Below, one piece after another: positions 1 to 40,545 of a DNA stretch of 40,545 nucleotides. Position numbers and translations under genes: made by a program. The notes under the pieces are model-generated. The model worked only from the letters and a program-made list of their open reading frames with translations. It was not told where the DNA came from and did not search any database. The number at the start of each line of letters is the position of its first letter. Within the stretch, counting starts at the first letter, position 1. The stretch is from the NCBI RefSeq assembly GCF_001672295.1, contig NZ_JXMS01000033.1, forward strand, positions 1 through 40,545, in the 5' to 3' direction. The DNA comes from Halodesulfovibrio spirochaetisodalis. Its GTDB lineage: Bacteria; Desulfobacterota; Desulfovibrionia; Desulfovibrionales; Desulfovibrionaceae.

Positions 1-126
1 ATGCAGGGGGCTTATATATGAAGTAGATGTGCTGAATGTTATCGTAGCGAACAGATAGCTGAGAATCCCAGTGTGCGTTTTAGACAACTGCAAGTCGTTG
101 CGTAGTGTGTTGACCCGTGTCAGGCA

Positions 127-996
127 CTAGAGAGAGGAGCTTTCCTGCGCCAGTTCTCGTTTGCTTGCCTCCCAGCCAATGAGTGCTTTCTTGCGAGTCG
201 AACCCCATCGGTATTTTTTTATGGCACCTGTGCTGGTTATCGCACGATGACATGGGATTAGGTACCCGACAGGATTGACGGCGATCGCATTCCCCACAGC
301 TCTGGATGCTTTGGGGGTTCCGAGCAACGTTGCAATGTCCTTATATGTCGCAAGGTGTCCTGCCGGAATGGTGAGCAGGGCTCGCCATACATTGATTTGA
401 AAATTCGTTCCCTTGAGGAGCAGTGTTAATTTTTTTCCTGTGCTTCCTTGCGGGTAAAAGATACTACGCATGATCGGTGCAATAGCATCAGAACTCCTTA
501 CAAAGCATGCTCCAGGCCAGGTGCTTTTCAGTTCGGCAAATTGGTGATCTTGCGACTGCCCTACAAATCCCAGATAGCAAATTCCGCGTGTAGTTGTTGC
601 AAGCAGGCATTCTCCAAAGGGTGAAGAAGCAAAGTCGTAGGTGATGGTCAGCTCTTTTCCACGCTGTTTGTATTCACCGGGTGTCATTCCTTCAAAATTA
701 ACAAACAGATCATGAAGACGCCCAGGCCCGGAAAGTCCTGCAGAGTGTGCTGCATCAAGTATGGATTGTTGTTCTGCCAGCCGTTCTTTTGTGTACTCAA
801 CAGTAATAAAATGAAGAAACTGTATTGGGCTGACACCTACCCATTCTTTGAAAAGGCGTGCAAAATGATGCTTGCTCAAATGCACATGCGCAGCAATGTC
901 ATCAAGGCCTGGTTGTTCCTGCGCATGTTCTTCAATGTAATGAATTGCGGCCTCAATGCGCCTGTACACGATGTTGTGCTGTTCAATTCTAGCCAT
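127..996 (-). CDS. Ada-like AraC regulator fused to O6-methylguanine-DNA methyltransferase
   Basis: This 289-residue protein joins an AraC-type DNA-binding domain (about residues 10-112) to a C-terminal suicide alkyltransferase. The alkyl-acceptor site is visible as IPCHR with Cys249, followed by the YRWG segment at 262-265 that helps form the active-site pocket in this family. It should remove O6-alkyl groups from guanine and act as a damage-responsive regulator. Unlike E. coli Ada it lacks the N-terminal zinc domain whose cysteine accepts methylphosphotriester groups, so the usual switch that turns Ada into an activator is missing; this is a common shorter form. The start is preceded by AAAGGCGAG. 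The gene reads away from the chemoreceptor and I see no clear terminator in the 126 bases downstream. Confidence 0.93.
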   Translation of the reverse strand: MARIEQHNIVYRRIEAAIHYIEEHAQEQPGLDDIAAHVHLSKHHFARLFKEWVGVSPIQFLHFITVEYTKERLAEQQSILDAAHSAGLSGPGRLHDLFVNFEGMTPGEYKQRGKELTITYDFASSPFGECLLATTTRGICYLGFVGQSQDHQFAELKSTWPGACFVRSSDAIAPIMRSIFYPQGSTGKKLTLLLKGTNFQINVWRALLTIPAGHLATYKDIATLLGTPKASRAVGNAIAVNPVGYLIPCHRAITSTGAIKKYRWGSTRKKALIGWEASKRELAQESSSL

Positions 997-1414
997 TAGC
1001 TCGCCTTTATTTTTTGTTGTAATACTGTGCCAATATATAGTGGGGTTTGTTTAATAGCCACCCGAATATTGCTATAGCACTTCAATAAAACGTACCGGTA
1101 CAAAAAATAAATAAGAAAAGCAGTATGTTTGCATGTGAACAAAGTTTAACTGTTAGAAATGTAATGCAATTTCTATGTAGGCATGTTCGTTGTGTATAAA
1201 GAAAATGTATAATTATGCTGTTTTTCTGATCTAATTTATGGAAATAGATATTGAATAGTGCTAATCGTCCGAAGAGAAGTTTGCGTAGTATTGTGTGATA
1301 ACACAGTCAACTGCGCTATGCGTTAATTTTAGCTGACAGAAAAAGAATGCCGGAAGTAATGCATGCGTTGCATTACATGCTTTTATGTCGCTGATATTGG
1401 GAAGGAGTGGAACG
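997..1414. other. Divergent intergenic region, ada-like / chemoreceptor
   Basis: This 418-base AT-rich stretch separates two divergent genes and must hold both promoters. I could not pick a convincing sigma-70 or sigma-28 box for either gene. The only notable element is a near-sigma-54 sequence on the minus strand, which I rejected. Confidence 0.4.
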
Positions 1415-3001
1415 ATGGGAAAATGTTCCCTGAAGATGCAACTTGTTTTGATTGCCGCAAGTGCATTGCTGTCATTCGGTGTCGGATATGGTTTTCTGTA
1501 TGCAGGATCAAACGGTGTAACCGTCCCGGTTGCAAGTGTTAATACCGCGCTTTTAATAACTGTCGGTTTATTTACTATCCTTGTGTTACCGTTAGTCTTT
1601 ATTGCGTTGGCTACGTTCCGTACAGCCGCTAACGTATTGCATGAAAAATGTAAAAGAGTCTGCAACAGTGACTATACAGTGTCTTTTTCTGCTTCAACTG
1701 CAAGTGATATCGCCAGTATTGAAAAAGATATTGAATCGCTGTTTAACTGTATGAAAGACCGGTTAGGTTTTGCTCATGGTGTCCTGACAGGAATAGATAC
1801 TCCGTTTGTCGTTGTAGATACAAATGAAGTTCTTACGTACACCAACGAATCGTTACTGACGATTTTGGAGCAGGATGGAAATCCGGAAGATTACTACGGG
1901 CAGAATGTAGCGCACTTTTTTTATGGTGACGCATCCAGAAGGACAGTTCTTGCAGATAGCCTTGAAACACATGTAGTAACCAAGCGTGAGGTTGTGTTGA
2001 CCGGCCGGAAAGGCGGACAACGCAAAATCTACATTCATGCTTCTCCGTTATTCGACCTGACAGGCGAACTTATGGGTGCGCTCTGTATTTATCAGGACTT
2101 GACTGCGTTACGACAGCGTGAAGAAGAAATTTTATCGAAAAATGAGCAAATTGCCTCAGCTGCACGCGAATCCGAGGAAGTTTCAACAAATGTTGCGCGG
2201 GTTGCTTCTGAGATTGCAGTCCAGATGGAGGAAACCAATGCCGCTGTATCTCGCCAAAATGAACGCGCATTGGAAGCAGCCACAGCAATGGAGCAGATGA
2301 ACTCTGCAGTGACAGAAGTGGCTCAGAATGCATCTAATGCTGCAGAACAGGCTAACTCTGCACGTACTGAAGCCGAACACGGCTCAAAGGTTGTCGGGGA
2401 AGCAATTACTGCAATAGACAATGTTGCTCGCTTGTCTAGACAAGTACATGAGGACATGGCGTCGCTTGGACATCAGGCAGAAGGCATTGGTGAAATTATG
2501 AATGTCATCACAGACATTGCTGACCAGACAAACTTGCTAGCATTGAACGCTGCAATTGAGGCTGCACGGGCAGGTGAAGCAGGACGCGGATTTGCTGTGG
2601 TTGCAGATGAAGTGCGTAAGCTTGCCGAGAAGACCATGCAGGCCACAAAAGAAGTTGGTGATGCCATTACTGCGATTCAAGATGGGGCAAAGCGTAACAT
2701 ACTGAGTGTGGAGGAAGCCGCAAAGGCTGTTGCACGTTCCCGCGAACTTTCCGGAGCATCAGGTGAGGTGCTGACACGCATTGTGACCTTGGTAAATGAT
2801 TCGACAGATCAGGTTCAAGCCATTGCGACTGCGGCGGATGAGCAAGCTGCCACAAGCGATCATATCAACAAGTCTGTGGACGATGTTCGCGTCATTTCCG
2901 AACAGTCTGCTGGGGTGATTGTATCAGCTTCCAAAGGTGTCCGTGAGTTGTCTGTTATGGCAGGTCAGCTACAGGAAATTATTCAGAAAATTGATTCATA
3001 A
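1415..3001 (+). CDS. Methyl-accepting chemotaxis protein with cytoplasmic PAS sensor
   Basis: A 528-residue chemoreceptor. Two hydrophobic helices near the N-terminus (about residues 7-30 and 42-68) leave only a very short loop between them, so there is no periplasmic ligand domain. A PAS domain follows at about residues 118-225 and is the likely sensor of an internal redox or metabolic signal. A long coiled coil then leads to the signalling hairpin at about 363-403, with the canonical run [19 protein letters not shown]. The output should be control of CheA and swimming bias. The start at 1415 is preferred to the in-frame ATG at 1385 because GGAAGGAG lies about 7 bases upstream of it. No che genes are adjacent. 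A strong terminator follows. Confidence 0.95.
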
Positions 3002-3025
3002 TTTATTTCAAAAATAATAAAATTT

Positions 3026-3062
3026 CGGGGTGGAGAATCAGATTCTCCACCCCGTTTTTTTT
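3026..3062. terminator. Bidirectional terminator between convergent genes
   Basis: A perfect 14-bp inverted repeat (3026-3039 with 3041-3054; the innermost pairs must open to form the loop) is followed by eight T on the plus strand. On the minus strand it is followed by an AAATTTTATT run. It lies between the stops of the chemoreceptor and the cyclase, which are 59 bases apart. Confidence 0.9.
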
Positions 3063-3993
3063 AGCAATTGGATGATGCGACTTTTTTTTGTTCAGGAATA
3101 TCAATGTAAATACAGTTACGTCCTGAATCTTTGCTTAAATACAGCTGTTTATCAGCTCGGGAAAGAACAGTGGAACTGGGTTCATGCGAACGGGCAATAG
3201 CGCCGCCGAATGAGGCCGTCACAGAAATTTTCTGGTTCTCGTGCATGAGCCAGGAGTTTTGAATAAGCAGGCGTAAGCGTTCTGCAAGAACAGATAAGGT
3301 TGAAAACGTTGTATTAGGAATAAATATGACAAATTCCTCACCGCCCCATCTGCATAATACATCAAGAAAACGTAATGACTTACTCATGTTTTGGGCAACC
3401 ATACGCAGTACGTTGTCTCCGGCATGGTGTCCGTAGGTGTCATTAACTAATTTAAAATCATCAATATCAATAAAAAGAATGCCGAATGGCGCGTGATTCT
3501 GCTCCATGGCAAAGTCGAGATTGCGCATGGTGATTTCAGCATACCGCCGGTTGCCGATGCCGGTAAGCTTATCTGTCAGAACTTCCTTCCTCAGTACTTC
3601 CATTTCACGGCGGACATTCAGTGATTCGTTGTTTTCCGAAAAAATCTCAACGGCTCCGGCAATATTGCCGTCCGGTCCAATCATTGGATATGCTTGCACA
3701 TTGATAGGAATTTTGTGGCCGAGCTTATGATGCATAAACAGGTTTTCCTGTCGTTCCTTTCCGTCCTTCAGTGTGGCAGAAAGCGGACAACCGTTATTGC
3801 ATAGAACGCACCCGTCTTCAGTTTCATGTCTGAGAAGTTTTTCTGAACAAACATTGCCGACTACTTCTTCGGCGGTGTAGCCGCTGAGTCTTTCTGCAGA
3901 TTTATTCCAGTAGGTTATGTTTTTATTTGTATCAACAAAATAGACGCCGTCTGTGATTGCATCCAGCAGCGTTTGATAAAACCGTTGATCCAT
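3061..3993 (-). CDS. PAS-GGDEF diguanylate cyclase
   Basis: A 310-residue protein with an N-terminal PAS domain (about residues 5-120) and a GGDEF domain (about 140-300). The active-site signature is GGEEF at residues 217-221, so cyclic-di-GMP synthesis is likely. RFLD at 208-211 sits exactly five residues before it and is the RxxD product-inhibition site, so the enzyme should be feedback-limited. The PAS domain carries four cysteines, the last three grouped as CVLCNNGC, a pattern seen in a recurring class of sensor cyclases that could bind metal or sense redox. No transmembrane helix is visible. The start at 3993 is chosen over the longer frame to 4209 because CGGGGGA precedes it and the extra 72 residues look untranslated. 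Confidence 0.93.
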   Translation of the reverse strand: MDQRFYQTLLDAITDGVYFVDTNKNITYWNKSAERLSGYTAEEVVGNVCSEKLLRHETEDGCVLCNNGCPLSATLKDGKERQENLFMHHKLGHKIPINVQAYPMIGPDGNIAGAVEIFSENNESLNVRREMEVLRKEVLTDKLTGIGNRRYAEITMRNLDFAMEQNHAPFGILFIDIDDFKLVNDTYGHHAGDNVLRMVAQNMSKSLRFLDVLCRWGGEEFVIFIPNTTFSTLSVLAERLRLLIQNSWLMHENQKISVTASFGGAIARSHEPSSTVLSRADKQLYLSKDSGRNCIYIDIPEQKKVASSNC

Positions 3994-4461
3994 GAATTCG
4001 TCCCCCGAAAAGAGTAAAGCATAGCAACAGGTCCCCCCCTGTAATTGGAACGTCTCACTATGTAGATCAAGGCACAAAACGTTTCCGTAAGAACGGATGT
4101 ATAGTAAAAAAATGTGGGTACGCGTTAGAGTATATGTTTTGCGCAAAAATGATATGCATGTGTACACTGTTTGTGACGTAAAAACAACTGCTTGAGAAGT
4201 TTTTTGCAAAGGCTATTTTTTACCGTTCTATTCAATAAAATTGAGTGCTGTAGATACAAATACGATGTTTTACCGGCTAGTTTTTGTTGTAGTAATGGTA
4301 ATTATTTCTTTTATTTTTTCAAGAACAGGGTGTTATGGTTCGAGAACTATATAGGGACTGAAGTTTTAAGCGGTTGTCTACTGATACAGTAGAGTTATTA
4401 TCTGGTGCATCACCCTGTAATGCATGATACCGTGCGTTCAAATATAGTTAGGACGTATGGT
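3994..4461. other. Intergenic region, cyclase / TauE permease
   Basis: This AT-rich, 468-base divergent spacer should contain both promoters. I found no convincing operator, hairpin or small gene in it. Confidence 0.4.
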
Positions 4462-5217
4462 ATGAATCTTCTTCATGTTCTCATTTTCTGTTTGTCATTC
4501 AGTTTCAGCTTTATCTTTGCCCTTGGGGGTATCGGCTCAGCCGCAGCCATCATTCCTGTGCTTACGTGGGTTGGGGTTCCGTTCAGCATTGCACGCCCTA
4601 CAGGATTATTCATCAACACGTTGAGTATGGGGGGAGCAACCTATTCAAATATCAAAGGCAGACGACTGGATGTAAAGCTAGGGCTTCCAGTAATTCTTAC
4701 ATCACTTGTAATGGCGCCGATTGGAGCATGGAGCGGGCATTTTTTACCAATACAGTATCTGATGAGCGCGCTTGTGGTGTTTTTACTGTTTGCATCATGC
4801 ATGATGCTGTTCTTTAAAGGCAAGCAGGGAGAGATTGTTTACCGGGAAGACCACCCTTTTGCAGGGCCGGCACTTGTCGGCGTTCTGGCAGGATTTTTTT
4901 CTGGGTTGCTTGGAGTTGGTGGCGGTGGATTGATTTCTCCGCTGCTTATTATGCAAGGGTTCAATCCTAAGAAGATTGCCGCAATCACGGCTTTTGCCGT
5001 ACCTTTTTCGTCAGCTGCAGGGTTTGTAACCTATGCTCTGATGGGATCAGTCGCATGGGACATCTGGCTTGTTGCTGGAATAGCAGCGTGCTGTGGAGGT
5101 TATCTAGGAACATCTGTTATGCATAAACGGATGCAGCCTGCTGCTGTTAAAAAGTTTTTGGGGTGTATTCTCTTTTTCGTAGCAATGCGCATTTTTCTGG
5201 ATATGGTTTTTAGCTGA
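4462..5217 (+). CDS. TauE/SafE-family sulfite/anion exporter
   Basis: A 251-residue polytopic membrane protein with about eight hydrophobic segments. It has the family's two-repeat layout: a first glycine-rich segment near the N-terminus (GGIGSAAAIIPVLTWVG) and a second one in the middle (GVLAGFFSGLLGVGGGGLISP). Family members export sulfite, sulfoacetate or related organosulfur anions, or take up small carboxylates; the substrate cannot be read from this sequence. The ATG at 4462 is chosen because AGGA stands 8 bases upstream; the longer GTG start at 4405 has no visible ribosome binding site. The gene stands alone and ends at a strong terminator. Confidence 0.88.
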   Translation: MNLLHVLIFCLSFSFSFIFALGGIGSAAAIIPVLTWVGVPFSIARPTGLFINTLSMGGATYSNIKGRRLDVKLGLPVILTSLVMAPIGAWSGHFLPIQYLMSALVVFLLFASCMMLFFKGKQGEIVYREDHPFAGPALVGVLAGFFSGLLGVGGGGLISPLLIMQGFNPKKIAAITAFAVPFSSAAGFVTYALMGSVAWDIWLVAGIAACCGGYLGTSVMHKRMQPAAVKKFLGCILFFVAMRIFLDMVFS

Positions 5218-5253
5218 AACGAAACTCCGTTTTCAATAGTATTTTAGTAGCAC

Positions 5254-5288
5254 AAAAAAAGAGACCGCATATGTCGGTCTCTTTTTTT
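5254..5288. terminator. Rho-independent terminator after TauE permease
   Basis: The stem is GAGACCG/CGGTCTC with a 7-base loop, flanked by A7 on the left and T7 on the right. It can therefore work in both directions. Confidence 0.9.
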
Positions 5289-5341
5289 AGCGATCTGTCC
5301 CCATATTTTCATGAGGCGATTATTTGGGGAGTACAAAAAGT

Positions 5342-5373
5342 GTGTGCCTTCCCTTGGTGAAAGGAAGGCACAC
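5342..5373. repeat. Perfect 11-bp inverted repeat
   Basis: GTGTGCCTTCC pairs with GGAAGGCACAC across a 10-base loop. There is no T-run on the plus strand. On the minus strand it is followed by ACTTTTTG, so it could be a weak terminator for a minus-strand transcript, but no minus-strand gene is visible nearby. Confidence 0.6.
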
Positions 5374-5474
5374 GAATGAAGAGCGTTCTATTTCTAAAAA
5401 TTTATTAGAAGGTACCTGCATGGATGGTGGTGCATGAAATAACCTGCGGAATAGTTATTTTGGTACCAGAACAA

Positions 5475-5492
5475 ATTGATTGCTCAATCAAT
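5475..5492. promoter_or_regulatory. Palindromic operator-like site, copy 1
   Basis: ATTGATTG-CT-CAATCAAT is a perfect 8-2-8 palindrome. The core TTGATTGCTCAA recurs in copy 2 near the lactate permease, and a one-base variant of the reversed motif occurs before the 51-residue gene. The cognate regulator is unknown. Confidence 0.5.
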
Positions 5493-6034
5493 ATGAGTGT
5501 TTTTTAAATATTCTAAGGTGCTGTGTCAATGGAAAAAAGAAGAAGAGATATGCAAAATTCCATTTTGCGTGTGCTTTTATTGAAATATCTCAATATATCA
5601 TGCTGTTGTGGTGTGAGGAATGTTTGTGTTTGGGGCTTGGTGAAGATGGAGAGCTAAAAAGCACATGTATAAAATTTGAAAAAAAACTGCACTAAATTCT
5701 GTAAGACAGGCCTAGTGTTCGTAAATTAAATTTACAGTCATGGAACCGTTATTTTGGTGCTTGTTTTTTGATGAAAATTGCAAGCATGGAAGAAGTTGCA
5801 AAGTAAATTGTAGTTTTTTCAAATAGTAAATTTGTTCTAGAGAGTAAGAATATATGCAAAGACAGGCTGCTTATGTTGTGATGTGTTGGGTGCAAAAAAT
5901 GGTCATACTCTGTGAATTAGCGAGCAGTCACATTTGAATTTTAGCGCAATGCTGTCTCAAGAAGGTGGGTAACTTTTATTTGCAAATGTGTAGCCGGACT
6001 TTGCTAATGAGCATCATCATGATAGTTAATCCGG

Positions 6035-6050
6035 TTGATTGCTCAACCAA
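6035..6050. promoter_or_regulatory. Palindromic operator-like site, copy 2 (lactate permease)
   Basis: TTGATTGCTCAACCAA differs from copy 1 by one base and lies about 180 bases before the permease start. It also contains GGTTGA-N4-TCAACC when extended to the left. A lactate- or redox-responsive regulator is an inference from its position only. Confidence 0.5.
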
Positions 6051-6115
6051 ACCGGTTGGCATCTACTCTGGGCCCTTATGCAGGATGTTGCCGTGCCTGT
6101 AAAAAGGGTGGTGGA

Positions 6116-6159
6116 CTGTCATACTGCCTGAGCTCTGGTACAGCCAGGCAGTATGACAG
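6116..6159 (+). promoter_or_regulatory. Long hairpin in lactate permease leader
   Basis: A perfect 15-bp inverted repeat (6116-6130 with 6145-6159) begins CTGTCATACTG. It lies about 75 bases before the permease start and has no T-run, so it is more likely an mRNA structure or operator than a terminator. Confidence 0.65.
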
Positions 6160-6172
6160 AGAGTTAGACACA

Positions 6173-6209
6173 TGTAGGTAGCGTTCCGTTGGCCTGGTCT
6201 CTACCTACA
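6173..6209 (+). promoter_or_regulatory. Second hairpin in lactate permease leader
   Basis: TGTAGGTAG (6173-6181) pairs with CTACCTACA (6201-6209). Its 3' arm ends 12 bases before the AGGA ribosome binding site, so folding could affect translation. Confidence 0.55.
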
Positions 6210-6231
6210 CATACCTGAACTAGGACTTGTG

Positions 6232-7749
6232 ATGGAATACTTGTCTTTTTTATTGGCGCTTGCGCCAATTGCGTGGCTTATCTTTTCGCTTGTTGTTCTC
6301 AAGCTCCCAGCACATAAAACTTGTACTGCAACCTTAGTTGCAACTATTGCAATTGCTGTATTCGGTGAATGGCACATGCCTGCATTCGATGCTGCCACAG
6401 CTGCGGCTGAAGGCGGTGCGTTGGCACTGTGGCCTATTATGATCGTTATTATTGCTGCGGTGTTTACCTACAACCTGTCTACCAAGACAGGCAGCATGAA
6501 CGTTATCACCAAAATGCTTTCAGGCATTACAACTGACCGCCGTTTGCTCGTGCTTATTGTTGCATGGGGCTTTGGCGGTTTTCTTGAAGGCGTGGCCGGT
6601 TACGGTACAGCAGTAGCTATTCCGGCAAGTATCCTTGCAGCAATGGGCTTTGCTCCGATGCACGCAGCTGTAATCTGTCTCGTTGCTAACACTGTTCCGA
6701 CTGCTTTCGGCGCAATCGGCATTCCGATTTCCACAATGGCAAGTGTTACCGGTATTCCTGTTGAAGTAGTAAGCTATCTTACTGCATTCCAGCTTACCGT
6801 ATTTATTGTGCTTATTACCTTCCTTGTTGTTGCCCTTGTTGACGGGGTCAAAGGATTGAAAGGCGTAATAGGCGCTTGCATTGTTTCCGGCTTTAGTTTT
6901 GCCCTTCCGCAGCTGTATGTTGCCAAATTTATGGGTGCAGAACTCCCGTGTCTTGTTGGGAGTATCTGTAGTATGGCGGCAACCATAGCATACACCCGTA
7001 TGGCACATCGCAGCACCGCAGCCGAAGCGGAAGATGCACTTACTGCAAAGAGCAAATTCCTTGCGTGGGTTCCTTACATTCTTATTCTCACGCTGATTGT
7101 TCTTTGCAGTAATCTTTTTCCTGCAATCAAAGACGCAGCAGGCTCTATCAAGTCTGTAGTCACCATCTACGGGGACAAACCATTTACCATTAAATGGATT
7201 GCCACACCGGGTGTTCTTATCATTATCGCCACCTATCTGGGCGGTATGATTCAAGGCGTCTCTGTTGCCGAAATTACTAAAGTTCTGGCCAGTACTGCAA
7301 AGCAGCTCACCAAATCTGCAATTACAGTAGTGGCCATCGTCGCGCTTGCGAAGGTAATGTCCTACAGTGGTATGATTAATACCATTGCTCTGGTCATTGC
7401 CGAGCTTACCGGCTCCTTCTACCCGTTCATCTCTCCAATGGTGGGTGCGCTTGGTACCTTTGTTACAGGATCCGATACATCTTCAAATGTGCTCTTCGGG
7501 CAATTGCAGATGCAGGTAGCAGCAAAGATCGGTGTCGATCAGGCGTGGCTGGTATCAGCTTCCGCAGCTGGTGCTACAGCCGGTAAAATGATCTCACCAC
7601 AATCTATTGCCATTGCAACAGCAGCAACCGGTATTACCGGTAGTGAAGGTCGTATTATGAATAAGACCATCGTTGTGTGCTGCGGCTATGTGCTTATCCT
7701 CGGTACGCTTGTGTACGGGCTTATCCCGTACTTACACGTAATCTACTAG
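6232..7749 (+). CDS. lctP: L-lactate permease, LctP/LldP family
   Basis: A 505-residue, strongly hydrophobic carrier with about 12-14 membrane segments, close to the usual length of the LldP/LctP family. Family-typical stretches are visible: GFGGFLEGVAGYGTAVAIP at about residue 117, the NTVPTAFGAIGIP stretch about 35 residues later, and GSDTSSNVLFG near the C-terminus. It should import lactate with protons; lactate is the main electron donor of many Desulfovibrio relatives. Either GTG 6229 or ATG 6232 could start it; the ATG is 6 bases after AGGA and is preferred. No lactate dehydrogenase genes are adjacent in this window, so the permease stands alone with its long regulated leader. Confidence 0.93.
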   Translation: MEYLSFLLALAPIAWLIFSLVVLKLPAHKTCTATLVATIAIAVFGEWHMPAFDAATAAAEGGALALWPIMIVIIAAVFTYNLSTKTGSMNVITKMLSGITTDRRLLVLIVAWGFGGFLEGVAGYGTAVAIPASILAAMGFAPMHAAVICLVANTVPTAFGAIGIPISTMASVTGIPVEVVSYLTAFQLTVFIVLITFLVVALVDGVKGLKGVIGACIVSGFSFALPQLYVAKFMGAELPCLVGSICSMAATIAYTRMAHRSTAAEAEDALTAKSKFLAWVPYILILTLIVLCSNLFPAIKDAAGSIKSVVTIYGDKPFTIKWIATPGVLIIIATYLGGMIQGVSVAEITKVLASTAKQLTKSAITVVAIVALAKVMSYSGMINTIALVIAELTGSFYPFISPMVGALGTFVTGSDTSSNVLFGQLQMQVAAKIGVDQAWLVSASAAGATAGKMISPQSIAIATAATGITGSEGRIMNKTIVVCCGYVLILGTLVYGLIPYLHVIY

Positions 7750-7757
7750 ATCATTCG

Positions 7758-7795
7758 CAATGCGGCGGAGGCGTGTATGCGCCTCCCTCGCATTG
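7758..7795 (+). other. 3' hairpin after lactate permease
   Basis: CAATGCG and GGAGGCG pair with CGCCTCC and CGCATTG around a 6-base loop, giving 14 bp with a 2x2 internal loop. The T-run is absent, so it may stabilise the 3' end or act as a Rho-assisted terminator. Confidence 0.6.
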
Positions 7796-7849
7796 AAATA
7801 ATCCTGTCTGCTACGTTTACAGCAATGCTTGGCTGGTTTTTCGTGTGCG

Positions 7850-8386
7850 CTACAGTGCCTGTTCTGCAAAACCGAACTTGGAAAGTTGGTCGCACAGCAC
7901 TTGCCGTGCAAGATACAAAACACCGAGCATCAGTAATCCGGAAATGAAAGCGTTTTCACGGAAAACGAAAGAAACAGCAAAACATATGGCTGTTACTGCA
8001 AGCTGAGCCTGAGCAAATTTTTCTGGAACTTTATTATGGGATACAAGCAGCCATTGCGGCTTGGTGCCATATAAAAAGAGAGAGACCAGAAAAACTACAC
8101 CAAGAATTCCAGCAGCTTTTAAATCCGCAAGCAAAACCGGAAATCCAGCGGTGCCTCCGCTGAGTAATGCAGCACTCAGTAAAATATACATATCTATCCC
8201 GATAATAACGGGATCAGGTGTAACCTGTTTTTTTACTAAAATTGCAAGGGTAACCAGAGCAGTAGCTGCTGCCGCGTAAAACGGCATCATCCAGCTGTCC
8301 GGCTGGGAAACATCAACATACCGGAACGATAAAGCAAATATCTGAAGCGGCAGTAACTCGAGTAGAATCTGTAACCAGCGGTTCAT
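7850..8386 (-). CDS. Polytopic membrane protein, paralogue of the pqi-linked membrane protein
   Basis: A 178-residue protein with about five or six hydrophobic helices and no recognised catalytic motif. It resembles the 172-residue protein encoded at 18543-19061: both start with a short LLE..PL.xF segment, then a conserved R, a K-VT segment, a GI..Y segment and a loop ending in SG at about residues 76-78. They look like paralogues of one uncharacterised family. The ATG at 8386 is preferred to the frame start at 8476 because GGGGA lies directly upstream. It is convergent with the lactate permease, and function is unknown. Confidence 0.75.
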   Translation of the reverse strand: MNRWLQILLELLPLQIFALSFRYVDVSQPDSWMMPFYAAAATALVTLAILVKKQVTPDPVIIGIDMYILLSAALLSGGTAGFPVLLADLKAAGILGVVFLVSLFLYGTKPQWLLVSHNKVPEKFAQAQLAVTAICFAVSFVFRENAFISGLLMLGVLYLARQVLCDQLSKFGFAEQAL

Positions 8387-8675
8387 AGTGATTCCCCTTG
8401 GTACTGTGTGCCGGAACGTCTGCCGTAACAAGAAACCAGTGTCTTTACCGGAGACGTGCAAGCACGTTATGTACAATGCTGAGAATTACTATTGCAGATT
8501 ATTTTTTTTGTTATCAAGTCCTAATTGTTAATTGTGCTTTCAAACAGTTTCGAGAGCGATTCCTTAAGCAATCGCATCTATTCTAAAATGTTAAACAAAA
8601 TTACATTTTGTATTTTCTTTGAGTGAAGAAAGAAAAATGCAAAAAATACGCTCTAGTAAGGGCGTAAGTGTTCAC

Positions 8676-8705
8676 TCTCTGGAGTTGTTTCTCCGGAGAT
8701 TTTTT
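8676..8705 (+). terminator. Orphan Rho-independent terminator
   Basis: TCTCTGGAG pairs with CTCCGGAGA (one G-T wobble) across a 6-base loop and is followed by six T. It points along the plus strand, where the nearest upstream plus-strand gene ends at 7749 beyond an opposing gene. Confidence 0.7.
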
Positions 8706-8795
8706 ATGTATTCACCTGAATTTTGAGATGGTACGTTTTGTCATACAACAGAAGGCCCTGATATACAGGGCCTTACGTGTATGAAGGAGGAGAGA

Positions 8796-8829
8796 CGGCA
8801 GACCGTCAGGTGGAGATGTGGGTCTGCCG
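8796..8829. repeat. Hairpin downstream of the 51-residue gene
   Basis: CGGCAGACC (8796-8804) pairs perfectly with GGTCTGCCG (8821-8829). Together with TTAAGTAAG/CTTACTTAA (8832-8840 with 8847-8855), which includes the stop codon of the small gene, it forms a structured 3' end on the minus strand. Confidence 0.6.
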
Positions 8830-8847
8830 CGTTAAGTAAGCGCTGTC

Positions 8848-9003
8848 TTACTTAATGTATTGGGCAAACTGCAAAACATTTGCGCCTACAGCATGTGCTT
8901 TGATGGAAAAAGCAGTGAAGAGAATAGCTGCAGTGAGCAAAGTTGCGAGTTTTGCAGAGCCGGTATTGATTTTGGAGTCGTCAACGTTGAAAAACAGATT
9001 CAT
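8848..9003 (-). CDS. 51-residue single-span membrane peptide
   Basis: A small gene supported by its ribosome binding site (AAGGGA about 5 bases before the ATG) and by a structured 3' end. The product has a polar N-terminus of about 18 residues, one hydrophobic helix (about 19-34, LATLLTAAILFTAFSI) and a short tail. The helix followed by KAHAVGA could alternatively be read as a late signal peptide. I do not recognise the family and assign no function. Its upstream region carries a copy of the palindrome found before the lactate permease, which suggests shared control. Confidence 0.65.
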   Translation of the reverse strand: MNLFFNVDDSKINTGSAKLATLLTAAILFTAFSIKAHAVGANVLQFAQYIK

Positions 9004-9047
9004 GGCAGTCCCTTTTGTTCCGCAAAAGAGTGTTACGAAAATTGTTT

Positions 9048-9063
9048 TTGATTGAGCAAACAA
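9048..9063. promoter_or_regulatory. Palindromic operator-like site, copy 3
   Basis: On the minus strand this reads TTGTTTGCTCAATCAA, which differs from copy 1 by one base. It lies 45 bases before the start of the 51-residue gene, a usual position for an operator. Confidence 0.5.
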
Positions 9064-9693
9064 ACAATATCAAAAACGCTAACCATGTAAAGCGGTAAAA
9101 TGCTCTTTTTCGATTTTTTTACGAAATGATGATTTGTCACCTTCATATTGCTATGTAGATGAAGAGTAGGGTTCTTTTGAAATGCCTGCATAGCGTTTGC
9201 TTTATTTGTTTTTGTTTATTTTTGCCGTGCGCGTTTTGGTGCTTCAAGAAATAAGTTTGTTGTGTCAAAAAATGAGAGTGCATAACTTTTTTATTAATAA
9301 GTATTTAAAAAATAGATAGTTATTTTTGCTTTACGAAAAGTTGTATGGTCACCATAACCGTTTTGCAAAGTATAGGTCAGATTGTTTTCTACAAAATAAT
9401 GCAAAAGTGAATTGAATGATTCATGTTTGAAAAGCGAGCAGATACTTACCGGTCTGAGCCCTTTGTTTTTCAGTGTATCCTACTGCGCGTTAGGGTTTTG
9501 AAAAGTGAGATTGAAGCGTAAAATTATCGCTCGAGCTGTCAAATGGTGGGAAAAGTCTTGATATCAGAAAATCTAAGTTAAAAATGAATCGATTTGGATA
9601 AAAAGTAATTCAATAATGAATTGATATTGAGCGTTGAATCAGTGTTGGATTTAAAAAATGATTAAAAACAGCATGTTGTGAAGTCGCGTATAG
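9064..9693. other. AT-rich upstream region of the APC permease
   Basis: No gene is visible. Three palindromes stand out: TATGGTCACCATA (9344-9356), TGAATGATTCA (about 9413-9423) and AATTCA-N4-TGAATT (9607-9622). The last lies about 85 bases before the sigma-54 promoter, where enhancer-binding proteins usually bind. Confidence 0.45.
9607..9622. promoter_or_regulatory. Candidate enhancer site for sigma-54 activator
   Basis: AATTCA-ATAA-TGAATT is a 6-4-6 palindrome about 85 bases upstream of the -24 element. Assignment as an enhancer is from position only. Confidence 0.35.
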
Positions 9694-9710
9694 TTGGCAC
9701 ATGCTATGCA
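9694..9710 (+). promoter_or_regulatory. Sigma-54 promoter of the APC permease
   Basis: TTGGCACATGCTATGCA has GG and GC separated by exactly 10 bases, matching the -24/-12 pattern TGGCAC-N5-TTGC with one deviation. Transcription should start near 9721, leaving a leader of about 212 bases. Confidence 0.8.
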
Positions 9711-9752
9711 TAGGGCTGAGTGCTCCTAAAAGAGTGCCAAAACCTTAGGCAT

Positions 9753-9787
9753 GGGTGTTGTACGGTGTCATGTCCGTATGGATACCC
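9753..9787 (+). promoter_or_regulatory. First stem of the APC permease leader
   Basis: GGGTGT pairs with ATACCC and GTACGG with CCGTAT around an 8-base loop, giving 12 pairs with a small 1x2 internal loop. It begins about 32 bases after the predicted transcription start. Confidence 0.6.
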
Positions 9788-9831
9788 CTCTGCATGAGAA
9801 TCTCATCGTTGCTTATTGGGCGGTATGTAAC

Positions 9832-9911
9832 CTGTCCCCAAGATTTAGTTCTCCTGCCGGTAACGACGCTATGGTTAAAAGGTAAACTTGGGAACAGCTC
9901 CGGTTGTTCCC
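9832..9911 (+). promoter_or_regulatory. Switch-like alternative hairpins in the APC permease leader
   Basis: CTGTCCCCAAG (9832-9842) can pair with CTTGGGAACAG (9887-9897) with one mismatch. Seven bases of the same 3' arm, GGGAACA (9890-9896), can instead pair with TGTTCCC (9905-9911), just before the AGGAG ribosome binding site at 9919-9923. The two folds exclude each other. I do not recognise a known riboswitch class. Confidence 0.5.
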
Positions 9912-9932
9912 TTAATTTAGGAGAAGCTTACT

Positions 9933-11393
9933 ATGAGTGGTAATTCAACGAATTCAGACGACACTTCGGCGTTAAAGAAATCTATTAAACCATCTCAGGC
10001 ATGGGCTCTTGCGTTAGGAGCCATTCTTGGATGGGGTGCGTTTGTTCTGCCTGCACTGCGCTTTCTGCCCTCAGCAGGGCCTTTGGCAGCATGCATCGGA
10101 TTTATGCTGGGTGGAGGAATGTTATTCTTTGTAGCCATCAGTTATGGAAACATGGTGAGCAAGTATCCTGTAGCAGGAGGCGCATTTACTTTTGCGTACA
10201 TCGGCTTCGGACCGACTGCAGCATTTATATGCGGTTGGGCTCTCGTTCTCGGATACATCTGTATTATTGCGCTTAACGCAACTGCCCTCGCGTTATTATC
10301 GCGCTTCTTATTACCGGGTGTGTTCGAGGTCGGGTATTTATACACTATTGTAGGTTGGAAAGTATACGCGGGTGAATTGGCAATGCTTATTGCTATTCTT
10401 GCCGGTTGTGGCTTTTTAAACTACTGCGGTGCCGATCTTGTAGGCAAAATTCAAGTGTTCCTGGCATTTGCTTTAGTAGCCGGAGTGTTTGCTCTTTTCT
10501 CAGGTTCCTGCCTGATGGAAAGTGCATCAGTTTCAAACCTGTTTCCGCTGTATGCGGAAGATAAAGGGTTGATTGCCAGCATTATGGCAATCACAGCCAT
10601 TGCTCCATGGTTGTATGTTGGGTTTGATACCATCCCGCAAGCAGCAGAAGAGTTTGATTTTCCACACAAGGATGCTCAGCGTCTGATGCTGTCGGCCATT
10701 GCATGGGGCGTGCTCTTGTACGCACTGGTGACAATTGCTGTGGCGGTGGTGATGCCGTATCAGGAATTGCTTCAGATGGATGTTCCGTGGGCAACCGGTA
10801 CAGTGGCAAAAATGAGCCTTGGTAATGCAGGCAGTGTGATTTTGGCGATTGCTGTATCTGCTGCTATTTTTACCGGTATCAATGGCTTCTTTATTGCTTC
10901 TTCCCGTCTGCTGTTCAGCATGGGACGTGCAAAGGTGCTTCCTGCATGGTTTGCACAGATCCATCCGAAACATCAAACTCCGCATAATGCTATTGTTTTT
11001 GTGCTTGTTATCGCTATCTCTGCACCGTTCTTCGGTCGCGAAGTTCTTAACTGGGTTGTAGACATGTCTGCAATCGGAACAGTTGTAGCGTATCTCTATT
11101 CCTGCCTTGCAGCGTATAAATATATGGTTGCACACCCATTTGAAGAAGGCTCCAAGAAAGGTAAAATTAACGCAGCACTCGGTACATTAAGTTCCGTTAT
11201 CTGCCTTTGCCTTTTGACCATTCCCGGTTCTCCGGGTGCAATCGGATCAGAGTCCTGGATGGCACTGTTAGTATGGTGTGCTCTTGGCGGCATCTTCTAC
11301 AAGACTAAAATTGGTGAATTTACATCAATGAGCCGTAAGGAACAGACAGAACTTATTCTGGGTTGTTCTTCTCGTCCGGTTTTCTTTAAATAG
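9933..11393 (+). CDS. APC-family amino-acid permease
   Basis: A 486-residue transporter with about twelve membrane helices. The first helix contains the unwound glycine-rich stretch typical of the superfamily (GAILGWGAFVLP), followed by the PVAGGAFTFAY segment of helix 3. The substrate is probably an amino acid or amine, but it cannot be named from sequence. AGGAG lies 9 bases before the ATG. It is the only gene on its transcript: a sigma-54 promoter and a structured leader precede it and a strong terminator follows. The LysE-type exporter gene lies next on the same strand with its own start region. Confidence 0.9.
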   Translation: MSGNSTNSDDTSALKKSIKPSQAWALALGAILGWGAFVLPALRFLPSAGPLAACIGFMLGGGMLFFVAISYGNMVSKYPVAGGAFTFAYIGFGPTAAFICGWALVLGYICIIALNATALALLSRFLLPGVFEVGYLYTIVGWKVYAGELAMLIAILAGCGFLNYCGADLVGKIQVFLAFALVAGVFALFSGSCLMESASVSNLFPLYAEDKGLIASIMAITAIAPWLYVGFDTIPQAAEEFDFPHKDAQRLMLSAIAWGVLLYALVTIAVAVVMPYQELLQMDVPWATGTVAKMSLGNAGSVILAIAVSAAIFTGINGFFIASSRLLFSMGRAKVLPAWFAQIHPKHQTPHNAIVFVLVIAISAPFFGREVLNWVVDMSAIGTVVAYLYSCLAAYKYMVAHPFEEGSKKGKINAALGTLSSVICLCLLTIPGSPGAIGSESWMALLVWCALGGIFYKTKIGEFTSMSRKEQTELILGCSSRPVFFK

Positions 11394-11461
11394 TTATAGT
11401 ACTGATACTTGCTGGCTCCATGTGCAAGGAGCTTATGGTGTAATACGCTCTTTGGTTGATA

Positions 11462-11498
11462 CAGCGGCATGAATGTTATCTCATGCCGCTGTTTTTTT
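11462..11498 (+). terminator. Rho-independent terminator after APC permease
   Basis: CAGCGGCATGA (11462-11472) pairs with TCATGCCGCTG (11481-11491) and is followed by seven T. A smaller GCTCC/GGAGC hairpin lies about 50 bases upstream. Confidence 0.93.
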
Positions 11499-11628
11499 AT
11501 GCTTGACTGGATTCAGTTTCTTCTTTCTCTTCACTATTGTTACTTTTTCAATTTTCAGCGCAATATTGTTCAATATCTTGAGCTTCATTTTCCGTACTCT
11601 CTCCAGATAATTCAATGGAGGGTGCTAC

Positions 11629-12225
11629 GTGTCTGTTCTTATTTCCATGTTTATTTTTATATTAGTCGGTGCAATTTCACCTGGGCCGGTAAATATTATT
11701 GCAGCAAGCACCGGTGCGCGTGCGGGCTATAAAAAAGCCGCAGCCTATATTCTGGGTGCGACTGTTTCGTATACTCTGGTTGTCATAATCTGTGGTCTGA
11801 GTTTGAAAGAAGTTGCGCACATCTTGCCTGAAATAACTTGGCTTCTTAAGATTTTTGGTGGAGTATTTTTGTTGTATATGGCGTACAAGATCGCCAGTTC
11901 AAAAGGGTTTGATTCCACACAAGGCATTGATGCTCCGCTGCCCGGTTTCTGGGATGGTGCGCTGGTGCAAGTGCTTAATCCAAAAGCATGGCTTTTTGCC
12001 ATGTCCGGTGTAAGCATATTCATAGCGGGAAAGGCTTCTGCGGAGCTGTATCTTATGTTTTTCTGCACCATGTCTTTTCTGGTGTGTTTTTCCGGCGTGT
12101 CTGCATGGGGAGCGCTGGGAAGCAGCATTTCCGGTTTGTTGTCGACACCGGAGCGGCAAGCGGCGTTCAATTACGCTATGGGAGGTCTGCTTGGTATGGC
12201 AGTGTTCTATATGTTGCTTGGATAA
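11629..12225 (+). CDS. LysE/RhtB-family amino-acid exporter
   Basis: A 198-residue membrane protein with about six helices. The family signature is clear near the N-terminus (GAISPGPVNIIAASTGARAG), where the conserved PGP lies in the first re-entrant region; a second one, LNPKAWLF, is at about residue 113. It should export an amino acid or derivative. A GTG start is chosen because GGAGG stands a few bases upstream. The AraC regulator gene begins 10 bases after the stop, so the two are probably co-transcribed and the regulator probably controls this exporter. Confidence 0.9.
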   Translation: MSVLISMFIFILVGAISPGPVNIIAASTGARAGYKKAAAYILGATVSYTLVVIICGLSLKEVAHILPEITWLLKIFGGVFLLYMAYKIASSKGFDSTQGIDAPLPGFWDGALVQVLNPKAWLFAMSGVSIFIAGKASAELYLMFFCTMSFLVCFSGVSAWGALGSSISGLLSTPERQAAFNYAMGGLLGMAVFYMLLG

Positions 12226-12235
12226 CGGGAAAAAG

Positions 12236-13051
12236 ATGAAAAAAGACAATACTGTTTCTTTGAATACATGCAGCTTACCGTTTGTGGAAATACGAACGGC
12301 TGTTGACTCTGCCGCCTGCTATCATGCTCATTCACATGATGAATTTTCATTTGGTGTGATTGATAAGGGAGCGGCCAAGTACATGAATCATCATGCAATG
12401 CACAGAATTCATGCCATGAATACGGTGATGATTAATCCGGGTGATGTTCATTCATGTAACCCGTATTCAGAAGAGTGGTCGTATCGTATGCTTTTTGTGG
12501 ACGCAGAATGGATCGGGGAAATGCAGCGTGAAATATTTGATTCTTCACTTGTGGACTATCAATGTTTTTCAACAGCCTATGAAACAGGGAGGAAACGATA
12601 TGCCGAGTTTTCTGGTCTGTATGCTGCCTTGATGCAAGATTCCAGTGCACTTGCCTGTGAAAGTGCCTTGGTGGAATTCGTTGCCAAATGTTTTACACAG
12701 GAGAGTAGCGAAGATGCAGCCAGTCGGAAGATGGCTGCACACCACGTCCAGAGGGTGCGTGAAAAGTTACTGGATCAGCTTTCGGAAAATCATTCGCTGC
12801 AAGAGCTGGCTACAGAAGCAGGGCTGAGCCGGTATCACCTTATACGTAAATTTAAAGCAATCTACGGGCTCACACCGCATGCTCTTCAGATTGACGAGCG
12901 CATAAAGCGCGCCAAAGAATTACTTAAGCAGGGGCAGGCTATTGCCGATGCTTCCAGCCAGCTTGGTTTCGCAGACCAAGCCCACTTCCAGCGTAATTTC
13001 AAAAAACGCCTAGCCATCACTCCTAAACAATACCAGTCATTTTTCCTCTAG
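12236..13051 (+). CDS. AraC-family regulator with cupin sensor domain
   Basis: A 271-residue protein. The N-terminal half has the cupin-like ligand-binding pattern of AraC regulators (histidine-rich YHAHSHDEFSFGV near residue 30, then a P-GDVHSC turn). The C-terminal hundred residues carry two helix-turn-helix motifs, the first around LQELATEAGLSRYHLIRKF and the second around IADASSQLGFADQAHFQRNF. The start at 12236 follows GGGAAAAAG and is 10 bases after the exporter stop; the longer frame from 12191 overlaps the exporter and is rejected. The likely role is sensing the exported amino acid and activating the exporter. Confidence 0.9.
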   Translation: MKKDNTVSLNTCSLPFVEIRTAVDSAACYHAHSHDEFSFGVIDKGAAKYMNHHAMHRIHAMNTVMINPGDVHSCNPYSEEWSYRMLFVDAEWIGEMQREIFDSSLVDYQCFSTAYETGRKRYAEFSGLYAALMQDSSALACESALVEFVAKCFTQESSEDAASRKMAAHHVQRVREKLLDQLSENHSLQELATEAGLSRYHLIRKFKAIYGLTPHALQIDERIKRAKELLKQGQAIADASSQLGFADQAHFQRNFKKRLAITPKQYQSFFL

Positions 13052-14559
<1,508 letters not shown>

Positions 14560-14576
14560 TTCCATAATGAATCATA

Positions 14577-14612
14577 CACAGCGGCTTGCCTTTTAACGGG
14601 TAAGCCGCTGTG
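14577..14612 (+). other. Intercistronic hairpin between gap and pgk
   Basis: A 14-bp stem with one G-U pair (14577-14590 with 14599-14612) lacks a proper T-run (GGTTTCTGC follows). It may be a partial terminator or an mRNA-stabilising element that sets the gap:pgk ratio. Confidence 0.7.
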
Positions 14613-14665
14613 GTTTCTGCTGGGCTCTTTATTACAAAATTTTCATATCCCACGAGGCATAGAAC

Positions 14666-15862
14666 ATGGACAAACTTTTTATTAACGATCTCAATTGTGA
14701 AGAGAAAACTGTAATTGTACGCGTAGATTTCAACGTGCCTCTTAAAGATGGTGCTGTTGATAATGATAAGCGCATCAGGGCAGCTCTTCCGACAATTACC
14801 CATTTGGTAGATGAGGGCGCAAAAGTTATTCTTATGTCTCACCTTGGACGTCCGAAAGGCCAGCGAATGGAAGCTCTCAGCCTCAAACCTGTTGCGGAAC
14901 GTCTTGCAGAGCTTTTAGGAAAGCCTGTGGCTTTTGCGGATGACTGCGTTGGCGAAGTTGCCAAAGAAGCAGTGAGCAAGCTTGGCGCAGGAGAAGTTCT
15001 TCTTCTTGAAAATCTTCGTTTCCACAAAGCAGAAACTGATAATGATCCTGAATTTGCAAAACAGCTCGCTGAGCTTGCAGAACTGTATGTAAATGACGCT
15101 TTCGGCACCGCACACCGTGCGCATGCTTCCACTGAAGGCATCACGCATTTCATGGAGAAAAGTGCATGCGGATATCTCTTGAAAAAGGAACTGGATTTCC
15201 TTGGTGGAGCACTTGCTGAACCTAAGCGTCCGTTCACCGCAATCATTGGCGGTGCAAAAATTTCCGGTAAAATCGATGTCATCAAAGCACTTCTGCCCAA
15301 AGTTGATAATCTTATCATCGGAGGCGGAATGGCCTGTACGTTCCTGAAAGCTATGGGACGTGAAATCGGTAATTCTCTTTGCGAAGATGAGAAGTTGCCT
15401 CTTGCGAAAGAGCTTCTTGAGCTTGGTAAAGGTAAGATCATGCTGCCAACAGACTACCTTGTGACTGACAAGCTTGATTTTGATGCACGTCAGATCGGTA
15501 GTGAAGCGATTGTTGCAGAAGACGCAATTACAGAAGGTCTTATGGCTGTAGATATTGGCCCTGAGACTATGGAAACTTTCAAGAATGTCATCGAAAAATC
15601 CGGCACAGTTGTCTGGAACGGCCCGATGGGAGTCTTTGAAATTGATGCCTCTGCGAAAGGTACCTTTGCTGTGGCAGAAGCGCTTGCAGAAGCAACCGAA
15701 AAAGGCAGCATTACCGTTATCGGCGGTGGGGACTCTGCATCAGCGATTGAGAAAGCAGGACTTTCCGATGCGGTATCCCATGTGTCTACAGGTGGCGGAG
15801 CATCTCTTGAATTTCTTGAAGGTAAAGCACTTCCGGGTGTAGAGGCTCTTTCGAACGCATAA
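14666..15862 (+). CDS. pgk: Phosphoglycerate kinase
   Basis: A 398-residue enzyme that transfers phosphate between 1,3-bisphosphoglycerate and ADP. Standard features are present: RVDFNVPLKDG near the N-terminus, the SHLGRPKG substrate loop, LLLENLRFHKAE, IIGGAKISGKIDV in the hinge region, and the nucleotide-binding GGGDSASA and STGGGASLEFLEG near the C-terminus. Length is normal for the bacterial enzyme. CGAGG precedes the ATG. It closes the gap-pgk unit, which ends at a strong terminator. Confidence 0.97.
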   Translation: MDKLFINDLNCEEKTVIVRVDFNVPLKDGAVDNDKRIRAALPTITHLVDEGAKVILMSHLGRPKGQRMEALSLKPVAERLAELLGKPVAFADDCVGEVAKEAVSKLGAGEVLLLENLRFHKAETDNDPEFAKQLAELAELYVNDAFGTAHRAHASTEGITHFMEKSACGYLLKKELDFLGGALAEPKRPFTAIIGGAKISGKIDVIKALLPKVDNLIIGGGMACTFLKAMGREIGNSLCEDEKLPLAKELLELGKGKIMLPTDYLVTDKLDFDARQIGSEAIVAEDAITEGLMAVDIGPETMETFKNVIEKSGTVVWNGPMGVFEIDASAKGTFAVAEALAEATEKGSITVIGGGDSASAIEKAGLSDAVSHVSTGGGASLEFLEGKALPGVEALSNA

Positions 15863-15914
15863 TTTTGCCTCAAGATGCGCTAATGGCATTTGGATCAATA
15901 TAAAGAGAATGAAA

Positions 15915-15950
15915 AGCGGCATGTTGCAACTGCAACGTGCCGCTTTTTTT
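15915..15950 (+). terminator. Rho-independent terminator after pgk
   Basis: A 14-bp stem with one wobble pair (15915-15928 with 15931-15944; the innermost pairs must open to form the loop) is followed by T7. Confidence 0.92.
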
Positions 15951-16077
15951 GTTCTCTACATACGCGAGGTAAAAAAAACGAAAATTTGCGTCTTTTAGCG
16001 CTGTTTACCGTCTATCTTTATGAGTGGCTGTCCTAAGTTGGCAGACCGAAAGTTTTACTACAGAAAAGGAGCGCATT

Positions 16078-16425
16078 ATGAATATGACGATAGATGGAGT
16101 TCAGGTTGAAATTTTTGAAAACGATAAAACATTACTTGAAGTGGCTGGCAGATATGACATTCATATCCCTTCTCCGTGTTATCTGGCAAAGCGGAAGCAT
16201 GGATGCTGTAAAGGCTGTGTTGTTGAGGTGGACGGTGAGCAAAAATACGCATGTGTCACAACACCCGAAAAGGGAATGCAGGTTGTTGTGGATCGAGAAG
16301 ATTTAAACCAGTTACGCAAAGAGCGTATTGCGGTATACAGCAACGCAAAGAATGATCCTGCTGCACAGTGTACATGTGACTGCACAGAAGTGGGAGACTG
16401 TTCATCTACCTCTGCCTGTTGCTGA
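16078..16425 (+). CDS. Small [2Fe-2S] ferredoxin-like protein with Cys-rich tail
   Basis: A 115-residue protein related to the N-terminal [2Fe-2S] domain of NuoG and formate dehydrogenase/hydrogenase subunits. The cluster cysteines are 34, 43 or 44, 47 and 59, in the family pattern C-x(8-12)-C-x2-C-VVEVDG...-AC-TTP, and the GM turn follows. The C-terminal 18 residues hold six further cysteines (98, 100, 102, 108, 114, 115), which could bind metal. The start at 16078 follows AGGAG; a longer frame from 16024 has no binding site. The sigma-factor gene follows after 86 bases with no terminator between, though it appears to have its own promoter. Confidence 0.82.
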   Translation: MNMTIDGVQVEIFENDKTLLEVAGRYDIHIPSPCYLAKRKHGCCKGCVVEVDGEQKYACVTTPEKGMQVVVDREDLNQLRKERIAVYSNAKNDPAAQCTCDCTEVGDCSSTSACC

Positions 16426-16444
16426 TGTTCGACCTTGAAGTATT

Positions 16445-16472
16445 TTGACAAATGCTACGAGGGTACTATTTC
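16445..16472 (+). promoter_or_regulatory. Promoter candidate for the SigZ-like gene
   Basis: TTGACA (16445-16450), 16-base spacer, TATTTC (16467-16472). The predicted start near 16478 lies after the upstream in-frame ATG at 16452 and before the GTG at 16512, which supports the GTG start. Confidence 0.5.
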
Positions 16473-16511
16473 CATACAAACAGCTGCAAGTGGAATTGTA
16501 CGGAGGATGGT

Positions 16512-17060
16512 GTGGATGTATTAGAAACACAGTGGGTAACGCATCAAAAGAGCTTACTCACGTTCATAAGAAAACGTGTTGGTAGTAGAGACGTTGCTGA
16601 AGATATCTTGCATGATGTGTTTATCAAATTTTATACAAAATTTTCCACAATTGCAGACCATTCGATGATTCGTAGCTGGTTGTTTAGGGTAACGCGTAAT
16701 ACCATTATTGACTATTATCGTGCTCGGACTGTCACGCAAGAGTTGCCGGATGATTTGGAATCTTTAATTGGGGAGAGAGAGGAGAGCGTGCAGCAAACAC
16801 TCTCTGCCTGTGTGGAAAAAATGGTGCTCCAGCTCCCCAAAAAATATCGCGTAGCCATTGAAATTGCAGAGCTGGAAAATAGACCACAGCATGAGCTTGC
16901 AGCGCTTGAACAGATTTCACTTTCCGGTGCAAAGTCGAGAGTTCAACGCGGTCGCAAGATGCTGCAGGCTATGATGTTTGATTGTTGCGCCTTTGATCTG
17001 GATGTCCATAATCGAGTCATAGACTGGGTGCCGCGTAATAGTGATTGCCAGTGTTGCTAG
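16512..17060 (+). CDS. sigZ: SigZ-like ECF RNA polymerase sigma factor
   Basis: A 182-residue sigma-70 family member of the ECF type. Region 2 runs from about residue 8 to 75 (VGSRDVAEDILHDVFIKFY, then WLFRVTRNTIIDYYRAR) and region 4 from about 105 to 155 with the helix-turn-helix ELAALEQISLSGAKSRVQRG. The GTG start has GGAGG 5 bases upstream; the ATG at 16452 would precede the predicted transcription start. No anti-sigma gene follows. The last residues are DCQCC after a histidine-bearing segment, and such cysteine tails can sense metal or redox in some ECF factors such as CorE. Function here is inferred; the adjacent [2Fe-2S] protein also ends in a cysteine cluster. Confidence 0.88.
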   Translation: MDVLETQWVTHQKSLLTFIRKRVGSRDVAEDILHDVFIKFYTKFSTIADHSMIRSWLFRVTRNTIIDYYRARTVTQELPDDLESLIGEREESVQQTLSACVEKMVLQLPKKYRVAIEIAELENRPQHELAALEQISLSGAKSRVQRGRKMLQAMMFDCCAFDLDVHNRVIDWVPRNSDCQCC

Positions 17061-17184
17061 AAGTGTCTTGCAATACTTACTCGATCAATAAACAGCTTAA
17101 TGGCAAACCTGCACTGTGACCCAAAACAGTTTTTGTTAAGCCGAGGCTAAGTTAGTTAAAAAATAATTTTTCTCGCCTAATAGG

Positions 17185-17211
17185 GGGTGCAGGGGGAATT
17201 ATTTCCCCTGC
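17185..17211. repeat. G/C-rich hairpin after the sigma-factor gene
   Basis: GCAGGGG (17189-17195) pairs with CCCCTGC (17205-17211), extended to the left by GGG. No T-run follows. Confidence 0.5.
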
Positions 17212-17253
17212 CCGTCGGAGACAAAAAAGAAAAAGACTTTGTCAGCAGTCTGA

Positions 17254-17288
17254 AAAAAAGCCATGCCGCTATTGGGCATGGCTTTTTT
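17254..17288. terminator. Bidirectional terminator
   Basis: GCCATGCC pairs with GGCATGGC around a 7-base loop, with A6 on the left and T6 on the right. It sits between the sigma-factor gene and the convergent flavoprotein gene and serves both. Confidence 0.9.
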
Positions 17289-17303
17289 GCATACAGCGAT
17301 ATG

Positions 17304-17921
17304 TTATTCTCTTCTACCAAATGAAGAAACAGGGAACGTTTCTTTATGTGGCTGCATGGCTGTTCCCAACCAATGGATTGTCTGCCCGAGGTTTTCCATA
17401 TTTGCCATTGCCTCTGCATCATTTTTTACATCCCCCGGGGCAAGGCCAATACCAAGGTTCCAGTAAATGGAACCGGGCACAATCATCTGAGACATAAGGA
17501 ACAGATGGTTGATGCTGTCAAATGCGTGGGTTGCGCCACCACGACGGACGGCAACCACAGCGGCACCTATTTTTCCGGCAAGCTTGCGGCCATTGGCAAT
17601 GGCAACATAGCCCATTCGGTCAATCAGTCCTTTTAACTCTGCAGAGACATCGGTAAAGTATGTTGGAGTACCAAGGATAATAGCATCTGCACGAAGAATT
17701 TTTTCAAATAACTCATTGAACATGTCGTTTTTGATAATGCAGGTATTGTCCTTGGTCTCAAAACATTTGCTACAGGCAATACAGCCCTTGAGCTTTTTAC
17801 CGCCTACTTGAATAAGCTCTGTTTCCCACCCTTGTGCTGCCAGAGGGGCAAGAGCATTTTCCAGTAGAATTTCAGTATTGCCCCCTTTGCGGGGACTGCC
17901 GTTAATAGCAAGTACGTACAT
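17304..17921 (-). CDS. Iron-sulfur flavoprotein / NAD(P)H-dependent FMN reductase, module 1
   Basis: A 205-residue flavodoxin-fold protein. The FMN phosphate loop NGSPRKGGNTE is at residues 7-17 and a second flavin contact, GTPTYFTDVSAELKGLIDR, follows in mid-protein. Cysteines 47, 50, 53 and 61 form CX2CX2CX7C, the compact motif that holds a [4Fe-4S] cluster in archaeal iron-sulfur flavoprotein Isf. It probably passes electrons between a reduced carrier and a small acceptor such as a quinone or oxidant. It is divergent from an HxlR regulator 160 bases away, which likely controls it. Two related proteins occur in this window. Confidence 0.88.
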   Translation of the reverse strand: MYVLAINGSPRKGGNTEILLENALAPLAAQGWETELIQVGGKKLKGCIACSKCFETKDNTCIIKNDMFNELFEKILRADAIILGTPTYFTDVSAELKGLIDRMGYVAIANGRKLAGKIGAAVVAVRRGGATHAFDSINHLFLMSQMIVPGSIYWNLGIGLAPGDVKNDAEAMANMENLGQTIHWLGTAMQPHKETFPVSSFGRRE

Positions 17922-18081
17922 AATGTGTTGTCCTTATGTTATTCTGATTTTTTATGAGGCAAGGTGATCTCGACAAAAAACAAAAGATGCCTAGATAGGG
18001 TGATAGTGACACAATTTTTAAAAGGTTCAAGTACGGTTTTTTTTGTGCCTTAGTATCATACAGGGTACTGATGGAGATATG
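17922..18081. promoter_or_regulatory. Divergent control region, flavoprotein / HxlR
   Basis: The spacer contains AGTAC (about 18032) and an AGTA-N10-TACT arrangement just before the HxlR start. It resembles HxlR/YodB-type operators only loosely. Confidence 0.35.
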
Positions 18082-18480
18082 ATGATTCGCAGGTGTGACG
18101 TAAAAGAGCTGGACGGTAGAAGTTACAGGTGTTTTTTTGAATTGACGCTGCAAGTTGTGGGCGGCAAGTGGAAGCCGATAATTCTGTATCATTTGTGGCT
18201 GGAAAAGGTACTGCGCTTTGGAGCCCTGAAAAAAACTATGCCCGGTATTACTCAGCGCATGCTGACAAAGCAGTTACGGGAGCTGGAAGCAGACAGGCTG
18301 ATTTCCCGTGTGGCGTACAATGAGATGCCTCCACGGGTGGAATATTCACTGACAGAATTGGGGGAGTCAGTGATTCCTATTTTTCAGGCAATGAGAAATT
18401 GGGGAATGGAATTTGAAAAAAGTGTTGCCGGCGAATTGATAACTGGAGAACACTATGAATCTGTTGATGCTGTTGAATAA
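18082..18480 (+). CDS. HxlR-family transcriptional regulator
   Basis: A 132-residue single-domain winged helix-turn-helix protein. The family's core is clear: CFFELTLQVVGGKWKPIILYH at about 16-37, then the recognition helix PGITQRMLTKQLRELEADRLI and the wing with YSLTELG. HxlR proteins sense aldehydes, quinones or oxidants, often through a conserved cysteine near the N-terminus, here in the segment before FELT. The start is placed at 18082, 5 bases after GGAG; the adjacent ATG at 18079 is too close. It most likely regulates the divergent flavoprotein. Confidence 0.92.
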   Translation: MIRRCDVKELDGRSYRCFFELTLQVVGGKWKPIILYHLWLEKVLRFGALKKTMPGITQRMLTKQLRELEADRLISRVAYNEMPPRVEYSLTELGESVIPIFQAMRNWGMEFEKSVAGELITGEHYESVDAVE

Positions 18481-18492
18481 CAGGCGACAGAT

Positions 18493-18530
18493 AAAAGGCA
18501 GATTGAATCGACTTCAATCTGCCTTTTGTT
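18493..18530. terminator. Bidirectional terminator
   Basis: A perfect 15-bp stem (18493-18507 with 18513-18527) of AAAAGGCAGATTGAA and its complement, with TTTTGTTTTT after it on the plus strand. It separates the HxlR gene from the convergent pqi operon end. Confidence 0.92.
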
Positions 18531-18542
18531 TTTATCAGTGAA

Positions 18543-19061
18543 TTATTGCGTAGCCAGCTTTTCTTGTAGTCTGGCTGTCAGCACGTAATGCGCGATAAAC
18601 AGAGTAGAAAACGGGATAGTTTCTGATAGCAGTCTGCTATCTGGGTACATGAACGCAAGCCCAAAGGAGCCTGCTGTGAGTAATGCCATTATGGCGCCAT
18701 AAAGCGAGGTCTGCTTTGTGTCAGAAAACACAGCAGGGAACCATGCAGAGAACAGTAATCCATATATTCCTGCTCCCATAATCCACAAGAGCATTGCCGC
18801 AGATTGAAGCGTTGAATACAGCTCCATGAGCCAGAACTGCCCGCTGACAATTGCCAAGGCTCCGGAGATCACATAACCGTTAATCCCTAGTAGGATTTTA
18901 TTCTGAAAACTACGGGTTACCAACTTGAATCCGATACACGCGGCAGCTGCCAGTGCGCTCATCCCGTATGTGAGCAGCCAATAGTGCTCATAGCTTGTCG
19001 GGATGGTACGCATTGCAGTGAGAAAAAGAGCAAGCGGTATGAATTCAAGAAGTCTTTCCAT
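18543..19061 (-). CDS. Polytopic membrane protein, last gene of the pqi operon
   Basis: A 172-residue protein with five to six hydrophobic helices and no enzyme motif. It starts 11 bases after pqiC ends, on the same strand, so it is almost certainly in the operon. Its closest relative in the window is the 178-residue membrane protein at 7850-8386. No such gene belongs to the E. coli pqi operon. Its function is unknown; a role in envelope lipid transport is suggested only by its neighbours. Confidence 0.75.
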   Translation of the reverse strand: MERLLEFIPLALFLTAMRTIPTSYEHYWLLTYGMSALAAAACIGFKLVTRSFQNKILLGINGYVISGALAIVSGQFWLMELYSTLQSAAMLLWIMGAGIYGLLFSAWFPAVFSDTKQTSLYGAIMALLTAGSFGLAFMYPDSRLLSETIPFSTLFIAHYVLTARLQEKLATQ

Positions 19062-19072
19062 AATACAGCTCT

Positions 19073-19678
19073 CTATCGGGAGCGTGCGACAGTATGCAGA
19101 CCTTGGACAATATCTTTACTCAATGATTGAAGTGCATCGCTTTGTGCCTGCACATAGGCGCTCATAGTGTTTCCTGTTACAGGAAATACTTGGACAAACT
19201 GCTTGGTAAGCATGGAGTTGTCTGTTCTCACATCAACAATCTGCCATATAGCATCCAGAGTTACCTTGCCTTGCAATTTGCCCTCAAACCGCCGAATGGT
19301 GAGGTACACTTGATATTGCGGACGTTGTGCACGTTCCCAAGGATATACTGCTACTTGAGGTGTTTTGAGCAGAAGCGAAATGTTTTCTGCAAGTGTTTCT
19401 TTTACCTGAGTCTCAAAAGAGTCACCCCAACGCTGATATTCGTGGATAGTGATGCGGTTTTGTCCTGTGGAAGTAACAATCTGTGAACGGTCAAGATGAC
19501 CTGGAATTGTTACAGGTCCGACTCCTACAGATGTGTTGCTCATGGGTTTAATACCCTCTGCCTGCTGACTTGAGCTTGTCAGAATATAGTACGTGGAAGG
19601 CGGAGAGCTTTTCCCGCACCCACTGAGCACTAGGAATAGTCCGGTTAGTACGAGAAAGAAGGACAGTCTCTTATGCAT
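19073..19678 (-). CDS. pqiC: PqiC-like outer-membrane lipoprotein
   Basis: A 201-residue lipoprotein. The signal peptide ends in the lipobox LSGC with lipidated Cys21. The rest matches the ABC-type transport auxiliary (DUF330) family, including the opening PSTYYILTS and a central GVGPVTIPGHLDRSQIVT segment. In E. coli PqiC sits in the outer membrane and contacts the PqiB tunnel, helping lipid move across the periplasm. The start codon overlaps the pqiB stop as TAATG, which implies translational coupling. Confidence 0.9.
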   Translation of the reverse strand: MHKRLSFFLVLTGLFLVLSGCGKSSPPSTYYILTSSSQQAEGIKPMSNTSVGVGPVTIPGHLDRSQIVTSTGQNRITIHEYQRWGDSFETQVKETLAENISLLLKTPQVAVYPWERAQRPQYQVYLTIRRFEGKLQGKVTLDAIWQIVDVRTDNSMLTKQFVQVFPVTGNTMSAYVQAQSDALQSLSKDIVQGLHTVARSR

Positions 19679-21273
19679 TACTTTTCTCCTTTACCGCGGA
19701 TAAGTGATTCTGGATGACGTTCTAACTGATCAGCAAGAGAGCGTACTGCTTTTGCAGCTTCACTCATTTCACGCAATGCTCGCTGTAATTCTACAATAGT
19801 TGCAGAATCATTTGAAAGCAGAGAACTTGCGCCTTCCATTGTTTCACGAGTTTTTTGGAATGTAAGTTCCAGCTCTTTTGAGCCAGCAATTTTTTCAAGG
19901 CTGTCACTTGTCTTTTTGATGCTCTGTAACGCTTCGACGGCACTGTTGCCAATTTCTTCCATTGGAACTTTTTGCAGTTTTTCGAGCAGAGCAGACATGT
20001 TGCTTGTCAGTTCTTCAATGGATGTCGGGGTGGTCGGAATCTGGGTTACCCCATCTTCTTCACTGACTTTTGCCGGCTTGACATTTTTAAAGAAGTCGAG
20101 AGCGATATACAGTTTGCCGGTAAGTAAATTGCCTGTACGAACTTGTCCGCGTAATCCTTGAGCTACAAGAGAGTTCAAAATGGATTTTGTATCGTTAATA
20201 CCTTTTTCCGAAGCAATGCCGTTAAGACGCTCGGTTTCAATCTCAATGCGAACCGGAACAAGGACTTCGTTGTTGTTCCAGTCGAATTCAATACCAATAT
20301 CCACAACACGGCCGACGTGGAATCCTTTAAATTCAACAGGAGCACCGACAGAAAGGCCGCGAACAGACTGGTTGAATTTTAGCAAATAGTACTCTTTTTG
20401 CGTAAACTGCTGTGTCATAGCCGCGTCACGCGTCGGGTAAAGCTGAAAAATATCTCCGGCATCAGCAATAGGTGTGTTCAGGACATGATCTGGATTATGC
20501 AAGGTGATACCACCAATCAACATGCTTACGACAGATTCTGTATCTACTCGTATCCCATCGGTATTCATTTGCAAATCAACACCGGAAGCCAGCCAGAATC
20601 GTGATGAATCTTTAACATACGCGTCGTAAGGGGCATCAACAAAGACATTGATATCAACGCCTTTACCAGCTTTTTGGAGTTTATACCCTACGACTTGCCC
20701 AATTTTGATTCCGCGATAGTAAATAGGGGAATTATAATCCAGCGAACCAAGATCACGGGCTTTTAATGAAAACAGTTTTCCCGGGGTGTCGTCTGTGACA
20801 ACCGGAGGAATTTCCAGTCCAGTAAATTCATATTGTTCCTCGCCCCCTTTTCCCGGATCAAGGGCGATGTACGCGCCGGAAAGCAATGTTCCTAATCCAG
20901 AAATCGTACCACCACTCAAGCGTGGACGGACAATCCAGAAGCGAGTCTGCTCGTTGAGGTAATCATCTGCTCTTTTGACAAGGGAGACTGTCACTTCTAC
21001 CTGTTGAAAGTTTTCAGAAAGCTCAACGCTTGTTACCTTTCCGATTTCAACATCTTTATATTTCACCTTTGTTTTACCGGCCTGAAGTCCTTCAGCCGAT
21101 GCAAAGGTAATGGTTACACTCGGGCCTTTTTCAGACATGGCTGTGTAGGCAAGGCCAATACCGGAGAGCAGTGCGATAAGAGGCACAACCCATATTAACG
21201 GGAAGCTTCTCTTTTTACAGATTTTAGCCTGTGGCAGTTCTGCAGCTGGGGACGCTGAATTTTCTTCTGTCAT
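19678..21273 (-). CDS. pqiB: PqiB, MCE-domain lipid-transfer tunnel protein
   Basis: A 531-residue protein, close to E. coli PqiB. One N-terminal membrane anchor (about residues 24-46) is followed by three MCE domains, visible as repeats of the form KVKYKDVEIGKVTSVEL, IYYRGIKIGQVVGYKL and VEFKGFHVGRVVDIGIEF, and then a long helical tail (about 410-525) that would form the coiled-coil needle of the hexamer. It should form a hydrophobic tunnel across the periplasm for phospholipid. It begins 3 bases after pqiA ends. Confidence 0.94.
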   Translation of the reverse strand: MTEENSASPAAELPQAKICKKRSFPLIWVVPLIALLSGIGLAYTAMSEKGPSVTITFASAEGLQAGKTKVKYKDVEIGKVTSVELSENFQQVEVTVSLVKRADDYLNEQTRFWIVRPRLSGGTISGLGTLLSGAYIALDPGKGGEEQYEFTGLEIPPVVTDDTPGKLFSLKARDLGSLDYNSPIYYRGIKIGQVVGYKLQKAGKGVDINVFVDAPYDAYVKDSSRFWLASGVDLQMNTDGIRVDTESVVSMLIGGITLHNPDHVLNTPIADAGDIFQLYPTRDAAMTQQFTQKEYYLLKFNQSVRGLSVGAPVEFKGFHVGRVVDIGIEFDWNNNEVLVPVRIEIETERLNGIASEKGINDTKSILNSLVAQGLRGQVRTGNLLTGKLYIALDFFKNVKPAKVSEEDGVTQIPTTPTSIEELTSNMSALLEKLQKVPMEEIGNSAVEALQSIKKTSDSLEKIAGSKELELTFQKTRETMEGASSLLSNDSATIVELQRALREMSEAAKAVRSLADQLERHPESLIRGKGEK

Positions 21274-21276
21274 ATA

Positions 21277-22500
21277 TTAATCCTTCTGATCCCATATGAG
21301 TCTGGGGTCAAAGCTTTCTGCAGCAATCATGGTGATAACCACAACAGCTGCAAAATAAGGAACACCGGAGCCAGCCCGTACATCTGCAAACGGTTCAAGC
21401 TGTACAAGGGCAACAAGCACGGTAACAACGAAAACATCCACCATGGACCAACGTCCAACAGCTTCAGTGAGTCGGTATAACTTCGTGCGTGTTTCCGGTC
21501 TCCATTGATGTCGAAATTTAATGGAAAGAAGCAAGTATACAAGGATGACAAGCTTCATGAGCGGAATAAAGATACTGGCAACAAAGATGATGGCCGCTAT
21601 GTGCCATGCGCCTGTAAACATAAAGTGGATAACACCGCTCATAATGGTATCGGCTTGAGCGACACCAAGTTTACTTGAGATAGTAATCGGTAGCAGGTTC
21701 GCTGGAATATATAAAATGGCTGCGGCAATGACTAATGCCGTAGTGCGCCGCAAGCTGTCAGGTTTGCGCAAATGTATGCCTGAGCCGCATCGGGGACATT
21801 TGGAATGGGAGGCACTGGATATCTGGCAAAGATGTGAGCAGCTATGGCATGTAGCACACTCCTGCTCAGAGTCCGGTGTCTGTTTTCCTTTTTTTATTGG
21901 TATTCGGCACCAGAGATCATCAAGGTTAAAGCCGGCAATTGCGCTGATGAGCACCACGATTAATGCTGAATATGCCCATATTGCCGTACCTGGGGTGATT
22001 GTGGCCATTTTGGTGAGTTTAATCATGGAAACGAGAATTCCCATTAAAAAAACTTCCATCATACTCCACGGTAGTACGTGCCGGAAAACACGTAACATTA
22101 CGCAGGTTTTAGGGGCAAGGCGTCCGAATTGAACAGGAAGCAACAAGTATATCAATGCAGTCAGCTGAAATAATGGAACAAGAATACTTGTAAAACAGAC
22201 CAGAACAGAAACCCCGGGCATTCCATTTTTGAAAAGCCAGATGATACCGGTGAGTAATGTAGTTTCCTGTATTCTTCCTTCTACTTCCATTGAAAGAAAA
22301 GGAAATATATTCGCCAAGACAAAAAGGATTAGTCCGGTAACGGCAAGTGCTAACGTGCGCTGTGTGGTGTCAGGTGTTTTTTGAAAAAGTACAGCACTGC
22401 AGCGGCCGCATACAGCTTTGCTACCGTTGAGCATTTCTGGGAGTGTTTGCATTAATCCGCAATCGTGACAGGCGACGATCGAAGGAGGTTGAGTATCCAT
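21277..22500 (-). CDS. pqiA: PqiA, inner-membrane partner of PqiB
   Basis: A 407-residue membrane protein made of two similar halves, each a cysteine-rich rubredoxin-like zinc ribbon followed by four helices. First-half cysteines fall in CHDCG and CGRC; second-half ones in CATCHSC and CPRCG. This is the full-length two-domain form of E. coli PqiA. It is thought to feed lipid into or out of the PqiB tunnel. It is first in a four-gene operon (pqiA, pqiB, pqiC, membrane protein). The best ribosome binding site, AGGA, is rather far from the ATG. No promoter could be fixed. Confidence 0.93.
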   Translation of the reverse strand: MDTQPPSIVACHDCGLMQTLPEMLNGSKAVCGRCSAVLFQKTPDTTQRTLALAVTGLILFVLANIFPFLSMEVEGRIQETTLLTGIIWLFKNGMPGVSVLVCFTSILVPLFQLTALIYLLLPVQFGRLAPKTCVMLRVFRHVLPWSMMEVFLMGILVSMIKLTKMATITPGTAIWAYSALIVVLISAIAGFNLDDLWCRIPIKKGKQTPDSEQECATCHSCSHLCQISSASHSKCPRCGSGIHLRKPDSLRRTTALVIAAAILYIPANLLPITISSKLGVAQADTIMSGVIHFMFTGAWHIAAIIFVASIFIPLMKLVILVYLLLSIKFRHQWRPETRTKLYRLTEAVGRWSMVDVFVVTVLVALVQLEPFADVRAGSGVPYFAAVVVITMIAAESFDPRLIWDQKD

Positions 22501-22871
22501 GGTACGTTAGTAATATTCCTTTGGTTAGCCATCTATGCTGCATTAAGGTGCGGTTGGTAATGAGATCTTTGCATAGCGGTACTTGCTTTTTGATTTCTGA
22601 GAGTAAGGCTTACCTGATGGCGTAGCTCACGGCAATACAGAAAATACTCTATGTAAACTAGTGTATTGCGCATGATGTTATGAGGCGGTTAGTTTTTTAG
22701 CTCAAGCTACCTAAGGTGGAACGCAAGGTGGAGGAAAAAACTTTTCTAAGTACAGCATTCATTTTATAGTACCAGTAACTATTTTTAGAACTGTACGTAG
22801 AACGAGTTTTTGTACTTTTTACAGAAGATAATCGTGTTCAGTACTGTAAACAGAATTCATAGAGGTGCAAC
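22501..22871. other. Divergent spacer, pqiA / ADP-ribosylglycohydrolase
   Basis: 371 bases. An 8-bp inverted repeat GCAATACA (22632-22639) with TGTATTGC (22662-22669) stands out, and GATAAT near 22827 may be a -10 box for the rightward gene. No regulator can be assigned. Confidence 0.4.
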
Positions 22872-23948
22872 ATGTCGAAACATAGTATGCAGGATCGTGC
22901 TGCTGGTGCGCTGATGGGCGCTTTCATCGGGGACGCGTTGGGGCTTGGACCGCACTGGTACTATAATCTGGATGAATTGCATCGCGACTATGGCACGTGG
23001 ATTGACGGCTACACAGAACCGCTTGCCGGAAGATATCATGAGGGTATGAAGGCTGGTGAGCTTTCTCAGGCTGGATATATTCTTACAATGCTGGTGCGTT
23101 CTCTTGTTGAGAACGGCAGGTACGACGAAAAAGATTTTTGTCTCCGGATGGACGAAGAGTTGTTTCCGTTAGTTGACGGTACGCCCATAAATGGGCCGGG
23201 CGGATATACAAGTCAGTCCATTCGTGAAGCATGGAAGTGTCGGGTTCAACAAAAACTTCCGTGGGGGCAGGTTGCCGGAAAGGCAGATACAACAGAGGCT
23301 ATTGAAAGGACGCTGGCACTTGCGGTGCGGTATGCGTTGCATCCAGATTCGTTGGCAAAGAATATATGTGACAATACTCTGCTGACACAAAATGACGATA
23401 CTGTAGTTGCTTTGACGGTTGCGTATGGTGCTGTATTGGGAGCATTAGTGCAGGGACATCCGTTAGATGGAAATATATCCAGTGTGCTGATGACGCAGGT
23501 AAGAAAGGGAATTTTACCGTTTCACTTTGTTTTGGGAGAATCACTAGAACCGCCGCAAGCAGGAGAAACTGAGTCTCCGAGGGTAGGAAGATTTGCCTCA
23601 CCTGACGCATTACTGACACCTGGATATGTTGCTGCTGCGGCAAATGATCCTGCGATTTCCATTGAACCGGCATGGAAGGTGTCTCTGGTATATGGTATGC
23701 CGTGTGCCATCTATCATGTACTGCCGTGTGCGTATTATCTGGCAGCACGTTTTCATGATGACTTTACCTCAGCGGTGCTCCATGCAGTCAACGGAGGCGG
23801 ACAGAATATGGCGCGAGCAATGCTGACAGGGGCACTTGCTGGAGCACAAACAGGTTTATCCGGTATACCGCAGCGCTTTATTGACGGGCTTGAAAACGGG
23901 AAGGAGTTACTTGAGTTAAGTAAGCAGCTAGCGGAGCAAAGCGTGTAA
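22872..23948 (+). CDS. ADP-ribosylglycohydrolase family protein
   Basis: A 358-residue all-helical hydrolase of the DraG/ARH family. The N-terminal metal-binding motif GDALGLG is at about residues 20-26 and a second acidic cluster, QNDDTV, lies near residue 174. These residues hold the two Mg ions that position ADP-ribose in the family. It would cleave ADP-ribose from a protein or small molecule; the target is unknown, as no draT-like transferase or nitrogenase gene is present here. AGAGG stands before the ATG. It is a single-gene unit ending in a terminator. Confidence 0.87.
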   Translation: MSKHSMQDRAAGALMGAFIGDALGLGPHWYYNLDELHRDYGTWIDGYTEPLAGRYHEGMKAGELSQAGYILTMLVRSLVENGRYDEKDFCLRMDEELFPLVDGTPINGPGGYTSQSIREAWKCRVQQKLPWGQVAGKADTTEAIERTLALAVRYALHPDSLAKNICDNTLLTQNDDTVVALTVAYGAVLGALVQGHPLDGNISSVLMTQVRKGILPFHFVLGESLEPPQAGETESPRVGRFASPDALLTPGYVAAAANDPAISIEPAWKVSLVYGMPCAIYHVLPCAYYLAARFHDDFTSAVLHAVNGGGQNMARAMLTGALAGAQTGLSGIPQRFIDGLENGKELLELSKQLAEQSV

Positions 23949-24014
23949 AATATGCGCTGTGGGTAACTGCCCCGAAAGTAACACTACCACATCAAATAAT
24001 TGGGCGAATAAAAT

Positions 24015-24044
24015 GTGTCAGATGCTTTTATCTGGCACGTTTTT
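24015..24044 (+). terminator. Terminator after ADP-ribosylglycohydrolase
   Basis: GTGTCAGAT pairs with ATCTGGCAC (one wobble) across GCTTTT, and T5 follows after one base. Confidence 0.8.
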
Positions 24045-24134
24045 ATTGGGTAAAAGTACATTTACTTCCAGAAACAAAGTTGCACCTAATCGTATTCATC
24101 CTCCTCTCTGAAAATGAGTGATAGTACTGCTTGG

Positions 24135-24334
24135 TTTGATTCTCAAATAAAGTTGTATTTACGAACGCGGGTGATGGTAAGTGCTTTATTTTTAAGAGGT
24201 CTCTATGGGGTGAAAGCAAAAAAAATCGCCTAATAATCGCGGTTGGTTGCAAGGAATATTTGAGAAATTACTTCGCGAGTGCTTGATGCCTCGTTTTTTT
24301 TTGGCTAGATACTCAAACTGATTTTGAGAATCAG
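24135..24334. promoter_or_regulatory. Fur-like palindromes upstream of the haem protein
   Basis: TTTGATTCTCAAA (24135-24147) and CTGATTTTGAGAATCAG (24318-24334) share the TTTGAGAATCA element in opposite orientations. The second resembles a Fur box only moderately. The rest of the 500-base spacer 23949-24449 shows nothing else. Confidence 0.35.
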
Positions 24335-24449
24335 AATCAAATTCAATCAAGGTGTGCTGAAAGTCAGTTGCAGTGATGCGTAGTTGGCTTGTGGCAAGTA
24401 TTAACGGTTAATGGGTTTCATTTAAGAAACTTCACTTGGGGTGGGGATA

Positions 24450-25484
24450 ATGAAAAAGAACGTATTGTGTATAGTGGCTTTAATGGTGGCGGCATTTGTT
24501 GCGAATTCTGCTTTTGCAGCTGATCAAACGTTGTATAGTGCGGAAACAAGTTCTCCGATTCTTTTAGACGGTAAGGCAGAGAGTGCTTGGGATAAAGCCA
24601 AAGAGATTGTGGTTACTGTAGACCAGCTCGTATACGAGCCGAATAATGGCTACGAGGGAATGAAAGAAACAGATGTTCGTATTAAGTCTCTTCACGATGA
24701 GAACTTTGTGTATTTCCTCATAACATACAAAGATCCGACTAAAAGCCTTGCACGTTTTCCCTGGGTTAAGCAAAAAGACGGAAGCTGGAAAAAACTGGCC
24801 AATAAAGACACCACTGGGCACGATAATACGTATTACGAAGATAAATTTTCAATATACTGGAACATAAATACAAAAGGCTTTGAATCTGAAGGGTGTATGA
24901 TTTCCTGCCACCTTGATATTGAGGGTGATACATCTGCAGGAAGAAAGTTTACTGCCTCTGCCGGTGAAACAATTGATATGTGGCATGCAAAGTATGTTCG
25001 TTCATTGCCAATGGGCATGTTTGATGATCAGTACGTAGACAGCAATACTGATCCCAAGAAGAACAAAAGCTGGGGCAGAAAAGGTGATACAGGTAAAGGT
25101 GGTTACAAGAATAACGACAATGCGGATAAGACCGCGCCAGCTTACATGAACCTGAACCCTACAGCTGATGAACAATACTATGTTATCCCGAGCAAAAAGG
25201 TGCCTTTTGTAGATACTTTTAAAGAAGGGGACATTGTTCCTGGAATTTCTATTGCTCCAATGCAAGGTGGAAGAGCTGATGTGCTTTCCCGAATCGAGTA
25301 CAAGGACGGGCAGTGGACACTTGAAGTAAAGCGTGCGCTGCGGACTAAAGGAAAGGATGCTGAGGTGCATGACGTGCAGTTTATCGATAAAACAAAGGCA
25401 TACCCATTTGGTATTGCAGTGTTTGATAACTCACAGATTAACCACTTGTTCCACAATGACACTCTTGAACTTCGATTTAAATAA
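24450..25484 (+). CDS. Exported haem-binding protein, ethylbenzene dehydrogenase gamma-related
   Basis: A 344-residue protein with a clean signal peptide (MKKN, hydrophobic core, cleavage after NSAFA at about 23). The mature part resembles the haem-binding subunit family of ethylbenzene dehydrogenase/DMSO-reductase-type enzymes: a beta-sandwich beginning ILLDGKAESAWDKA, then ESEGCMISCHLD. That segment is CX3CH, not the usual CX2CH of c-type haem, and is a recurring feature in this family as I remember it. It is probably a periplasmic electron-transfer or ligand-binding protein. No molybdopterin subunit is adjacent, so it stands alone. GTGGGGA precedes the ATG at 24450. Confidence 0.78.
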   Translation: MKKNVLCIVALMVAAFVANSAFAADQTLYSAETSSPILLDGKAESAWDKAKEIVVTVDQLVYEPNNGYEGMKETDVRIKSLHDENFVYFLITYKDPTKSLARFPWVKQKDGSWKKLANKDTTGHDNTYYEDKFSIYWNINTKGFESEGCMISCHLDIEGDTSAGRKFTASAGETIDMWHAKYVRSLPMGMFDDQYVDSNTDPKKNKSWGRKGDTGKGGYKNNDNADKTAPAYMNLNPTADEQYYVIPSKKVPFVDTFKEGDIVPGISIAPMQGGRADVLSRIEYKDGQWTLEVKRALRTKGKDAEVHDVQFIDKTKAYPFGIAVFDNSQINHLFHNDTLELRFK

Positions 25485-25505
25485 TCAAAGTTAGTAAGAA
25501 ACAGT

Positions 25506-25544
25506 AACAGGTCTCGCATTCTTGAATGCGAGACCTGTTTTTTT
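25506..25544 (+). terminator. Rho-independent terminator after haem protein
   Basis: A perfect 16-bp stem (25506-25521 with 25524-25539; the innermost pairs must open for the loop) runs into seven T. Confidence 0.95.
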
Positions 25545-25631
25545 GGGAATGTGCAGAGAGTGTATCACCATTATAGGTTAGGAGTACTACATTTGAAGCG
25601 ATACATGGCACATTTTGGGGCGTAGTTTGAG

Positions 25632-26219
25632 TTATACGTCAGCTGAACTGGATGTATGTATAAGTTGCTCAGCAAGAGTAACGGCAGCAGACTGAATATC
25701 CGAAACATCATTGTCCGGTGAGCCGTTTTGCGACGTAGCGCGAAGGATTTTTACAGAATACCCGTATAGTTTCAGCGCGTCTGTGTAGCGCGTAATGACC
25801 TCGTGGTAGGTATCATCGCTATCTCCTTGGCTGAGGATGAAAATAGCTGTCTTTCCTTGAGAGAGGCGACCGGCGAACGGGCTGGGTTTTGAAAAATCTA
25901 CATCTACCAGCGACCATGTTCTGTCAAAGAACATCTTAAATTGTCCTGAGACATCTCCATAATACACTGGGCTTGTGAATACGGCGATATCGGCTTCTTT
26001 CATGCCATCTAATATCGCTGTTACATCATCTTTTACGATACAGTGTGTTTTGGTTGAGTGGCACTGTTCACAAGCTTGGCAACCTTTATAGGTAAGGGCA
26101 TTTAGATAGAAGGTGTCTACGGTTGCCCCAAGGCGCTCTGCAGTGTCTGTAAAAGATTGTGCAATACGGTTACTGGTTCCCTTTTTTCTAGGACTTCCAA
26201 GAACAGATATTACTTTCAT
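25632..26219 (-). CDS. Iron-sulfur flavoprotein / NAD(P)H-dependent FMN reductase, module 2
   Basis: A 195-residue flavodoxin-fold protein with the FMN loop LGSPRKKGTSNR at 7-18. Cysteines 47, 50, 53 and 60 form CX2CX2CX6C, the [4Fe-4S] pattern of Isf. It closely resembles module 3 at 34069-34644, including identical cysteine positions and the FDRTWS segment. AGGAAG precedes the ATG at 26219; the longer frame from 26273 runs into the operators and is rejected. It is divergent from a TetR gene, and two palindromic operators lie over its promoter, so repression by that TetR is very likely. Confidence 0.9.
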   Translation of the reverse strand: MKVISVLGSPRKKGTSNRIAQSFTDTAERLGATVDTFYLNALTYKGCQACEQCHSTKTHCIVKDDVTAILDGMKEADIAVFTSPVYYGDVSGQFKMFFDRTWSLVDVDFSKPSPFAGRLSQGKTAIFILSQGDSDDTYHEVITRYTDALKLYGYSVKILRATSQNGSPDNDVSDIQSAAVTLAEQLIHTSSSADV

Positions 26220-26272
26220 AATTGATGCTTCCTGACTGTAGTGCGGGTTGTTGTGCAAAGTGCAGTTGTGCA

Positions 26273-26288
26273 TAGGTCGTTTGACCTA
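26273..26288. promoter_or_regulatory. TetR operator O1
   Basis: TAGGTC-GTTT-GACCTA, a perfect palindrome lying over the predicted transcription start and first bases of the flavoprotein message. Confidence 0.8.
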
Positions 26289-26294
26289 AAAACA

Positions 26295-26323
26295 GAACTA
26301 GGTCAAGCGACCTAGTATGTCAA
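26295..26323 (-). promoter_or_regulatory. Promoter of flavoprotein module 2 containing operator O2
   Basis: On the minus strand TTGACA (26323-26318), a 17-base spacer and TAGTTC (26300-26295). Operator O2, ACTAGGTC-AAGC-GACCTAGT (26297-26316, perfect 8-4-8), fills the spacer. O1 and O2 centres are 26 bases apart. Confidence 0.75.
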
Positions 26324-26432
26324 GTCAAAGAAGGTCCGGCTGTATTGGTGTGATCAATTCTGAAAAAGAAGGTGCCAGCTTGTCAGCTGGCTGGGTAGGG
26401 TGGTACTGCGGTGTATACCTAGGAGCAAGCAG

Positions 26433-27041
26433 GTGGCAAAAGTAACTACAACAGAACATCCTAAGATATCCTTAATAATTCAATGTGCCTTGGCAATTTT
26501 GAGTGAGCGCGGAGAGCATGGTCTGACAATGCGGCAGGTGGCTGTCAGTGCAGGCATGTCGTTAAGTAATGTTCAATACTATTTTACCAATAAGAATGAA
26601 CTGCTTAAGGGCATGGTCGAGTATTATGCAGCAGAGTGTGATGCAAGTTTTGAATCATATCTTATAGCAGCCAATGCAGATACGCCTCAGAAGCGGGTGC
26701 GCAGTATCATAGAGTACGGCTTGTGTGATGGAGAATGCCTCTCTGCTATGTGTCGAATTCTTAGAGAATTACAGGCAATATCTTCACGGAATGAGGATAT
26801 TAAATTGTTTCTAAGGATGTTTTATCGTCGCTTTATCAAGATGATATCTGAGTTCTTAGCTCCACTGGCAGTAAGCGAAGCAGCAGTATCCAAAGCTGTA
26901 AGCCTGTTGGTTCCATATTTGGAAGGCTATTCCATGACTGCCTGTTCTCTTCCATATGATAAGGAACAGTGTGTAGGCATGCTGTATGATCTTGTGTTGA
27001 ATATTCTGCAGTCATCAGAGCAAGACGGGAGAACATCATAG
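26433..27041 (+). CDS. TetR-family repressor of flavoprotein module 2
   Basis: A 202-residue regulator. The N-terminal helix-turn-helix is clear (HGLTMRQVAVSAGMSLSNVQYYFTNKNELL, about residues 30-60); the C-terminal ligand domain resembles the BetI-type TetR group. The GTG at 26433 has AGGAG 7 bases upstream and is preferred to the ATG-like frame start at 26400. A GCCAGCT/AGCTGGC hairpin (26374-26391) lies in its leader. Its operators are almost certainly the two AGGTC-N4-GACCT palindromes in the divergent spacer. Its stop is 6 bases from the stop of the convergent methyltransferase. The ligand is unknown. Confidence 0.9.
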   Translation: MAKVTTTEHPKISLIIQCALAILSERGEHGLTMRQVAVSAGMSLSNVQYYFTNKNELLKGMVEYYAAECDASFESYLIAANADTPQKRVRSIIEYGLCDGECLSAMCRILRELQAISSRNEDIKLFLRMFYRRFIKMISEFLAPLAVSEAAVSKAVSLLVPYLEGYSMTACSLPYDKEQCVGMLYDLVLNILQSSEQDGRTS

Positions 27042-27047
27042 GGGTAT

Positions 27048-27641
27048 TCAGCCTTGCGATGGTTTAGTGAGCAATATTGAGCTGCTGAGTGCTGCGTTGG
27101 TGCCAGCATGGACGTTGAAACCCGCTTCTGCTGCAAGTGTTTTCTCTAGCTCCAGAACTTGTTCTGAGCAGTGTATTTTGGGTTCAAGCACAAGAAAATT
27201 GGCTCCCGGCTTGAGCTGATTGTACACGTCGTTAAAGAATACCAGTATGTCCGGTGTTTCGTGCACCATCCAGCATGCAAGTGCAAAGTCTACTTGTTCA
27301 GATAATTCCAGAGATCGCTCAGAGCAACAGTGTGCTTTGATCCTATCTTCAACTCCGCGTTTCTGAGCTCTGCGGAGCATGACATCCAACATTTTTTGTT
27401 GGAGATCTGTGGCAATAACAACGCCGTTATTTCCTACCATCTCTGCCATGGCGAGAGAGAAGAAACCAAACCCGCATCCTATGTCCAAAACACGCATATC
27501 TTCCTGAAGATACGGGCCAACTATTTTTTCAGGGTTGTGAATGACTCTTCGTACCCAGTTGTCGAGAAAGTATCCTCCCCACCAAGGACAAACGGGATGT
27601 GGGTGGTAATCAGCTTTTTCGGGATTTTTTTTATCCGTCAT
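27048..27641 (-). CDS. Class I SAM-dependent methyltransferase
   Basis: A 197-residue enzyme with a Rossmann methyltransferase fold. Motif I is VLDIGCGFGFFSLAMAE, followed by the acidic end of strand 2 in VVIATDLQQKML and a motif II/III region VDFALACWMVHETPD. It has an N-terminal HPHPVCPWWGG segment rather like unclassified methyltransferases of anaerobes. The substrate cannot be inferred. The ATG at 27641 follows GGAG at a good distance; the frame start at 27680 lacks a good site. Confidence 0.87.
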   Translation of the reverse strand: MTDKKNPEKADYHPHPVCPWWGGYFLDNWVRRVIHNPEKIVGPYLQEDMRVLDIGCGFGFFSLAMAEMVGNNGVVIATDLQQKMLDVMLRRAQKRGVEDRIKAHCCSERSLELSEQVDFALACWMVHETPDILVFFNDVYNQLKPGANFLVLEPKIHCSEQVLELEKTLAAEAGFNVHAGTNAALSSSILLTKPSQG

Positions 27642-27822
27642 CGAATCTTCTCCAACTGCTTTTGGCGCAATGTTTTTCATACGTTCCGATTCGTATCCTA
27701 TGCCTATATAAGAAATCGCAGTGTGGATACAGTCTATTTTATTGAAATAATAGTACGTTTTTTATAAAGAAATTGGAACGTTACTTTATGGAGTACTATC
27801 AAATACAGGCTGGGAGCAGGAC

Positions 27823-28332
27823 ATGGTTCAGGTTCGACAAATAACAACAATTTCAGATGAGCAAAAGCAAGAGCTCGTTAATCTCTTAATGGATTCAGTG
27901 GAAGGTGGTGCTTCTATGGGATTTCTTGCTCCTCTTTCTGAGGAGAAAGCTCGTGCTTATTGGAATGACGTTGAAAAGGCACTTCAGTTCGGGTTGAGAG
28001 TCTTTGTTGCTGAAGCCGGTTCCAGCATCGTGGGTTCTGTGCAACTCTCTCCTTGTCCAAAGGAGAATGGAAAGCATCGGGCAGAGATTTTGAAACTGTT
28101 TGTTCTGCGCTCCCATAGAAGAATGGGGATTGCTAAGCAGTTGATGCAGTATGCACAAGAATATGCAGCTACCCTCAAATGTTCCTTGCTGATTTTAGAT
28201 ACTCACGAAGGCTCAAATGCTGAGGTTTTATACAGAAGTATAGGCTGGATAAAGGCTGGGATAATTCCGGGGTATGCTTCAAATCCTGATGGCGTTATGT
28301 ATCCAACTGCTTTTTATTATAAAGAGTTGTAG
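27823..28332 (+). CDS. GNAT-family N-acetyltransferase
   Basis: A 169-residue acetyltransferase. The acetyl-CoA pyrophosphate loop is present as LRSHRRMGIAKQLM (R-x-x-G-x-A type), followed by the helix and the LILDTHEGSNAEVLYRSIGW motif B. The substrate is unknown. GGAGCAGGA lies before the ATG. It is divergent from the methyltransferase and has its own terminator. Confidence 0.88.
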   Translation: MVQVRQITTISDEQKQELVNLLMDSVEGGASMGFLAPLSEEKARAYWNDVEKALQFGLRVFVAEAGSSIVGSVQLSPCPKENGKHRAEILKLFVLRSHRRMGIAKQLMQYAQEYAATLKCSLLILDTHEGSNAEVLYRSIGWIKAGIIPGYASNPDGVMYPTAFYYKEL

Positions 28333-28357
28333 CAAATTGATAGCGATAGAAATGTAT

Positions 28358-28391
28358 AGCGGGAGAGCATGTATGCTTTCTCGCTTTTTTT
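28358..28391 (+). terminator. Rho-independent terminator after acetyltransferase
   Basis: A 13-bp stem with two wobble pairs (28358-28370 with 28373-28385) followed by T7. Confidence 0.85.
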
Positions 28392-28529
28392 ATGGCTGAT
28401 TGATGTAAAAGGAGCTGCCCCGCTTTGAGCAAAGTGCGGTTTTCTTCGATTGTGGTGGAAAAATGTTTACGCCATGTGTTGACGTTGATAATCAATTTCA
28501 ATATATTTTCAAAAAATTTGGAGATTCAA

Positions 28530-28838
28530 ATGGCGCGAATAAATCGATTTGGAACTACAGAGGATATGATTATTCAAGAAGTAACAGAAGGTGATGCTTC
28601 TTTTCTTGTTGCGATAGATTCTAACGGGTTATATTTTACCACGCCGGATCGTGTTGATAACGGAATGGCAGATACAAACCGTTATGCAATGGATCGCACT
28701 GTTTTCTTGAACCGTCTGGAGAAGCTTGGCTTTTCGCCGATTGAGTTGTTTGAAAGCAATAGGGATAAGATTAAAATTGTTTCGAACTCAGCTAAAAAGC
28801 TTAACCCTCTTAAAGCATCCAAACGTGGCTTATCGTAA
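28530..28838 (+). CDS. Conserved-looking small hypothetical protein
   Basis: A 102-residue soluble, mixed-charge protein that I do not recognise. It has a repeated Y/N/D-rich centre (LYFTTPDRVDNGMADTNRYAMDR) and a basic tail ending KLNPLKASKRGLS, with no cysteine or membrane segment. GGAG lies 7 bases before the ATG, and a proper terminator follows, both of which argue that the gene is real. The longer frame from 28425 is rejected for lack of a binding site. Confidence 0.65.
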   Translation: MARINRFGTTEDMIIQEVTEGDASFLVAIDSNGLYFTTPDRVDNGMADTNRYAMDRTVFLNRLEKLGFSPIELFESNRDKIKIVSNSAKKLNPLKASKRGLS

Positions 28839-29430
28839 CCCATAACTATTGATACACGGCAGCAGGTGAATTGTCGTTCTTCTGCATCAACAAGGCTCTG
28901 GCACTGATAGTGTCAGAGCCTTTGGTTTTTTCTGTATTTGCTCTGTACAACGGAAGAACAGTTCCCTAGGGAAGTAGGAGTGCCTTATTTTGCATAACTT
29001 ATATTAGTTGAACTGGATTTACAGGTGTTGATCAAATTTTATATGGCAACAGTTGCTATTTAAGGTTGTTAGGTGGGGCACGTTGAGAGTTTGGTTCTGG
29101 GGAAAATATTTTTTAGCAAGTTTTATTCTGTTTTAACTTGCTACTTGATGACAATGCAGTGTGGATATATCGGGCATGAAAAACAACATGTGCTGATGTA
29201 GAAATGGTATTTTCGGGAATGGGGGGCTTGTGCGTCTTTTCTGATATTCATTTTTTGACGCAGCGAGATGCTAAATGATGTGTTTCAAGGTTGTTATAGT
29301 TAGTTTGTATTGCATGACCAGAAGCTTTTTCATCCATGCTTCTGGGTTGAAATAGATGAGTATGCGTCGAGGACGGTTTTAGCGCATACGGATTATTATG
29401 AAAAAAAAGAACCTGAAGGAGAGACACGCA
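28839..29430. other. Intergenic region before the OmpA lipoprotein
   Basis: 592 bases. After a terminator it holds three hairpins: TAGCAAGTT/AACTTGCTA (29114-29122 with 29135-29143), CCAGAAGC/GCTTCTGG (29318-29325 with 29338-29345) and GTATGCG/CGCATAC (29360-29366 with 29383-29389). The last two precede the lipoprotein start and could belong to its mRNA leader. Confidence 0.5.
28892..28928 (+). terminator. Terminator after small hypothetical gene
   Basis: AAGGCTCTGGCACT pairs with AGTGTCAGAGCCTT (one G-T) across a 3-base loop, followed by TGGTTTTTT. Confidence 0.88.
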
Positions 29431-30078
29431 ATGGTGCGAGTTTGTAGACTGCTGTTGGTGGGTTTTGTGTGTACAACCTTGTTGGGGTGTGCACATATGC
29501 AGACAAATCAAGGGAAAGGCACCGCTGTTGGTGCTGGCATTGGCGCAGGTGTTGGCGCTATTGTAGGACAGGCGATCGGCAGAGATACTAAAGGAACCCT
29601 TATTGGTGCCGGAATCGGGGCTCTTGTTGGGGGCTTGGCAGGTAACCAGATTGGTCGGTACATGGATATGCAGGAGCAGGATCTTCGTAACGCCATAGCT
29701 GCCTCTGATGCTGCAAGTGTGCAAAGAGAGCAGGATGTGTTGCGTGCGACCTTTAAAGGGGAAGCATATTTTGATTTCGACAAGAGTGCTCTTAAGCCGG
29801 GTGCCTATTATGAATTAAAACGCATTGCAGATGTGTTGAATAAATACCCGCAAACAACAATTGAAGTCGGCGGTCACACTGACACAAAAGGATCTGCTGC
29901 TTACAACCAGAAACTGTCAGAACGCAGGGCAGTGGCTGTTAAGGATGAGCTGATTCGTAACGGCGTTGCACCTCAGAGAATAAGCGCTATCGGCTACGGT
30001 GAGACACGGCCGATCTCTTCTTCTGATTCTGTAAACCGTCGAGTAGAGATTCTGATTGTTCCAGTACGCCAAGGCTAG
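29431..30078 (+). CDS. OmpA-family lipoprotein with glycine-zipper domain
   Basis: A 215-residue outer-membrane lipoprotein. The signal peptide ends in LLGC with lipidated Cys20. A glycine-zipper segment with two alternating small-residue stretches (about residues 30-75, GAGIGAGVGAIVG) follows, and then a peptidoglycan-binding OmpA domain (about 105-212) with FDFDKSALKPG, VGGHTDTKGS and NRRVEI. It probably anchors the outer membrane to the cell wall. The ATG at 29431 follows AAGGAGAG; the in-frame ATG at 29398 has no site. The organisation is that of YiaD/Pal-type proteins with an extra zipper. Confidence 0.93.
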   Translation: MVRVCRLLLVGFVCTTLLGCAHMQTNQGKGTAVGAGIGAGVGAIVGQAIGRDTKGTLIGAGIGALVGGLAGNQIGRYMDMQEQDLRNAIAASDAASVQREQDVLRATFKGEAYFDFDKSALKPGAYYELKRIADVLNKYPQTTIEVGGHTDTKGSAAYNQKLSERRAVAVKDELIRNGVAPQRISAIGYGETRPISSSDSVNRRVEILIVPVRQG

Positions 30079-30098
30079 CTGGTCGGAAAAATGAAAAT

Positions 30099-30132
30099 AA
30101 AAAAGCTGCATTGTATAATGCAGCTTTTTTTA
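30099..30132 (+). terminator. Rho-independent terminator after OmpA lipoprotein
   Basis: A perfect stem AAAAAAGCTGCATT (30099-30112) with its complement (30117-30130), followed by T-rich sequence. Confidence 0.93.
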
Positions 30133-30318
30133 TTGGCAGAGTTTTATAGATGTTTTTTAGTAAAAAATGATTTCATTCCTATGGCTGAGTGGGAGATCCA
30201 CAAAATAGTTTTTACTCATTAATAGGGTAGGTTCTTTTGCCAGTGCGCAATAAATATGTAATTTCTTCTGAGGGCTATATTTAACGTAAGGTTTAAACCA
30301 AGATACAAAAGGTTAGTT

Positions 30319-31197
30319 ATGAAAGCTGTAGAAGGCAGTCAGAGCCCAATTTATGATTTGAAAGAGGTGCCAGCTCATATTCTAGAGCGATTGGGAACAG
30401 TAACCTCTCTATTGTCGTTGTCAGATACTTGTTTTCCAAAAAGTGCGTTTGGGAATGTTCCAGAAGAATTGTGTAAGGTTGATAGGTTAAAATCAATAGC
30501 TCGTTATGAACAAAAAAATATTGTCGAATTATTTGAGGGAAGTCCGGAGTTTAGAAAAGCTGTAATCGAAATGGGATTTTCATGTTTCTTAAATCATGGC
30601 GCTATATTTATGGGGCAATATTCAGCGAATGATGCAGAGGAAGTTGTGCTAACAACTGTAGAGTCAGAGGCTTTTAGGAATAACTTGATTGATCACCTTA
30701 CGGTGGTTCCGTCGATGATGGAGAGAACTAGCTTTATCGTGAAGGGCTTGTATTTTCATAAAAAGAAAGAATACTTGGCTGCTGTGCTCGTTATTTTAGC
30801 TCAGCTTGAAGGGATTATAGCGGATTATTTGGAAGAACGTGGGTTAGCACTTAATGCGGAAGGAGCAGTTTATAAGCTAGATTCTTGCGGGGACTATTGC
30901 TTAACGAAAAAGAAAAAAAAGAATAAACTTGTTGGGTTATCAAATAAGATTGATAGAATAGATAAGCCTTCGGGGTGTACTATGGAAGTATCGTCTTATT
31001 TTAATGAACTTGCGATGTATCCCATTGATAATGAATGTAATCTTTATACTTATCGAAATAGAATAATGCATGGAGATAAAACAATTATTCCAACGCAAGA
31101 GACTTCAGCAAAGTTGATGTACATACTTTCTGGATGTCTGAATATATTTTATGGTTACTTATTGTTTCAGAAGATGCGGGATGACAATGTAATTTAA
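30319..31197 (+). CDS. HEPN-like protein of unknown function
   Basis: A 292-residue mostly helical protein that I cannot place in a named family. It ends with a helical bundle (about 150-290) and carries YRNRIMHG at about 245-252, with Arg246, Asn247 and His251. This is the R-x4-H motif of HEPN domains, which in many cases marks a metal-independent RNase; the helix YLAAVLVILAQLEGIIADYL before it fits the same fold. The gene is richer in A/T and in rare codons (ATA, AGA) than its neighbours. It stands alone, with no antitoxin-like partner, so a toxin role is only possible. AAAGG precedes the start. Confidence 0.6.
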   Translation: MKAVEGSQSPIYDLKEVPAHILERLGTVTSLLSLSDTCFPKSAFGNVPEELCKVDRLKSIARYEQKNIVELFEGSPEFRKAVIEMGFSCFLNHGAIFMGQYSANDAEEVVLTTVESEAFRNNLIDHLTVVPSMMERTSFIVKGLYFHKKKEYLAAVLVILAQLEGIIADYLEERGLALNAEGAVYKLDSCGDYCLTKKKKKNKLVGLSNKIDRIDKPSGCTMEVSSYFNELAMYPIDNECNLYTYRNRIMHGDKTIIPTQETSAKLMYILSGCLNIFYGYLLFQKMRDDNVI

Positions 31198-31361
31198 TAG
31201 ATAGCTTCCCTGATTTTAAAGAATTCAAGAGCTCTGCTTGCAAAGTTGTACAGTTTAGCAGATTCAAACGTGCCGCATGTTTTCAAAAGGTGCTTGCAAG
31301 TGTATGCAGTTATTTACTGCCATATGGTTAAGTCTAATAATTTTATGCTATTGGAGGTTGT

Positions 31362-31748
31362 ATGCAAGGATCATCAAGAGAGCATGGTGTGTTCAGTTTT
31401 AATGAACTGATTACTTCAGATTTGGAGTCTGCAAAGAAGTTTTATGGCGAGTTGTTCGGCTGGGAATTCAGGGAAACAGAAACAATTTATGGTAACCTGT
31501 ATCTAGTTGCTATGAAGGGCGATAAGGTCGTTGCGGGTATGATGCTCAGAGAAGGAAACGTGCCCGATGATGTTCCTCTTATTTGGGATCAGTATGTAAC
31601 TGTTGATGATGTAGATGCTTCGGCTCGGAAGGTTTTGGAAATTGGTGGCAAAGTCATGCTGCCCCCAACCGATATTGAGGGAGTGGGGCGTTTTTGTGTT
31701 GTGTTAGATCCACAGGGAGTAGGATTGAACTTGATCACCTATGTATAA
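31362..31748 (+). CDS. VOC-superfamily (glyoxalase-fold) protein
   Basis: A 128-residue single-unit protein of the vicinal oxygen chelate fold. Typical elements are the opening FNELITSDLESAKKFYGELFGW and the closing GRFCVVLDPQGVGLNLI. Metal-ligand residues cannot be assigned confidently. Such stand-alone proteins bind or isomerise small metabolites, or confer resistance; the substrate is unknown. GGAGG lies 5 bases before the ATG. A terminator follows. Confidence 0.85.
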   Translation: MQGSSREHGVFSFNELITSDLESAKKFYGELFGWEFRETETIYGNLYLVAMKGDKVVAGMMLREGNVPDDVPLIWDQYVTVDDVDASARKVLEIGGKVMLPPTDIEGVGRFCVVLDPQGVGLNLITYV

Positions 31749-31795
31749 CGTATGAAAAAATATGTGACGTCATTTCCGATGAAGAAAATAGTAGT

Positions 31796-31829
31796 AAAAG
31801 AAGGACTGAAGTAATTCAGTCCTTCTTTT
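31796..31829 (+). terminator. Rho-independent terminator after VOC gene
   Basis: A perfect 15-bp stem (31796-31810 with 31815-31829) with a 4-base GTAA loop and a TTTT end. Confidence 0.9.
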
Positions 31830-31982
31830 GGGTTAGTTGGTAGAGATTGGGTATTCTCCTCGTTTGACGGGCTTGAAAACAAGTTGCCATAGCAAGAAGA
31901 CCTACGTTACTTCCCTAAGCAGTTCAGTGATTGAATATTCAAGCCAGTACTGGGTTCTGAATAATTTTAGAGGAGAATTTCC

Positions 31983-33419
31983 ATGGGGCAAAATACATTA
32001 GACCCTGATGATTGGGGAGCTTTTCGCGCTTCGGCACATAAATTATTGGATGCCGCTATGGATAAAATGGAGTCAGCAAAAGAAGGAAGAGTCTGGACTC
32101 CACTGCCAGAAGGTATGAAAGAAGCCTTACAGGCAGATCTTCCTGTTGATGGCCTTGATCATGAATCTTTGCAGCAGAGGCTCGCGGAGTTGTTACCGTA
32201 TGGTGTAGGGAACACCCATCCGCGTTTTTTCGGCTGGGTGCATGGTGCAGGTAACCCGGGAAGCGTCTTAGCTGAGATTACAAGTGCAGCTATGAACGCG
32301 AATCTGGGAGGACGTGATCATGGTGCCATTTATGTCGAGAAGCAGGTAATAGAGTGGAGTCGCAAGATGATGGGCTTTCCGGAAGAAGCAAGCGGGCTTC
32401 TTGTTTCTGGAACCTCAATGGCAACCATCATTGCCTGCAAAGTCGCACGGGATTCAAGGCTCGGCTCTCAGTGCAGAGAACAGGGTGTAGGAAAGACGCA
32501 ATTGGTAGGCTATCTTTCCGAGCAGGCTCACTCCTGTATTGCACGTGCTTTTGATTTGCTGGGCATAGGTAGCGGAGCGCTGAGGAAAATTCCTTGCAAC
32601 GCTGACTTCTCGATGAATCTTGAAGAGCTGCAAAAAGCTATTAAAGAAGACCGTGCACAAGGTTTTGAGCCATTCTTTGTTGTGGGCACGGCTGGTTCTG
32701 TGAATGTTGGAGCCATTGATGATTTGGATGCATTAGCGGAAATAGCTAAGGCGGAGAATTTGTGGCTTCATGTTGACGGTGCCTTTGGTGCTACGGCTAT
32801 TTTGAGCAAAACAGCGAAAGAGCGCCTTGTTGGACTGAATCGTGCCGATTCCGTAGCTTTTGACTTTCATAAGTGGCTGCAGGTTAACTATGATGCTGGG
32901 TGTGTGTTGATTCGTTCCAAAGAAAAGCATCTACAATCCTTTTCAGGACGAGCGGAATATCTCACAGGTGTGAATAAGGGCCTAGCGGCAGGCGACTTGT
33001 GGCCTGTAGACCTTGGGCCGGAACTTTCCCGTGGTTTCAGAGCGTTGAAAGTGTGGGCTCATTTGCTTGAACATGGGGTAGAGAAGCTTGGGGCGTGCAT
33101 TGATGAAAACTGCAGACAGGCAGCTTACCTTGGGCAGAAGGTAGAGGACTCTGCTCAGTTTGAATTGCTGGCTCCTGTTGCGCTCAACATTGTTTGCTTC
33201 CGTTATATTGCAAAGGCAGAGTGTGATCTGGATGCGCTTAACAAGGACATTGTGATCGCTCTGCAAGAAAGAGGGATAGCGGCTCCTTCTACCACGTTCC
33301 TTAATGGTCAGTTGGCCATACGCGTGAACATTACGAACCATCGAACAGACATTCGAGATCTTGATTTACTTCTGGAAGAAGTCCAAAAGATTGGAGCTGA
33401 GTTTACAGAGAAAAATTAA
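31983..33419 (+). CDS. Group II PLP-dependent (aromatic/tyrosine-type) decarboxylase
   Basis: A 478-residue fold-type I PLP enzyme of the DDC/GAD family. The PLP-binding lysine is Lys297 in FDFHKWLQVNYDAG, and the Asp that holds the pyridine nitrogen is in LHVDGAFGATA. Substrate-contact sequence HPRFFGWVHGAGNP lies near residue 80. It should decarboxylate an amino acid such as an aromatic one or a related amino compound; the exact substrate cannot be read. GAGGAG stands before the ATG. The gene is a single transcription unit with a terminator about 185 bases after the stop, and no transporter is adjacent. Confidence 0.92.
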   Translation: MGQNTLDPDDWGAFRASAHKLLDAAMDKMESAKEGRVWTPLPEGMKEALQADLPVDGLDHESLQQRLAELLPYGVGNTHPRFFGWVHGAGNPGSVLAEITSAAMNANLGGRDHGAIYVEKQVIEWSRKMMGFPEEASGLLVSGTSMATIIACKVARDSRLGSQCREQGVGKTQLVGYLSEQAHSCIARAFDLLGIGSGALRKIPCNADFSMNLEELQKAIKEDRAQGFEPFFVVGTAGSVNVGAIDDLDALAEIAKAENLWLHVDGAFGATAILSKTAKERLVGLNRADSVAFDFHKWLQVNYDAGCVLIRSKEKHLQSFSGRAEYLTGVNKGLAAGDLWPVDLGPELSRGFRALKVWAHLLEHGVEKLGACIDENCRQAAYLGQKVEDSAQFELLAPVALNIVCFRYIAKAECDLDALNKDIVIALQERGIAAPSTTFLNGQLAIRVNITNHRTDIRDLDLLLEEVQKIGAEFTEKN

Positions 33420-33602
33420 TGACACGTCTTGTCATGTTCTTTTCAAAAACGTAGCATGTCAGTTCATATTCATCTGCATCAAGCACAATCCTGAGAATCT
33501 TTTATTTCAAGAGACAACCACATCGGGAAGGTACAGACGTTCAGTTTAGATGTTTGAGTGGCGAAAATGTCGACATGTGAAATGGATACAATGTGTTATA
33601 TG

Positions 33603-33644
33603 AAGAAGGCTTAGGCTGAATTGGTCTAAGCCTTCTTTCTTTGC
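33603..33644 (+). terminator. Rho-independent terminator of the decarboxylase unit
   Basis: A perfect 12-bp stem AAGAAGGCTTAG (33603-33614) with CTAAGCCTTCTT (33626-33637), then TCTTT. Confidence 0.85.
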
Positions 33645-33808
33645 CATGAATGAAGCACTATGGATACTTCGTTGGGTGTCATTCGTTTTATTTCTGAATG
33701 TACGATTAGGATGTGTAGCTGGATATTTTACTAATCTGGTAAGTACATCATCGACTATTAATGAATGCCCGTAACTAATTGATTATTTGCGCTTGTGAGT
33801 AGGCAAAG

Positions 33809-33850
33809 TTGACAGAGCAGTGGTGTGTTGTTAGATAGACCGAGTGGACT
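33809..33850 (+). promoter_or_regulatory. Promoter and AGTCC-type operator of flavoprotein module 3
   Basis: TTGACA (33809-33814), 17-base spacer, TAGATA (33832-33837). An AGACC-GAGT-GGACT operator (33837-33850) begins at the last base of the -10 and covers the start site, followed by AAAAAG as in the other copies. Confidence 0.75.
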
Positions 33851-34068
33851 AAAAAGCAAAGCTTTTGCATGGAGTAAAAATTAAGCACTAAAAAATAGTA
33901 GGGCAAGGATGTTCGGTACTAGATTGCCAAGAATGTGTTTGATTTAGCAGGAGTAAATCTAAATAGCGTGTTGGTATTGAGAGTCCTGCGGGTATTGAGA
34001 GTGGAGGGGATGGGTGAGCTGAACTTATTGAACTAATAAACCTTGGGTAATCAACAGGAAAGTACATT

Positions 34069-34644
34069 ATGAAACTAATTAATATTCTAGGAAGTCCAAG
34101 AAAAAAAGGTACTAGTGCTCGTATTGCCGAGTCTTTCGTTGAGGCTGCAAAAATTCACGGTGCACAAGTTGATAATTTTTATCTTAATAATATGGATTAT
34201 AGAGGCTGTCAGGGCTGTGAGCAATGTCATACAAAGGCTGACAAGTGCATTTTGAAAGACGATCTTACAGTTGTTCTTGATAAGATGCGTAGTGCTGAAA
34301 TTGCGGTATTTTCAACTCCTGTCTATATGGGGGGAACATCAGGGCAGTTTAAGCAATTTATCGACCGTACTTGGTCGCAGGTGGCGGTTGACTATACCAG
34401 TGAACAACCGTTTTCTAGTCGCCTACCTGATGGCAAGATCGCTATTTTTATTCTAACTCAGGCAGATGTTGAAGAAAAGCACACCGATATTGTGGAACGT
34501 TATACAGAGATATTCGGACTATATGGGTACGATATTCGAGTAATCAGATCCGCAGGTCTTATCGATGGAAGGTCGGATGCGGATGTCTCTGCTGCGCAGG
34601 AGAAAATAGTGATGTTAGCACATGAGCTTTTGGGCACACGATAA
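34069..34644 (+). CDS. Iron-sulfur flavoprotein / NAD(P)H-dependent FMN reductase, module 3
   Basis: A 191-residue flavodoxin-fold protein with FMN loop LGSPRKKGTSAR at 7-18 and cysteines 47, 50, 53 and 60 in CX2CX2CX6C. It is strongly similar to module 2 at 25632-26219 over its whole length. The start is supported by ACAGGAAAG about 10 bases upstream. A TetR gene follows 276 bases later on the same strand. Its promoter carries an operator identical in design to four sites before the membrane protein gene at 36831. Confidence 0.9.
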   Translation: MKLINILGSPRKKGTSARIAESFVEAAKIHGAQVDNFYLNNMDYRGCQGCEQCHTKADKCILKDDLTVVLDKMRSAEIAVFSTPVYMGGTSGQFKQFIDRTWSQVAVDYTSEQPFSSRLPDGKIAIFILTQADVEEKHTDIVERYTEIFGLYGYDIRVIRSAGLIDGRSDADVSAAQEKIVMLAHELLGTR

Positions 34645-34758
34645 TAAATTCACTTCTGATGTGAAGCTCATAGTCACGAATGGCTTCTTTGTATTGAATC
34701 CTGTTCGGATAAGCCTTTTTTTTAATTTAAAAGAAATGCTGATACCTTAGAATGAAAG

Positions 34759-34789
34759 AATCCACCTGGTTTGTCAGGTGGATTTTTTT
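34759..34789 (+). terminator. Rho-independent terminator after flavoprotein module 3
   Basis: AATCCACCTG pairs with CAGGTGGATT around a 6-base loop and runs into seven T. Confidence 0.93.
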
Positions 34790-34920
34790 GTCTCTTTCCT
34801 CTTTTTGCTTTAAAAATAAGAAAAAGTCTGGCTCTTTTCCACTTTGAGTTATCGTGATAGTTCCAAGCCACATTGTGTGCCAACTGTTACAAAAAAATAT
34901 TAGGTCAATGAGGAATAAAT

Positions 34921-35475
34921 ATGCCCAAGATTGTAGACCATGCAAAAATGCGGGAAGAAATTGCTCTTAAAGCTGCAAGTGTGTTTCTTGAATATGGATA
35001 CAAAGGCATTAGTATGAGGCAGCTTTGTAAACATATTGAGATGAGTAAAAGTGCTGTCTATCATTACTTTAAAAGTAAAGATGAAATTTTTAAAGCCTCG
35101 ACTGAGGCTATTGTAAACTACGATTTTGAAGTTCTTTCTGATGTTCCATTAGCGAATGTAGCTAGCCTAGACGAAAAATGTCAGAACTTTGAACGTCTAT
35201 TCCGTGTATTGTCTTCTCGTTTTTTTCAAGAGCTAAATCTCGTAATGGAATATATTGAGACTATTGGTGAAGATGTAGTTGCAAAAGATGAGCTAATGAA
35301 CATCTCAAATAAGAAATATCAAGAGTTACTGTTTCGATTTGTAGATGAAGAAAATTCGAGTACTCTATATACGATGCTACTAGGCTTGCTAACTCATCGC
35401 GTTCTTCGTGGTGAAGATTTTAGCTCTGAAGAAATTCAGTTGGTTGCTAGAAGACAGCTAACAGCCAGAGTATAA
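34921..35475 (+). CDS. TetR-family regulator, second
   Basis: A 184-residue regulator with an N-terminal helix-turn-helix (YGYKGISMRQLCKHIEMSKSAVYHYFKSKDEI, about 26-57) and a helical ligand domain. GAGGA lies 7 bases before the ATG. It is the best candidate for binding the AGTCC-N4-GGACT sites near modules 3 and the membrane protein, because TetR proteins typically bind such 5-4-5 palindromes. I find no copy of that palindrome in its own upstream region, only an AGGTC half-site at 34901. Codon use is AT-rich like the next genes. Confidence 0.9.
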   Translation: MPKIVDHAKMREEIALKAASVFLEYGYKGISMRQLCKHIEMSKSAVYHYFKSKDEIFKASTEAIVNYDFEVLSDVPLANVASLDEKCQNFERLFRVLSSRFFQELNLVMEYIETIGEDVVAKDELMNISNKKYQELLFRFVDEENSSTLYTMLLGLLTHRVLRGEDFSSEEIQLVARRQLTARV

Positions 35476-35708
35476 AATTATTTTTTTAAATGGTAATTGA
35501 AAAAGTTGGAAGCAACGTAGAATGTAGGAAGAGTGATATTGATTTGATAATATCAATTTTTATATAAGATAAATTCATGTTTGAATTTTTTCGGCAATAC
35601 TTTTTAGCTTTGTAAGAGACGCGAAACTATTGTCTGAAGCTGTTTGATTTATGTTTTTACTCGGTAAATTAGTCGAAGATGCTTTATACAATATAAGGTC
35701 TTGAAATA

Positions 35709-36341
35709 TTAAAGGCTAGAGAGTCCATTCCGTAGTGCATACAATGTTGCTTGAACTCTATTGGCTAAACCTAATTTACAGAAAATATTGTTCAAATGTG
35801 TTGAAACAGTTGCACAACTAATATTTAGCTCATTCGATATAGTCTTATTATCCCTTCCTGTTGCCACCAGTTGTAGAATTTCTATTTCTCTGGAAGTTAG
35901 TTGTGATGTTTTTTCTGCAGTAAGGTCATGAGAAGTAATAAGTAACCTTAAAGCCTGTGTTGCAATGGTAGGATTAGTTGTTAGCAGCCCACAGTTTAAC
36001 TTTCGAATGCTTTCAACCAACTCTTCCGGTGAAGCCGTTTTTTCTAAAAAACCCAAGATTCCTGCTTTAACAATAGTAGCAAGCTCGTCTTCAGATATTA
36101 TATTCGTTAATAAGAGTATTCTACTTGGAATTTTTCTTTTTATCAGCCTGAGGCTTGTCTCTAAGTCATCAATAAGGATGATGTCTGGTTTTGTAAGTTC
36201 TATTTTAGGAAGTATTGAATTTTCGGTAGATACATCTTCTACAACAGTTATTCCTGTGGCTTTAGATAATACCATCTTTAAACCAATTCGAAATATTTCC
36301 TGACGATCAACTAACAGAATTTTTAAGTTACGATTATTCAT
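35709..36341 (-). CDS. Orphan NarL/LuxR-type response regulator with altered receiver
   Basis: A 210-residue regulator with a receiver domain (about 5-120) and a LuxR-type helix-turn-helix (about 148-205, LTSREIEILQLVATGRDNKTISNELNI). The likely phospho-acceptor is Asp58, with Thr79 and Lys101 in their usual places. The acidic pair at the N-terminus is broken: where most receivers have DD, this one has VDRQ, so the second metal-binding acid is Arg13. The normal PG loop after Asp58 is also missing. No histidine kinase is adjacent. It may act without phosphorylation. AAGG precedes the start. Confidence 0.88.
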   Translation of the reverse strand: MNNRNLKILLVDRQEIFRIGLKMVLSKATGITVVEDVSTENSILPKIELTKPDIILIDDLETSLRLIKRKIPSRILLLTNIISEDELATIVKAGILGFLEKTASPEELVESIRKLNCGLLTTNPTIATQALRLLITSHDLTAEKTSQLTSREIEILQLVATGRDNKTISNELNISCATVSTHLNNIFCKLGLANRVQATLYALRNGLSSL

Positions 36342-36830
36342 GACTAGCCTTACTGCCTATAACGAATACAGATTTTATGCTTGTTAGGTTGTCATCCGCT
36401 AACGTTAGATCACCCTACGTTTTTCTAAAGAAGGTATTTGAGCTGGCTTAGGGACGATGCAGTCGTAACAGTGCTACGAAATGTTGTTTGAATTGGGCAA
36501 TAGTTTGCCCGCCCCTCGTTCAAGGTTTGTTTTTTTGTGTTTTTATAGTCCGCTTGGTCTGTAAAGTAGATGCAGGGGCCATTCTTGTCAATGTAAAAGT
36601 CCAATTGGACTAAAAAAGGAGTGCTTTCCGGTCTTTTTTCTTGAAAAAATTCAAGGTGGATAACTGCAGTAAAATTGAAGCTGCTTTTGCGAGAGTAAGG
36701 TCAGCTGTCATCTTTTTAGTCCAAATAGTCTAAAAAGATTGACAGGAGCAGCGTCAATTTTTATTTTCGTCCAAGTGGAATAAAAAAGCCGATTAATCTA
36801 CCAAAGTTAAAATGAAAAAAGGAATTAGAA
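36342..36830. promoter_or_regulatory. Control region with four AGTCC-type operators
   Basis: Four palindromes of the form AGTCC-N4-GGACT occur, most followed by a run of A: 36547-36560, 36598-36611, 36718-36731 and 36768-36781, the second one perfect. The promoter of the rightward gene, TTGACA (36739-36744), 17 bases, TATTTT (36762-36767), is bracketed by the last two operators. The first overlaps TATAAA on the minus strand, a plausible -10 for the response regulator. Confidence 0.75.
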
Positions 36831-37358
36831 ATGTTTAACGGATTTTCAAGAGAATTTTTAGGCGAGACTCCCACAAGACGAGATAAAATAACAATTTTTA
36901 GTATTACTTTTCTATTAGTAGGGGTTGTTGGCTATAAAAGCTCACCAGAGCTAGCAATGTTACCTATGTGGAAAGTAATACTATTTCTGGTAACGATATT
37001 GGACATTTTTGCTGGAGCGATAGCCAATTTTACGAAATCGAGTCAGATCTATTATAAAAATAAGCCAGCTAAAAGAATTGCTTTCTATTTTGAACACATA
37101 ATTCACATTGCATTCCTCGTCTTAACAGTGGGGCACATGTGGTATTGTGTTGGATTGCTAGCATACACAATTGCTGCTGGCTTATTTGTAAACTATACTG
37201 ATTCACTTAAGCAGCAAGAAATTAATGCAGCAGCTGTTGTATGTATTGGTCTTGTTTTATTTTATGTTGTCGTTCCAGTTCCGCAAATACTTGTGTGGTT
37301 GCCGTCTGTTTTTCTGGTAAAATTGATATTTGGCTTTTCGATACGAAGAGAAAGGTAA
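36831..37358 (+). CDS. Polytopic membrane protein under AGTCC operators
   Basis: A 175-residue protein with about five membrane helices. Between helix 2 and 3 are the conserved-looking LDIFAGAIANFTKSSQIYY, where several small and polar residues fall inside a helix, and FEHIIHIAFL with histidines that could bind a cofactor or metal. I do not recognise the family and assign no function. AAGGA stands 8 bases before the ATG. The dense operator array before it suggests tight control, perhaps as an effector of the flavoprotein regulon. Confidence 0.75.
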   Translation: MFNGFSREFLGETPTRRDKITIFSITFLLVGVVGYKSSPELAMLPMWKVILFLVTILDIFAGAIANFTKSSQIYYKNKPAKRIAFYFEHIIHIAFLVLTVGHMWYCVGLLAYTIAAGLFVNYTDSLKQQEINAAAVVCIGLVLFYVVVPVPQILVWLPSVFLVKLIFGFSIRRER

Positions 37359-37396
37359 CACTATTCCTGCTGAGGGAACATTTTGTGGAGGATATA

Positions 37397-37434
37397 AGAC
37401 GCTCGCTTAATATAGTTAGGCGGGCGCTTTTTTT
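37397..37434 (+). terminator. Rho-independent terminator after membrane protein
   Basis: A 12-bp stem with one bulge and two wobbles (37397-37408 with 37419-37430), then T7. Confidence 0.75.
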
Positions 37435-37577
37435 CTTGAATATTAAGATTGAGAACAACGTGCTAACTTCATTGTTTTTGTTAATGAAAAATCCCAATAC
37501 GTATTCATTTTATCAATTTGTTCAAGATGTTCTGCGCATGTATAGCGGTAGTAATTTTAACATCTTGGAGGAAGACA

Positions 37578-38855
37578 ATGAGCGATGCTGCATACACAGC
37601 CATGTGGGAGAATTTAAATCTGGATATCTCGGCACACGATGGCCTGCTTGAAGTACTGGGAAAGTTTTACGGGGATATTTATCTTTCTCAGCAAAATAGA
37701 CTCAAGGGAATGGAGTACTTGGATTTTGTTCTCTCCGAAGTACATGGTTTGCGTGTCAAAGAGCTTCAGGACGCAAAAGCAGCAGGGAAAAAGGTCATTG
37801 GTACCTTCTGTGTTTTTGTTCCAGAAGAGCTCACATTAGCTGCAGACGCTGTACATGTGGGACTGTGTTCAGGTGCTGATGCTGGAACGGAGGAAGCGGA
37901 AAAGCTCGTTCCCCGTAATACATGCGCACTCATCAAATCTTTTATCGGATTCAAACTTGCCCGTCTTTGTCCATACACAGAGTCATGTGATCTGATCGTT
38001 GGTGAAACAACATGCGATGGTAAGAAAAAGGCATATGAAGCATTCAGCAATCATGTTTCAATGCATGTTATGGAAGTACCGCAAACAAAGACAGCAGATG
38101 CTAAAGCTCTTTTTAAGGCAGAAGTGCTTAGGCATAAAGAAGCCTTGAAAGCACTTACCGGTACTGAAATCACACTCGAAAATTTACAAAAATCAATCAC
38201 TATAGTGAATGAAAAACGAAAAGCACTACAGCGCCTTTCCCGCCTGAGAGCCGCCGATCCTGCCCCGATATCTGGACGTGATGCGTTACTTATTAATCAG
38301 GTTTCTTTTTACGACGATCCGGTTCGTTTCACCCAGTCCATCAACACACTCTGTGATCAAATTGAAGAACGCATTGAAAAGAAAGAAGGTGTAGTTCCTG
38401 CTGGAACTAAACGCTTGTTGGTGTCTGGATGCCCTATGGCTGTTCCAAACTGGAAATTGCCGTATGTTATGGAAAGCTCCAATGCTGTGATAGTTGGCGA
38501 AGAATCGTGTATCGGCTCCCGAAATGTCAGGGACTTGGTAGATGAAACGCCAGACACTCTAGATGGACTGATTGATGCGTTAGTTGACCGCTATATGAAA
38601 ATAGACTGTGCCTGCTTTACGCCAAACAACGAACGCATGAGCAATGTAGAAACAATGGCAAAAGAACTTAATGCCGATGGCGTAATACACTATGCGTTAT
38701 CTTTCTGTCAGCCATATGCACACGAAGCCATAAAGCTAAATAATGTGCTGTCAGCGAAGGGCATTCCCATGCTGTCTATTGAAACTGATTACAGCATGGA
38801 AGATGTTGAGCAGCTTAAGACTCGTGTAGAAGCTTTTGTTGAGATGTTGGATTAG
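37578..38855 (+). CDS. Double-cubane cluster reductase (2-hydroxyacyl-CoA dehydratase D family)
   Basis: A 425-residue protein of the BcrC/BadD/HgdB family, of the double-cubane type (E. coli YjiM relatives). Conserved motifs include GTFCVFVPEELTLAADA, LIVGETTCDGKKKAYE, RLLVSGCPMAVPNWKLP and VIVGEESCIGSRNVRD, with cysteines placed to ligate an iron-sulfur cluster. Such proteins reduce small or activated substrates at low potential once loaded by an ATP-driven activator. GGAGG lies 8 bases before the ATG at 37578; the longer frame from 37518 is rejected. The activator gene follows 2 bases later. Confidence 0.9.
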   Translation: MSDAAYTAMWENLNLDISAHDGLLEVLGKFYGDIYLSQQNRLKGMEYLDFVLSEVHGLRVKELQDAKAAGKKVIGTFCVFVPEELTLAADAVHVGLCSGADAGTEEAEKLVPRNTCALIKSFIGFKLARLCPYTESCDLIVGETTCDGKKKAYEAFSNHVSMHVMEVPQTKTADAKALFKAEVLRHKEALKALTGTEITLENLQKSITIVNEKRKALQRLSRLRAADPAPISGRDALLINQVSFYDDPVRFTQSINTLCDQIEERIEKKEGVVPAGTKRLLVSGCPMAVPNWKLPYVMESSNAVIVGEESCIGSRNVRDLVDETPDTLDGLIDALVDRYMKIDCACFTPNNERMSNVETMAKELNADGVIHYALSFCQPYAHEAIKLNNVLSAKGIPMLSIETDYSMEDVEQLKTRVEAFVEMLD

Positions 38856-38857
38856 CG

Positions 38858-39625
38858 ATGTTTGCAGGGATAGACATTGGCTCACGTTCAATTGAACTGG
38901 TGGTACAGCAAGCAGGAAAAATTATTCATACCGCGCAGCTTCCCACTACGTTTTCACCCCTCGAACAATGCCGAAAGCTATTACATGGTCACACACCGAA
39001 ACTGCTCACAGCAACAGGCTATGGCCGTGAATTGGTTAAAAGTATTGAGCTTCCGTATGAAGTCAAAACGATTACTGAAATCAAAGCACATGCCCTTGGC
39101 GCTCATGCGTTATTTCCAGACGCCCGAACAGTTCTTGATATCGGCGGTCAGGATACCAAAGCTATCGCCCTTAATGACAAAGGGAGAGTTCTCAAATTTG
39201 AAATGAATGACCGTTGTGCAGCAGGAACTGGAAAGTTTTTAGAGTATACGGCTGCGGTATTTCAAATGGATGTCGAACAGTTTGGGAAATATGCGCTAGA
39301 GGGTATTAACCCGCCTGTTATTAACAGTATGTGCACCGTATTTGCGGAAACAGAAGCAACATCGCTTATGGCACAAGGTTTTCCTCCATCAGATATCGCG
39401 TTGGCCTTGCATCAGGCTGTCGTACGCAGGACGTGCACCATGTTAAAGCGAACAGGGTTAGAATACCCTCTCGTATTTTCCGGTGGCGTGGCAAACAACG
39501 CCTGCATACGCAATCAGTTGCAACAGGAACTCGGAAGCAGCGCTACTGTTTATATTGCAGATCAACCAGATATGTGTGGTGCTTTTGGGGCAAGCCTCTG
39601 GGCAGAACAATCGTGCTCTGACTAA
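38858..39625 (+). CDS. Activating ATPase of the reductase (BadF/BadG/HgdC family)
   Basis: A 255-residue ASKHA-fold ATPase. The first phosphate loop FAGIDIGSRSIEL is at residues 2-14, the second VLDIGGQDTKA at 92-102, and SGGVANNACIRNQL forms the adenosine-binding part. Cysteines 120 and 159 are 39 residues apart, the same spacing as the two that hold the intersubunit [4Fe-4S] cluster in HgdC (Cys127 and Cys166, from memory). It should donate one electron at very low potential to the upstream protein at the cost of ATP. The start is 2 bases after the reductase stop, so they form one unit. Confidence 0.93.
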   Translation: MFAGIDIGSRSIELVVQQAGKIIHTAQLPTTFSPLEQCRKLLHGHTPKLLTATGYGRELVKSIELPYEVKTITEIKAHALGAHALFPDARTVLDIGGQDTKAIALNDKGRVLKFEMNDRCAAGTGKFLEYTAAVFQMDVEQFGKYALEGINPPVINSMCTVFAETEATSLMAQGFPPSDIALALHQAVVRRTCTMLKRTGLEYPLVFSGGVANNACIRNQLQQELGSSATVYIADQPDMCGAFGASLWAEQSCSD

Positions 39626-39681
39626 GGGGGGCTTAATGCATAGAAGAAAATTGTTCTGGTTACGACAACATAGATAAGAGT

Positions 39682-39715
39682 AAGGCAGGCTGATTCATTT
39701 CAGTCTGCCTTTTTT
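39682..39715 (+). terminator. Rho-independent terminator after reductase/activator unit
   Basis: AAGGCAGGCTGA pairs with TCAGTCTGCCTT (one wobble) across a 6-base loop, followed by T-rich sequence. The convergent channel gene ends 57 bases on. Confidence 0.9.
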
Positions 39716-39771
39716 CTTTTGGTATAGTCACATAATGTGTGCACAGAAATCTCGCATAAAGGCACAACCGA

Positions 39772-40545
39772 CTATCGTACTACTGCACTGGATGTTTTGT
39801 CGAACGGGTTTGTGCGGACAGCGAGGGAGAAAAGGTAAGGGTAGTCCGTTTGCAGATGTTGCATGTAGTCTATCCATTGGGAGAGCAACAGCTTGTATAC
39901 TCGGTGGATATCACCCGAAAGATGCTTGAGATCTGTTTTAGGAAGATCGGTGAGAGTGCTTCGGTTAAGTAGCTCTTCTTTTAGATGGAATGTTGCCCAC
40001 ATCAGATCTGTAAACTGTTCATGCTCAGCCATGTTGGGGTTTTCTAGTATGCGCATCAAAAAAGGCGTGTGGGTTTGTAATAGCTGCTTGAGCTCTTCTA
40101 AATCGTTTCCAGCATGTTGGGCTTCAAAGGGGTAATTCAGCATGTGCTGGCGTACTCCGGCAAAGTCTTTTGCCTGCCATTTACCGCAATTGGCGAGTCT
40201 GCTTTGCACGGTAGGCAGGTTCGTATCCAGACTGGAAATTTGGAACAAGAGTTTGGTGCCCACTTCACTGAAAAAGCTTCCTATGACCATGTTAAGACGT
40301 TGCAGCCGCTCGCGTTTCTCTCTGGCATTTAACAGGCGTTCGGTCATGCTGGTGAGGACGATAGTGAAGGTGCATACGCCGGAGAGAATGAGAATAGTAG
40401 CGAGAATTTTCCCAGCTCCAGTTGTTGGGTGGATGTCTCCATAACCTACTGTGGTTACAGTAACGACGGAAAAATAGAGAGCATCGGCAAATGGGATATT
40501 TTCTGCATACATAAACCCGAAGACACTACAGAGAAAAAGGGTGCC
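39772..40545 (-). CDS. Potassium-channel-like protein, 5' end cut by the window
   Basis: The frame is open to the right edge, so the N-terminus is missing; the first visible ATG at 40512 lies in what is probably the end of the first membrane helix. The pore region is intact, with the selectivity filter TVGYGD about 20 residues further on, followed by a second membrane helix. The roughly 180-residue cytoplasmic part has no recognisable RCK/TrkA domain and looks mostly helical. It is likely a two-helix potassium channel with an unusual cytoplasmic domain. Gating cannot be inferred. Confidence 0.82.
   Translation of the reverse strand, partial: GTLFLCSVFGFMYAENIPFADALYFSVVTVTTVGYGDIHPTTGAGKILATILILSGVCTFTIVLTSMTERLLNAREKRERLQRLNMVIGSFFSEVGTKLLFQISSLDTNLPTVQSRLANCGKWQAKDFAGVRQHMLNYPFEAQHAGNDLEELKQLLQTHTPFLMRILENPNMAEHEQFTDLMWATFHLKEELLNRSTLTDLPKTDLKHLSGDIHRVYKLLLSQWIDYMQHLQTDYPYLFSLAVRTNPFDKTSSAVVR

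Follow-up and report, generated by a model that had tools for sequence, protein, structure and literature searches.

A candidate TetR-type regulon with shared palindromic operators in Halodesulfovibrio spirochaetisodalis

Relation to described systems

Local regulons under a TetR-type regulator are a known kind of system, of which the cassette described here is a new case. As far as the available parts of the sources describe them, NemR and AltR respond through a conserved cysteine, and the altR box (CAATCTAC-N6-GTAGATTG) differs from the operator TAGWCC-N4-GGWCTA of the present locus. The conserved sensing cysteine is a feature of those regulators: the TetR studied here has Cys36 and Cys87 and lacks the Cys60 common to eight of ten aligned TetRs (an alignment without NemR), and thiol sensing via a conserved cysteine, though possible, finds no support in this ten-TetR alignment. 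The operator may resemble the NemR box. Among the papers listed in literature searches none treats this operator or cassette; for the search with sequence words these were 20 of 2,588, mostly unrelated, which is no sign of absence.

The locus lies in a contig of H. spirochaetisodalis, of which the whole analysed stretch of 40,545 nucleotides is called the window; its features are listed in Table 1. The flavoprotein encoded at 34069 matches the Pfam families FMN_red/Flavodoxin_2 and shares the flavodoxin-type fold with the Isf family. In the available part of the publication the amebic Isf motif is given as CX2CX2CX5-7C (PMC3164229), and the CX2CX2CX6C of the flavoprotein falls inside it. Its four cysteines are kept in all four aligned flavoproteins, one of which is the paralog at 25632. 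No Isf-named model was matched by the protein, for which a 4Fe-4S cluster and reductase activity are putative. The paralog locus (25632-27041) encodes a flavoprotein with the same cysteine motif, divergent to another TetR-like gene, and contains two perfect TAGGTC-N4-GACCTA palindromes at a distance of 26 bp (26273-26288 and 26299-26314) as well as TTGACA on the minus strand at 26323; it may represent a sister regulon that uses another operator.

The response regulator encoded at 35709 aligns with VraR over nearly its full length (E 3.5e-28), and a receiver domain (PF00072, 31.8 bits with a cut-off of 30.2) and a GerE domain (PF00196, 72 with a cut-off of 23.5) are common to both. The phospho-accepting Asp and the Lys are kept, whereas the second acidic pocket residue, an Asp in VraR, is Arg12, and the intact acid pocket of phosphorylation-dependent response regulators is thus missing. 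No histidine kinase was found among the ten ORFs of 30319-40512 in a Pfam scan of those ORFs.

The TetR encoded at 34921 (P0002) has an N-terminal helix-turn-helix domain (PF00440, E 6.1e-13, above cut-off) that is nearly invariant, with MR and SK.A.Y.YF present in all ten aligned TetRs. Four other TetR matches in the same genome are weak (best E 1.8e-5), none of them extending past residue 107 of 184.

The family of the membrane protein (P0001) had been called unrecognised in a previous, sequence-only reading of this DNA. This holds for the family databases: all matches stayed below the curated cut-offs when seven members and seven remote relatives were scanned with Pfam, and P0001 together with five remote relatives with NCBIfam. 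The protein is not unique, since six distant genomes encode relatives with 59-75% identity. The seven members share 72 invariant columns. A low-confidence structure model (mean pLDDT 69.6) has long helices at residues 16-36, 46-65, 79-100, 103-120, 126-147 and 157-173, and a search of the PDB with this model gave no match, the best of 39 hits with E up to 10 having an E value of 1.3.

Table 1. Features of the candidate regulon. Positions refer to the window; scores are those of the 16-bp operator matrix.
Feature	Position	Strand	Description	Score and occurrence
Flavoprotein promoter	33809..33836	+	TTGACA-16-TTAGAT or TTGACA-17-TAGATA	
Operator 1	33836..33851	none	TAGACCGAGTGGACTA, directly 3' of flavoprotein -10	19.2 bits; only strict TAGWCCN4GGWCTA in genome
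Flavoprotein	34069..34644	+	NADPH-dependent FMN reductase/flavodoxin-fold protein, Isf-like; CX2CX2CX6C (C47, C50, C53, C60)	
TetR-family regulator	34921..35475	+	Probable repressor of the set; without operator in 34645-34920	
Response regulator	35709..36341	-	NarL/VraR-like; acid pocket altered (D11-R12 in place of the two Asp of VraR)	
Operator 2	36546..36561	none	Downstream operator of response-regulator promoter	15.4 bits
Response-regulator promoter	36563..36591	-	TTGACA (36591-36586)-17-TACTTT, faces response regulator; unnamed in the earlier reading	
Operator 3	36597..36612	none	Upstream operator of response-regulator promoter	18.7 bits; only exact AGTCCN4GGACT in genome
Operator 4	36717..36732	none	Upstream operator of membrane-protein promoter	17.0 bits
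Membrane-protein promoter	36739..36767	+	TTGACA-17-TATTTT	
Operator 5	36767..36782	none	Downstream operator of membrane-protein promoter	15.7 bits
Membrane protein	36831..37358	+	175-aa integral membrane protein; no Pfam/NCBIfam family	
Terminator-like hairpin	37400..37426	+	3' of membrane-protein gene	

Operator sites and promoter geometry

The sequence-only reading had reported five palindromes of the design AGTCC-N4-GGACT. All five are present where it had placed them, starting at 33837, 36547, 36598, 36718 and 36768; the design had to be revised. Only 36598-36611, a perfect palindrome, matches it exactly, 33837 and 36547 have one mismatch each and 36718 and 36768 two each, and the consensus is TAGWCC-N4-GGWCTA. 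The strict 14-bp pattern AGTCC-N4-GGACT has a single occurrence in the 3.61-Mb genome. With up to two mismatches it is not above chance in the window (13 matches, shuffle mean 9.2, sd 2.8; 11 of 100 shuffles reach 13), so that evidence from outside the window is needed for the five-site claim.

A 16-bp matrix was trained solely on eight sites from four other genomes (loci L055, L057, L058 and L059). It ranks the five sites first to fifth in the 40.5 kb (in the order 33837, 36598, 36718, 36768, 36547), the next best match having 13.6 bits, and because of this ranking by a matrix from relatives they are treated as one set. When the window was randomised 60 times by a first-order Markov model, scores rose to 16.6 bits at most, and matches with at least 12 bits numbered 0.7 on average. 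Three window sites exceed every randomised score; 36768 and 36547 stay below the random maximum and would therefore not stand out alone.

The strict 16-bp pattern occurs once in each of four of the five genomes searched, always at the cassette locus. The fifth genome, G062 (locus L058), has no strict match and also has one weak site, which counts against the proposal. The counts in G000, G059, G061, G062 and G063 are 1, 1, 1, 0 and 1, compared with 3, 12, 6, 5 and 0 for a reversed control; in all but G063 the palindrome is rarer than the control, which may mean that it is avoided elsewhere. A relaxed 19-bp pattern, AGWCCNANTGGACTAAAAA with up to three mismatches, is not enriched in the genome of H. 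spirochaetisodalis (17 matches versus 52 of the reversed control). Six of the 17 matches are the five window sites, one being read on both strands. The remaining 11 places all score below 15 bits, with a maximum of 11.5; eight are within ORFs of at least 216 aa and three (L005, L015, L016) only in ORFs of at most 72 aa. Five matches with up to two mismatches in other genomes of the genus are all within ORFs of at least 172 aa, with a highest score of 14.3 bits. Terminators were considered as well: only 36611-36598 (minus strand) comes up as a terminator-like hairpin, and the set is therefore not read as terminators. The stretch 33400-37600 gave no Rfam match at gathering score.

Four of the sites had been assigned to the membrane protein. 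All four are there, but they divide into two for the membrane protein and two for the response regulator: the pair 36718/36768 frames the membrane-protein promoter and the pair 36598/36547 a minus-strand promoter toward the response regulator. A site toward the response regulator had been described as lying over a TATAAA; the pair 36598-36611/36547-36560 around TTGACA-17-TACTTT is the better description. The operators of either pair are 50-51 bp apart. With the first TTGACA base as zero, the operators start at -20/+31 for the response regulator and at nearly the same offsets, -21/+29, for the membrane protein; the flavoprotein promoter has +28 only. The relatives have -22/+29 (L055 and L057) and -21/+38 (L058 and L059). 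Altogether, the window contains 14 TTGACA motifs on both strands, and three fit the operator frame.

Two strong promoters had been proposed, at 33809 and 36739. Both TTGACA motifs are found on the plus strand with operators starting 28 and 29 bp on, and a generic promoter scan backs only 36739, the single one of the three promoters that it reports. Those at 33809 and 36591 fail the scan because of their -10, which counts against the proposal, as do the leaders of about 200 nt of the response regulator and the flavoprotein. TAGATA, originally given as the -10 for 33809, runs into its operator by one base; TTAGAT with a 16-bp spacer is the alternative. The generic promoter total in 33400-37600 is not above that of shuffles (11 versus 12.7).

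Conservation and origin of the cassette

A scan of GTDB species genomes, which finds close relatives only, identified the six relatives of the membrane protein in two Desulfobacteraceae MAGs, Thalassomonas, Agarivorans, Marinifilum and Flammeovirga. In four of the six loci (L055, L057, L058, L059) a TetR starting MPKI[VI][DN]H is encoded divergent to the membrane protein, and each of these intergenic regions contains two palindromes of this design. One palindrome is exactly AGTCCATATGGACT in L055 and L057, the two Desulfobacteraceae, which also encode an FMN reductase downstream of the membrane protein. Two observations count against the proposal: the window TetR has only 32-35% identity to its four relatives, and in the two Bacteroidota loci both a TetR at this place and a good site are missing (L056 has one three-mismatch match).

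This arrangement bears on the promoter facing the response regulator, since in the four relatives TetR, not a response regulator, is divergent to the membrane protein. TetR might target only the membrane protein and the flavoprotein, with 36547/36598 being the remains of an old divergent TetR-membrane protein promoter beside which the regulator moved in; the poor -10 and long leader of the response regulator would fit. The pair, however, keeps a full TTGACA, a 17-bp spacer and both operators in the regulator's orientation, and the site at 36598 has stayed a perfect palindrome. We regard such a remnant as unlikely and prefer the reading that the response regulator is under TetR control as well, which the arrangement in this one genome suggests.

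At E <=1e-8, homologs of the TetR are present in 14 plasmid records; the top one aligns to 93% of the TetR at 36% identity. Eight of these loci were fetched (L110-L117, identities 32-36%, about 7.5 kb each), and at a threshold of 15 bits the matrix finds two to three sites in every one of them, each no more than 300 bp upstream of tetR, the rest of the locus being free of matches. As L112, L113 and L116 are near-identical, and likewise L114 and L115, the eight loci amount to about five independent cases. At the same threshold there were no matches in 29 loci of other TetRs (87,970 bases) or in 26 further loci (167,912 bases), together 256 kb of controls.

The divergent gene in L110-L113 and L117 encodes a membrane protein of about 205 aa, which in L111-L113 and L117 shows a weak profile match to the membrane-protein family (14.5-19.3 bits, E 2e-7 to 7e-6 in a five-sequence search). 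In L114, and by annotation in L115, it encodes a DUF2269 membrane protein, and L116 has no divergent gene annotated. Near tetR, an SDR- or dehydratase-type protein is encoded in L112, L113 and L116 and a DUF1295 protein in L114 and L115; none of these is nearby in L111 and L117, and L110 is unannotated. The plasmids, with operators at about 3290-3500 of the fetched loci, come from Vibrio, Martelella and a record named Dysgonomonadaceae zrk40. On the Vibrio coralliilyticus plasmid pSNUTY1 (L116) the tetR copy (3501-4060) is unannotated and has internal stops, and the operators are kept. CP070278.1 (L115, filed as Dysgonomonadaceae zrk40, 246,192 bases) and NZ_CP066788.1 (Martelella lutilitoris, 246,197 bases) are of nearly equal length, have the same TetR score and both come from a cold seep; one of the two host names may be wrong.

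These loci also decide between binders. The sequence-only reading had named the response regulator as a further candidate, and four of the sites adjoin its gene, so that it might bind the palindromes and autoregulate with TetR as a bystander. In 12 other loci, some of them near-identical, the sites accompany a TetR of this kind and no response regulator adjoins them, leaving this binder unsupported; L057 and L058 contain, 3-5 kb away, an ORF that looks like one for a response regulator. No such sites occur near the 29 other TetRs, and a 14-16-bp palindrome together with the conserved TetR helix-turn-helix fits a TetR. Binding by the response regulator was rejected on these grounds and is very improbable. 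Chance palindromes or a repeat element can be set aside with still greater assurance, as next to negligible: the AGTCC pattern with two mismatches is not enriched in the whole window and the two weakest sites score within the randomised maxima, but the matrix from other genomes makes the sites the top five, promoter offsets are fixed, no tandem array was found and the control loci are empty. The five sites are best read as operators of TetR 34921. The earlier proposal of a local operator set with this TetR as likely repressor is thus supported, as judged from the relatives' loci, the matrix ranks and the plasmid loci.

The window differs from the 12 other loci in one respect: there the operators usually adjoin their own tetR, here they are at target genes instead. 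The TetRs with TAGWCC-N4-GGWCTA are a grouping made in this analysis by sequence, of which adjacency to tetR is not a defining feature. The best score upstream of the window tetR is 3.1 bits (34645-34920), and a terminator-like hairpin (34752-34791) separates tetR from the flavoprotein unit; both count against the proposal.

Random scatter of the palindrome or missing conservation in relatives would have spoken against the proposal. The outcome favours it in so far as the palindrome is kept beside TetR in distant genomes, although absent from close relatives, which lack the membrane protein: of 59 genomes of the genus, family and order searched, the 58 others have no P0001. Remote relatives of the protein occur in 16 of 344 other genomes of one gammaproteobacterial family sample, while the class sample (368 other genomes) and the phylum sample (394) gave none; the 86 genomes of the family of L055's genome contain one relative besides the centre. 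A seventh relative is encoded on a Flammeovirga plasmid, between a gene annotated Crp/Fnr and one for an SDR oxidoreductase. In L073 and L079 remote relatives lie directly 3' of an ORF that reads like another kind of TetR.

The G+C content of 34500-37500 is 33-36%, compared with 42-49% in 31500-34000 and 43-47% in 37500-40500. A further low stretch (36-39%) is found at 30000-32000, so the contrast is not unique. Nine congeners have the dehydratase gene and its activase, and 13 window proteins (25632-37358 or 39772-40512) are absent from the fetched surroundings of that gene, the stretch upstream of it being short in L102 and L109. As the whole upstream block differs in the congeners, no clean insertion boundary was seen. 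The cassette was probably acquired horizontally, as suggested mostly by its patchy distribution.

Proposed regulation

From the sites, their geometry, their conservation with this kind of TetR and the conservation of the cassette, all read from sequence, we infer binding, repression, an inducer and the roles of the products. The explanation that we consider highly probable is a cassette whose own TetR represses three units via TAGWCC-N4-GGWCTA operators, to which it would bind as a dimer. One operator is directly 3' of the flavoprotein -10. The TTGACA promoters of the membrane protein and the response regulator are each framed by two operators, the first shortly before the -35 and the second at the start site, where bound repressor would obstruct RNA polymerase on either side. 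TetR would be released by a small molecule, probably redox-active or electrophilic. Derepression would then yield a response regulator for which normal phosphorylation may be dispensable, besides the Isf-like flavoprotein and the membrane protein, which would form a pair for detoxification or redox functions. This redox or electrophile theme is a guess, as likely right as wrong, that is suggested by the accompanying proteins (Isf-like, SDR and DUF1295).

A further-reaching scheme is possible, if somewhat doubtful. TetR would have captured an orphan, partly degenerate response regulator: TetR would sense the inducer, and the kinase-free regulator, made only on derepression, would relay the signal to a second gene set elsewhere, while the flavoprotein and the new small membrane-protein family would handle the compound at the membrane.

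The analysis provides a testable operator and a candidate repressor for a TetR group of Desulfobacterota, Gammaproteobacteria and Martelella that is encoded beside small membrane proteins, often with an oxidoreductase. For a membrane-protein family that has no model in Pfam or NCBIfam, it would also offer an initial clue to function, in redox stress or detoxification. Should TetR indeed control the response regulator, the locus would be a case of a one-component system feeding a two-component-type regulator.
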